This document shows positions 1 to 64,000 of a stretch of 64,000 nt of DNA, one piece after another. The notes under the pieces are model-generated. The model ran no database searches and was not told the origin of the DNA. It saw nothing but the letters and a program-made list of their open reading frames with translations. The translations under genes and the position numbers were made by a program. Within the stretch, counting starts at the first letter, position 1. Every line of letters begins with the position of its first letter. This DNA is from Sinohyriopsis cumingii (taxonomy: Eukaryota > Mollusca > Bivalvia > Unionida > Unionidae), in the NCBI GenBank assembly GCA_028554795.2, contig CM068838.1:125495928-125559927 (forward strand), given 5' to 3'.

Positions 1-1596
1 GTAGGGTGGGGGGGGGTACAAACAAACGGGGATGTGGAGTCCGACTATAGTCAAGGACTTAATTTTGAAAGGAACATTTACGAAGGCTTTCACTCGGTAA
101 ATATACATTGTCTTAAAATGAATTCTTCATAAGATGCATTCACGTTTCGAATATATTGGTTGCTAAGTGTGTTTGATCTGAGATTTTAACAGAAATGCTA
201 AACGCACTTTTTCCGTACGCCGCCCTGACGCAAACTAGAACCACGAGGTTCATCAGACCGTCTTGAGTGCGCATGTGTAACCGGCAATACACACTAGTCA
301 CTCATTCTGATGAGCTGGTGTCACACTGTAGGCATAATGTAGAGGCAGTCCTACACTTCAGTTGTTCAAAATTTCAAATAGTATACCTTCAATTAAAAAA
401 ACTTCCTGAGATCACGTATAATCTCGAGGGAAACTCTTACCAGGATCTTCGTTCAATGATTCGCCCTGCTACCGCGTCTTTGTCAGTTTTTGAGCGTGTT
501 CCAAGTCACTGAATTATTGACTGCAGAAACAGTAATATATCGAGATGCTATCATAGCTGCGTACCTTTATGTCTCCTTTTCACAGATTTGTTTAAAGTCC
601 TGTATACTTTCAGCGTATTATAGCGTCTTCATCTGACTTCTTTGGGAATAGTTGCAGGTTATTTAAGCAAAATGGCGGGCGCATCTGACTATACTATAGT
701 TAGTCGGGTTCTCGAGTTAAACTTTCCTGCAAGATGATTGGTTCTTATTTCTCACGTTGATTGAGAAAATTAAAATTTGGCACTGAACTGCTCCCTAAGT
801 CCAATATTAGAACTTTAAATGTTAGAAACAGAAAAAAAGAAATAAAAAGCGCCAACAGATTTTATAAATTATTTTGAATTTATTTTTATCCAATCATAAA
901 TGAAGTTAGACGTTTTCTCTCTTACCTCAGGTGCGCTGGTGTTTGAGCGTTTCGGATTTACTCTTTGCCAATAAGGGATCGAGTATTTAATTATCCGGAT
1001 TACGGGTATGTGCCTTGTAATGTTTGTTCACACAGAATAACTGTGTTAACAATGGCTTGGTAGCTGGCATGTTGTACCGTGGACATATACACTAATTTTA
1101 TTGAGAGTCGTAATTTCATTGCATAATAACAATCATTAGCACGTTGAACCTATTCTCGTTTCAACTGTGGTCAATCAAAATTGAGAAATTCTAAAACAAA
1201 GTACAATATGGAAAGTCCCAACTAAATACCCACCAGCCTTTCTTTTTAAAGAAAAGAAAAACGAAAGTCAGTACACCTGAGTGTAATTTGAACTTTGATA
1301 CAGCTGCTGTCATAACACGTATATCTATAGCTTACATACAATATAGCAAATATACACATAGCATACACTGGACCATTGGCAAAGGTCACTATAAAACAAA
1401 AGGGAAGGGAATTCGACTAGGTAATTGAAGCCTATATCGGATAAACGACTCTTGGGAATACACTAGGGAAAAATACCCCAATAAAAAATGTGACTCTAAG
1501 TAAAGTTCTGATCCAAATTCTTTTTTAAAGGAAACAAACAAACACACCTTTGGCGGAAACAATAACATATAAAACACCCTTTATTTTTTATGTAAA
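1..1596. other. Intergenic DNA, no gene recognised
   Basis: AT-rich sequence. The only open frames are short, such as one at 267-512, and have no recognisable domain or splice context. It contains one copy of a roughly 113-bp dispersed repeat (1036-1148). I see no RNA gene or other element. Confidence 0.5.
1036..1148 (+). repeat. Direct repeat, copy 1 (partner at 6173-6286)
   Basis: About 113 bp beginning AATAACTG and ending GTTGAA. It is clearly similar, with scattered substitutions, to 6173-6286 in the same orientation, 5.1 kb away. The best-conserved core reads GTACCGTGGACATATACACT. Family unknown. It could be the 5' region of the LINE that ends next to the second copy, or an independent short element. 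Confidence 0.75.
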
Positions 1597-1694
1597 GGTG
1601 GGGGGCTGTCTGGTGCCCCCACCCACAAAGAAATTCACAAAAGTTATTGCTTCTTTTTTTTTTTGGTGGGCACCAGTCAGATGCCCCCTCCCCA
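1597..1694. repeat. Imperfect palindrome, hairpin-forming
   Basis: The left arm (GGTGGGGGGCTGTCTGGTG...) and right arm (GGTGGGCACCAGTCAGATGC...) are imperfect reverse complements of about 27 bp separated by a T-rich loop. This could be a small foldback element or MITE. No clear target-site duplication was seen. Confidence 0.5.
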
Positions 1695-3479
1695 TTTAGC
1701 CCAAGAAATAAAGTGTTGTTATGTGTTTGTGTTTCCCCGAAAAGTGTGTATGTTTGTATTTTTTATAAAAAGAGTTTCGATTAAAATTTTAGTAACAGAC
1801 TAAATTTTGATGGGGTATTTTTAAATTCCCTAGTATTTTCTAAAGGGTTGTTCATCCGATAGTGGGTTTAATCCAACATCTCAGAGTTCCTTCCCTTGTT
1901 TGTAAGGTGATCTTTGCCAGAGATAACCTATGTCTCGTGTATGCTTAGCTACGATGTCGTAGCCTCAACTTGATTTGTTGTGGTTGAGGCTACGAACTGA
2001 TCCCATATCATGTAATGGAGCAAAAAATATCATCACTAAAGTTAGAAAAACGAACAGTGTAGAAATCAACTACATAAGTAAAGAAGTTTGGCTTATTTTA
2101 AATTTATTAAGCCCTTACACGATAAAATAAATTGGCATGGTTACTCTAACCTTATCCTGTCCGCCATGACAGATAACGCGAGACTCTCGCCGTGACCCCT
2201 TTTCTACGTAAGGCTTGCCAGAACATATTTTGGATATTCTACGCTATATTATTATCAATCAAGTGCGAATAATCGCTTCTTGGTGGAAGTTCAAAGTTGC
2301 CGATAAACCGTATTTACTTTTAATGCGCAGAATTTCTGACCCAAACGGCGCCAAATTTTTACTACGATTTGTTTACATTTCCAAATAAGGCGTTAATGTC
2401 CTTATATGGCACACAAAGAAACGAGGCTGAGAACGGAAGTAATCATTATTTGAAATAACATGGCGGACGATCTAAACGAAAATATAGGCTGAAAAAAGTA
2501 AACGAGATTTTACAACTATTTCAACAATGATTTTCGATACTTCCGGTATTAAATAAGAGGACTACTCTATTTATTGGATTATAAGCAAGGAATATGTTTA
2601 AAGTGTTATTAGGAGGCTAAAAGAGCGCCGGGTGTGATTCACACCCGACTTGCTCCATTAACACGTATATGCTCATGTTAGTACCCTGTCCACGAGGTAC
2701 GAGTAAGGGTACTAATATTAGTACTAGTGTATGCTATGTGTATCGTTGCTATATTGGGTGTGTGCAATGAAGTCTGTATGTAGGAACGGCAACTTGATCA
2801 AAATATATCACAGATGGCCTATCATATAAAGTATTTGGACATTTTTAGGTCCAACAAATTATTATACATTTTTATTTTGAAGTATTAATTTAGAATTTTT
2901 ACGAGATAGGCTGTGCCCGAGTATGGTAAGGAGCCACGCTTTATTTATTCCTTTGTGTTTCCTTTATCTGAGTTTAGGCCTTCTCTTTTAATTATTTGTC
3001 CTTAACAGTTAATAAAGGTTCCAGAAGGGTTTTTGGTGTAGGGTTAGTTCCTAAGTTAGTTTGGGTAACTCATTTTGTTAGTTTCCATGTTTTTGTTCTG
3101 TATGTCTATTTGCTGCATTTGGGTTTTTGTGGCACTCTTTCGCAAACCTGTTCACGTCGCGTAGTGCCTTGTGACGTAGCCCTGCGACGTATGTGCATCT
3201 TATTTTACCCACATGAAGGTTCCCCGTGTCCCTTCTAACTATTACGGAGAAAAAAAGAAGAAAAAAATCTTTTTTCTTCTTCTTCCTTTCTTCTTTTTTC
3301 TTTTATAGATAATGTTATATTAGCATTTTTAATCTAAAAAGTTATCCTGATAGTCTAGTTATGTTTGTTAACCAAAGGTAATTTTAGGGTTAGTATTCCC
3401 TATAATGTTAGCTCTTACTAGATTATGTAGGTACCGGAGGGTCAAAAGTTACGTTTTATTAGTTCTCATTAGGTGGAAA
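1695..3479. other. Intergenic DNA with short palindromes, no gene recognised
   Basis: Contains a perfect 11-bp stem (GTAGCCTCAAC / GTTGAGGCTAC, about 1956-1993) and an 8-bp stem with a one-base loop (GGGTGTGA-T-TCACACCC, about 2630-2647). An 11-bp inverted pair, TAATGGAGCAA at 2013 and TTGCTCCATTA at 2650, bounds about 650 bp. A short ATGGCGGACG start near 2461 runs only a few codons and is not called a gene. A pyrimidine-rich stretch at 3268-3303 would be a poly-A tract on the minus strand and may mark the 3' end of the LINE to its right. Confidence 0.4.
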
Positions 3480-3700
3480 GATGAGTGAGGGGTCCAGCCC
3501 GAGCACTCATTGTGGCTCACCCCTAAGGGTGGTAAACCGAAGCCTTCCCTCCCATCCCCAACCCAATGCATTGCTATTTTAGAGAGTTGTAATTATGGTT
3601 TATGTGGGGCGTAGAGATGAGTGAGAGGCTCCAGCCCGCGTACTGGCGGTAGCTCACCCCTAATGAGTGGTAAACCGAAGCCTACCCTCCCATCTCCCCA
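3480..3700. repeat. Two tandem copies of an approximately 85-bp sequence
   Basis: Copies at 3480-3560 and 3615-3700 are about 135 bp apart. They share GATGAGTGAG, TCCAGCCCG, GCTCACCCCTAA and GTGGTAAACCGAAGCCT, and both end in CCCTCCCATC. They lie just 3' (minus strand) of the LINE reading frames and may be part of its 3' UTR. No other copy was noticed in the window. Confidence 0.7.
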
Positions 3701-3719
3701 CAACGTGACGTCATGCCGT

Positions 3720-4249
3720 TACAAATTTAATTCATTACCTATCAGTATGCCATCGTTGTTTCTATAATGTAATCTATGACCTTGAATAATGTATTTTGAT
3801 CAAAATCTCCGTCCATAAAGAGTATATTGCCCCTGCGGTACCTTTCTCTTCTGCATATTTCCCTAATTAGTTGTAGTCTTTCGTTCTTTCTATTTTTGCA
3901 CTGGGTAGTCATGTGGTCTTTTGTAAAGCTTGCCCTTTTGCATAACGGGCACATTGGTATGGTTTTTATCATGTGTCTCCTTAGAGCCACATCTCCAGTG
4001 AGCCATGCATTACGAAGATACTTAAATATTAAGCTTTGTAGTTCGAAGGATTTGATCTGTGTCCAATGCCCCCATACTCTTAGCCAGTTAACTCCCCAGT
4101 TCTCTTGTTCGACTTTACATCTAATAATTTTTGTAATTTCTTCTCTTATCCAGTTGTGCGTTTCTTCCTTTGGCCTACTCCATAAGCCTTTCTTTGTCCC
4201 GGTATTTTATTAAAATATCCTTAATACTTTTGAACTTTCTTGGTACCTC

Positions 4250-4318
<69 letters not shown>

Positions 4319-6165
4319 ATTTCTTAGGGAGAACCCAAAACCAGTGAATGTATAGGGCTTCCCATGGTGTCTGTGGTTTTACGTTTAAAGTTTTAAATCT
4401 ATTTAGTATGTTTGCGCATTTTAGGAGTAGTGGGCTCGATAGCTCTAGACCCCCTCTCCGGTTTATTCTATGCAAAGTTTCTTTTATTATATAATGTGTT
4501 ATGAAACCCCAGATAAAAATTATTTTGTCATTATCTACTTTGTTTAGCTCCTTGTTATCCATATATATCGATTTAAAAATGCAATTTCTGTTGGAGTAGA
4601 AGTACGTTTCGGCCACTTGTGCCCGTTCCATTGTGCACAGTGGCATTTGTGTCCAGATATATATTTTCACTTCTTTTTTCCGTCATATTCTTGTAGTATT
4701 CTGTTTCATCAGTTTTACCAAAATATACTCCTGGTGCTTTAACTCTGTTTTTTACTAGATATGGCGGTAGTCCCGGGTGGTTTACCCACCAGTTGCCTAT
4801 GTTTAGGATCTCTGTTTTATCGTGATTTATGTTTGAACCAGAAGATTTGCCAAATTTTTCGAATTCTATCTCTGGATGTTTAAAGGATCTTATAAAGTTG
4901 GTCAATCGTCTGCATGCTGGAGCGTTTTAATTTCCTGTTGTAGGTTGGGAATTTTTATCCCTTCAATTTCTTTGTTGTTTCTTATCATGTGACTTAAAAT
5001 TTCAATCGCTATTACGTTGCCTCACCGATCTTTGTATTTCAATTCATTCGTGGTCGCCCTATTCACCTGTACTATTGAAGTTATTTTTTATGCAGGATTT
5101 TGGTCCAGCTTTGGAAATTTTATCCAAAACCAAATTTTCCAAGAACTCTTTTTTATATGTAGTTATGTTCTAATTTGTCAAACGCCTTTTCCTGGCCGAA
5201 AAGTACCATAGCACCTTTCTGAGCTGTTTCGTTTATATAATCTATTATTGTCCTTATATTCAGAATGTTATTTTGAATATCTCTGCCCACCCCCCAACAA
5301 GTCTGATTTATGTTTATTATTTTCCCTAGCACTCTTTTCACTCTATTCGCTAAGACCCTGCTTAGAATTGTGCAGTCTATAGTCAGGATGGAGATGGGCC
5401 TCCAGTTTTTAAAGTCTTCCCTATCTCCCCTTCCCTTTGTAGATTAACGTAATTATTCCCTCCCTCGTTGTTTTTTGTCATTGTATCTTTCTTTAATAAG
5501 ATGTTATTATATAGTAATTCAAGGATCGGCGATAACTCACCTAGGAATTTTTGACAAGAGTTCTGCGGTGAGTCCATCTCCTCCTGGCTATTTTCCTTTC
5601 GCTAGTTGTCTAATGGTTGCATTTATTTCTTCTATCGAGATGAAATAGTCACACATGCCTGTATGTTCTGCTGAGATCATCTTGCACTTTACTTCATCTA
5701 GATACTTATTTATAGTGTTATTATCGATTTGTTGAGTTGTATATAGTTCTTTATAGTAATTCATAATAAATTACATGATATACTTTTTTCTCAGTTTATT
5801 CACTATTGTTATTCCTTATTTTTCCTATTTTCTTTTATCCCCCTTTCCTTATTTCTTCCCTTATGTATAGGCCATCTGCCTTTTTATATACGTGGGTAAA
5901 CTTTTCTGCTCTAATGTTCTTTCCTTTGCTTTCTTCTTCTATTTCCGTTAGCCTCTCCTTTATTTCTTTAATTTTTCCTCTGTGTTGTTTTTCCCTAGTT
6001 GCACTTTTAGAGCCTGTTTTTCCATGTTATATAATTCTTTCCTTCTTTTCGAATATCCTACTGCGTTTTCATTAATTTTATATCTGAAAGTATCCCATTC
6101 CTTTATTATGTCTCTATGTTCTGACCTTAAAATTTATTTTAAAAACTTATTGCGAGAGCATTCTG
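3720..6165 (-). mobile_element. L1/Tx1-like LINE, degraded reverse-transcriptase ORF2
   Basis: Read on the minus strand, segments in several frames give consecutive parts of a non-LTR retrotransposon ORF2. These are a pre-RT segment (GDGLTAELLSKFLGELSPIL, about 5520-5600), motif A (EKAFDKLEHNYI, near 5153-5200) and a stretch beginning SGSNINHDKTEILNIGNWW at 4780-4850, as found after the RT core in L1/Tx1 elements. The C-terminal zinc knuckle CPLCKRASFTKDHMTTQC lies at 3890-3950. The frame is split by many stops and frameshifts and by a TA microsatellite at 4255-4314, so the element is dead. The 5' end is near 6165, next to a dispersed repeat; the 3' end may extend to the poly-T tract near 3268-3303. 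The exact clade (L1, Tx1, Nimb) cannot be fixed by eye. Confidence 0.75.
4255..4314. repeat. (TA)n microsatellite
   Basis: About 30 uninterrupted TA units inside the C-terminal part of the LINE. Confidence 0.95.
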
Positions 6166-6172
6166 TAACTAA

Positions 6173-6286
6173 AATAACTGCGGTAACAATGGCTTGCTAG
6201 TTGACATGTCGTACCGTGGACATATACACTAATTTTAGTTGAGAGTCGGAATTTTATTGCACAATAACAATCATTAGCGCGTTGAA
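6173..6286 (+). repeat. Direct repeat, copy 2 (partner at 1036-1148)
   Basis: Same orientation and extent as the copy at 1036-1148. It begins right next to the 5' end (minus strand) of the LINE. Confidence 0.75.
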
Positions 6287-8603
6287 GATATTTTATCGCC
6301 GGGCTTTAGATAATTCCTTTGTCCGTTAACCCTGTTGCAAAATAACCTTTGGGGGTCTATATAACGAGTTATTTTATCTCTGCCACGTCTGTTTAAGCAC
6401 CCATACACGGCACGAAATTAAGGCATTTCTACCCGTATATTTAAAAAAAAAACGAAGAAGAAAAATAAAAACACTAGACAACCATCTGCGCACGATTGTT
6501 GCCAATATGACGGTGGTCCATGCGCATGACGTCACTTGGTCGCGCTTTGTAGATAACATCAACAATCCGACAAACATACAATCATACATATTTTTTCTTG
6601 TTAAAAAGTTATGTTTCTATGTTGAAAATGCATACCCCTCCTTCGTTTACGGTTTATATTTTAATAATAGAGAGTTCCCGAATGACGTCATTAGCTGCCA
6701 TATTTGTGGTCAGCTGGCAGATTTACAGTTGACTTTATATGGTGTTTGTAAGTTGAAATAAATTCATTGAATCTCAAGATACTTTTACGAAAATTACATA
6801 CATAAACACAACGCAAATCAAGCTTTCAGTTTGTATCTAGATGTGTGATTTATAAATGGACTTTGCGTCAGTGTGACTTGTTAAAAATGGTAAATTTTGG
6901 TGATGGCATTTAGGAGAAGTTGCCAGGTTACCCGTCGTCCAGGTAAAATGGCAGAATATCGTCTGCTAGTGACCTTATCGGGAAGCATCTATAAATGCAA
7001 GAAAACCATTGTGGATGAATAGATCCTATTTTGTACAATTACAAAAAGTGTTAAAATACACGTATAAAAGTTGTCCAATACAAACTACTCACTCACACCC
7101 ATTCCCCAATGTTTAAATTCTATTTAAAAATCAATGTTTTAGTGCGTGCACATGTTTGGAACAGGTGCGCTCAACTCAGTTGTTTTAATAATTAGACCTG
7201 ACATACTATTTTCTTCACCAGAGTAGTACCTGGCAGCCATATTGACTGTCCATAGCGATCAATATTTTTCGTTTGAAAGTTTGTTGTTTGTTGTTGTTTT
7301 TTTTATATCACATTTCAAGTGTAGTGCATTCAACAGTCGTGAATGAACAGAATTTAACTGAAGTATATAAATATTAAATTTGAGACAACAGCTCGAGGGG
7401 ATGGCACAGGACAGAAGCCTTTGGCGAGTGGGCGGCCAATACCCTGGCAGAGGTGACGGGAAAAACTGAACTGATATGCGACAACATGACCACGTTGACA
7501 TACACCTTTTTTGATAGGAATCACAGTCGTATAAATCACAGTCAAACCTTTCATCAGTATTAATAGTTTTGGGGATTGACTTATCGGACTATATAAATTA
7601 TGTATTTATTAAACGCACAACACACATTGCAAAGCCCTCTGCCTTCACGCTGTATACTAGGAGAAAAAGAAAAAAAAGACAAGACACCCCCCCCCCTCCA
7701 CACACACACACAGAGTAACCGCCTTAGAATACGCTGGGCCCGATTTGTATCATTTTAGCGAGGAAATGCGATCACGATATTGTATAAGATACTAAACTAA
7801 AAATTGTCTTCCATCGCTTTAAAATGAATGTCACTGTATAGATATCTTTTTTAAAAATTACTAGCGCTAAGGTTCCCTGTGAGCGCGAGGCCCGATTGGG
7901 TCAAATCGATCCAATCGGCTTAAGGTCTGCCCTCACACACACACACACCATTTCTGTATGTAGTGGCTATTTAGAACTGCATCAATCCTCAGTTTTATTA
8001 CGTAATAATAATCTCACCGACGTCACAACCTTTCGGTGACGTGTTATCACTAATAGCAATGTGATCAAGAGTGTGAGTTTACATATTGTGATAAATTAAC
8101 TCCCAAATATGGTGTTGATAACGAAGGACGATATGTGGGTTTGTTGTCACCTGTTTATTGAAATGTTCAATTTTCCGGCATGGAAATCGTTCTGGAACAC
8201 GCATGCGTGCAGTTAGACACTTGCCGGTATTTGGTCATAGCTACCGGTATATCTCGCGCGAGATTGAAATTAGCGAAAGACAGAGGTTTGTGTTATTCCA
8301 CGTGGATTTATAAGTCGCCATAAATAGGATTTGATCCGGAAATAGCATGTACATATCGCCAAAATTGTCAGTTAGTATGATGATACTATTGATTGGTACG
8401 GGGCTGATTTATCGGCCTAGAGTCTACATAACTGCATGATTTCTTCCGTGTTTAATATGAAATTCCAGGAGTTACAGTCCAAATTAAAAATGAAGGGGTT
8501 TTATTGGTGATGGAACGTAATGAATTATGTCTCTCATTAAGAGGACATATTCTTTGTATCTAGCTGGATGTTTGCCCCTCGCCCGAACATAACAATTTGG
8601 AAA

Positions 8604-8652
<49 letters not shown>

Positions 8653-9374
8653 CAGAGTACAGCTTATTGGCTTTGCACTGAAAAAAGACGATGCATCAAC
8701 CCCATTGTTATTATTGGTCAGAAGAATTTCAATGACATCACAACGATTAGATGACTTGTCATTTTTAGGATATGGAAACCAAAACCGAATGAGACACGTC
8801 TCCCAGAGCGTATTGATATCAATCCGACTCGGTATGGCATCGTAACCTCGCGGTTAAAAAAAAAAAAAATTGTTTTCCGTCATTGTTGTGTTCTCAATGG
8901 GATTTTATTCGGGTGGTCATGCTTGACAGATGGACATGTTTACCACTGTATCAACTAGTGGCAAAATGGTGGATCCAATTTCTTGATCATATTTATCGAT
9001 AATTTACGATCTCGCAGAAAATAAAGTAATTTATATTTTGTAATAATGTTTTCCTTGACAGTATTGCGTTTTCTTTTGTTTGCTCTGAGAACTTATTTAT
9101 TTTAAAATTGTTATAAGGTCTTGAACTAAGAAAAATGTTTCATTAGATTTATACAGTTTTATAATTTTAAAAATAGTACTCTTTGGTGATATAATTTTTA
9201 TATCATTAATATAAACATGACTGTCTTATTATTGCAAATATATTCATGGAATTATTTATAGTAATAAATAATATTATTATTACCGGACTCACATGTATTT
9301 TGATGAACAACATAATCGAACGTAATGTCATAGAATGATAATATTAAGACTATAGTTGTGGTTATGGGCTCATG
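6287..9374. other. Intergenic DNA upstream of TMEM67, no gene recognised
   Basis: AT-rich. Short reading frames (for example at 6507-6761 and 7354-7554) lack recognisable domains. A CT-dinucleotide tract at 8605-8651 and short CA tracts near 7700 and 7935 are the only simple repeats. No tRNA, rRNA or transposase signature seen. Confidence 0.5.
8605..8651. repeat. (CT)n microsatellite
   Basis: About 20 CT units with one interruption. The long Leu-Ser frame across it is an artefact. Confidence 0.9.
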
Positions 9375-10242
9375 GTCATTCCGTACCCAATTCGTTTCAA
9401 ACCCAGTCGAAATTGGTCGTTTCGTACCCAAGGTGCTAGTCGTTTCGTACCCGAGGTGCTGGTCGTTTCGTACCCATTATTTTTACAATGTCAAAAATAT
9501 AGTATTGTCATATTTACCGCTCCCTCTCTAGGTTTAATATTTCTCCTAACTTGCATGAACAAAGCATATCCGGACAAAAATTGACCAAACACAAATAATT
9601 ACAGTAATTGTATTGTTTTCACCGTATAATAGCATCTCTGTACTAAAAAGAATTAACAAAATTTTACATTGCCAGTAAAAAGAAGAAGAAAAAAAAACAA
9701 AAAAAAACGTTGTTCTGGTTTAAATAACTGAATAAGTTTATTATTTTTTCTATTGTTCAAATTAACAAACATTGTCATATTTATTGGTATTGTTTAGTAA
9801 TGACTAACGCGACTGAAAAAATCTATAAATGTTTATCCCCTCAAAGGACTAGAAATTCTGCGATCTTTTAATAATGGGGCTGAACGCAGATAAAACAGTT
9901 TTGCTTGATTAAGTTTCTCTCCTCCAAGGACCAATACTGGTGTTAATTTCAATTTTTGTTGACTGCTTTTTAAATGTGTTGAACGTGTATACTATACGGG
10001 CACCCAAGCCACTTTTTTTTGGTAGACTGCCGGCTGCATTAGCATTCTTGTGCAAAGTCTTGGACACTTTCACTGATCACAAGAAACTAACAAGTTAGTA
10101 GTATAATTGAAATTCTCTCTGTTTTTAACTAAGTATAAATATTAATATTTTTTCATGGCGAGTGAAAATTTGTTTTCATTTTTTTGGCAAGATATGTTTT
10201 AGTTTGTTATTCTCTTAAATATAATGCACATAGATAGTCGCG

Positions 10243-10276
<34 letters not shown>

Positions 10277-10639
10277 TTGACACTGCATTTTACAGATATT
10301 TACTTCCGTGTTTTAAAACTGATTTATTTTAATTATTAAAATAATCGAAGATATGTATGCATGCTTTGATTCTGCCAGTATTGAAACGTTTATAATACAG
10401 CACCCCATGTAATACGACATATTTTTCCCCAGAATAGAACAGTAATAATTACAATCCAATGAATGATTGAAGTAGACGCCCCAGTAAGACGAAAGATTAA
10501 CTCAAATAGGTTTCTTAAAGAACAAAAGACTAACAACATTATTCCGAATTGTACATTCCAGTTTTATTACATACATGAAGAAAACATAATTACTATATGC
10601 ATTTCTGTTTTCAGATTTAAAATCATTGTATAATAATGC

Positions 10640-11035
10640 AGTAAATTGGCCTTGTCAGTCAGTTGTCGGGCCGTATATGCTACTGCAACGTTTCAGTAAT
10701 TTTGAGGAGGAGATAACGCCGTTCTGGCACTCTTATCACACCGAGAATATTTTCGCCGGCAGTTTTTGCTATGTTTATTTTCTTCCTGGTATCTTCTCAG
10801 CTTTTTTTCTTCTTCTGATACCACTTGAATCTGTGTAACAAAAGAAGTGACTTCGTAGAGGCTGACTAGCACATAGAAAGGAAGACTGGCTTTTGCCGGC
10901 TTTTGTGTTGAGCCTACGATGCCAACCCTCTACATCGATGTTGGTTCGAACAGATTTTCTAACACAGACCATGATTCAACCTGGAATGTGGTATTCGTAA
11001 TCCAGGTTGACTCCACATATTGAACCCAACTGATG
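10640..11035 (-). pseudogene. MULE transposase C-terminal remnant
   Basis: Minus-strand translation in three successive frames gives consecutive pieces of the conserved C-terminus of animal MULE transposases. First is YVESTWITNTTFQVESWSV. Then comes SVRTNIDVEGWHRRLNTKAG, which carries the family hallmark 'RTNNDVEGWH'. It is followed by FYVLVSLYEVTSFVTQIQVV, VSEEEKKLRRYQ, and finally ISSSKLLKRCSSIYGPTTD. At least two frameshifts separate the pieces and a stop lies among them. The DDE catalytic core and any N-terminal zinc finger were not recognised further up the minus strand (11035-11990), so most of the gene is lost or too diverged to read. It lies inside a TIR-bounded block, which supports the assignment. 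Confidence 0.75.
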
Positions 11036-12026
11036 TATATTTCTTACAAGCACTTTTTATTTTACAATTAACTCAACAAGTTATATCTGTATCGTGCTTT
11101 CTTGTCAGATCTTGTTTGCACATAAGCATTATAAATGTGTATTCGTTTACTGATATAAATAGACAGAACAACATTAAAATAAACTGAGATAGGAATCAAA
11201 CGTAAATTGTACAATACCTGACGACAAACGATTAGGAGTGGAACACGTGTCAGTTGTAACCGACATAGGAGAGTAAGGGCAGGGACAATTAGTAACAATG
11301 TATGCGTCCATGAGAACTATTGAATGAATTTCCTAACTGATTCTGTTGGGCTTAATGATAAATTTTAATTCATTGTATATAACTCCAAGTTTGCCTTCTG
11401 ATCATTATACTAAATTATAAGTGCCTGAGTAAAACAAATGTAAATTTCCGAAGATAAAGTAAATCCCCAGTAAATAAGTGAAGTAAATATATTATTAATG
11501 TCAAATAATTCTTGACACGGAATTTATTAAGATTTCTCCGAATCAAAAGATTGCTGAAAAACAGAGACCTCGTGTAATTAGTTCAAAGTAAAACAAAAAC
11601 AAATAAATAATCAAACACGTGTGAAATTGAATTAAGCTTGAAAGCTTCAACTTACTAGATATCCGTGGATTTTAACATTTGATAACTTAACGTTTCAATT
11701 ATGCTTCCCGTTAAAGTATACAAGGTCATGTAGTATTCATATAATATTATCCCTTAGTTATGTTCCTATTATTATTATTATTATTACTTTCCATTTATAT
11801 ATAGCCCTTACTTCACTAACATGTCGATTCATTTTAGCATTGATCGTTCGTGTAATGACCTTTTAATTTTGTATGCTCTATGTATGTATATTTATATATC
11901 ACAAAGGAAGAAAAAAAGCAACATGGAAATAGTATGTTCTGATGAAATGAAATTGTATATGCTATTAAATTACAATACTTCATCTTTAGGTACGAAATGA
12001 CTATACCACTGGGTACAAAAAGACAA

Positions 12027-12261
12027 GGGGCCCCGGGTGGCCGAGTGGTCTAAAGCGCTGTCCGTTACGGATCACTGCCATCTCACCTCTGTCTGGGTGG
12101 GTTCGAGTCTCGGATTCAGCCAATGTGGGTATGTGAGAAAGCTTGCCAGTAGCTTCTCGTGGGTCGGTGGTTCTTTCCGGGGTTTTTCCTTCATTAATAC
12201 TGGCCGCCATGTATAGCCTATCGTGTGCTGAAAAATGGCGTTAAACCTTACAACAACAACT
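12027..12261 (+). mobile_element. tRNA-Leu-like SINE (family A), nearly full length
   Basis: Begins GGGGCCCCGGGTGGCCGAG. It has a Pol III A box (TGGCCGAGTGGTCTAAAGCG, from 12038) and B box (GGTTCGAGTCT, 12100-12110), then a body with GTGGGTATGTGAGAAAGCTT and GGCGTTAAACC and a (CAA)n tail. Eight further complete or partial copies lie in the window. It has inserted into the right TIR of the MULE, splitting its motif array, so the SINE is younger than that transposon. Confidence 0.9.
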
Positions 12262-12405
12262 AAAAATTGACCAGCGACCATTGCTTTGGGTACGAAACGA
12301 CTTATTTGGGTACGAATTACTGGGTACGAAACAATTTGGGTACGGATTTACCAGGTACCGTGCTAATGTGTGTACGCCAAAAAAATAATTCGGAAAACCA
12401 GTCAC

Positions 12406-12413
12406 CCAATCGG
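12406..12413 (+). promoter_or_regulatory. CCAAT box in the presumed TMEM67 promoter
   Basis: CCAATCGG lies about 45 bp upstream of the start codon and fits the NF-Y consensus well. No TATA box and no clear RFX X-box (usual for ciliary genes) is visible in the roughly 100 bp between the MULE end and the ATG. The transcription start is not determined, so this could equally be 5' UTR. Confidence 0.4.
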
Positions 12414-12455
12414 ATAGCTTCTCGAGCATTCCGACCGTCTCCAGAATCAACAGAA

Positions 12456-12645
12456 ATGGCGGAAAAAACAGCGCTGATTGTCTTCTTTGGAATTTTAATT
12501 TCAGTTCAAGCCCAGATAAGGCGATACAACGAACCAATAAAGCAAGAGGGAGTAGACGTATGCAAACTTACACCTGGGATGTATTTCTTGGCATCCAATT
12601 TGACATGTATGCCCTGTCCTAACGGCACGACAGTAAGATCTGATG
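12456..12645 (+). CDS. TMEM67 exon 1
   Basis: 63 codons plus one base. The start was chosen because GAAATGG is a good initiation context (G at -3 and +4) and opens a signal peptide (MAEKTALIVFFGILISVQA). The frame is open upstream, but that part is transposon and SINE sequence. It continues to CKLTPGMYFLASNLTCMPC, the first cysteine module. Donor G|GTGAGT at 12646. The exon sits between two TIR-bounded blocks. Confidence 0.9.
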
Positions 12646-15600
12646 GTGAGTTCAGACATGTTTATCCGATTATCCTCTGACACATCGTATTATTTTGTGT
12701 TGATTATTCATTACAATATTAGACAATACCATTTTTTTAAATTGGAAATAAAGTTTTACATTCTCTTCCAACTGCAATAATAAAATATTTATAAAAGGCA
12801 TGCATATATATAGAATAGCAGAGAACTCGCCCCATGGAGAACTCGCCCTGGGAGAACTCATCCCAGGTGTCAGGAGAAGTCGCCCCGTGGTGGTCGGAGA
12901 AGTCGCCCCACTTCGCCTGGAGAAGTCGCCCCAAGGATAATATATAGTAATTCTGAGATGTCGCCACATGGTTGTTAAGGCTTTATTTATAGTTGTTTTT
13001 CTTCAACTTAATAACTTATTAAATCTATAAAATGTGAAATTTTTTAAAGTTTTCCATTTGATCAACTTCGCTTCTGTGGTTAACGAAAAATAAGTTTTAT
13101 CTGTCCCTTTCGCTCTGCTCTTCAAATCATTAGATCTATTTTATTTGGAAAAATAAGAGGATGTAAGCATGATGTGATGTCTGCAGTTTTATATATAAAA
13201 TGGTTCAAACCTAATAACCTAAGTCATCCTGAGATGACTTTGTGGCATTGACTTGTATAACCCGAAATTGACTGAATTGGCGCTGACTGCGAATAAGCCA
13301 AAGGGTTATGTTATTATCTCTCTAACTGAACAATTTAATCCGATTTTTCATTGAGATTTGCTAACCATTGACAAATGATACTTGAACTCAATAAAAAGTA
13401 TCATTGATGCCTACTCAAGAAATGCGGTCATTACCGAGTTCATCATCATGGCTAATGCGCATAATTCGGACAGTTTCTGAAAAATCACTTGTACTAGTAG
13501 TTTATTTCTTCTTTTTTGTAAATGTTTGTAGTTATATTATTTCTCAATAATAAACAAACTATTTCAAGTTGAACGAGAAGTTTCAAAAATATTTCACTAC
13601 TAAATTACCGATGCAAAATAAACAAGATTACGTTATTTTGTAATATATAATAACAACATGGTCGCGTGTAATAGACCAAAATTCACTAATGAGGCACAAA
13701 TTGATGTTGCTGACACGTTAACTTCTTATATGTTTCTTTCCTTAATGCATACATTTTTGCTATATCAATATACGCCTATCATTCCAAAAAATTCAATGTA
13801 AACAATAAATAAAACTTGGATATGCAGTGTTTCCCTTTATGCACATTGTGCATCAGGGACGCACACTGGAGAAAATTGATGCACACATTTTGTTGCCATG
13901 CGTTTTTTTTACGCAAAGGATTTTCATAATATGATCAGGATTTATATAATACCCAATGTATTAGACGATGGATGGCATCACATATACTTAGAGTATAGGC
14001 ATTGACTGGTTCCCTGCTTTGTTTGCTCCCTGCCTTGCGCTCCTCTATTCGTATAGCAAAGTTGCAGGGAACATATAAAACAATAAACCAGACTAGCATA
14101 GGCAATGTTATGACGGAATAGCTTCCCATAATCTCTCGAGCTTCTCACAATTTCCATCGAGCTCAGCAAGCTGTCATCTAGATATTTAACCTCAAGGCTT
14201 GTTGTACTAGAAAGTGATCTCCAGATTAAAACGTCATGCACTAAAAAGCATTAGCGAAGAAAGTAAAAGAAGCAGAACACAAAAGAGTAACTGTGGATCT
14301 AACTTGAATGAGAAATGGAGAAAGTAATTCCCTTGACTAGAATATGGCACATTCATTATGATTACCAGTGTGACTTCTGATTGCGTGATTGCAAAGACTG
14401 CAAAAATTAAAAATCGTTTCGTGACAGGATTTTAGAATTTTTAAAAATCTGCCCTCGTTCGCCATAAGATATTCGGAGAACACATTATAACCTAAGACAT
14501 TATTTCACAACAAAGAAATCAGTAAACCTGCAGAGACAAATGCGTTATTTAGATTACAAAGTCAGCGGGTCATTGTTGGTTTTTAACTTTTGCTGCAATA
14601 AAAGAAAGATCTTAAAGTTCAAGTGTAACTTATTAGAAAGAAGATGAATCATTATCCTCCTTGATATTTGGATAAATGTGTTATAGGACGAAGTACAATG
14701 AAACCTTTGATAGTACACATTTTATGAAAGGCAGTAAATTAACTCCCATTTGGTTAAAAAGATTTATTTGGCTTTTTGTATTGGCTTATATGTAATGTGT
14801 TGGGTTATAATATTGCTTGAGGAGACTGTTAAAAGTATGACTTTAAAAGAAAAATGAACTAATAAAATTATTCTTTGAATGGACAATGCATTTGTTTGTT
14901 AATTGTGCATGTTGGTGTATTTGTATTTTTAGAGGAAGAGAGAGAGAGAGAGAGTATGTTGTGCAAGTTGCAATATCCTATTTCAGGCTGAAGAAGTATG
15001 AGTCGTATGAAAATTTGTCAGTACATTTTTGACCACCACATTTTTTGTTTGACCCCCAGTTTTGACACCAAGGGGTTTTTGTACCCTCAATTTTACACCC
15101 CTGGGGGATACATTGGATATGAAAATATTGCAACCTGAATGGTGTATATCAATACCTACGTTACTGTCGCCAGTGTACTTACGAGATATTACTAAATTAA
15201 GAGGCCAAGATTAAATTCCATTGAAAATATTTAAATCAACTGTTACAACGAACGGTCTGCTCTTTGATGGACGGAGATAAAACCTATGAGTGGAAAATGG
15301 AGAACTATGTGTGTGTGGAGTGGAAAATTTTGTGCAAATAATTTCGCATTTAATTTGTGCTTCTTCAGGCACATAATGTTTTAAAAGAAACGGATAACGT
15401 CTTTTATTTTAAAACAACAATTACGTCATTACATAACAGCAAAATAATAAAATAAAAGAGACAAACAGTCATACATATAATTATATTGTTATAAAGGATA
15501 TACAATTTATAAATTAAAAAAGAAAATTATACAATTTTATATAGTGCGCTGGTATTAAGGCCATTAGGATACAAAGTATCTAACTTATGAATCCAAAAGT

Positions 15601-17946
15601 TTCTTTTTTGAGTCTATTCATGTCACCATGCACAATATCTATTGGCATGAAAGACAATTTGCTTAGAGAGTGATTATTGGCGTTAAAATATTAGATGAAA
15701 GCTGCGGATCTCTATAATTTTATATATGAAAGCGATGATTATTCATATTAGTAGTTTCTCTTATGTTTGCACATCGATAGGACCGGTTATGTTGCATTTA
15801 GATGACGAAAATGTTTTTGTTTTTTCTTTTCTCTCTGTTTACTACTAATAAAAAACATCTTGCAAATTTTTGGCTCTTTTTTAAGCGATAATTGATTTAT
15901 TTTTGTAATGTGCTTTTACGCAGGTTTTATTTGATAAATTTAGGAGACTATAAAATTGATTAATTATATGACATAGATTAGATAATGAAGGATTCGATTG
16001 TGTTGTGAAAGGAATTACATCTCTCTCTATTTTACATTCTGCTGTGTTTAAAGCCTCATGTTGAGTAATATTACGGGCTTTGTTCAATGCAGAATCAATT
16101 ATATGTGTAGGATAATTTATATTTTATAAATATGTTTGTAATTTATTCAGTGAATTTTGTAATTGACAATCATCTGAAATAATGCATCAGTATCTTTTCG
16201 ACTGGCTATATGGTATACTGTTTTTACATGGCATGGGATGACATGAAGAATATTCCACATATTTGTGGATATTAGTTTCCTTGATATGAATATTTGTAGA
16301 GATAGTGTTATCAATATTTTATAACATATTTACATCTAAGAAAGTAAATTTAATTGTCGGGATGAAAATGATTTAGGTGATCAATACATTTTTTCAGTTC
16401 TTAGGTTGACTGCTATCAGAAATAAATGTGATTGAAAAATCTGAACCAAAGAGATGGATTAAATTTTTCGTTTTGAAATTTATCCATGAAAGGGAAGAGT
16501 ACGAAGGAGCCATATTAATACCCATTGCTGTACCCATTATTTGTATGTAATTCGTATTATTAAATTGAAAATAATTATTTTCCAAGATAAGTTTTATTAT
16601 TATATGAATATCTTTACGAGATAGTGTGCTATTATTAGGATTGTTATCAAGAAAATATTTACACACTTCAATACCAACTGCATGCGGAAAGTTGGTATAT
16701 AGTGATGTTACATCTAATAATACTAGGATTGAAATTAACAGATAGCTGTGGAATAGACTTCAACTTTTTAATGAAAGTTGTTGTATCTTTAATGTATGAT
16801 TTCAGTATGAGTTTTGGGTAATATGTAGAATTGAGGTGTACGCATGTTAACTCGTTCGGCCCCAGAGGTTTTTGTCGTTTTTGCATGAAATGTACGTAGA
16901 AAAGACATTTGGGGGGGCTATTTCTGAATACATCATAATACATCGGTTTTCAACAGATTTTCCATGAGAATAATGCCTAGTTGTATTAGAAACATCATTT
17001 TCCATTGGTTATTTTGCTTGCGCATGAGCAGAAGGGTAAAAGTTGGAATTTTTTTTTTGCTTAATGGACCCATCATTTCCATATGGAGACCGCAATTTAT
17101 TCCAGATGCCCACCTTATCCTAGTTTTTGCAAAGGTTCACCTGTCTGTGTGCAGTTAAGACCGGGTGCCTTAGATCTGAGGCCAAAAGGTCTAAAATCCG
17201 GACCCAAATCGCATTCCGATCTCGAGTGAATGTTGGGTGGAAAACAAACGGGTCAGAAAAATGCATTTTTTCTCTCTGTATTTTGTAGTGCAACTAGAAC
17301 TTCATGATTATTTGATATCATTTTAGAGTTATATCTGTGTGCTTTTTTTGAATACCACCCATGTTGGTGTATCTTAAATGACCTTGGTGCTGCAGAGCTT
17401 GGAAGTAGGATACAGCCTCATCATGCCTACAGACGGGATCGGGGCTGAATCAGTTAAGAGGGAAAGTATCAGATTCCTCACATAAAGATTATTTTTTAAT
17501 AGTTTTTTTAGTCATTTCATAAATGCATATTGAAATTTTTAAAAAAATTTTTATTGACTGATCTTCAACAGTATGTTTGTAGTAGTTTTCATCATTTAAT
17601 TGACGTTCAACTTCTTCAACATAATCTTCTTGATTCATAATAATAATAATGTTTGACTTATCATCCTTTTTAATCACTATACTATCGTCATTCATTAGAT
17701 TATATAGAGACTTAGTTTTGTCTTAGAAATATTACTGTGATATTGCTTTTTATGATTACCAGTTAATATATCTTTTGTGATCGTGTATAAATAAAAATCT
17801 AAATATGAATCATGTAAAAGATGTTTTAATTCTGTTATAAAAAGGTTATCTGGGTTTTGGGGCAACTTCTCCAGATGAAGTGGGGAGACTTCTCCAACCA
17901 CTCTGGGGCAAATTCTTCAGATATTTTGGTGCGAGTTCTCTGCATA

Positions 17947-17999
<53 letters not shown>

Positions 18000-20900
18000 G
18001 CCATGTTGGCCTATTCTGCACGTCGGGTAATCCTGCGCAACAGTACGTCATTTCTGTAAACATTTGATCACATGCTATTTTGGGTCAAAAATCCATTTTG
18101 TATCCAGAAAAAGAAGAATCATACATTAATTAAGAAAAGTGATATTTGTAAAGTGTACAAAAATATCCCACATTTAGACTCAAAATGCACATAAAAATGT
18201 GATTTCTAAATGGCAACGTGCCGACCCACTCCATGACCTTCTTGAACCTGTAACCCAGATAATTCGATTTACTATGCATCATTTAGAATCATGCAAATAA
18301 ATACGTTATATAAAAGATGGAAATGTGTACCTTAAAACAAAACTGTATTTTAATCCAAGTTTCCAATTTTGCAAGAAGTTGTCCCACACTTAAAAAATCG
18401 TCTGCTACCTAACGTGTCTACTTGCCTCTAGAACATAAATTCTCAACAAATTCCCCGGTGTATAGTCTATTTCTAAATTCTGTAGTAATTTTTCCCCCAT
18501 CAACAAGATGTTGTAAACACATTACATCCTATTCATTGTTGTTTCTCTTCCACTTAATAGCTTATTTTTCATAAAATGTTGAACTGTACTAACTTTTTTT
18601 ATAAGATCGGTTTAGTTTGCTTAATTTCTCTTGCCAATTATTGGCATTTTTACATTGAATTTTGTAAAACTAGCTATAAACCTGACCTAATTACTCGACT
18701 GAACTCATGACAGAAATAGTCCAAAGTAATATATTTCATTTCTGTAGCAAGATGGATAAACATTACATCTTTTCAAAGCTATGCGCAGAATAGGCAGACA
18801 TATGACGAGTCATAAATTAATATTATTTTGAATAGAATATTCTGGTGACAATTGCATCTTTTCAAATGGTAAGCATTGCTGTATTTTATTTTTGTCAATC
18901 GCTCAAATTCGGTATGCATTTTGCTTCAGTATTAGAAACAAAAACCTTAGGTGCGCAGAAATGCCAGACAGCAGTCCACACACTAACTTCTTATACTGAG
19001 TGCCAAGCAAGACAGCTGCTAGTACCATTTTTGTGAGTGTTTGGTATAACTCGCCTGGGGTCTGAACCTGTGACCTCCTGTATCCAAGGCAGATGCTCTA
19101 ACCACTTTGGCCACCCGAGCAGTTATGTCTAAACAAAAGCATCATATTAGTAAAATTTGTACCCTATCTAGATCTGACTACAAAAAAGTACAATATTACT
19201 AAGCTTGACTGAGAAATGACTTAGTTTTTAAAATATTTGAGATTTTCAAACCAGCTGTAATATCTTATCCATTTCCACTCTGTATTTTGGAATTTCATTA
19301 TGTTAATCATTTGCCATTTTAATCCTGGTGATTTTGATGGTTTTTTTTTTATTGTGATGATTGCCGAGGTGATGCACATAATCAAAAACTTTGTGTTTTT
19401 GTTTGCCATAGACACTGAATGAAAACTGGTAACCAAAATAGATAATTTCATGACATTTATTAGTCATTTAGGAAACTTAGTAACCAATGATTATTTGAAC
19501 TACTACTAATGGGAACATAGATAATAATATTGATTTCACAAGTTGCTTCTTGTTTTAGTACAAGACAAGTGAACCATTTTTTAAATTAATAATGCACTAA
19601 ATTTTTTTTGGTCTGTTTCAGTTTTAGGATGTATGTGTTCAGCAAGTTCCAGAATTGTCAAAGATTTCGGTGCTGGAAATGTAGAATGTGCTCCCTGCCC
19701 TGATGGAATGGTGTGTATCTTTGTTTATCCAGAAAAGATGAAAACTATATGCATAGTGTACAGTCTGTTCATGCATGTGCTCATTTTAATGTTGACAGTT
19801 CTTTTGTATATTTCATACACTGACTTTAAACTTCTAGCACTGACTGGGGGGAGGGAGAGAGAGAGTGTGTGTGTGTCATTGGTCTTATTCCTAACTTAGA
19901 TAACTCAGACCTTATTCGTTTTCAGGCTTTTATATATGTTGGGATGAACTTTCTCACCAGTCCAGAGAGGGTTCATGTTCCTCGGGACAGGAATGAGATC
20001 AGAGCCTTCATGACAGGTCTTCTGGTGAAGACTTTGTCGTCAAATTGCCTCTGTTTCCTGGGAACACTGAACTCAGCTGCAGTCTTGTATCCTTTCCAGT
20101 TCCTGATTCTTGCAAACTGGAGACTGTATAGGGACCCTCTGTCAGCTCAGATACCCTTAGGATCTTAATTTTCACGACCACCGGTGTTGGTGGATAAATT
20201 TGGGACATGTTTCTGATCACAGATCCAATTCAGACCCCAGAATCCCTTGTCTTGATGTGCTCTATCACATTTGGAATCAGGTACTCACCTGAAGTCAGAG
20301 GGTGTAGTTCTTAAGGGATTTTGGTCCCAAGAAAAAGCAATGTTTCAACCCAAAAATACTTGGAGATCCTGGTAGTGTTCCTAGCCTTACAGAGGTATGT
20401 CAACCTCATGTGTCATCATGATATTGTTGTCTCAGACAACACAGTATACCTCAGGCCTCAGGGAGTATGCATCCTCCTTTTCTTTGCATTGAAATCTTTA
20501 ACCTATTCTGACAGGCAGCCTTGGAGGAGATTATTGTCCAAGTCTGCCATATTCTGGGTAAGAGGAATACCCTGGAAGACTGTCTGCCCAGAGTTGGTTT
20601 GTGTGTGGCCTAGAATAAAATAAATATTTCTATTGTAAGAATGGATTGCTTTGTATCTTGACTGCATTGAATGATGTAGTTGTCTTGTGTGAACAAATTA
20701 AGAGTTCAACTTTATGGCTAAATGAAATAAAATGGAAGAAAAGAGAAAGAAAAAAAAACATGGTTAATCTAGAATCTACAGTATGGTATCATACCATCAT
20801 GCTTACTTGATTTGTGGACATTGTTTATTCAAACGACTGTTAGTTAGATGGTGGAAACATGTGTTGATCTCAGGATATAGAAAAATCCCTGCATTTTTCT

Positions 20901-23900
20901 ATATTAGATGCATTTCCAGTCTTATGTAATGGACTGTCACATGACCTAAGAAACTAAAACCAAACCAGAATAAAAAACAAATACTGGATCTCTTTAGTCA
21001 CTGTTGCCTTGGAATCGTTATTTGTTTTGAAGGATCTGCATTAGATAGAAATATGTACTCTTTTGCTAATTTTGTCAGCAATACAGACAAGCTTCTTAAA
21101 AGTTTTCCCTTGAAGAGTTTGGGTCTCAGTGCCTGATCCACTTGGAGTTGTCAAATAACTATTTCCCCAGGATTCCGTAATGACGTATCAGCTTACAGAT
21201 TACCATACTAATGTCACATTCAAATGTGATTGCCATTCCAGGAATTGTACAGCTATGCTTCAGAGTGTAGTGATGTGGCCTGAAAAGGATTTGTCTTTGC
21301 AGAAGCCTGCCTGTTATTACAGTTTTGCTTCAAGAGAATTCTTCAGTCTTCCAAGACGATTTTGGTGAAAATTTTGCAGGGCACTGAGAGCAAAATAATT
21401 TCCTGCCTTTTTTTATATACACAGAACCTTATTTCCTTTCTTTGGTAGTTGGACAGTACAGTATATCCTCTGTTCTATTTTGTCGGGACATGCTCACTCT
21501 TCTAGATTTTAAGGAGTAGGAACCTCTGATAGGATGCTATCTGGTCCTGCTGCCTTGGTATTTTTATGTTTTCAGGGCATTTGAGATATTTATCTTGGGT
21601 GTTTTCTTTTTTGTTGTGTTGACTTTGAGCATCTCCACTATTGTGGATTTGTCATTTCTGTTGGTGGCACCCTGTTGAAATATTCCATCCATTGTTGTCA
21701 CTGTTTCTGTTCACCGAGTTTGTTTTTGACTAGGTGTGATGGCTTCCTTGTGAAATCATATAGCCTTGTGATGTATGATGTATATCTTCCCTGCTGCTGT
21801 CTCAGGCTCTTTCTTGGTGCATTTCTTGACTTTGTTTGATAACCTGCCCATACAGAACTCTGTATTCCTGTGGTTCTTGCGCACTGATTTAATCTGCTGC
21901 TTTATTGTTCTACAATCATTAGTGAGTGACCTTGTCTCTTATGCCAGTCAGTCATTCTTTGAGTGTTTTTTCTCTCTTGTCAAGGAATGTGCTGGAAGAA
22001 TTCTGCCACAACTCTCTTAGTTTGTTCCAGTGATCATCAATGGGTTCCTTTGTCAGGTTCTCAAGTGCCGTGTATCTTGCTAATTTGGCAGCTGAATTCC
22101 ATGTTGATGTCTTTGCGACTTCAGATTTTGCCTATTGAATTTTATCGATCTCTATAGGTCATGAGTCTCATTCTGAATGAACACACTAATTGGATGCTGT
22201 ATCTGTTCCTCTTTTAATGCATCCATGTAACAGGCTTCTCCTCCACTTGTGTCCAATGGTCAGGTGATCAACCTGATTTTCTGTTTTTCAGTCTGGTGAC
22301 ACCCCTTGTTCTTTGTGGATTGGTTTGTTCAGAAAAACAATGCCTCCAGCTGAATGCACAGAAATCATTGATTTTGATCGTTGTTTTTATTCATTATATC
22401 TAGCTCATGCTTTCCCATAGTCAATTTGTTTCCCTGAGTTGTCAGGGCCCACTTTGGCATTGAAGTCACCCATTATGATCTAGAGGTCTCTTTTAGGCAT
22501 CTAGTTAACAGTACTCTGCAACCTTCCATAGAAATGTTTCTCCATTCTTGTACAGCATTCATAGTGGAGTAGCATTGAATTTTTCTACCATTTGAGTTGA
22601 ATATTGTTGTAATGATTCTTGGAGATACAAATTTCTTCTCAGTCAAGGCCTTGGCTGCATCAGTCGATGACATATAGATGGCTTTTTCTGTGTGTTCATG
22701 GATAACATTTTCTTGAGTAATTAGTGTTGTTTGGCCAGTTCTTTTCCATCAGGTTTCACCGAGGCCAAGCACTTTCATGTTGTACCTTCTCATTGCATTA
22801 GCAACTTTTAATATCTTCTTACTGTTGGATAGGGTTCTGGTGTTTCAGGTCCCTATCCTAGTGTTTACCTTTATTGTTAGAAGGTCGGCCAGCTTACTGA
22901 ACATTTCTTGTGCATTTAGAAGAATTATGTGGCTTTTTCTGTCATTTTATTATCTCTGCTTGTATTCTTAGACTTACTTCCTTTCCACCACCAACAAACT
23001 CTGAATGTCCGACATGCCTACTATCTGCTCATGATATCATTAGATGGAAGGCATACTAAAATCACTTGTTGCAACCAGTAGAAATGAAACTTTGCAAACC
23101 AGTCTGTATTGTCTAATATCTTTGGTCAGTTTCTAAACTACACAAAATATCACGTTGTTGATAACCAGTTGTTGTATATGAAATACTTCTACTGTAAACA
23201 TAGGGAAAGATGCAGTTATCCTGGTATGTATGAAGTTTGAAAATCTAGGTCTCGTCGAATGATAAAATTTTAAAATTTTTGATTTGTATGCATCTGATTG
23301 ATAGAGACTAATTACAGATGGATACACTTGAAACAAAATAGCCTGAACATTTTTTTGGTCTATTCAGACTTGCAAGTATGTTGTAAAGTCACTTGCTGTT
23401 ACTCACCTGCCACTGGTAAATAAAAACAAGTGGATGAGTGAAATTTTTTAGCCCTCTTGTCCTTGTTCCATTAAGAATGAACTACATATGCTTGATTTTT
23501 ATTAAGCTAGAACACATAGTGTTTTGTCACTCTATTGTCTTAACTTTGCTGTGTTGGCGTCTTTTTTCCTCAAGAGTTTTTCAATGTCTCTTTTCAGGTT
23601 GCCTCATCCACTGGCTACAATTGTGTCCGTTGTCCAAATAATACCTACAATGCTGCTACTAAATCATGTTCACCCGGCACTTGCAGTGGCAATCAGGGTA
23701 AGAACAAAATTTAATTTTATTCTACATTCTATGAGTTGAACAACATTGAGTGTCTTTTTATGTGAATTTGTGGCAGTGTTGTCCTTAGCTTGTTTTAGGA
23801 AGACACTTAGCTGGACTATTATAACTCAATTCTGTCTGGTTCATCTCAATATCTACTCCAGAAATTTCAGAAAGTTCAAAACACAGCTGCTCAGATCATA

Positions 23901-24435
23901 CATAGAGTACCACGATCAGAGCACACCTCCCCACTGCTCTGTACCCAACACTGGCTATCCATTCGATCCAGAATCAAACACGAAATTTGTTCTCTGTGCT
24001 ACATTTCACTGACGGACTCCAGTCCAACATACCTATCTGACCTCACCCATGTGTACACACCAGCAAGATACTTACGCTCCTCTTCTGACAATCGTATACT
24101 CATTATTCCCACTATGAAAACAAAGTCATATGGACAGCATTCTTTTGCATACCAGGGCCCAGCAACATGGAATGAATTGCCCACTGAACTTAGACACAAA
24201 GAGACAGTGATCCTATTCAAGAGATCTCTTAAAACTCACTTATTTCGACTGCAAGAACAAATTTAAAGACCTAATAATGTTTCCTACCTTAAATATTTTC
24301 AGCATGTTTTTTGTTTTCTAATTTCTTGGTGTTTATTTTTGTAATCATATTATTATATATGTTTTTTATCTTATAGGTGTTGTCTAATGTTGTAAAGCGC
24401 TTAGAGCTTCTAAAGATTAGGTGCTATGCAAAGTC

Positions 24436-24466
<31 letters not shown>

Positions 24467-27400
24467 ATACTGACATTCAAAAATGTCCTCCTGTACTGGG
24501 ATGTGTCTTGCCCTCCTTGAGGATTGGGGTTGAATACATTGCATATGTTAGTATTCTCAATTTGGATATCAACTTAGCATCATATTCCTCTTTTTTTGTC
24601 ACTTGTAGTGCCAATAATATTTATAATGCAATAATGGAGTGCATAAAAATACACTGTGAGGGTGCGTTTTGTGTGTTTTGGATTTTTTAACATATCTTTA
24701 ACAACTTTTGAGTCATATCACTGCTCTGTATGCATTGTGACAGTTTATAGTGGTGTCTAGTTCTGGGGCATCATGTCCCACCCAGTCCCATTATCTTGAA
24801 ACCAGGCCGACCAGTCCTAACACTAACCTCTTAATGCTGAATGCCTAGCGAGGCAGCTGTATGTATCATTTTGTATAAATCTTTGGTATGACTCAGCTGG
24901 GGTTAAAACCCACAATCTCCTGCATCCACGGCAGATATTAAAACCACTAGACCACTGGAGCCTTTTATACATTTTGTAAGAGAGAATATCCTCTGACCAG
25001 TTCATTCTTAAAATGCTCTTTCAGGAAACCAGCACATTGCCCTGACTAGTTTTCTGGGTAAACACTATCATGAATTGCCCTGACTAGCTGTCTGGGCAAA
25101 CACTATCATGAATTGTCCAGACTAGCTTTATGGCATAATGTTAATGTTTCACTGATCTCCAAACTTGTAATGGTCATCATTGTTATTAAGGAAATGATCC
25201 TGTTCTGCCTGGACTCTTATAAAGGACATGGCCTTAGATGACTGTGGCAAGGGTCAGTTGACTGAGGATGTTACTTTACCAACTATGCTGGCTCTCTTCT
25301 GCCACTGACCAGACTCTGTCATATGGCTTTGGTCATAACAGGTCAGTACCCCAGTTAACCATCTGTTGTGAGACATCAGGCGAAAAATCTTTGTCCAGTT
25401 TGCCAAATGATACATGTAATACTGGCACCCTTTTGAACAAGCCTAACCCACATAGTGACACAAAGCACTCACTGCAAATGATACCCAGCTTAGTGCCCCA
25501 GTACCAAGGAATGCCTCTTCATTTTTTCTCAAGCCTTTGCCACTCAAAGTGAGCCTTTACTTAGTGACAGTTGGAAGTTAATGTTTCTCACCAACACCAT
25601 CAGTCGTACATTGTAAGCCAGCATCGGTAGGTCTTTATTGACTGCATTGAAGGAGGATTGCGATTAAAGCATGCCTTCTCTGATATTATCTCATAAAGCA
25701 GTATGGACTGGTTTTGAAATGTCCCCTAACCCATCTCATCACAGATAATGGCACATTGTCATGAAAGATAAAATGGGACTGTTCTGACAAAACCGGTCAC
25801 TACCATAATTGATCTTTTCAAGCCAAAAAAAGGAAGGTCTTTGTGCACTTTGCACACTCCACACCATAAGGCACCTTCATAGATCAAATCCTATAACCCG
25901 CTACCAACCAAAGGAATTTGACAAAGTTATGGAGGATACAATGGGTCTGTTCCATTACTATTAGACTCTGCCACCAGAATTTCACCACATGAGGTCATTA
26001 ATAAATCTGATCCTGCCTATTATGTTAAATAAAGGGCCACCTTACATTGATCAACATCCTATCTCCCATCCCAGTATCAGTGTACTGGCGCTCTTAAGGC
26101 TCAGTCTATCCATAACGCCACAAGTCACCTAGTTTGCTCCATGGCCGGTTTTCAGGGGGAACAGTCCTGCAGATCCAATAAAAGTTAAAAGCTGGGTTCA
26201 TTAGAATCATTATGGATAAATACATAGAGAAGGGGATCATTCCACCCCAATTTTGTCCATGCCATCAAATATAAATTTATAGATTATTAACGATAAAATA
26301 AAAATTGGTGTAATTTTATTCAATTTTCATTCCAGTCAAGAACTCTATTCTTGTATTCTCCCACCTTGAACATATATGTGCATGTAGTACATACTGTATG
26401 GGTTGTTTTCACAGACGTCACGATTGAGTATACAATTACCTACAATGCAACGAGCGCGCACCTTGCGCTGCCATCGTGAGTCCCTAACAAACTTTTGTCA
26501 GCATTATTCATCATGTATATTCAAGATAATAATTGGATTTAACTGTCGATAAGGACATTCACTTCATCGAAACGATACATAGATTATACTTGAAATTAAG
26601 TGCCCTATAGTACAAAAATAAAAATAAAGCTGGAAGTTCCCTTGCTTATATTAAAAGACAGAATAGTGAAAATGAACCGTAATCGTGCATTTTGCTATCA
26701 AATAGAAATGCAGTTGTTATTTGTTTTCTTTTCTTCTACAAACAGATAATACTGACATTTTAAAAGTGTTTTATGTCATCTTCAAAGAGTATTTCTGGAC
26801 AGTGATTTTCGTGATACAATATCAGTTACAAATTAAAATTTCATAGCATGTGTTTTATTCCAGAACTTTTATGCACAAATACTTTTCGCTTCAACAGGTG
26901 TTTGTGCCAAAGACAGTTGACAAACCAATTTAATTAGTATGGTTAGATATTGTATTTGTGGTGGAGATGATGGATGTAGGATGATATTGAATGAAAGCTA
27001 TAACCATTCAAAGAAGTTTCATCTTCAGTGTGTTCAAATTAAACACGTGCCTAACGGAACATTTTTTCTTTGTGTCAAATGTCAGAACAAAGTATTCCTG
27101 AAATGCTTTTAGAAATATGAAATTATATAGTAACAATTAGCTTTTTAACTTGAACGATAACCAAATGATTGATTTCAGCCCATGAAAATTGAAAATCATT
27201 ACATGTCTCTACTTGTTTGTGTATCGATGTGTGTATGCATTTGTTTATTGATCAATCAATTTGTTTATGAAAGAATAACAAAGGTGGTTGAAATTTAAAT
27301 GTTTTACTCGAAGAAAACAAGTAGAAAAGTCATGCATTCAGTCTCGTGTGGTTGACAGGCACAACAGAATATGATGAAGTATTATATTCTTATGCACAAA

Positions 27401-30400
27401 ATGACACGTGCCTTCATACTTATGCGGAAAGAACAATGTTATTAAGTGCCAGTTTGCATAGCTTGGGACTTAGAAAGGTGGATATGGACGTACACACGTT
27501 TTGTGACATCACATGAAAACTATGGATTCTTTCATTTGTATGGAATTTGTATGATTTGAAAAATAATGCCTTTGGTATGTTTCAGAAATTGTGACTGAGC
27601 AAGACTTGTTGGGTAACTGGTACACATCTGCAACAGGTAATGAGCAACGCTGTCAGACTTGTAATGCTGAGACACAGGCCAATGCTGACAGAAATAGGTA
27701 ACTAAGTCACCCTGGCTTTCTGCTTGTACAAGTCGACAATAGATGATGCATCCTTGAACTCCAAGGATATAGGTCCATAAATCAATGGGCATGTAGATAT
27801 ACATGTGCTACTGTTTGCAAATATGGAATTCCTCTATAGATTTTTTTCCTATTGTATTTGATTCATCATGGAATATGTGTCATGGATACTGTCATTCACT
27901 AATGACCATGTGGATACTGTCATTCACTAATGACCATGTGAGTTGGTGATTTGTAATATAATAGTAAGAAATAGTAACAAAGGTAATGGTTGTTGTTGTA
28001 GGGTTTAATTCCATTTTTCAGCACAAGATAGGCTATACATGGCAGCCAGTATAAATGGTGGAGGAAGAGCCTGGGAAACTCTGGAAAGAACCACCAACCC
28101 ATGAGAAGTTACTGGCAAGCTTTCTCACATACCCACATTGGCCGAACCTTAGACTCGAATCCACGCAGACAAAGGTGAGATGGCAGTGATCCATAACAGT
28201 GAGCCCTTTAGACCACTTGGCCACTCTGGGTCCCTAATAGTTAAGAGTAATAAAGGTAATAGTATTTAAGAGCAGTGAAGGTAATAGTAAAGAGTAATAA
28301 ATGTAATAGTAATAGTAAAGACTAATAAAGGCAATAGTAATTGTAAATTGTAATAAAGGTAATAGTAAGAGTAAAAAAGATAATAGTAAGAGTAATAAAA
28401 GTAATAGTAATAGTAATAAAGGTAATATTAAGGGTAATAAAGGTAATAGTAAAGATTAATAAAGGCAATAGTAATAGTTAAGAGTAATAAAGGTAATAGT
28501 AAGAGTAATACAACTAATAGTAAGAGTAATAAAGGTAATAGTAATAGTAATACAAGTAATAGACTAATAAAGGTAATAGTAATAGTAAGAGTAATAAAGG
28601 TAATAGTTATAGTAAAGACTAATAAAGACAATAGTAATTGTAAATTTTAATAAAGGTAATAGTAAGAGTAAAAAAGATAATAGTAAGAGTAATAAAAGTA
28701 ATAGTAGTAGTAATAAAGGTAATATTAAGAGTAATAAAGGTAATAGTAAAGACTAATAAAAGCAATAGTAATAGTAAAGAGTAATAAAGGTAATAGTAAG
28801 AGTAATACAAGTAATAGTAAGAGTAATAAAGGTAATAGTAAGAGTAATAAAGGTAATAGTAATAGTAAAGACTAATAAAGGCAATAGTAATAGTAAAGAG
28901 TAATAAAGGTAATACAACACTCCCTCGATAACTCACACCCTGATAACTCGCAAACCCATTTATAATGCTGGGTCAGACGTGGATCCCATTTTTAAACCAG
29001 AAAATATCCCAAAAATTGATCCCTATTTGTTGAACTTGAAGAAATTCGTGATCGAAATTGGTAATAGAAACTTTGCTGTATCACTCATTTTATCATCAAA
29101 ACCGGTAGATAGGACCTGGAAATTTTAATCAACACTATGAAATATCAAATTTAAAACTAGGTATACAATTTTTTACATTTTCTTTCCAAACGACATTCCT
29201 AGTACACCGCAGTTAACGATATGTAAGGAAATTTCGATCAATGAAAATGTCACTTACGCCGAGTGGAGGCAGTACTTTAATAAATACAAATTAAATAATT
29301 ATTTTATCAGTTGAAATTTTGTATTGTTGTTCTAATTTTTAGTTACTTTTAAGTGTAATCATCATAAATGCATCCTTTTGATATTAAACGTGAAATGCAT
29401 CAATCTACCATAACAGCTATGTCCACAAGCGTTTCTCTGAGAACCTAATTAAGTGCTGACCTTGTTTTGATAACTGAATTCCAGAAGTATTTGTTGTATT
29501 GTTGCACTGAATTAAAAGCTGGCCTTCTTTGTATTAGCACGTTAATTATGTCTTTTGAATCAAATAAAGGAGATGGAATAAAAGAAAAGTTAAAAGGAAT
29601 TAAATCCCAACAAACTTAAAATCTAGCGGCCCCGGTCGTATTTCGGGTGAACTCACTTCATTTAATCAATTAAACACTTATAAATGTTATTGTGTATGTT
29701 ACATAAACTACCTTAAATTAACCAACTCTTTCATAACTGTGATCAAAGATAACAAGGCAGCCAAGCAAAATGAATACTTCGTAAAATAAAGAACTTGATT
29801 TCACAGATACATTCCATTGTGGGTAAGCGAGTTTCAGAGAATTCTTGAATGGCACTTAGATATATCCTCAAGGATGATAAGTTTCATTATTACTTCCAAT
29901 GAAAACATGACATCAATATTGTACTAATTAAGCAATAAAAAATTGAGTTTCAGCATAGATGATTGTCACACGAAATAAATGTCGCTTGTTTTGGAATCTT
30001 GTTTGGCAGTGTATCAACAGTTAGTCTAGTTCCCTGTTCTGGGGACTCCTGATTTGGCAGGATAATATTAAACACCACTACGGGAACCAGACTCATCAAG
30101 AAAACAAAAGGCAGTGACATAATACACATATTTTTTCGCATACACGTGATGGTTGTTGAAACCAGTTGGAACGATCTTTCATATGTTGGACATTTTGAAA
30201 ATAAATGTTATTTAAACAGAATGATGAACAACTTCATTAGAAAAAGCGCATTATTAAACATTATTATCGATGTGATTGTAAAATGAGGATTCAGCCAGTA
30301 AACTTCAATGTTGCTTCCCCCCACGGTTTTCTTGATGTCAAAGCCATTTTTTCCAATTTTTTGAGGTTCCTCTGTAACTTGTGCCTCCTTTATAGTGCAA

Positions 30401-33400
30401 TCTCTATGTTTGTGGACCCTGTTGTGAGCAAGTTATCGAGGGAGAGGTGTAGTAAGAATAATAAAGGTAATAGTAATAGTAAAGAGTAATAAAGGCAATA
30501 GTAAAAGTAAAGACTAATAAAGGCAATAGCAATAGTAAAGACTAATTAAGGCAATAGCAATAGTAAAGTCTAATAAAGGTAATAGTAATAATGAAGAATA
30601 ATAATGGTAATATTAATAATGAATAGTAATCAAGATAATATAAATAGTAAAGACTAATAAAGATAATAATAATAGTAATGACTACTAAAGGTAATGGTAA
30701 TAGTTAAGAGTAATAAAGGTAATAGTAATAATGAAGAGTAATCAAGGTAATAATAATAGTAAAGAGTAATAAGGTCATAATAATAATAAAGACCAATAAA
30801 GGCAATAATAATAATGAAGAAATGTCAAGGTTGTAGTAATAGCAAAGAGTATTAAAGGTAATAGTAATTGATAATGGTCCTTCCATGACATAGAAAAAGG
30901 AAGATTAGGATAATTAATAAAAAAAACAGACATTACATGTGTTGTTGCATTTGTTATTAGTTCTTGCATCAGAAAATGCAGCCATGCATGTATTAGAGCT
31001 ACAACTCTGTATGGTTTCCAAGAGAACCGCCTTGTTTCTAGCACACCACTACCAGATGCTACACTATTAATGCTCAAATTTTATCACTATGAATAAGAAT
31101 GAGAGTGCATTCCCCACTATTGTGAGTCACTGTAGCCCAGTACATGTATGTGGTGTAATCTGGTTTAAAGCCCATGAACTCATCGTAAGCAACACACTAG
31201 CTTTAAACTATCAGTTTGTCAATTTATGAAACTCAGTACCCATGTGTTAAGATAACCGACAGTACACTGATAAAATTTGGGCTGTATATATGCAGAGAGA
31301 GCATTGGCCTCCATAAGTGACACTTTTATTATTCAGTTCAGGGCCTTGCAAATCAACTTGCTTAATGCCAGTTCAGGGCCTTACAAATCCACTTGCCTAA
31401 TGCCAGGTGCAGTCAGTTCAGGGCCTTTCAAATCCACTTGCATAATGCCAGTTCAGGGCCTTAAAAATCCACTTACCTAATGCTAGGTGCAGTCAGTTCA
31501 GGGCCTTTCAAATCCACTTGCATAATGCCAGTTCAGGGCCTTAAAAATCCACTTGCCTAATGCCAGGGTCAAGCTCATATTTGTCATGGGCAAGCTCAAG
31601 TTTACAAGGTAAGAGAGAGGATTGTGGAGAGGCTTGTTATTAGTTTGTACTGCTCTTCAAGTTTCATACTCTGCAATCTCATCCCTGTACACATATCGAT
31701 ATCTATATTGAGCATTTATATGTACTGCATTCATCTTTTACATAATAGTCAACAAGGGTTTTATGCCTGATACACACACTATCAATTTTTAGCATGCATA
31801 TATACTGCATTCTTTCAAAACTGTCAACAAGGGTTTTATGTCTGATACACACCATCAATTTTTAGCATGCATATGTACTGCATTCTTTCAAAACTGTCAG
31901 CTAGGGTTTTATGCCTGATACACACACTATCAATTTTTAGCATGCATATGTATTGCATTCTTTCAAAACTGTCAGCTAGGGTTTTATGCCTGATACACAC
32001 ACTATCAATTTTTAGCATGCATATGTACTGCATTCTTTCAAAACTGTCAACAAGGGTTTTATGTCTGATACACACTATCAATTTTTAGCATGCATATGTA
32101 CTGCATTCTTTCAAAACTGTCAACAAGGGTTTTATGCCTGATACACACTATCAATTTTTAGCATGCATATGTACTGCATTCTTTCAAAACTGTCAACAAG
32201 GGTTTTATGTCTGATACACACTATCAATTTTTAGCATGCATATGTACTGCATCCTTTCAAAACTGTCAACAAGGGTTTTATGTCTGATACACACTATCAA
32301 TTTTTAGCATGCATATGTACTGCATTCTTTCAAAACTGTCAACAAGGGTTTTATGTCTGATACACACTATCAATTTTTAGCATGCATATGTACTGCATTC
32401 TTTCAAAACTGTCAACAAGGGTTTTATGCCTGATACACACTATCAATTTTTAGCATGCATATGTACTGCATTCTTTCAAAACTGTCAACAAGGGTTTTAT
32501 GTCTAATACACACTATCAATTTTTAGCATGCATATGTACTGCTTTCTTTCAAAACTGTCAGCTAGGGTTTTATGTCTGATACACACTATCAATTTTTAGC
32601 ATGCATATGTACTGCATTCTTTCAAAAATGTCAACAAGGGTTTTATGTCTGATACACACTATCAATTTTTAGCATGCGTATGTACTGCATTCTTTCAAAA
32701 CTGTCAACAAGGGTTTTATGTCTAATACACACTATCAATTTTTAGCATGCATATGTACTGCTTTCTTTCAAAACTGTCAGCTAGGGTTTTATGTCTGATA
32801 CACACTATCAATTTTTAGCATGCATATGTACTGCATTCTTTCAAAAATGTCAACAAGGGTTTTATGTCTGATACACACTATCAATTTTTAGCATGCATAT
32901 GTACTGCTTTCTTTCAAAACTGTCAACAAGGGTTTTATGCCTGATACACACTATCAATTTTTAGCATGCATATGTACTGCATTCTTTCAAAACTGTCAAC
33001 AAGGGTTTTATGTCTAATACACACTATCAATTTTTAGCATGCATATGTACTGCTTTCTTTCAAAACTGTCAGCTAGGGTTTTATGTCTGATACACACTAT
33101 CAATTTTTAGCATGCATATAAACTGCATTCTTTCAAAACTGTCAACAAGGGTTTTATGTCTGATACACACTATCTATATTTAGCATATTTATATGTACTG
33201 CATTGTTCTGTGACCTAATTGCCAGGTAGGGCTTTACTTCAGATGTACACTGGCAGATCACTCAGGAAATGTATCAAATCTTTTATTGGATTAAATATAA
33301 ACTGTTTACAGCAGACATAAAATACAACACAAAAATTGATTGTTCATATTTGCTTGAAAATGGAAGCAATATGCTTGCTATAAAAACACTTCATTGTCAT

Positions 33401-36400
33401 TTTTTTTGTTTGTTTTTCTTTTCTTTCTTTTTTATTTCTTCGCTTGTTTGTGAATAGCTAGTTAATTAGCTGCAGGGCAGTAACTACCCTTTATCTACTG
33501 TACATAATACTGCCAACATTGATAACCACACTTAATCTACTGTACCTAATACTGCCGACAGTGATATCTACACTTAATCTACTGTACAGTACATAATACT
33601 GCCAGCAAGGATAGCTACACTTAATCTACTGTACCTAATACTGCCAACAATGATATCTACACTTAATCTTCTGTACATAATACTTCCAGCAAGGATAACT
33701 ACACTTAATCTACTGTACATAATACTGCCAGCAAGGATAACTACACTTAATCTACTGTACCTATTACTGCTAACAACGATAACTACACTTATTCTACTGT
33801 ACATAATACTGTCAGCAAGGATAACTACATTTAATCTACTGTGCTTGATATTGCCAGCAAGGATAACTACATTTAATCTACTGTCTCTAATATTGCCAAC
33901 AACGATAACTACACTTAATCCACTGTACATAATACTGCCAGCAAGGATAACTACACTTAATCTACTGTACATAATACTGCCAGCAAGGATAACTACACTT
34001 AATCTACTGTACCTATTACTGCTAACAATGATAACTACACTTATTCTACTGTACATAATACTGTCAGCAAGGATAACTACATTTAACCTACTGTGCTTAA
34101 TATTGCCAGCAAGGATAACTACATTTAATATACTGTCTCTAATACTGCCAACAATGATAACTACACTTAATCCACTGTACATAATACTGCCAGCAAGGAT
34201 AACTATACCTAATACTGCCAACAATGATATATACACTGAATCTACTGTATATAATACTGCCAGCAAGGATAACTACACTTAATCTACTGTACATAATACT
34301 GCCAGCAAGGACAACTACACGTAATCTACTGTACATAATACTGCCAGTAATGATAACTACACTTAATCTACTGTATCTAATACTGCCAACAATGATATCT
34401 ACACTTAATCTTCTGTACATAATACTGCCAGCAAGGACAACTACACTTAATCTACTGCACACAATACTGCCAGCAAGGATAACTACACTTAATCAACTGT
34501 ACCTAATACTGCCAACAATGATATCTACACTGAATCTGCTGTACATAATACTGCCAGCAATGATAACTACACTTACTCTACCTCTCCGGTGGCTTAGTGG
34601 TTAGAGCATCTGCCTCATAAGCGGGAGGTCATGGGTTTGAATCACGACTGAGTCATACTATAGTCTTACAAAAATGGTACTAACAGCTGCCTAGCTAGGC
34701 ACTCAGCATTAAGAAGTTAGTGTTAGGACTGGTTGGCCTGGTGACAGGATAATGTGACTGGGTGGGACATCATGCTACATGTCTGCTGCATCATGCCCGA
34801 TTGCTAGACATCACTATAAACTGCCACACTGCAGACTTTGTAGCGATATGACTGAAAAATTGTTAAAGCTATTTTAAAAATTCAAATCACACACACACAC
34901 ACACTTAATCTACTGTACATAATACTGCCAGCAAGGATAACTACACTTAATTTACTGTACATAATACTGCCAGCAAGGATAACTGCCCTTAATCTACTGT
35001 ACATAATACTGCCAGCAAGAATAACTACACTGAATCTACTGTACATAATACTGCAGCAAGGATAACTATACTGAATCTACTGTACATAATACTGCCAGCA
35101 AGGATAACTGCCCTTAATCTACTGTACATAATACTGCCAGCAAGGATAACTGCCCTTAACCTACTGTACATAATACTGCCAGCAAGGATAATTGCCCTTA
35201 ATCTACTGTACATAATACTGCCAGCAAGGATAACTGCCCTTAACCTACTGTACATAATACTGCCAGCAAGGATAACTGCCCTTAATCTACTGTACGTAAT
35301 AATGCCAGCAAGGATAACTGCCCTTAACCTACTGTACATAATACTGCCAGCAAGGATAACTGCCCTTAATCTACTGTACATAATACTGCCAGCAAGGATA
35401 ACTGCCCTTAACCTACTGTACATAATACTGCCAGCAAGGATAACTGCCCTTAATCTACTGTACATAATACTGCCAGCAATGATAACTACACTTAAGCTAC
35501 TGCACATAATACTGCTATCAAGGGTAACTACACTGAATCTACTGTACATAATACTGCCAGCAAGGATAACTGCCCTTAATCTTCTGTACATAATACTTCC
35601 AACAACCATTGTTTGGTTTTGTTTTAAGATTCCCTTAATGTGGGTATGTGAGAAAGCTTGCCAGTAGCTTCTGGTGGGTCGGTGGTTCTTTCCGGGGTTT
35701 TCCCGGGTTCTTCCTCCACCGTTAATACTGGTCACCATGTATAGCCTATTGTGTGCTGAAAAATGGCATTAAACCCTACAACAACAACAAGATTCCTTTA
35801 AAGTGGTTATTCATACTACATGGAAGGGGGAATAATGCTTGGGAGCTATATATTTTATTTCTGATCTCACCAGAAACACATTTGATTAAGGTTAGTCGAA
35901 AAGGGAATAATGCTTGGGAGCTATATATTTTATTTCTGATCTCACCAGAAACACATTTGATTGAGGTTTGTTGAAAAGGACCGTATGTCTCATTTGTGGT
36001 GTTAATTGCTTATACATAACTTTGCCAGGTACAGTAATACCTCATGCATTCGCGTTTCTGGATTCGCGAATTCACAGATTCACGAAATTTTCATTGGTAC
36101 CCTCTGCGTACATGTTTTTTTTATTTTATTGAATTGTACCTTCGTTATATGACTTCTGTGACATATGAAGTTTACCTAGTTTACCTTCCTGACAATGACA
36201 AAGAAAATGTCGGTCATTAAGTTTACAGTCCCATTCGTTACTTGGTTTTACCTTATTGTGAGTGCAAAAGAAAACGGCAGCCAATGAATTAGTATATTGT
36301 AATATTAGTATACATGTACCTTACTGTAAATGCACTAGTGTGGCAAATACCCATTAGGCGATACTGTACTGTACTCTATTTTTACGTCAACCATTTATTT

Positions 36401-39400
36401 CTCTTTTTAAGGGTAATGTATTAAGCTAACTTTTAAATGAAATTAAAGTGCTTTGGGAGCATGATTTGGGTCATATTTAGGGTTTAAACCCTAGAAATAA
36501 GCATTTATTAGCATTTTTAGTGACTCGTACCAAACATTCGCGATTCCTCCTGATCCGTGACTGGTTCTGGAACCTAACCTTGCAAATGTTCGAGGTATTA
36601 CTGTAATGCGTAGATTGCAGGTGCTAAACAGGTCAGTGAATGGGGTCATTATTTCAGGTAGGACAGTGACATGACTGATTAATTTTCTTACCTTTTTAAC
36701 AGGTGTGTCAAGTGTACCAATGTCCTTCCAGTGTCTGAGAACAACTCTTGTAGCTGTCCCACATCAGTAAGTAGTTCCAGAAATTAAAATTTTAATAGCT
36801 GTTATACATTATCAGTTATTATTACTTTGCTATATGTTTTCTAGTTGCTAATTCTCAGTCCCAGGTAAAAATTTCCTCCAGTTAGTAACTGAAGGTCCAG
36901 AACAAAAACAACGCTGTCCCAGTTTGCTACCTTTGATACTTTAGATTAGTCGGAAAATCATCCTTCTTTCCCAAGTCCCACTGTAAAACACTTTATTTTC
37001 ATGGGTTTCAGATTTCATGGTTTGGGTAAAAAGAGCATATTTGTGGATACCTGATTTCATGGATCTGTCATTTTAAAAAAATGATGTACATTTCAGTGTT
37101 AATGATTATTTGAACATTCATTTCCATATACTTGTTAGTAAGCAAATTTAAACCATATTGCAGTTACTAAGTTGATTAATTAAGTTATTCATTACTAACA
37201 CCTGGCATAAATGCAGAGCTCTAAAGAAAATGATTTCTTCTCTTTCCACATGTCTATGAGTTAACATATTTAATACCACTAGTGTAATCTTAAGAAATTA
37301 GGTACTCATGTATTTTTAAAAACAACTATCAAAGCATACATTTCTCATCAATTAGGGATTCGGTGCCCGAACAAAGCCAGTGATTGTAAAATTCATTTGT
37401 TTGAACTGATAGTGCTAAAATCACACCATGGGAACCCCTTGTTGGTGATTGGCCTTGGCTTTATGGTACAAAATCGGATCTGTATGGTTCTGATGAATGC
37501 TTTTGTTATTAATGTATTGTGATGGCTGGTGCTGAAGGAATTGTTACAGTATTTTCAAAACATAAACTGCCAAGATAAGGACAGTGAGAAGATGTCTTTG
37601 TTGACTGAAAACATTCTACTCTTAAGCCAATTCAGGCAAAGTGGCTTATCTGCGTGCATGACAAAGTAACACTTTGGAGAGACCTGATTGAAATTGGCTT
37701 TGAGAAAGTGGGACTAATCTGCAGTCTATTTATTTAATAGGTGATGTGTGCAAAAATGTATGTATAAATTGGAATAATATGTAATTTGGGGAAAAAAGAT
37801 GGACATAGACAGGAACTAAATCTGTATCTATTACTATACCGCCATGTCTTCCAGTTCTGCGTGTCAGGTAGTTCTGCGCAATGATATGTCATTTCTGTAA
37901 ACATTGGATCACGTGTTATTTTGGTTCAAAAATCCATTTTGGATCAAGAAAGAATGATCGTACTTTAATTAAGGAAAGTGATATTCTTAAAGTGTACAAA
38001 AATATCCCACATTTAGACTCGAAATGCACATAAAAATGTGATTTCTAAATGGCAACATGCCGACCCACTCCATGACCTTCTTGAACCTGTACCCAGAAAA
38101 TTTTATTTACTATGCATCTTTTAGAATCATACAAATAAATACGTTATATAAAAGATGGAAATGTGTACCTTAAAACAAAACTGTATTTTAATCCAAGTTT
38201 CCAATTTTGCAAGAAGTTGTCCCACATGTAAAAAATTGTCTGCTGCCCAATGTGTCTATTTGCCGCTAGAACATAAATTCTCAACAAATTCACTGGCATA
38301 TAGTCTGTTTTTAAATTCTGTAGTAATTTTTCCCCATCAAAGAGACGTTGTAAACACATTACATCATGTTCATTGTTGTTTCTCTTTCATGTAATAGCTT
38401 ATTTTTCATAAAATGTTGAATTTTCCTAACATTTTTACAAGATCAGTTTAGTTACCTTAATATCTCTTGCCATTTATTGGCATTTGTACGTTGAATTTTG
38501 TAAAACTAGCTATAAACCTGACCTAATTACTTGACTGAACTGCTGACAAAGAAAGTCCAAAGTAATACATTTCATTTCTGTAGCATGACAGATAAACATT
38601 ACATCTTTTCAAAGCTGTGCGCAGATTAGGGCGACATATCGCGAGTCAGGAAAACAGGGGTTGGTATCCCCTGTGTCCAAAATTAATATTATTTTGAACA
38701 AGATATACTGGTGACAATTGCATCTTTTCAAATGGTAAGCATTGCTGTATTTTATTTTTGTCAATCGCTCGAATTCGGTATGCATTTTGCTTCATTATTG
38801 GAAACAAAAACCTTAGGTGTGCAGAAATGCCCGACAGCAGTGTACATCAGGTAGTCATTTTAAACTTACATGAGTTTTAATGCCTTGAAATTTTGCATTC
38901 GAATTAAAAGGTAATCAATTAGTTCCAGTGTTCCTTGTCATGCATGTACTTATCACAATGTATATTTCATATTCTGTAATTATCATAATATAAATTTCAT
39001 ATTCTGTTCTTATCATAATGTATATCTCATTCTTTATTTATCATAATGTATATTTCATATTCTGTAATTATCATAATGTATATTTCATATTCTGTAATTA
39101 TCACAATGTATATTTCATATTATTTAATTATAATGTATATTTCATATTCTGTAATTATCATAATGTATTTTTAATGTTCTGAGCAATATAGAAAGACCAT
39201 GTTATTTAAACAAAAGAAGCAGGTGATGACTTTCTGTTGTATATAATGCAGGGTTGTGGTTGGCGGTGAAAGTCAGCTTAGTAGATCTTTTGTTTTGACT
39301 TCAAATTCAAGGTGTAGCTTGCATACAAAAGTCATGAAAATTGAAATCCAAGGAATTTAAAGTTTTTACAGTAGTTGGTAAAACACATTTTGAGATCTAT

Positions 39401-42400
39401 AAGAGTTTTGGTTATTCGTTGTGTCCTTTGTGATCAGTTCAATCCATAGTACTATTTTTGTGCAGTCGACCTATTAAATCCCCATTTTGTATATTTTAGT
39501 TTATTATCAGTGTCTCATTTTGGTTATTTATTTGATTTTGTTTTTACCAGTGACACTTACATTTGTTGTTTGGCAATTTTTTTTTTTAGCCATTTCATCA
39601 ATGGCACAGCAAGTTGGCAAGTGTGGTTATAAAAATCATCGTGGGACACCGATCATGCACAGACTGTGTTTTGTTGGCAGACAATATATGGAGTTTAGGA
39701 GAGAGCCATTGTCCTTTTACATGTAGGAAGATTGAAATATGTACCCCAGAGCAGGTCCTGCTGGTCTAGAGTAAGTGAAGGAACTCTTATTTTACCAGCT
39801 CATCTAAGAGGTCTAGATTTTTTATTGTCTCATGTTGAAGCACTGGGTGCATGGTTAGAGACTCTTTGTGGTGATATTTGTTACTTGACCAGTCATTAAC
39901 AAGCAGCTGGGCACAAGGCACCTTGTGCCATATCAAGTCACCGGGTAAAGCTATGGACTACAGATAAAGGGCCTTGGGGCGTCAGGCATCTGTCACTGGT
40001 CACTGAGCAAAGTTTTAGATAACTGGGCACCAGGCATGTGTTACTGAGAAAGTCAAATACCAGTTACTGGGCATTAGTTGTTGGGGAGTATGCTATCTTT
40101 GAGGAAATGGTTCATACTCTTCCCTTCCCTATATGTCCCTTCAACCCCTACAGGATTTGAGACTTCCACCACCAGTTGATGATTCTTCACATTGCAACAT
40201 GGATTAGATGCATTTTCTTTGTCTCATTTGTCAACAGATGGCCTTTTGACTGTGAGGCCTTCCCTCCTCCCCACCAGCTCCAGATATCAAAGGGGGGGAC
40301 ACCACTCTCTACACCCTCAGTCGGTAATGGGTTCCTGTTCCACTTCTTCAATTATAGAGGACTAATCAATCTGGTCTTGCCTTGACAGCAGCCAGAGGAT
40401 GATAATTTTTTTAAATGCATTCCAATGAGTTTGAGGCTTGGTTGGACCTAATGAATTATGCATGGGTCCTCTCCACATCACGAGAGGGTTACCAGTTTTG
40501 TTTCTGAGACCCTCCACCTTTATGTATGATTGCCTTGTATTTTCATCATACCAACCATAAACCTTTAAGGGAATGTAGTTTACAACTTTCACCCAAAGTC
40601 AGGGATTCTGTTCTCGTATTTCCTGGTTTTTAAAAAAATAGGGAAAATTTTCTTCTTATAATTGATATTTCCCTGTTAAAGAAGTTTTGGGGGGAAGGGC
40701 ATTTCAGGATAGAATGCTACAAAGTGCAAGATCTTCAGGCTCTGTGCCTTCCCATCCTCATCATTCCTTTAATGGGGTCTTCCATTCACCTCAGTCTCAC
40801 TTCATGTGGATCCTGAATATGCAGCAGATGTAGTTCCCCCAGAAAGACTTTTTTGAGGCCTGTCTTATATGTCTTCAGTTAGAGACCTCTCAAGGACCCT
40901 CTTTCAACTCAAATTTGCCACCACCTCAGCTGGTGAAGGTATGAGGCCAGATTTTTCTTTACATGAGTTCAGATTTCAGTCCTTTCCCCAACTCTTCCCA
41001 AAACTTTCAACATCCTCTACGCCAGTGCCTGAGATTCAGGACAGGGTCTTCCTTAGAGCTAAACACCAAGCACAGCCCATGACATATGGTTACATAATGC
41101 CCCTACATAGACCCCAAGTTGCCACAACCTACTGACACAGCATAGACCCTGACCTCCCATCACATTATGGCCCAGCATAGACCCCGACCTCCCATCACAT
41201 AATGGCATATCAAACCAAGGTCTTGACTGATCTTTAGATTACAGTATTGGCTCTGATCTAGGTGCAAGTGCATTAGTTTTGCCCGTCACCCCTGCTGGGG
41301 TATTGGCCGCCCACAAAAGATTGCCAGAGGCTTCTGTCCTGTACCATCCCTTCAAGCTGACTCCAGGTGTGACCCATCTTAGTCATGTCTGTTTCAAGGT
41401 TGCGTCGCCAAGTGTTTGTTGGTCGTCCCCTTCTCCGCTTGCCTTGAGGGTTCCATTTCAATGCCTGTTTGGTAATGTTGGTTGGCGGCTTACGTAGGGT
41501 GTGTCCTATCCAACCCCACCTTCTCTTCTTGATCTCGTCCTCTTCTGGAAGCTAGGAGGTTCGCTGCCACTTCCTGTTGTTGCTGATGGTGTCTGGCCAG
41601 CAGATCTGGAGAATTCTTCTTAGGCAGCTGTTGATGAAGGTCTGAACTCTCTTTATGGTCGATTTGGTGGTTCTCCAGGTCTCTGCTCCATACAGTAGGA
41701 CTGACCTCACATTCGAGTTGAACAGTCTGATCTTGGTAGTTACGGAAATTTCTTTCGAGCTCCAGATGTTCTTGAGCTGTATGAAAGCTGCTCTCGCCTT
41801 TCCGATCCTTGCCTTGACATCTTCGCCTGTGCCACCCTGCTGGTTGATAATGCTGGCCAGGTACATGAAAGACTCCACCTCTTCCAAGGGACTTCCCTGC
41901 AGTGTGACTGGGTTGTTACTGCCATAATTGATCTTGAGGATCTTGGTCTTGTCTTTGTGGATGTTTAGGCCAACCTGTGCTGATCTGGCTGCCAGTACGT
42001 TGGTCTTGTCCTGCATTTGCTGCTGACTATGGGACAAGAGTGGTAGGTCATTGGCAAAGTCCAGGTCCTCAAGTTGACTCCACGATGTCCACTGGATCCC
42101 ATTTCTCCGCCTATTGGTGGACGTCTTCATAATCCAGTTGATGGCGAGAAGGAAGAGAAATGGTGACATCGAGCAGCCTTGCCTCACAACAGTCTGCACT
42201 AGGAAGCAGTCTGTGTGCTGTCCTGCATGAATGACTCTGCAGGACATTCTGTTGTAAGTGTTCTTGATCAGGTTCACCAGCTTGGTTGGGATGCTGTAGT
42301 GGCGAAGAAGTTTCCAGAGTGTCTCTCGGTCCACGCTGTCAAATGCCTTCTCATAATCGACAAAGTTGATATAGAGTGAAGAATTTCCACTTCAACAATT

Positions 42401-45400
42401 GCTCGACTATGATGCAAAGTGTAGCTATTTGGTCCGTACAAGATCTGTTCTGCCGGAAGCCCGCTTGCTTATCTCATAACTGGGGGTCAATGGCCTCCTT
42501 CATCCTCTCCAATCTTCTGTTGGCGTTTTTGTAGCAAGTTGGGTTTTACAGGGTTGGGTTGCTATCCCCACATGCAAGTGCGTTATGAGTCAGTAACTCC
42601 TGGTGTATGCTGTTCAGTTTTATGTATAATGCAACTTGTACATGGATTAGTGGGCTTATGGTATTAGAACAGATGTATTTTAATAGACTATGTATTGTTG
42701 TTGTTGTTGTTGTAGGGTTTAACGCCATTTCTCAGCACAAGATAGGCTATATATGGCGGCCAGTTTAACTGGTGGAGGAAGAACCCTGGAAAACCCAGGG
42801 AAGAACCACCAGCCCACGAGAAGCTACTGGCAGGCTTTCCCACGTACCCACGCTAGTCGAGCCTTGGACTCGAACCCACACAGACAGAGGTGAGATGGCA
42901 GTGATCTGGAACGGTGAGCGCTTTAGACCACTTGGCCACTCAGGGCCCCTGACTATGTATGGTAATTGTCAGTTTGGTAATATACCATATGTATGGTAAT
43001 AGTAGATGCATGATTATAGATTGTGTGGTAATAGATTGTATGTATGGTAATAGACTGTATGTGTAGTAATAGACTGTATTATTGTACTAGACTAAGTTGA
43101 TATGAAAAGTCTGAAAATGTCACATTTACTTCTACTGTACAAATGTGGAACATAACATTTTCTATTTTCAAGTATCTCTTGCCAGATACTGTATAGAGGA
43201 GTGGTGCATGTATGCTTTCATCATAGTTTTTAATAGGTTCATTCATTAAAAGTATCAGAAAATAAGTACAGGTGTTTGATGATTGTGGGTTATAGTTTTA
43301 GTATATTCTTGCATCCATCGTCTGTTCCAGCCATCAAGATTTGCTTATGAACATTCTAAGGCCATAATTCAGATTTTGATTAGATTTGGTATGTACCCTT
43401 ATATCATCAAAACCTTGGATGAATTTGATTAAGAGTGACATTCACACATATTAAGGTGATCTTGCATGTGATTGTCTGACTTTGTGAACCCTCAGGAGGC
43501 CATATTTTGATCAGATTTGGTATGTAAGCTGGCATCATCAAAGTCTCAGAGGAATTTGATCATGCATAACATCCACACTGACTGAGTTTTTGGACACTCA
43601 AGAGACCAGATTTTGATCAGATTTGGTATGTAAGCTTATATCAGCAAGATCTCAGATGAGTTCATTTAATAACAGATGTTCTAGGTTAATGATAATATTT
43701 TTCAGCATCCTCAACAAGTATATATATATAGGAAAGAAGTGAAATCACACCAACATAATGGACCATGTAGCATCTATGTGCTTCAGACTTTTCTTTCCAC
43801 TCCCCAGTTTCAATATGTGTGTAAATTTGCATTGACTTGCTGGTTTAAGTCAATTACCCATTGCATGATATCAGATCCACTTGTGCCTTTTGTTTTAACA
43901 ACAGTATCATTCTGTTATTTATTTGTACCCATGTATTGTTTAGAGCTCCCCACAAATCTGTTTCACACAGAGGGCATATGGCTTAAAAAGAATCACTTCT
44001 CATGACAAATTTTTATTGCCTAAAAAGGCTATATGTTTGTTCTGTTATTTTGATACCTGTACCCCTCCTGAAATGTCAAAGGGTTAGTCCTTTATACTTG
44101 TGTCATTAATGATGAGACTGAACCGTCGTTCACATTCTGCTGTATAACTGCTCACAACTAATGATATTTTAAGCAATAACATAAAAATCTGTGGGGCCCC
44201 GAGCGGTCTAAAGCGCTCTCCATTATGGATCACTGTCATCTCACCTCTGTCTGTGTGCATTCTAGTCTGGGATTTGGCCAATGTGGGTACGTGAGAAAGC
44301 TTGCCAGTAGCTTCTCTCGTGGGTCGGTGGTTCTTCCCAGGGGTTTTCCTGGGTTCTTCCTCCACTATTAATACTGGCTGCCATGCATAGCCTATCATAT
44401 GCTGAGAAATGGCATTAAACCCAACAACAACAACAACAAAAATCTGTTTCTTGATCAAAGTCGGAGAGGCATTAGTCTTTTAAGATCAGTCAGTAAAAAC
44501 CTTAGGTTCAAGTGTCACAATGAAAAAAAAAGCATTAACTCTGTAGCAGTGGAATCAGTGACTACCAACTCTTTGAAATAAATGGATTAGAATATAACAT
44601 AATGGTATCAGTTCCTTTTGAGTTGAAAAAATGCTTTATTGGAGACATTTACAAGTCACTAATCCCATAGCTTAACTCTCAAATAATCACATAGGTACAG
44701 CATAATATATTTCGAGATGCATTACCATGATAGTGTGTGCATGCTGGCTTATTATTATTATACACTATTATTATACACTCAGTGCAAGTGTGTGCTAATT
44801 TCGGTAGCAAATGAAATATGGAGGACAGAACTAGTCCTGTTCCCCATTCACAGGTCACATGCTTTGCTTTGTGTCTTTTGATACAGTTACGCAATATGAA
44901 CTTCAGAAGTTTGAGGGATCTATAGGTGGGGCCCCTGAAGGGGCTGAGTATTTAACAATATACCAGTGTCTTTCAAGAACTTCATATAAAAATGCTGCAT
45001 TTTGTTGATGTACCCAAGGTTTCCTTGATACAAGTTAAATAACACTTTAATTTTTAGGACAAGCCTGATGGGCAACTTACATAGAAAATAGGAGGGACCT
45101 AATCAATAAGTTTGAGGGATATGCAGATCAGGCATAAATTTGTTTTAGTTCTGGTATTGCAGGGAATCATATTTCTTGATTTCTCAAGTGATGAAAATAG
45201 AATTGATTCACTGTGATAAAAAATGATTATTGAAATATTAAAATTCATTATTTGTCTTGAGAGTATGAACAATTATTTCATTTTCCATACCTAATCTTAC
45301 AAAAGATGAACCTGTTATATATGTGAATGTGTACAAAGGTTTTGGCTTCTGCAAGTCTCCAATTCCAAACCTGTACCAGTACAGCTCTCCCCCATTATAA

Positions 45401-48400
45401 TGCATCTCATTATAACATGATTCTGGATATAATGTGGTACTACTATGGCCCCCATGACCAAATCATACCAAGTTATAACAATAAGGGGTGAAAGGAAACA
45501 AGGTGAAACTTGGTCTCATATCTTAATTTCCTTTCATACCACCATTATTAAGAAAATTGTGATATTGCCTACTATACCACGGTTCCATATATTAAGCTAT
45601 TCTCAATATATATATATATCACTGTAATGGTATAACATGGTTCAGTACAAGATGCAATTGACAGTTATGGACCCTGGCTACTGCATTGTAACAAGGGAGA
45701 GCTGGACAGTTTTTTGCCTTTGTTGTCCACTTGCCTTACTAGGATGATTTTGTGCATGCTTCATTTGTCTGTCTGTCTGTCTGTTCATAACCACATCTCT
45801 GATGAAACCTTTCGGCGATTATTCATCATAATGATCTTTAACATGATGTGTATGATCATTTAGCCCTCACAACTTGCATTTCTGGGAGGAGGTCAGAGAT
45901 AAAGAAATTCCATTTGCAGTGAGAGTTTAAAAATATTTGGACAGTTTTTTGTCTTCATGCAATCAAAGTAGGAAGAACTATTAATTTTGTTATGGATTTT
46001 GGGTAATTACCCAATAATGTGTGTTGGGTGGGAACATGTAATAGAAAGTGGGGGGGATTTGCCATGGTTAGCCTTTGAAGGCTTTATAGTTGAGTATATA
46101 CCAGCTACTGTAGGGTTACACACTTTGGGTCATGGTATGGAGAGGGGTTGGTTTTGGGATGATGGAACTTGTAATTAAAAACATGCATTTGTCAAGGTGA
46201 GCCTTAAAAGTGTCTAGTTGATTATATGTCAGCTGCCTTGAGGGTTACGACCTCAGGGTCATTTTCTGGAGAGGGGTTGATGTGGGTGAGGTAGGGGGAA
46301 CATTTAAATTCAAAACATGGATTTGCCAAGTTGGACCATGTAAGTATTAGTAGTTGAGAATATGACAGCTGCCATGACGGTAAAAACTTTCCACCTAAAT
46401 CATGCATATGGGGGATAAGAATTGTCATAACCCACCAAAATGTTTTTAGATTTTTTTGTTAGCATGTTGTTTTATGTACATAAGATTTTCACCTGGTAAC
46501 TTCTATCTTTTACAGCATGGGGGTTTTTGTTTTCCTATCAGTGATATAGACCTCAGAATAGTTCCAGCCATGTATACCATACCAGGAACTGTAAGTATTC
46601 TTGTTCTTTAAAAACAAATTCAGTAGATTGATGAAATTATTTATAAAATTTTACAGATTTTGTCAAAATCTTGTTACAGTGTCTTGCATACTGTTTGCCC
46701 ATTACCTACCTGCAATGAGATGCTCACGCTACAAGTATTGTTTATGTGTACACACACATACAGACACACACAGACACAGATATATATATTACATTATTTT
46801 TAAATAACACACAATACATAGGTTCAATAGACACTTTATTGTACATATAAAATAATCTTTGGCATAATGGGGGCAAGTCTTGTCACAGCACATTGCACCA
46901 GCCCAGCTCTGAATTTTTTGTTGGATAGGAATGCTTGTGGGGAGTTTGTAGGGTTGTGAAGAGTGTCTGACACCTGTATGTGGAGCCACAAGGGGTTGAT
47001 GCAAGGTATATAGGGACACTGATAACCGAAACTTGATAAGTCTGATCCTGAGGATTGCTATGATAATAAACATCAGCCAATACTCCATACATGCACCATA
47101 GGAAGTGGGTATGAAGTATATATGGGCATAAATGTTGAGTACATTTAAGTACTGACACAAATTGGATTTCAAAAGCAAAGTTGTGAATGCATGAAACTTG
47201 GCAATGGCCCAAACGAAGTGATGGGAGCGCTGTGACTATGGAACAAAGGCCCCCAATTTAAAATAAATGTAAGGATATATACAGATAATAATGATTGAAA
47301 ATGCATCAGATAAGTTTGGATATATGTATTAGATAGCCAGTTAGGAATTCGCATGTCCACTAATAGATGATACAGTAAAGAAATGGTGCATTGATTGACA
47401 CAACCATGAACCAACTAGTGAAACACACGCTGTGTCATCTGTCTCTGTGCAAAGTTATTTCTGTCTGGGTGCACCTGATTACATCTACAGTATGTATTAG
47501 AGGACCATCAACCTCAGGTTTGGATAAGATGGTCTGGAATTTCAGCCTTAGCTGCACTGGTAGCCACCTCCATGCAGAAGGAGTGCCCATTATAATGATG
47601 TGAATCATAACCTAACCTGGACAAAACAGCTTTAATGGTAGTGATAAAGAAAGTTTTACTAAAAGCTTGAACATTGTCCATGAGAAATAGAGGATCACAA
47701 GGTCAAGCTCCAGCTAATATCCGAATACAATGGAATTCCTTCATCACACAGTATGGCCATATAAGGACATCCACCTCTTGACGGAAAACATCAGTCTTAG
47801 ATGCCCTAAGATGCAGAATGAATATGTGCTTATCCGTATGGAATATTATGTCCGACAGACACAGATTGTTGCAGACAAATGGGCTCCATAAATAGTAAAT
47901 TCTCCACACTGCAAAAAAGCATAAAAGGTAAGTGCACATTCAGTTTGTAGTAAGAGTTTAGTGTACTCACTCAGTTCATAGTGTTCCAAGCACTGCCATA
48001 TGTCACATAACATATCACATGTAATAGGAAGTTGTTTCTATCTGTAGTCGCATTGCACCTTTCTGACACCTTTCAATATATTCAGTAATAATATGTGGTA
48101 ATAGTTTTCTAAGAAACGCTTTAATTTTCAAAAAGTTACACTAGTAGATAGTATGATCATTGTATTTCTTGACAGCTTGGTTTGTCAAACAAAGCATGGT
48201 AATGATCACTGTATTTCTTGATAGCTAAGTTCTTAGGCCTCCTAAATGATTCTTATACTTCGAGATAGCTCAGTTTGAAAGACTTCTCAGTGATTCTTGT
48301 ACCACCTGATAACTCATTATGAATGATTTTCAATGACTCTTGTTTTTTACTGATAGTAAGAGCTTCTCCATGATTCTTGTTCTTCTAGATAGCTCAGTTT

Positions 48401-51400
48401 GAAGGACTTCTCAGTGACTCTTGTACTTAAATAGTTCACTTTGAAGAACTTTTTAATGATTTTTGTACTTGATAGCTCGGTTTCAGTGCCTTTTCTCAGT
48501 GATTCTTCTACTTCTTCACAGCTCAGTTTGAAGGACTTCTCAATGATTTGTGTAATGCTTGATAGGTTGGTTTGAATTACATTTCAGTGGTTCTTGCTTT
48601 TCCTGATAAGTCAGTTTCAAGAACTTCTAGGTGATTCATGTAATTCTTGATAGCTTATTTTGAAGGACTTCTAGGTGATTATTGTACTTCATGATAACCC
48701 ATTTTTAAGGACTTCTAGGTGATTATTGTACTTCATGATAACTCAGTTTGAAGGACTTATAATGTTTCTTGTACTGTTTGATAGCTAAGTCTTCAAGAAC
48801 TCCTCAGTGATTATTATACTGCTTGATAGTTCAACTTTAAGGACTTCTCTATAATTTGTACAGCCTGATAACTCAGTATGAATGACTTTCAGTGATTCCT
48901 GTTTTTTGCTGATGGCTAAATTTCCAGAACTTCTGAATGATTCTTGTATTTCGGGATAGCTTAGTTTGAAGGATTTCTCAATGGTTCTTGTACTTTTTGA
49001 GAGCTCAGCTTGAAGAGTGTCTCTGTGATTATTTTGCTTCTAGGCAGGTCAATTTGAAGGACCTCTCAGTGATTCTTGGACTTCTTGGTAGCTCAGTTAC
49101 AAGGATTTCTCAATGATTCATGTACTTTTTGATAGCTCATTTTGAAGGACTTCTCCATGATTCTTGTGCTTGATAGCTCAGTTTCAATGCTGTTTCTCAG
49201 CGATTCTTGTACTTCTTGATAGCTCAGCTTGAAGAACTTCTCATTGATTCTTGTACTTCCTAGCAGGTCAGTTTATAGGACTTCACAGTTTAAAAGATAG
49301 GCTATATATGGCAGCCAGTATATTTAGTGGAAGAAGATTCTGAGATGCTCCATAGGTTCATGATCATCACTGATGGGATTCTGGTTTTGTTTGTGTTTTG
49401 TGCGGTTTAAGACCATTTTTCAGCACATGATAGGCTATATTTGGCTAAACCTATGTTCACTGTCACCAAGCCTGCTCCCCCTGTATGAATTTTCAAAGGG
49501 ACTCCCTCTGATACCCAAATGGCTTGTCCATCTCTACTACATCTTTTAGTGACATGTTTTATTCTGTTGATATGATGACCAATCCTAAGTGTGCTACAAT
49601 GCAAAAATATAAAATTATGGAATTTTACAAACCAGCTATATCCTCCTTCTCAGAGGGCAACAAAAATTAATGTAATGTGTATATGTGACAACTAAAGTTA
49701 ATATGTAATGTAAATTGGATACTTACTAAACCTCCCACATTAAGTCTTGTCAGGAATGTCACAGTCTGAAACACAAGAAAAACATACAAGCCCTGTGTAA
49801 AGTAATGTTAGTGCTGTGTTTAATCTGATCCCACTTCTGACACCATTGTAACAGGATGATCCAGTCAGGTTACAGTGAAGATACTTAAAGCAATTTTATG
49901 AACAAGATGTTTATTTATATTGTGATTGAAAAATTAAATCCGACAAACTCATGCACTTAAAAGTGGATTCACAAAACTGATGCACATTACATTAATTGGA
50001 TAAAATGAAAACTAATATTGTTTCTAACTGTAATAATCATAACATGCAACTTAAACAAGCAGTGAACAAGAATTAGTCAATAGAACTTAGAAACAGAATA
50101 TGATTGACTTATGGATCTATCACCATGGATGATAAATGTTTAGAAATTATCGCAAAATGAACATTATTGCGTCTACTACCAAGGTATCAATGGATAATTT
50201 TATCCAACTATGAATAGATGATGTTTATTCACCATAGGTGAATAAAGTATGGGATTTGTACAAATATGGATAATATTTAATCCACAAGTTGGACATGTAT
50301 GTATGTGTGTGTGTGTGTGTGTGTGATTTGGAATTTTAATGTAGCTTTAACAATTTTTCAGTCGTATTGCTATGATGTCTGCAGTGTGGCAGTTTATAGT
50401 GAGGTCTAGCACTGGGGCATCATGCTGCAGACAGGTAGCATGATGTCCCACCCAGTCACATTATCCTGATACCAGGCCGACCAGCCCTAACACTAACCTC
50501 TTAATGCTGAGCATGAAGCGAGATAGCTGTTAGTACCATTTTTGTAAGTCTTTGGTATGACTCAGCTGGGGATCGAACCCACGACCTCCCACATCTGAAG
50601 CAGACGCTCTAACCACTAGCCGACCTGAGCAGTCTGTATGTGTGTGTATGCATGCATGTATGCATGTATGTATGTATGCATGCATGCATGCATGCATACA
50701 TGTATGTATGTATGTTTCACTCAGATGGTGGCCTGGGGTGAATAAAGTGTGGAATTTATACAAATAGGATGTATACAAATATTATGATATTCACTCAGTT
50801 ATTGGTACTGTATAAATTGTAATTTTCTCTCAAATAGTGATACTAAATTAATTTTATAAAAATGAAACATAACTTGTGGCATCCAGTTGATGACCACAAA
50901 GTATCTTCTATCCCACCACTCTGTTGGATGATGAAGAAGCCGCCACCATACATTTCTGACTCATCCTAGTCTGCAAAAAGGATCCCTCAGGAGCCATTCT
51001 TGTTCACTGCGGACCAGTTGGTTCTGAAGCTTTGGTCCCTCAACACGAGATGACAACTATTCTCCGCTGAATGGATGTTGTAACCTATAGCAGCACGCAG
51101 GTTAATATTCAAAACCCTCTTGAGTACCATGACTCTGGATCATGCCTCAAACTTCCAGGCATATCCAACCACATCCAGACAGCCAAACATGGACAGTCAA
51201 ACAGCTCTACAGTTGCCAAACACATTCTGCCCAAAGATCTCTACAGCTGCTCAACAGACTTCAATCCATCAAACAACTCTACAGCTTATGATTTTGCTCC
51301 GTAAAGTGGACAGCTCCCTGACAAGACCTTTTGTGTATTAAAATTATTGTCTACCTCAAGTCTTAAATTACCCTGACTATAGTGCAGTCCATGGCCAGTG

Positions 51401-54400
51401 AGCTCAACGTATATCGATTTTCTCATTACAAGCACTTTGCTCATGCTGCATGGGGTGAACTGAAGTTTTTTGAAATGATTTTAGGATGTAAATAAACCGC
51501 TTTCAGGTAACAGTGTACATATATATGAAACCTGGCTACATTTTAGTTCACATATACATTAAATATACATCATTATGTGATACTTCTGAATTACGCTATT
51601 GCTTATTACACTTGGAAATAGTGTTGTGATACTGGTATGGATAATAGCCAGTAAAATACTGTTTTGATATTGGTATGCATTATAGCCAGGAAAATAGTGT
51701 TTTGATATTGGTATCCATTATAGCCAGGAAAATAGTGTTTTGATATTGGTATGCATTATAGCCAGGAAAATAGTGTTTTGATATTGGTATGCATTATAGC
51801 CAGGAAAATAGTGTTTTGATATTGGTATCCATTATAGCCAGGAAAATAGTGTTTTGATATTGGTATGCATTATAGCCAGGAAAATAGTGTTTTGATACTG
51901 GTATGGATTATAGCCAGGAAAATAGTGTTTTGATACTGGTATGGATTATAACCAGGAAAATAGTGTTTTGATATTGGTATGCATTATAGCCAGGAAAATA
52001 GTGTTTTGATATTGGTATTCATTATAGCCAGGAAAATAGTGTTTTGATACTGGTATGCATTATAGCCAGGAAAATAGTGTTTTGATATTGGTATGCATTA
52101 TAGCCAGGAAAATAGTGTTTCGATACTGGTATGGATTATAGCCAGGAAAATAGTGTTTTGATATTGGTATGCATTATAGCCAGGAAATAGTGTTTTGATA
52201 CTGGTATGCATTATAGCCAGGACAATAGTGTTTTGATATTGGTATGCATTATAGCCAGGAAAATAGTGTTTTGATACTGGTATGGATTATAGCCAGGAAA
52301 ATAGTGTTTTGATATTGGTATGCATTACAGCCAGGAAAATAGTGTTTTGATATTGGTATGCATTATAGCCAGGAAAATAGTGTTTTGATACTGGTATGGA
52401 TTATATCCAGGAAAATAGTGTTTTGATATTGGTATGCATTATAGCCAGGAAAATAGTCTTTTGATATTGGTATGGATTATAGCCAGGAAAATAGTGTTTT
52501 GATATTGGTATGCATTATAGCCAGGAAAATAGTGTTTGATATTGGTATGGATTATAGCCAGGAAAATAGTGTTTTGATATTGGTATGCATTATAGCCAGG
52601 AAAATAGTGTTTTGATGCTGGTATGCATTATAGCCAGGAAAATAGTGTTTTGATATTGGTATGCATTATAGCCAGGAAAATAGTGTTTTGATACTGGTAT
52701 GCATTATAGCCAGGAAAATAGTGTTTTGATACTGGTATGCATTACAGCCAGTATAACTTAAATTATTAAAGAATGAAACTTCCAGCAACTTTTGAACCAG
52801 TTCAAACAAGCATTTATAAAGAAACAACACTTGAGAGCAAATTTTACTACATTCAAAAAGAAGCATTCTTGTCTCAAATATTTCATTTGGTACAAGTGAC
52901 ATTTATTGACCAATTAATATGACCACTATAGTGAAAATAGAAAAGAGCTTTATGTAAATTATTCATACATGGCTTCAGCAATTTAGAGCAAGTTTAACAC
53001 AGAACCTCTTGGCGCAGGCTTACAGCACTGATTAAATGCAGAGATATTTAGAAATTGAGCAGTCCTAGTGTGAGACTACAAAACTAAATCAAATTATAAT
53101 TTACTTCCATAAATATTATAAACTACTTCCATAATTACACATTAAAATCTAGCCAGTATTTAAACTCTGTTTTTAAAAAAATCACAAAATTGCATGTCAG
53201 TAAAAAAATAAGTGCGATGCAGTGTTTATGATATAAGACTAGGGCCTGTGTTGAGAATTTTTTTAAAATTAAAGGGTGGTTTTATGATGAGTGAAAACTT
53301 ACTTGAATAGAACTTTGCTGAAAGAAGGATTGGTTTATATGGAGAATTAAGGGAATTTTTTGTCTTTTCCAGGGTGTAACATCAGCATTTTTCCAGGATA
53401 ATCTTATTGCAGCCTATACTTTGTGTAAAAAAGTAAGTATGTCATATACAGAATTCACACATACACAAACATACTAGCACATACAAACACATGTGGAGAG
53501 AGAGTGTATGGGGTAGTTTTGTTGATGGAATGTATAGCTGCCAAAAGTGTCAAAGCATGAAGCAGAACTGTCATATGTTATTGGAATTGAACTTCAACAC
53601 CATATTTCTTTTTTTTTTTTTTAAAGAGTTACGTAAATGAAAAACTTTTTGCTTCATTTATAAAATGGTGACACTAGGTGCAAAACTGATTGGAAGCCTT
53701 TGAGCAAGGATTGTCAGCACTGATAGATGCTGTTTTGCTGTAAAATTCCAGTTTGGAATACAGTAGCCCCTCAGAGTAAACCCCTGCAATATACTACTGT
53801 TTGGAATACAGTAGCCCCTCATTTTAAACCTCTACAATATACTGTAACCTCTCACTGTGAACCGACTACAATATACTATAGCCCCTCATTATAAACCCCT
53901 CCATTTTACTGTAGTCCGTCATTGTAAATCCCTACAATATATTGCTGTTCAGAATACAATAGTCCCTCACTGTAAACTCCCACAATATAATGTAGCCGTC
54001 AGTAGCCCATTACTGTAAACCCTTACAGTATACTGCTGTTTTGAATAAATTAGCCCCTCACTGTAAACCCCTACATTATTCTGAAGTCCCACACTGTAAA
54101 TCCCTACAATGAACAGTAGTCCCTCACTGCAAATCCTTACAATATACTGTAGCCCTTCACTGTAAACCTCTACAATGTATTATAATCCCTCACTATAAAC
54201 CCTACAATATTCTGTAGCCTATCACCGGAAATCCCTGCAATATACTGTAGCCCCTCACTGTGAACTCAAACATTATAATGTTGCCCCTCACTGGAAACCC
54301 CTACAATGTACTGTAGCTCAATCATGTCCAACCTGCAGCCCATGGGCCACATGGAGCCCAGTCCTTCACATTGTGTGTCCATGTAGATAGTCCTTTTGAA

Positions 54401-57400
54401 AATATGCATTTTAATTAATATGCATAACTAGTGATAAGGAACTGTTCTTGTTCATTTTCTGTTTTAGTACCCAGACCAGAAAATGGTTGGATGCTCTTAC
54501 TGTAGCCCTGCATTATATGGTTGCCCATCTAATAATACGGATATGGTCATGGACCCAGTTTAAGTGGTCAGATTTTGTTCAGTCATTACTAGGTTTCACT
54601 GTTTTAGTTCTTAGTTTACGAGAACCAATTATGATATTATCTCAAGCATTAAATACACTATTGATGTGCTTTACTGCTGTATGAGGACAGCCCTCTTCAT
54701 TTGGCTTCTGCATTTATAATGTAACTTCTATGGCTTTCATGAACAGCATTTTAAAAATTGAGCACTATGTTTCATGAACAGTTATTGCCCTGGGAACCAT
54801 TGAAATATTAAACAAAAAGGTTTATTATTTACTTCAGTGCACATGAATGTCAGAGAAGCATATGTTCTACCAGCTATATAATATGTATATTGTATAAGCT
54901 CTTTAATATAAATCTGTGTTGTAACCGATGTGTAATGTTTTCTGCAGTATGACAACAGCACAGCTTGCCAAGTTCTAGGAAACCTTTGTGTACTGATACT
55001 GTATGACTACAATCCTGTACTGATCAACACTTTCAGCACAGTATGTGACATCTACTTCGATGTGTTACCTTTATCATCAAAAATATGGTGAGTTTACAAA
55101 TACTTTTTCAAAAGATCATTTATGGAGAGTAAGTCGTAAGATATTTTGATGCAGAGACCTTTCTATGTTCCCAGTATACAGAGAAGTCACTGCTCATGCA
55201 AAGCAGAATAAGGAGAAATGAGAGACCATCAGGGAGGCATGATTATACAGTGAACTGTATCATGCTATAATTGTTGACCAGGTAAATTAGCTGAAGAAAT
55301 TGTATACAAAGAAAGGGGTAGGTGGGTGATAGAAAGAGGCAAAAACTATGTGCTTCACTATCACATTTACCATCTTAATGCATGTTTTGTGAGAAATACA
55401 CATCTGCTAAAAATGTAGAGATTGTTTATATAATATTTCACTTTATTCAGAGAACCATGCATTGCTGCATATATATGTTCAGGTAAAAAAAAAAACAGAT
55501 GTATGTTTCGTATTGATCTGGTTTTTAATTAGAGTAGGAAGGTAGGTTTTTTTAATTAAAAAAACTATATATATTATAATGATTAGTACATATAATATAC
55601 TAAGAACTTAAAAGTACTTGGCTAAACTAGCTCAGTGAGATGCACAAATCAATTTAAGGATTTTTTTAAAAACCATGGGTACCAAAATGTTAAGGTCAGC
55701 AAGGAGAAGCAGAAATGGTCAGTTGACCAGAAACGAACATTTTTTTTTAGCCTCATGTCCAACATACAGCATAAACAGTTGAAGTATCAACACGTGTACT
55801 CACCAACCGAACTCCTTATATCTATAAAAGTGAATCCATAATAATTCCATTGAAAATATGCACAAAGAAGAATAAAGTCATTTTGTCACAGATCATTATG
55901 TGTCTAAATTCAATGCAAAAATATTGAAAATTACAGAGATAAAGATGAGTTATATTTACTGTTCAGTATGTATGCACGTGTAGGACCCAGGATCATTAAG
56001 CAGTGTTCTGTATAAATTTCATACTGCCAGAATTTCCTCTGCTGATTCAGAATATTTTATAGTTTTTTTTATTTAAAAAATATTGATTTTCAGCTGCATC
56101 CTACTAATGCCACATTTTCTAAGATGGCTGACTTGTGAAAAACTGAATCTTGAGCTGATTATGTTATCCATTATAAATACCCACTAATTAACAGTTTGAA
56201 ATCTATTTATTTGAGTGACCTCAGCAAGAATAATTGTTAATCAAAAATTGGATCATTTATTTTAGGGAATGGGCATTATTATTCACTGGTCAATTGATTG
56301 CGTGACAGTTGTTTGACAACACCATCAAGCCACGTGTGCATGTTGTCAGCTTTAGGTTTTTCTTGTAGGTTGAGGATTGATGATTTTATAAATTGTTGCT
56401 CCATAATTTTAACAACATTTAGTTGAGTGATTGACTGATGATTAGCAATTCAGGAAATTAATTGATTTATTAATTTAATTGAGAATCTTGTATCAACCTC
56501 TGCATTATTTGTTGCTTGGTTATGTCTGCCACTTGAATGAGCAAACATCTGTTGACCATTGTTTGAGCAGTGATTGTAGACATAATACACTGAAGACACA
56601 CACAAAGAAGACTTATTGGCTTTGGTGTTCATGGGTTAATATGATAACAAGGTCAACACTTACCAGCTTTATAAAATTCTGATATCTTTAAAAAATAAAT
56701 AATGAGCAGTGATTGAGTTTTTGGCACAACTGAACAACTGAAACTAACTTTCCTAAATAGAAATGTTTAACGTCTTTATTCATATAAAGATAGATGCTGT
56801 GGTAATATTCTGTCTTCTACTAGAACACAACATACCTTGACTAATTATTAAATTAAACTCTTGTTTATGTTGGCACAAAACTTCACAATACTTAAAGAAA
56901 TTGATGAAATTATTGTATCCAACAGTTGGATTTTGTTGCCCTTTAATGATGACCCAACACGTGGATTGTACGGCCTTATAGTGATGGCCCAACAGGTGGA
57001 TTGTGTGACACTTTAGTGATGGCCCAACAGGTGGATTGTATGGCCCTATAGTGATGGCCCAACAGGTGGATTGTGTGGCCCTATAAGGATGGCCCAGCAA
57101 GTAGATATTGTGGCCCTATAGTGATGGTCCAACAGGTGGATTGTGTTACCCTATAGTGATGGCCCAACAGGTGGATTGTGTGGCCTTATAGTGATGATCC
57201 AACAGGTGGATTGTGTTAACCTATAGTGATGGCCCAACAGGTGGATTGTGTGACACTTTAGTGATGGCCCAACAGGTGGATTGTATGGCCCTATAGTGAT
57301 GGCCCAACAGGTGGATTGTGTGGCCCTATAAGGATGGCCCAGCAAGTAGATATTGTGGCCCTATAGTGATGGTCCAACAAGTAGATATTGTGGCCCTATA

Positions 57401-60043
57401 GTGATGGTCCAACAGGTGGATTGTGTTACCCTATAGTGATGGCCCAACAGGTGGATTGTGTGGCCTTATAGTGATGATCCAACAGGTGGATTGTGTTAAC
57501 CTATAGTGATGGCCCAACAGGTGGATTGTGTGGCCTTATAGTGATGGTCCAACAGGTGGATTGTGTTACCCTATAGTGATGGCCCAACAGGTGGATTGTG
57601 TGGCACTATAGTGATGACCCAGCAGGTGGATTGTGTTGCCCTACAACAACAACATTTCTCTGCTGCAACTTGAATTGTTCACCATATGTAGTTACCAAGC
57701 TTTTCAGATTGCTTATATTAGAGGTCTGGAAGAATTCCATCAAGCAGTAGTCAGGGTTATTTTTTTTAAGAAGGTTGCATGGTTTCTCTGCAATAAATTG
57801 AGTTCTCCACCATTTACCAAACTTTGTATATGGCCTTGCACTTTGGCTAAAGAAGAACCCTTTTGATTTGGGTAACAAAATGTCAAAGGTCTAGGTCACT
57901 AACTGAAAGATTTGTTGCTGTTGTTCTAGGGTTTAATGCCATTTTTCAGCACAATATAGGCTATACATGGCGGCCAGTATAACTGGTGGAGGAAGAATCC
58001 TGGAAAATCCAGGGAAGAACCACCAACCCATGAGAAGCTACTGGCAGGCTTTCCCATGCACCCACACAAGCCGAGCATTGGACTCGAACCTACGCAGACA
58101 GAGGTGAGATAGCAGTGTTCCGGAATGGTGAGTGCTTTAGACCACTTGGCCACTCGGGGCCCCCCTAACTGAAAGAAGAAAAATGGTTTCTGTACAATAT
58201 TGTGTGCTATCTACCATTTAAACTTTGTGGATGAGGTTGAACCCTATTGAATTCAGTGTGAAAAGTCAACAGTGAAGGTCACTGTGAATGAAACAATTAA
58301 AGTGGCTTCTGCACAATAACATTAGTTCTATGTCATCTACTTTGTTGATGGCTTGCACTTGCTGTAATTGATTTTTTGGTCAAAGGTTAAGGTCTCTGAC
58401 TGATATACAGTTTTTGCACAATAGCTTCAGTTCTTCACCATCAAGAGTTACCAAACTTTGTAGGTGGCTTGCACATTGGGTAGGGAATAATTCCTATTGA
58501 TTTCAGGGTCAAAAGCTCAATGGTCAGGGTCCTATTGACTGAAAGTAGAAAAATGATTTCTGCACAGTAGTACTAATTCTGCAGGGGCCCCGAGTGGCCG
58601 AGTGGTCTAAAGCACTCTCCGTTACGGATCACTGCCATCTCACCTATGTTTGCGTGGGTTCAAGTCTTGAATTCAGCCAATGTGGGTATGTGAGAAAGCT
58701 TGCCAGTAGCTTCTCGTGGGTCGGTGGTTCTTTCCTGTGTTTTCCCGGGTTCTTCCTCCACCATTAATACTGGCCGCCATGTATAGCCTATCGTGTGCTG
58801 AAAAATGGCATTAAACAACAACAACAACAACAACAACAACTAATTCTGCATCATAGATTTTGACCAAGCTTTGGCAATAACTTGCACAAGGCATAAGAAA
58901 GAAAAGCCTGTTGATTTGGGGCAGTAGGAAAATGGTCAAGGTAAGAGTGACTATTAGAAGAAAAATGGTTTCTGCCAAAAACAAAATCCATTTATCAACA
59001 ATGTATCTTTATCAGATTTTTCAGATTACATGGATGGTGGGTAAGAAATAATCCTCTTGATTTGGATGTTAAAAGGTCAGAGGTCAAGATCACTGATTAT
59101 ATGAAGTAAACAGTGTTGGAATAACAACAGTAGTTCTAGATGACATACCTTGAGTAAAGTTGGAGTAAGGCTTGGCTTAAAGTTTGAAAGAGGTGTACTG
59201 ATCTTGAGGTCAAAAAGTTAAAGTGCAAGGTTTTTGTGGCTCAAAGAAAAATGGGTTTTGCAGAACGACTTTTGATCTAAAGTAATCTCCTTGACTAAAT
59301 GTACAGATAGTTTCCATTTAAGGATAAAAAGTAATTGATACATTTTGGTGTCTAAAGGTCATGGCCATGGTAAGTTTAATAAGAAAATAAGAGTTTCAGG
59401 TTTTGTTTTAAGAGGTTAAGTTGCTTGATGTTATTAAACTCCATTTGTTTGTGACCTCCAGAGTTAACCATATCCTACTAGAGTCTACACAGAGTACTGG
59501 TACTATTTTGATTTTATTATTTTGTATAACATACCATTCACTGTACTCTGGTTAGCATTTTGGTTTGTTCTCTGGAGAAAATAGCTAACTTGCTCTCTGT
59601 TTTAGCTCCATTAATGTCCAGGTGTTAATAGGTATTGTTTCAGTGGACCTTTGATCTAAGTAATGTCTTATGAAGGTTACAAAATAACACTGACTTTTTC
59701 AATTTAATTACATTTGAGTTTTATATTCAGTCTCCATTAGGTGGGAATACAGGATGATATACATCACAAATCCACTTAATAACCTTGGTGGAACCCTGGA
59801 AATGGTCCTGTTAATGATTGTGAGAACATCAAAAGAAATTTGACTTACAGAAAGTTTTCTATTGACCAATTGTTTGAGGATTAACTTGAGGCTTCTCTCC
59901 TGACATTTCAAAGGACTCTTCTTTTTATTATTAAAAATAAATCATGTCATAGATTCCTCTGCATGAAAATGCATTAGGTCAGAGTTGCTTTGCATGTTAT
60001 ACGCTGGTGTGCTGTTAAACAATAATCAATAAATTGCATCATT

Positions 60044-60130
<87 letters not shown>

Positions 60131-60563
60131 CATACATGTGACTATATTTCACTGGTGAAGGGCTGGTAGATTTGTGTACCCTTGAATGCAAGTCTGACTG
60201 TAGGAGGAAATCACTAAAGCATTTTTGCACTTTGTGTCAATTTTAGTTTTGCATAAAACACATATTTGGGATAACTAAAACTGAAATTTTCTTCATTTTA
60301 GGCCACCCGGACAGCCATGGCTCTATTATGTAGAGAGTGATAAGCGTGCAATGAAAGGCTCTGACATAGTTGTGGATACCATGATCACTACACAGTACAC
60401 ATTTGATCCAGCATCATACCTACAGTATAGAGTGGCTCGATATAACCTGAAGGGACAATATATTGACACATCGGATATGTTCAGTCGCAGATTTCAGCTG
60501 TGTGTTGACACAAACAAGCGCTCCAATGCTGCATTCAGATTTGGAACTTACTACAAGCAAACT
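12456..60563 (+). CDS. Meckelin (TMEM67/MKS3), 5' part, nine exons, runs past the window
   Basis: Meckelin is a ciliary transition-zone membrane protein of the MKS complex; it gates membrane-protein entry into cilia and is mutated in Meckel and Joubert syndromes in humans. Nine exons (190, 83, 100, 112, 64, 75, 60, 140 and 262 nt) join in phase into 362 codons, matching about the first 375 residues of the roughly 995-residue human protein. Order: signal peptide (residues 1-19, ending ISVQA), cysteine-rich repeats with CxxC pairs (about 30-190), then the start of the beta-rich ectodomain. Family landmarks include GNEQRCQTCNA, RCVKC, TACQVLGNLCVL (human TSCQALGNMCVM), QPWLYY (human LPWLFY) and RSNAAFRFGTYYKQ (human [14 protein letters not shown]). 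Every junction is GT-AG. The next exon should begin with Cys and was not found before 64000. The coding sequence itself shows no stop or frameshift, so the gene looks functional. Confidence 0.93.
12934..15539. other. AT-rich intron 1 DNA, nothing recognised
   Basis: No coherent protein similarity in either strand. A GA-dinucleotide tract lies at about 14937-14955. The longest frames (13935-14241, minus strand) show no family motif. It may be the worn interior of the surrounding TIR block. Confidence 0.4.
15540..17860 (-). mobile_element. Penelope-like retroelement, broken
   Basis: On the minus strand, pieces appear in family order. First is an N-terminal region with IVIKKDDKSNIIIIMNQEDY and EEVERQLNDENYY (17500-17690). 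Then comes SYIKDTTTFIKKL (16740-16790), and then the reverse-transcriptase segment FNNTNYIQIMGTAMGINMAP (16500-16560), the Penelope hallmark. Further 3' is a worn region in the position of the GIY-YIG endonuclease. The element is broken in many places and carries a separate TIR insertion (16846-17459). It is an old copy lying in TMEM67 intron 1, with its 5' end touching the motif array at 17862. Confidence 0.78.
16846..17459. mobile_element. TIR insertion of about 614 bp nested in the Penelope-like element
   Basis: Left end GTTAACTCGTTCGGCCCC and right end, reverse complemented, CTTAACTGATTCAGCCCC agree at 14 of 18 positions. Penelope sequence stops and resumes on either side. No transposase frame inside, so it would be a non-autonomous DNA transposon. 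No exact target duplication could be fixed. Confidence 0.55.
17949..17997. repeat. (TA)n microsatellite
   Basis: About 24 TA units between the right edge of the inverted-array block and the 1-kb dispersed repeat. Confidence 0.95.
17998..18975. mobile_element. Dispersed repeat of about 1 kb, copy A (copy B at 37839-38841)
   Basis: Aligns over its full length with 37839-38841. Both start CCGCCATGT after TATA and end near GACAGCAGT. The first bases (CCTATTCTGCACGTC) are roughly inverted at 18783-18806 (GCGCAGAATAGGCAGACAT), and a weaker match lies at the far end, suggesting a TIR-type non-autonomous element. No protein is encoded. Confidence 0.75.
18976..19122 (-). mobile_element. tRNA-Met-like SINE (family B), partial
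   Basis: Minus-strand A box TGGCCAAAGTGGTTAGAGC and B box GGTTCAGACCC, then CAAAAATGGTACTAGCAGCT. It is cut off after GTTAGTGT, and only the tRNA head and first part of the body remain. It abuts the end of the 1-kb repeat. Confidence 0.8.
19123..19621. other. Intron 1 3' end, no element recognised
   Basis: AT-rich sequence leading to the exon 2 acceptors, with a T-rich tract just before them. Nothing else identified. Confidence 0.5.
19628..19710 (+). CDS. TMEM67 exon 2
   Basis: Completes a Gly codon and encodes CMCSASSRIVKDFGAGNVEC then APCPDGM, matching human CVCLPGF...CKKCPENM. Two in-frame acceptors lie six bases apart: CAG| at 19622, which would add Val-Leu, and TTTTAG| at 19628. The downstream one gives the more family-like join. 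Donor ATG|GTGTGT at 19711, phase 0. Confidence 0.85.
19915..20640 (+). mobile_element. DIRS-type retroelement fragment (RT end and RNase H), broken
   Basis: Translation shows the end of a DIRS-type reverse transcriptase and its RNase H. FIYVGMNFLTSPERVHVPRD and LNSAAVLYPFQFLILANWR are followed by LYRDPLSAQIPL, then an RNase H region with VVFLALQ and VVSDNTVYL. This is an old, broken copy lying in TMEM67 intron 2. No terminal repeats were recognised. A tyrosine-recombinase fragment of the same class lies in intron 9. Confidence 0.75.
20641..21149. other. Intron 2 DNA, nothing recognised
   Basis: No frame or repeat with a recognisable identity. A 25-base purine-rich run lies near 20730-20757. 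Confidence 0.4.
21150..22935 (-). mobile_element. RTE-type LINE, 5' half (endonuclease to start of RT)
   Basis: On the minus strand it begins in an APE-like endonuclease (KVANAMRRYNMKVLGLGET at about 22740-22800, SPRIITTIFNSNGRKIQCYS, then AKALTEKK). It runs through the linker (ARYTALENLTKEPIDDHWN, about 22020-22080) into RT motif 2a (QAGF.KDKSFSGHITTL, about 21255-21315). It ends near motif A at about 21180. Frameshifts and stops are frequent, so it is dead. The RT core and C-terminus are absent here; a 3' half of an RTE element lies at 41262-42543. Confidence 0.78.
23598..23697 (+). CDS. TMEM67 exon 3
   Basis: 33 codons plus one base: STGYNCVRCPNNTYNAATKS then CSPGTC, aligned with human [20 protein letters not shown]. 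Acceptor CTTTTCAG|G at 23598, donor AG|GTAAGA at 23698. A CR1/L2-type LINE begins about 100 bp downstream. Confidence 0.9.
23800..24470 (+). mobile_element. CR1/L2-group LINE 3' end
   Basis: One open frame (about 23810-24264) gives the classic RT C-terminus of this group: LDYYNSILSGSSQYLLQKF, HTSPLLCTQHWL, LTDSSPTYLSDL, YTPARYLRSSSDNRI, GPATWNELPTEL and FKRSLKTHLFRL, then a stop. The 3' UTR ends TGTAAAGCGCTTAGAGC followed by (ATT)n, as usual for such LINEs. It is truncated on the 5' side. The frame is intact over 150 codons, so the insertion is relatively young. Confidence 0.88.
24437..24470. repeat. (ATT)n tail
   Basis: About ten ATT units forming the 3' microsatellite of the CR1/L2-type LINE. 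Confidence 0.9.
24680..24963 (-). mobile_element. tRNA-Met-like SINE (family B)
   Basis: Minus strand: worn tRNA head (ACCACTGGAGCC end near 24963), then GGTATGACTCAGCTGGGGTT, AGGCCGACCAGTCCTAACAC and CCACCCAGTCCCATTATC, and the tail-side sequence ATATCACTGCTC. It lacks a clear CA tail. It is more diverged than the copy at 34580. Confidence 0.85.
25030..25135. repeat. Short tandem repeat, about 3 x 45 bp
   Basis: Three units built on CCCTGACTAG..TCTGGG.AAACACTATCATGAATTG. Confidence 0.75.
25136..26396. other. Intron 3 DNA, probable old element, unassigned
   Basis: The composition is GC-richer than its surroundings, and broken frames look protein-like, but no family motif is firm enough to name it. 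A decayed retroelement is possible. Confidence 0.3.
26405..27520. mobile_element. TIR element of 1.1 kb with 8-bp target duplication and PHD-like ORF
   Basis: Left end GTTTTCACAGACGTCACG and right end, reverse complemented, GTTTTCATGTGATGTCAC are similar. They are flanked by near-identical 8-bp sequences: TATGGGTT at 26397-26404 and TATGGATT at 27521-27528. The 8-bp duplication points to a hAT-, P-, MULE- or KDZ-like transposition mechanism. The only protein-like frame is at 26939-27112. It ends 66 bp before TMEM67 exon 4. Confidence 0.6.
26939..27112 (+). CDS. 57-residue PHD-finger-like protein in a TIR element
   Basis: The frame opens RYCICGGDDGC and continues with KKFHLQCVQI and VPNGTFFLCVKCQ. 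Spacing follows a PHD finger of the ING type (YCLC ... W/KFHxxC ... P.G.(F/W)xCxxC): first pair Cys5/Cys7, then His28 and Cys31, then Cys45/Cys48. The second zinc pair (usually Cys-x4-Cys) is replaced by Asn and His; Cys13 or His23 may serve instead. PHD fingers normally read histone tails and occur in some transposon proteins. A possible splice acceptor (TTCAACAG) lies 42 bp upstream of the ATG, so this may be the last exon of a larger transposon protein. Function is inferred from the motif only. Confidence 0.5.
   Translation: MVRYCICGGDDGCRMILNESYNHSKKFHLQCVQIKHVPNGTFFLCVKCQNKVFLKCF
27586..27697 (+). CDS. TMEM67 exon 4
   Basis: Encodes EIVTEQDLLGNWYTSATGNE then QRCQTCNAETQANADRN, corresponding to human [23 protein letters not shown]. 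Acceptor TTTCAG|AA at 27586; donor AG|GTAACT at 27698 splits an Arg codon. The acceptor is only 66 bp from the end of the PHD-containing TIR element. Confidence 0.88.
27988..28233 (-). mobile_element. tRNA-Leu-like SINE (family A)
   Basis: Minus strand, near full length. The tail GTTGTTGTTGTAGGG (as seen on +) is at 27990 and the tRNA head ends CCACTTGGCCACTCTGGGTCCC. The A and B boxes are slightly worn. Confidence 0.88.
28234..28912. repeat. Degenerate minisatellite AGTAATAAAGGTAATAG, block 1
   Basis: Units of about 17-28 bp built on AGTAATAAAGGTAATAGTAA. A higher-order copy of about 140 bp starts at 28315 and recurs at 28612 (offset 297 bp). It continues after the DNA transposon at 28915-30449 as block 2. 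The long Leu-Tyr frames on the minus strand come from the repeat. Confidence 0.9.
28915..30449. mobile_element. pogo/Tigger-like DNA transposon, 1.5 kb
   Basis: Ends CAACACTCCCTCGATAACTC on the left and, reverse complemented, CACCTCTCCCTCGATAACTT on the right. TA lies on both sides (28913-28914 and 30450-30451), as for Tc1/mariner-pogo elements. It sits inside the AGTAATAAAGG minisatellite, which continues on both sides, so its limits are certain. No intact transposase was recognised in its 1535 bp; probably non-autonomous or decayed. Confidence 0.8.
30452..30866. repeat. Degenerate minisatellite AGTAATAAAGGTAATAG, block 2
   Basis: Same unit as 28234-28912, separated from it by the inserted pogo-like element. 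Confidence 0.9.
30867..31333. other. Intron 4 DNA, nothing recognised
   Basis: Unique-looking AT-rich sequence between two tandem arrays. Confidence 0.4.
31334..31567. repeat. Minisatellite, 37-bp unit with 7-bp spacer variant
   Basis: About six units of CAGTTCAGGGCCTTACAAAT + CCACTTGCCTAATGC, alternating without and with an extra GGTGCAGT. Confidence 0.9.
31700..33245. repeat. 73-bp minisatellite, about 21 units, with higher-order structure
   Basis: Unit begins TTTTATGTCTGATACACACT, passes through TTTTTAGCATGCATATGTAC and ends AAACTGTCAACAAGGG. Core units are nearly identical and edge units diverged. Some left-hand units have 75 bp through an extra AC. The variant GTCTAATA recurs at 32501, 32720 and 33012 (219 and 292 bp, that is 3 and 4 units), showing multi-unit amplification. 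Open frames on both strands result from the repeat. Confidence 0.95.
33246..33477. other. Unique DNA between two minisatellites
   Basis: T-rich sequence with no recognisable element. Confidence 0.4.
33478..34579. repeat. 42-bp minisatellite, block 1, about 26 units
   Basis: Unit: AATCTACTGTACATAATACT + GCCAGCAAGGATAACTACACTT (42 bp). Because 42 is 14 codons, long frames stay open on both strands (230 and 210 codons). They are products of the period, not genes. The array is split by a SINE at 34580-34905 and continues on the other side. Confidence 0.95.
34580..34905 (+). mobile_element. tRNA-Met-like SINE (family B), full length
   Basis: Best copy in the window. Head CTCCGGTGGCTTAGTGGTTA with A box and CTCATAA (Met-like anticodon loop), B box GGTTTGAATCA. 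The body carries CAAAAATGGTACTAACAGCT, GTGTTAGGACTGGTTGGCC and TGACTGGGTGGGACATCATG; tail (CA)n. It is inserted in the 42-bp minisatellite. Confidence 0.92.
34906..35610. repeat. 42-bp minisatellite, block 2, about 17 units
   Basis: Same unit as 33478-34579, but most copies read GATAACTGCCCTT instead of GATAACTACACTT. The array was therefore homogenised separately on this side of the SINE. A 237-codon minus-strand frame crosses it and runs into the next SINE. Confidence 0.95.
35637..35791 (+). mobile_element. tRNA-Leu-like SINE (family A), 5' truncated
   Basis: Starts in the body at AATGTGGGTATGTGAGAAAG; ends ATTAAACCCTACAACAACAAC. The tRNA head is missing. Confidence 0.88.
35823..35975. repeat. 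Two tandem copies of a 75-bp unit
   Basis: GGGAATAATGCTTGGGAGCT to ACACATTTGATTAAGGTT is repeated with few differences. Confidence 0.9.
36032..36603. mobile_element. pogo/Tigger-like MITE, 572 bp
   Basis: Exact 12-bp inverted ends CAGTAATACCTC ... GAGGTATTACTG flanked by TA on both sides (36030-36031, 36604-36605). Inner TIR parts (ATTCGCG) also pair. No transposase frame. It lies about 100 bp before TMEM67 exon 5. Confidence 0.85.
36703..36766 (+). CDS. TMEM67 exon 5
   Basis: One base plus 21 codons: CVKCTNVLPVSENNSCSCPT, matching human [20 protein letters not shown]. Acceptor TTTTTAACAG|G, donor TCA|GTAAGT at 36767, phase 0. Confidence 0.92.
36767..37838. other. Intron 5 start, mostly unassigned
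   Basis: Contains a worn copy (about 36855-36925) of the dispersed repeat seen at 60680-60775 and 63722-63840. Otherwise no element recognised. Confidence 0.4.
37839..38841. mobile_element. Dispersed repeat of about 1 kb, copy B (copy A at 17998-18975)
   Basis: Same orientation and limits as copy A. It has about 30 extra bases (near 38645-38680, including the small palindrome GGGGTTGGTATCCCC), accounting for most of the length difference. Same inverted-end signal: TTCTGCG near the start and GCGCAGATTAGGG near 38618. Confidence 0.75.
38942..39175. repeat. 30-bp minisatellite, about 7 units
   Basis: Unit TAATTATCATAATGTATATT + TCATATTCTG, AT-rich and moderately degenerate. Confidence 0.88.
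39176..41261. other. Intron 5 DNA, unassigned, possible old element remnants
   Basis: Between about 39800 and 41190 the sequence is GC-richer, with broken protein-like frames, but no motif I can name. A short tandem pair (CAGCATAGACCCTGACCTCC) lies at about 41125-41190. Confidence 0.35.
41262..42543 (-). mobile_element. RTE-type LINE, 3' half (RT core and C-terminus)
   Basis: Minus strand. RT motif 2a (QAGFRQNRSCTDQIATL, about 42405-42455) is followed in a shifted frame by a 260-codon open frame (41552-42334) starting MDRETLWKLLRHYSIPTKLV. It continues with RQGCSMSPFLFLL, LDFANDLPLLS, VGLNIHKDKTKIL, VKARIGKARAAFIQLK and SVLLYGAETW, then in another frame KRRRGRPTNTWRRNLETDM to GGDGQN and a stop. 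The catalytic box reads FAND (residues 93-96 of that frame) instead of FADD, so one of the two adjacent Asp residues is lost. At least two frameshifts. The 5' truncation near 42543 is typical of LINE insertion. Confidence 0.9.
42698..42948 (-). mobile_element. tRNA-Leu-like SINE (family A), full length
   Basis: Minus strand: (GTT)n tail end at 42698, GGTTTAACGCCATTTCTCAG, then the tRNA head ending CTTGGCCACTCAGGGCCCC. Confidence 0.9.
42956..43082. repeat. Short tandem repeat TATGGTAATAGACTG
   Basis: About six degenerate units of 15-20 bp. Confidence 0.7.
43310..43690. repeat. Degenerate tandem repeat, about 110-bp unit
   Basis: Three units sharing TTTTGATCAGATTTGGTATG, ATCATCAAA and GAATTTGAT. 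Strongly diverged. Confidence 0.65.
43691..44192. other. Intron 5 DNA, nothing recognised
   Basis: AT-rich sequence with short frames without recognisable motifs. Confidence 0.35.
44193..44439 (+). mobile_element. tRNA-Leu-like SINE (family A)
   Basis: Starts GGGGCCCCGAGCGGTCTAAA, so about eight bases of the A box are deleted relative to other copies. Body and (AAC)n tail are complete. Confidence 0.88.
44440..45381. other. Intron 5 DNA, nothing recognised
   Basis: No frame of interest. A small GC palindrome (GGGGCCCCTGAAGGGGC) lies near 44928-44944. Confidence 0.35.
45382..45704. mobile_element. TIR MITE of about 323 bp, pogo-like
   Basis: Inverted ends CAGCTCTCCCCCATTATAAT and, reverse complemented from the right, CAGCTCTCCCTTGTTACAAT (16 of 20 matching). 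TA flanks the left; the right flank reads GA, so the target duplication is imperfect. No coding capacity. Confidence 0.7.
46050..46390. repeat. Degenerate tandem repeat, about 140-bp unit
   Basis: Two and a half units sharing ATTTGCCA.G.T..GCC, TTGA.TATAT..CAGCTGC and GGAGAGGGGTTG. Ends about 125 bp before TMEM67 exon 6. Confidence 0.65.
46516..46590 (+). CDS. TMEM67 exon 6
   Basis: 25 codons: HGGFCFPISDIDLRIVPAMY then TIPGT, matching human [23 protein letters not shown]. Acceptor CTTTTACAG|C, donor ACT|GTAAGT at 46591. Confidence 0.9.
46591..47399. other. Intron 6 start, possible downstream part of the recombinase element
   Basis: Minus-strand frames (46789-47212) directly follow the recombinase fragment and may belong to the same old element, but no motif identifies them. 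A short CA tract lies at about 46750-46780. Confidence 0.3.
47400..47960 (-). mobile_element. Tyrosine-recombinase element fragment (Crypton or YR retroelement), broken
   Basis: Minus strand: LSDIIFHTDKHIFILHLRAS + KTDVFRQEVDVLI matches the 'LR.SKTDPFRQG' region of eukaryotic mobile-element tyrosine recombinases. It is followed by a region resembling the 'HS.RIGAATTAA..GIPDHLIQTLG' catalytic segment. This is an old, broken copy. Whether it is a Crypton or an Ngaro/DIRS-type retroelement cannot be decided without the other domains. Confidence 0.6.
48120..49285. repeat. Degenerate 44-bp satellite, about 25 units
   Basis: Consensus GATAGCTCAGTTTGAAGGAC + TTCTCAGTGATTCTTGTACTTCTT. Units differ by many substitutions and indels, so the array is older than the 73-, 42- and 38-bp arrays. 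Confidence 0.85.
49291..49445 (-). mobile_element. Two fragments of SINE family A
   Basis: GATAGGCTATATATGGCAGC (about 49300) and CATTTTTCAGCACATGATAG (about 49415) are pieces of the 3' body, minus strand, separated by unrelated sequence. Confidence 0.7.
49446..50300. other. Intron 6 DNA, nothing recognised
   Basis: AT-rich. Short frames have no recognisable motif. Confidence 0.35.
50301..50636 (-). mobile_element. tRNA-Met-like SINE (family B), full length
   Basis: Minus strand: (GT)n tail end at 50301, ACTGGGGCATCATGCTGCAG, CCACCCAGTCACATTATCC, then tRNA head with B box complement GATCGAACCCACGACC and A box complement GCTCTAACCACTAGCC. Confidence 0.92.
50637..50715. repeat. (TGTA/TGCA)n microsatellite
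   Basis: Alternating TGTATG and CATGCATG units next to the SINE head. Confidence 0.9.
50716..51611. other. Intron 6 DNA, unassigned
   Basis: Between 50900 and 51350 the sequence is less AT-rich and has overlapping open frames (51071-51304, 51120-51341), but I recognise no family in them and they lack splice or start evidence. Confidence 0.35.
51612..52752. repeat. 38-bp minisatellite, about 30 units
   Basis: Unit GAAAATAGTGTTTTGATATT + GGTATGCATTATAGCCAG. Very homogeneous, with two main variants (GATATTGGTATGCATT and GATACTGGTATGGATT) interspersed. Confidence 0.95.
52753..53372. other. Intron 6 3' end, nothing recognised
   Basis: AT-rich, ending in the exon 7 acceptor. Confidence 0.4.
53373..53432 (+). 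CDS. TMEM67 exon 7
   Basis: 20 codons: GVTSAFFQDNLIAAYTLCKK, matching human [20 protein letters not shown] in position. Acceptor TTTTCCAG|G, donor AAA|GTAAGT at 53433. Confidence 0.88.
53755..54320. repeat. Degenerate minisatellite, about 33-bp unit
   Basis: Unit CTACAATATACTGTAGCCCC + TCACTGTAAACCC, about 16 diverged units. It fills much of the short intron 7. Confidence 0.85.
54948..55087 (+). CDS. TMEM67 exon 8
   Basis: 46 codons plus two bases, including NSTACQVLGNLCVLILYDYN, closely matching human TSCQALGNMCVMNMNSYDF. Acceptor TTCTGCAG|T, donor ATATG|GTGAGT at 55088. Intron 7 before it is the shortest at 1.5 kb. Confidence 0.93.
55088..56929. other. Intron 8 5' part, nothing recognised
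   Basis: AT-rich. Several short frames without motifs; no TIRs or SINE boxes noticed. Confidence 0.35.
56930..57645. repeat. 35-bp minisatellite, array 1, about 20 units
   Basis: Unit CCTATAGTGATGGCCCAACA + GGTGGATTGTGTGGC. A seven-unit block is duplicated: the variant TTGTGTGACACTTTAG occurs at 57001 and 57246, 245 bp apart. The same unit forms a second array at 62975-63285 in the next intron. Confidence 0.95.
57913..58163 (-). mobile_element. tRNA-Leu-like SINE (family A), full length
   Basis: Minus strand: GTTGTTCTAGGGTTTAATGC at the tail side, tRNA head ending CTTGGCCACTCGGGGCCCCC. Confidence 0.9.
58584..58841 (+). mobile_element. tRNA-Leu-like SINE (family A), full length
   Basis: Starts GGGGCCCCGAGTGGCCGAGT with intact A box; B box GGTTCAAGTCT; tail (AAC)n of about ten units. 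Among the best-preserved copies. Confidence 0.92.
59421..60046. other. Intron 8 DNA, nothing recognised
   Basis: AT-rich, without repeats or coding signals that I can support. Confidence 0.35.
60047..60126. repeat. (TA)n microsatellite
   Basis: About 40 TA units, the longest simple repeat in the window, about 175 bp before exon 9. Confidence 0.95.
60302..60563 (+). CDS. TMEM67 exon 9
   Basis: One base plus 87 codons: PPGQPWLYYVESDKRAMKG through RRFQLCVDTNKRSNAAFRFG and TYYKQT. It is the longest exon here and the best match to human meckelin (LPWLFYGD... and [21 protein letters not shown]). Acceptor CATTTTAG|G, donor ACT|GTAAGT at 60564, phase 0. Confidence 0.93.
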
Positions 60564-60679
60564 GTAAGTTAAAGTTCTTTCAGCTGAGTAAAGAGATAGT
60601 GTGTTAGTGTATCATATTTTTGTTATGTAAATGTCATGTTAATAACAGTAATACTGTGGCATCACTTTACCATTCCAGA

Positions 60680-60752
60680 ACTCATGGTTCCCATCAAAGC
60701 TAATTATTTCCTCCAATTAGTACTGCAGGGTCAGAATTAGAAAGAACATGAT
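60680..60752 (+). repeat. Dispersed repeat, copy next to a 39-bp array
   Basis: AAGCTAATTATTTCCTCC and CAGGGTCAGAATTAGAAAGA recur reverse-complemented at 63722-63840 and, worn, at 36855-36925. Family unknown. Confidence 0.7.
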
Positions 60753-60925
60753 CTCAGTCTGACTCCTCATCAGAATTAAAAAGTACATGATCCCAGTCTG
60801 ACTCCTTATCAGAATTTAAAAGTACATCATCCCAGTCTGACTCCTTAGCAGAATTTAAAAGTACATCATCCCAGTCTGACTCCTTAGCAGAATGGAAAAG
60901 TACATCATCCCAGTCTGACTCCTTT
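60753..60925. repeat. 39-bp minisatellite, about 4.5 units
   Basis: Unit CAGAATTTAAAAGTACATCA + TCCCAGTCTGACTCCTTAG. It appears to be an amplification of the end of the dispersed repeat just to its left. 39 bp is 13 codons, so a minus-strand frame stays open. Confidence 0.88.
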
Positions 60926-61237
60926 GGCACAGCCAATGGACATAATAACATTTTAAGTTTCCTTGGACAATGTCTGTGTTAAACATGTGCTATATCACTT
61001 TTCAAAAATTCCCTTTGTCTTCAGTTTTAGATTTGCTGTTTTGTGCATTTCATCTTTTTTTTCAGTTGAGTGTTTGTCCCCTCAGTCTGTGCTTATCTGA
61101 ATGTTTTCTGTTTTCTTTTTGTACATTTTTGTTAGTTACTACTAATCATGCACCAAACAAGCTTGTGTGGTGGTCTTTTATCCATTATCCATTAACTGTT
61201 TGTCTATTAGCACAAATTTGTTATCGCTACTACTTCT

Positions 61238-61562
61238 ACTGCTCTGGTGGACTAAGTAGTCAGAGCTTCCACCTCAGATGTAGGAGTTCGCAGGTTCAAA
61301 TCCTAATCAAGTCATACCAAAGACTTATAAAAATGGTGCCCGCAGCTGCCTCACTTGGTGCTAAGCATTAAGAAATCAGTGTTAGGACTGGTCAGCCAGG
61401 TATCAGGATAATGTGACTGGGTGGGACATGATACCACATGTTTGTAGCATGATGCCTCAGTGCAAGACATCACTTTAAACTGCCACACTGCTGATATTAT
61501 AATAATTTGACTGAAAAATCATTCAACTACATTAAAAATGCAGATCACACACACACACTCAC
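61238..61562 (+). mobile_element. tRNA-Met-like SINE (family B), full length
   Basis: Head CTGCTCTGGTGGACTAAGTA, B box GGTTCAAATCC, body AAAAATGGTGCCCGCAGCTG and TGACTGGGTGGGACATGA, tail (CA)n. Confidence 0.92.
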
Positions 61563-61639
61563 TCACTACTAATTCTAAAGTACTTGAAGAATTGCTTTGA
61601 AATTTTACACACACATTCATCCTATGGTCTTTGTTGTTG

Positions 61640-62255
61640 TAACACCAGTATAGCCACTACAGCAGCAGATTTGAAAATCATTTTTTATTGCTAAATCTCT
61701 TGAATGGATAGTCCTATCAACTAGGGATATCCACTAAAAGACTTCTTCTGATATCTACTTGGCCCTAAAGAAAATGGTGCCAGTTTGACATCCAATATGT
61801 TCACCATGGCAGCCATCTTGAAAATCTTGTTATTGCTACTTCTGATCAACAGAAAGTCATATTGATGTTGGTTTTTCATCAGAAAACTTCTTTTGATGTC
61901 TAGTAGGTGCTGATCTGAGCTAGAGCTACTGAACAAAGAGTCATATTGACCTATGGTTTTCACCAGAATATTTCTTATGTTGTCTAGTTTGTCATAAATG
62001 AAAATGGTTCTGCTCAGACATGTATAATAGCTAATGTGGCCATTTTGAAAACCTTGTTAATGCTGTTATCAACAGGGTTTTCACCAGTAGATGTTTTATG
62101 ATATCTGGTTGCCTGTAAATGAACGTGGTGCCTCATGTGTGACTGCCACAATAGCTGTCATGAAAATCTTGCTGTTGCTATTATCCCTAGAATGGATGGT
62201 CATATTGAATGCGGGCTTTTACCAAAAGAATTCTGCCATTGGGTCTGACCCTGAT
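61640..62255. repeat. Degenerate tandem repeat, about 140-bp unit
   Basis: About four diverged units sharing AATGGATGGTCATATTGA, TTTTCACCAGAA..CTTCTT.TG, ATGAAAATGGT.C and CATTTTGAAAA.CTTGTTA.TGCT. Confidence 0.65.
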
Positions 62256-62569
62256 CTTTCTAATCTCAATTAGGTATTGTGAACTTAAGCACCAAGTATC
62301 TCACTCTTTAATGTACAGGATCTTTTGTGTTTTTTGGGCATTGTCAAAACCTCCTTATAAACCAGCCCATGAGTGAAGCTTCTTCAATAACTTTATTGTG
62401 AATACTGTTTTTCTGCTGTCCTTAGTGTCTGTGAGAAGAAGTGAGCTTCATGTCTTGCCTGTAGAAAACAGTAGTTAATGGTTTAACGATAAGTGTGATT
62501 CACATTCTCATCTTTGCCAACTTGGATTTCTGGCTGAGAATCAACTAGTTTTTGAAGCTTCACTTCTGT
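62256..62569. other. Intron 9 DNA, possible start of the DIRS-type fragment
   Basis: Broken protein-like frames precede the recombinase signature, but no motif is firm. Confidence 0.3.
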
Positions 62570-62965
62570 TGAGATCTCCAGTTTTGGTTGTGTCTCTGCT
62601 GGGAATGATCAAGACAGGCTCCTTTGCCCATCTTGGGCCTCAAGGTTTCTTTCAGCTTCTCAAGGGAGAAGGAAGGGTCAAAAACATCTCTTCTTGCCTA
62701 TTAAGGGTTCATCTAATACTTTGGCAGCCACTGTTTCCAGGTGGATGGTCTTCACTGTCAGGAGAGCTTATCAGTCCACCACAGAGAGGAACCTCTTTTT
62801 AATGAGAATTAAAGCCCATGAAGTTAGGGCTATTGCTACATTTTGGGCTTATTTGATGAATCACTTGTCTTTGGATAATGTTATGACTGGTGCCTTATGA
62901 TGGTTGCACACTACCTTCTCCTTTTACTTTTGATCCTAGGTACATGAGAATGAAGGCATCTTGTT
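62570..62965 (+). mobile_element. DIRS-type tyrosine recombinase fragment, broken
   Basis: The plus strand encodes VSRWMVFTVRRAYQ, then IKAHEVRAIATFWAYLMNHL + SLDNVMTGAL, the characteristic R-box segment of DIRS-type recombinases. It is an old, broken copy in TMEM67 intron 9, of the same class as the RT/RNase H fragment at 19915-20640. No terminal repeats recognised. Confidence 0.78.
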
Positions 62966-62974
62966 GTGTTGCAC

Positions 62975-63285
62975 TATAGTGATGGCCCAACAGGTGAATT
63001 GTGTGGCCCTATAGTGATGGCCTTGCAGGTGGATTGTGTGGCCCTATAGTGATGGCCCAACAGGTGGATTGTGTGGTCCTATAGTGATGGCCCAACAGGT
63101 GGATTGTATGGCACTATAGTGACAGCCCAACAGGTGGATTGTGTGGCCCTATAGTGATGGTCCAACAGGTGGATTGTGTGGTCCTATAGAGATGGCCTAG
63201 CAGGTGGATTGTGTGGCCTTATAGTGATTGCCCAACAGGTGCATTGTGTGGCACTATAATGATAGTGATGGCCCAACAGGTGGAT
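62975..63285. repeat. 35-bp minisatellite, array 2, about 9 units
   Basis: Same unit as 56930-57645 (CCTATAGTGATGGCCCAACA + GGTGGATTGTGTGGC), 5.3 kb further on and in a different intron. Confidence 0.95.
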
Positions 63286-63441
63286 AAGCTTTCTACCAAC
63301 TTGTAGTAGTGAACACTTCTACTGTATTGGTAAGCACATTTGTTTTGTAAGTCATATTTATTAAGGTCAGCAGCCTCCCTCCTAATTACTAAATTCAGCA
63401 ATGCAATAGAAGCAAGTCCAAGTCAAAAGAGGATGGCATGC

Positions 63442-63698
63442 TGTTGTTGTTGTTGTTGTTGTAGGGTTTAACGCCATTTTCAGCACACAATAGGCTATAC
63501 ATGGCAGCCAGTATTTATGGTGGAGGAAGAACCTGGGAAAACCCCCAGAAAGAACCACCGACCCACGAGAAACTACTGGCAAGCTTTCTCACATATCCAC
63601 ATTGGCTGAATCCATGACTCGTACCCACGCAGACAGAGGTGAGATGGCAGTGATCTGTAACTGAGAGCGCTTTAGTCCACTCGACCACTTGGGGCCCC
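63442..63698 (-). mobile_element. tRNA-Leu-like SINE (family A), full length
   Basis: Minus strand: (GTT)n tail end at 63442, GGGTTTAACGCCATTTTCAG, tRNA head ending CGACCACTTGGGGCCCCG. Confidence 0.9.
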
Positions 63699-63721
63699 GA
63701 TGGCATGCTGTATGTTGGCTA

Positions 63722-63840
63722 TGACTAAGGAATCAGACTGGGATCACATTCTTTTTTATTCTGACCCTTCAGTGCAGATTGGAGGAGGAAATGATCAGCT
63801 TGGGAAGGGTACTAGTTGTCCTCAGGAAGGAAAGCAATGC
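63722..63840 (-). repeat. Dispersed repeat, inverted copy (partner at 60680-60775)
   Basis: Its reverse complement, with CATTTCCTCCTCCAATCTGC and GAAGGGTCAGAATAAAAAAG, aligns with 60680-60775. It carries a decoy splice acceptor and a 26-codon open frame that imitates the next TMEM67 exon. Confidence 0.72.
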
Positions 63841-64000
63841 AACTGTAGCAGTTAAGTATTAGATATTTTTTCTAAATTTAAATTATATTTACCCCACCAC
63901 CACCAATAAAACAAAAACATTTTTTTATTGCCTAAATTTATTTCTGTTTAATTTATGTCATGGGTCATCCATATTTATCATCAATTAAGTTAACAATATT
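63841..64000. other. Intron 9 continuing past the window
   Basis: AT-rich sequence. The next TMEM67 exon has not been reached. Confidence 0.5.

Follow-up and report, generated by a model that had tools for sequence, protein, structure and literature searches.

An internally deleted foldback-type MULE with a nested SINE next to the TMEM67 start codon of Sinohyriopsis cumingii

The block of repeats directly upstream of TMEM67 in Sinohyriopsis cumingii is very probably the fossil of a foldback-type Mutator-like element (MULE) family of the host, a copy which lost its catalytic core before insertion, subsequently decayed, was split by a SINE and is now passive beside the gene. All positions refer to the window, i.e. 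the whole stretch of 64,000 nucleotides that was analysed, unless another contig or locus is given. The following features were identified in the window, where '.' means no strand:

9358..9366, strand '.', target-site duplication, left copy GTGGTTATG, 7/9 equal to the right copy at the family-defined ends
9367..12359, minus strand, MULE-family element, internally deleted, 2993 bp including the nested SINE, with the transposase remnant on the minus strand
9367..9485, minus strand, left terminal arm, consisting of an 8-bp end and five 15-bp motif units with inner steps of 23 bp
9486..10649, minus strand, region downstream of the transposase exon, common to other copies (9485-10070 at 73-85% identity)
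10650..11060, minus strand, what is left of the last transposase exon (RTNIDVEGWHRRLN), disrupted by frameshifts and stops, G+C 0.42 compared with about 0.30 around it
11032..11126, strand '.', deletion junction, lacking about 3.7 kb that L051 and L052 have and that holds the remaining transposase sequence
11127..11984, minus strand, 5'-side non-coding part of the element, common to many copies (11232-11952 at 77-91%)
11985..12024, plus strand, right terminal arm, inner part, with two units at a distance of 23 bp
12025..12261, plus strand, tRNA-derived SINE inserted in the right arm, with seven further stretches in the window
12262..12359, plus strand, right terminal arm, outer part, ending in CAGGTACC
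12360..12368, strand '.', target-site duplication, right copy GTGCTAATG, 7/9 equal to the left copy
12406..12410, plus strand, CCAAT box, by sequence
12456..12645, plus strand, first coding exon of TMEM67, by collinearity, encoding the signal peptide and the first cysteines, with GT next to it at 12646

The 15-mer TGGGTACGAAACGAC matches the window nine times with up to three mismatches, compared with a mean of 0.5 and a largest count of 2 in 100 shuffles. All nine matches are inside the block, five on the minus strand (9375-9476) and four on the plus strand (11987-12335), and the 23-bp spacing is seen between the inner units of the left array and between the first two units of the right array. 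With the SINE excised, the two arms were aligned to each other with a score of 106, where 500 shuffled pairs reached at most 45 and 500 random pairs from the window at most 51.

Searching the 2.9-Gb assembly of the same species gave 393 matches to the motif (189 + 204) as against 3 (2 + 1) for the reversed control. The 100 matches listed of these 393 fall into 43 groups when neighbours less than 8 kb apart are joined; 16 of the groups have both strands, in all 16 cases minus then plus, and 27 have exact matches on one strand only. Twenty copies were fetched, 16 two-sided and four one-sided (L066, L067, L068 and L069). L068, one-sided by exact matches, has a second arm once up to 2 mismatches are allowed, while no second arm was found in 4.9 kb of the inner side of L069, nor in the approximately 1 kb of inner side fetched for L066 and L067, which is too short to tell. 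The initial annotation had proposed that inverted arrays of this motif bound the block, and the window matches, the arm alignment and the genome-wide recurrence of the arrays as inverted pairs in other copies all bear this out.

The arms of the family are roughly 80-185 bp long, with 15-bp units most often 23 bp apart. By our unit rule, each arm of ten copies, including that of the window, has 3-7 units, which makes the family one of the foldback type. The long relatives L051 and L052 measure about 6 kb and carry a multi-exon MULE transposase between the arms. A sizeable foldback-type MULE family is thereby documented, having asymmetric 8-bp ends and a repeated unit that is a candidate for transposase binding.

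The termini of the window element are the 8-mers GGCTCATG and, as reverse complement, GGTACCTG, as in other copies. Most copies end in GGCTCATG on one side and in GGTAACTG or GGTACCTG on the other, immediately outside GTCATTCC or GTCGTTCC. The ends defined in this way, 9367 and 12359, are near those first given for the block (9375 and 12358) but not identical to them. Target-site duplications were looked for in 14 of the 16 two-sided copies, L060 and L064 having been left out beforehand due to unclear ends; both ends were unresolved in L054, L055, L059 and L065. Nine of the ten copies with both ends resolved have duplications of 8-9 bp with 0-2 mismatches: 9/9 in L051, L057 and L058, 8/9 in L050, L053 and L056, 7/9 in L061, 8/8 in L052 and 7/8 in L062. 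L063 is without one, and the duplication of L057 (C3:51656570-51660319) is uninformative, as this copy is inserted in an ATGT tetranucleotide repeat.

The duplication of the window element itself is supported, though imperfect. With the ends fixed beforehand, the chance of at least 7/9 equal positions is about 0.3% by a hand estimate. A blind scan, to which the ends were not given, performed at chance level: the window site scored 4.0 and the best of the scan 4.5, a value reached or exceeded at 134 of 200 random sites.

The orientation of the interior relative to the two different end motifs divides the copies into two sets that are flipped with respect to each other. The transposase 3' side is beside the GGCTCATG end in the window copy, L050, L053, L054, L056, L057, L058, L060, L061, L062, L064 and L065, where L064 and L065 were placed by their other end only, and beside the GGTACCTG end in L051, L052, L059, L063 and L068. 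Recombination between the inverted arms could produce such a flip.

The peptide RTNIDVEGWHRRLN is encoded on the minus strand, with an EGWH region at about 10945. When the last exon of L051, which is open and reads SWSVFRKSVRTNNDVEGWHRRINAKAGKANLPFYVLV, was compared with the window by tblastn, it matched two linked pieces, 11031-10801 and 10772-10662 (E 1.3e-25), as well as a second frame at 10960-10778. The transposase relic that had been noticed is thus present, but it is longer than noted, covering about 11031-10662 in two frames. When 150 of 250 candidates were scored, the read-through of the remnant matched the own genome at no fewer than 140 places, among which the window itself accounts for two; the best match among those scored has 84% identity (E 5.1e-32). 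Seven of the top 20 places lie in the part of the genome covered by the listed motif matches, and each of the seven is at most 1.5 kb from such a match.

The translated search against MULE profiles suggested at the outset gave no Pfam MULE match when the window copy was taken by itself, since this copy lacks the core exons. At the family level there is such a match: the exon-joined transposase of L051 matches PF10551 (MULE) with an E-value of 2.5e-9 and 37.9 bits, the cut-off being 27.6. Thus neither of the two outcomes named at the outset as refuting, a missing profile match and unrelated arrays in other genomic copies, was observed. The core exon of L051 on its own reaches only 0.063, and no PF10551 match was obtained for the corresponding frame of L052. 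At L090, which is more distant, PF10551 matches over the cut-off and the C-terminus follows in the same order. The profile is not specific to eukaryotes: among 14 control genomes it matches in 3, each of them prokaryotic. We assign the family to the MULEs because arms, duplications and transposase occur together.

Two further loci, L091 (335-1366, minus strand) and L092 (1388-2419, plus strand), have a MULE last exon SIRTNNDVEGWHNRMNRRARKG in frame with an open frame of 343 residues, and two more similar frames are found upstream in each locus. The L091 frame had no Pfam match at the cut-off. PF10551 matches on C12 (68601977-68756653), C478 and C153 follow each other mostly in steps of about 12.4 kb; these are tandem arrays of another MULE-containing repeat.

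The SINE at 12025-12261 interrupts the right array. This array had been correctly located, but its interruption was missed by the initial annotation. The insertion differs from the consensus of eight copies at 10 of 234 sites, and its own target duplication is poor (8/12 by eye). The other seven stretches are 152-254 bp long with 78-88% identity, several of them having clean duplications by eye. The nesting order is clear, the MULE being first and the SINE later. The same tRNA-headed family has many copies at 27989-63698 of the window, some of which are 5'-truncated (35637), and a copy is found just outside the MULE arm of L069 (5020-5259).

The gene next to the element was correctly recognised as TMEM67. 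The frame 60285-60572 on the plus strand, which holds an exon of TMEM67, matches Pfam PF09773 (Meckelin) with an E-value of 2.3e-14 and 52.9 bits (cut-off 25); taken singly, the frames 19585-19899 and 45972-46178 and the first-exon frame 12264-12680 had no Meckelin match. Additionally, five collinear plus-strand pieces among 12 rows match human TMEM67: 12471-12644, 19630-19710, 23589-23672, 54948-55013 and 60315-60560, of which the first-exon piece is weak alone (E 1.6). From the end of the element at 12359 to the ATG at 12456 there are 96 bp, 9 of them belonging to the duplicated target site, with the CCAAT box at 12406, in agreement with the roughly 100 bp and single CCAAT box reported before. 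The reading frame is open upstream of 12456 to an in-frame ATG at 12366, inside the duplicated target site.

With only 96 bp between the element and the ATG, an overlap of the proximal promoter with the arm is geometrically plausible; unless very short, the proximal promoter region must extend into the arm. The right arm, either by itself or together with the SINE, might have been co-opted, so that its units or a promoter of the MULE itself bind host factors or start the transcription of TMEM67. We consider this unlikely. The X-box has the consensus RYYNYY N1-3 RRNRAC. No consensus X-box is present in 11551-12700, which makes another input conceivable; there is one match at 11550 and there are 94 in the window. 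Furthermore, 12201-12500 is CpG-rich with an observed/expected ratio of 1.36. Excerpts of a study in rice give a precedent, in which a MULE 0.4 kb upstream of OsPsbS1 is associated with higher reporter activity (PMC4178011).

The state of the arm argues against co-option. On the TMEM67 side, the 5 units of the arm contain 10 mismatches (2.0 per unit), and the 5 units of the left arm contain 6, while none of the 18 arms from nine other copies exceeds 7 mismatches over 3-7 units or 1.4 per unit. Hence the TMEM67-side arm carries the most mismatches per unit among the 20 arms compared, and even this understates its decay, since a sixth unit of the right arm, having 5 mismatches, falls outside the unit rule. 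The TMEM67-side arm retains half of its 10 motif CpGs (5/10) as opposed to 8 of 10 in the left arm and, in the other arms together, 70/96 and 69/84; only one of the 18 other arms, the left arm of L052 (4/10), keeps a smaller share. The array is not better kept here than in other copies, and the SINE splits it. Given this mismatch load and the interruption by the SINE, co-option is not supported.

High CpG content is general to the upstream region and to the element elsewhere: the observed/expected ratio is 0.87 for 1-9372, 0.95 for the element and 0.23 for 20001-64000, and it ranges from 0.68 to 1.18 for the element in 16 copies. We rejected CpG richness as a sign of promoter use, as the whole upstream region is rich and the gene body poor. 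The ratio is about 0.9 ahead of TMEM67 and at its start but only about 0.2 from 20 kb on; we read this drop across TMEM67 as germline gene-body methylation, not as a mark of the arm. Scanning for bacterial-type promoters gave nothing, with a model that is not meaningful for this host.

A stronger version, to which we attach little credence, is that the arm together with the SINE replaced the distal promoter of TMEM67, transcription starting in or being driven from transposon DNA, possibly with an N-terminal extension of 30 residues from the ATG at 12366. Most likely the element is a passive neighbour of TMEM67, and the essentials of the promoter would most likely be found in the 96 bp between element and ATG, perhaps also in the adjoining arm. 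An old MULE near a gene start is by itself ordinary. This insertion is of use as a natural test of how near to the promoter of a ciliary gene the arm of a decayed transposon can be without harm.

The loss of the catalytic core was overlooked in the original description of the block. The core exons of L051 do not match the window, the interior of which aligns piecewise to L051, L052, L060, L056 and others. Specifically, the transposase 3' side of L051 and L052 is matched piecewise by 9373-11031, and their 5' side by 11126-11750; the gap between the aligned sides is 3.66 kb in L052 and 3.77 kb in L051. It is improbable that the copy was full length at insertion and that its core was deleted later at this site. 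Deletions are common, as various ones are seen among the copies, but C4:10143986-10145248 aligns over all 1303 bases of 10650-11952 at 86%, including the junction, and the flanks of the window do not match there. Among the 40 places scored, out of 183 candidates, this was the only other one with the whole junction, which is a narrow basis for the view that the element moved in its deleted form. The own assembly gave no second copy of the insertion site, whether occupied or empty.

Since the C4 copy has the same deletion, the deleted form was probably mobile, served by the transposase of another copy, and the window copy is probably, as judged from sequence comparison, a non-autonomous element moved in trans. 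We suggest that in one branch of the family the loss of about 3.7 kb, the catalytic core among it, preceded the jump, and that the transposase of a relative presumably bound the arm units and cut at the 8-bp ends. The element would then have been inserted beside TMEM67 with 9 bp of the target duplicated, and thereafter the copy would have decayed and received a tRNA-type SINE in its right arm.

A reading of the arrays as two minisatellite-like repeats without relation to each other, and of the peptide as a product of chance, can practically be dismissed: the window copy alone has no profile match and no relative was found in public viral, phage and prokaryote collections, but the genome-wide copies, the arm alignment, the duplications and the transposase match refute it. 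Those collections were searched with the remnant or the motif as query; Pfam and PDB, searched likewise, gave no relative either. Four prokaryote and two viral motif matches were considered as MULEs and rejected, none being MULE-like in translation as judged by eye, without a profile search; the match in TMED132 is antisense within a frame of 552 residues. Thirteen single 15-mer matches in viral contigs were taken for chance by a rough estimate for the size of the collection. Rfam gave no match in 8400-13500.

A literature search returned nothing on the motif TGGGTACGAAACGAC or the peptide RTNIDVEGWHRRLN, and two unrelated papers for pieces of the SINE; among the matches listed, none concerned this MULE family or a transposon promoter of TMEM67. 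Related systems have been described. According to excerpts of PMC5225508, Muta1 and related MULEs of Aedes aegypti are about 3 kb long, have introns in the transposase and gave rise to many non-autonomous derivatives; Muta1, called a type 2 foldback element, has arms of 145 bp with 9 copies of a 12-bp repeat. The present element resembles the Aedes MULEs of these excerpts in its length of about 3 kb, arms of more than 100 bp, a short terminal motif with subterminal tandem repeats and duplications of 8-9 bp, and its family, like them, has an intron-containing transposase and many non-autonomous derivatives. It differs from Muta1, as described there, in having a 15-bp unit, most often 23 bp apart, and different 8-bp motifs at the two ends, where Muta1 has a 10-bp imperfect palindrome.

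The Tm1 Mutator/foldback family of root-knot nematodes, as presented in excerpts of PMC3169594, has a Phantom-like transposase within arms of tandem units. Common to Tm1 and the present family are asymmetric terminal motifs outside an arm of 13-15 bp tandem units, a varying number of units and 9-bp duplications; the motif sequences differ, and the terminal motifs are 7 bp in Tm1 and 8 bp here. In the parts of PMC6446971 and PMC10294476 dealing with MULE-Mollusca and other MULE groups, duplications of 8-11 bp are given and bivalve genomes are stated to carry MULEs; these groups, compared by description only, are alike in superfamily and duplication length. The OsMULE upstream of rice PsbS1 is, like the window element, a MULE close upstream of a gene; the excerpts of PMC4178011 report presence/absence between cultivars and a reporter test for it, whereas the window element is known from sequence alone.

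Other mobile-element traces are present in the window. A weak zf-RVT match, below its cut-off, is located at 3742-4206 on the minus strand, and a reverse transcriptase fragment at 41552-42391, also on the minus strand, matches RVT_1 with an E-value of 5.2e-19.
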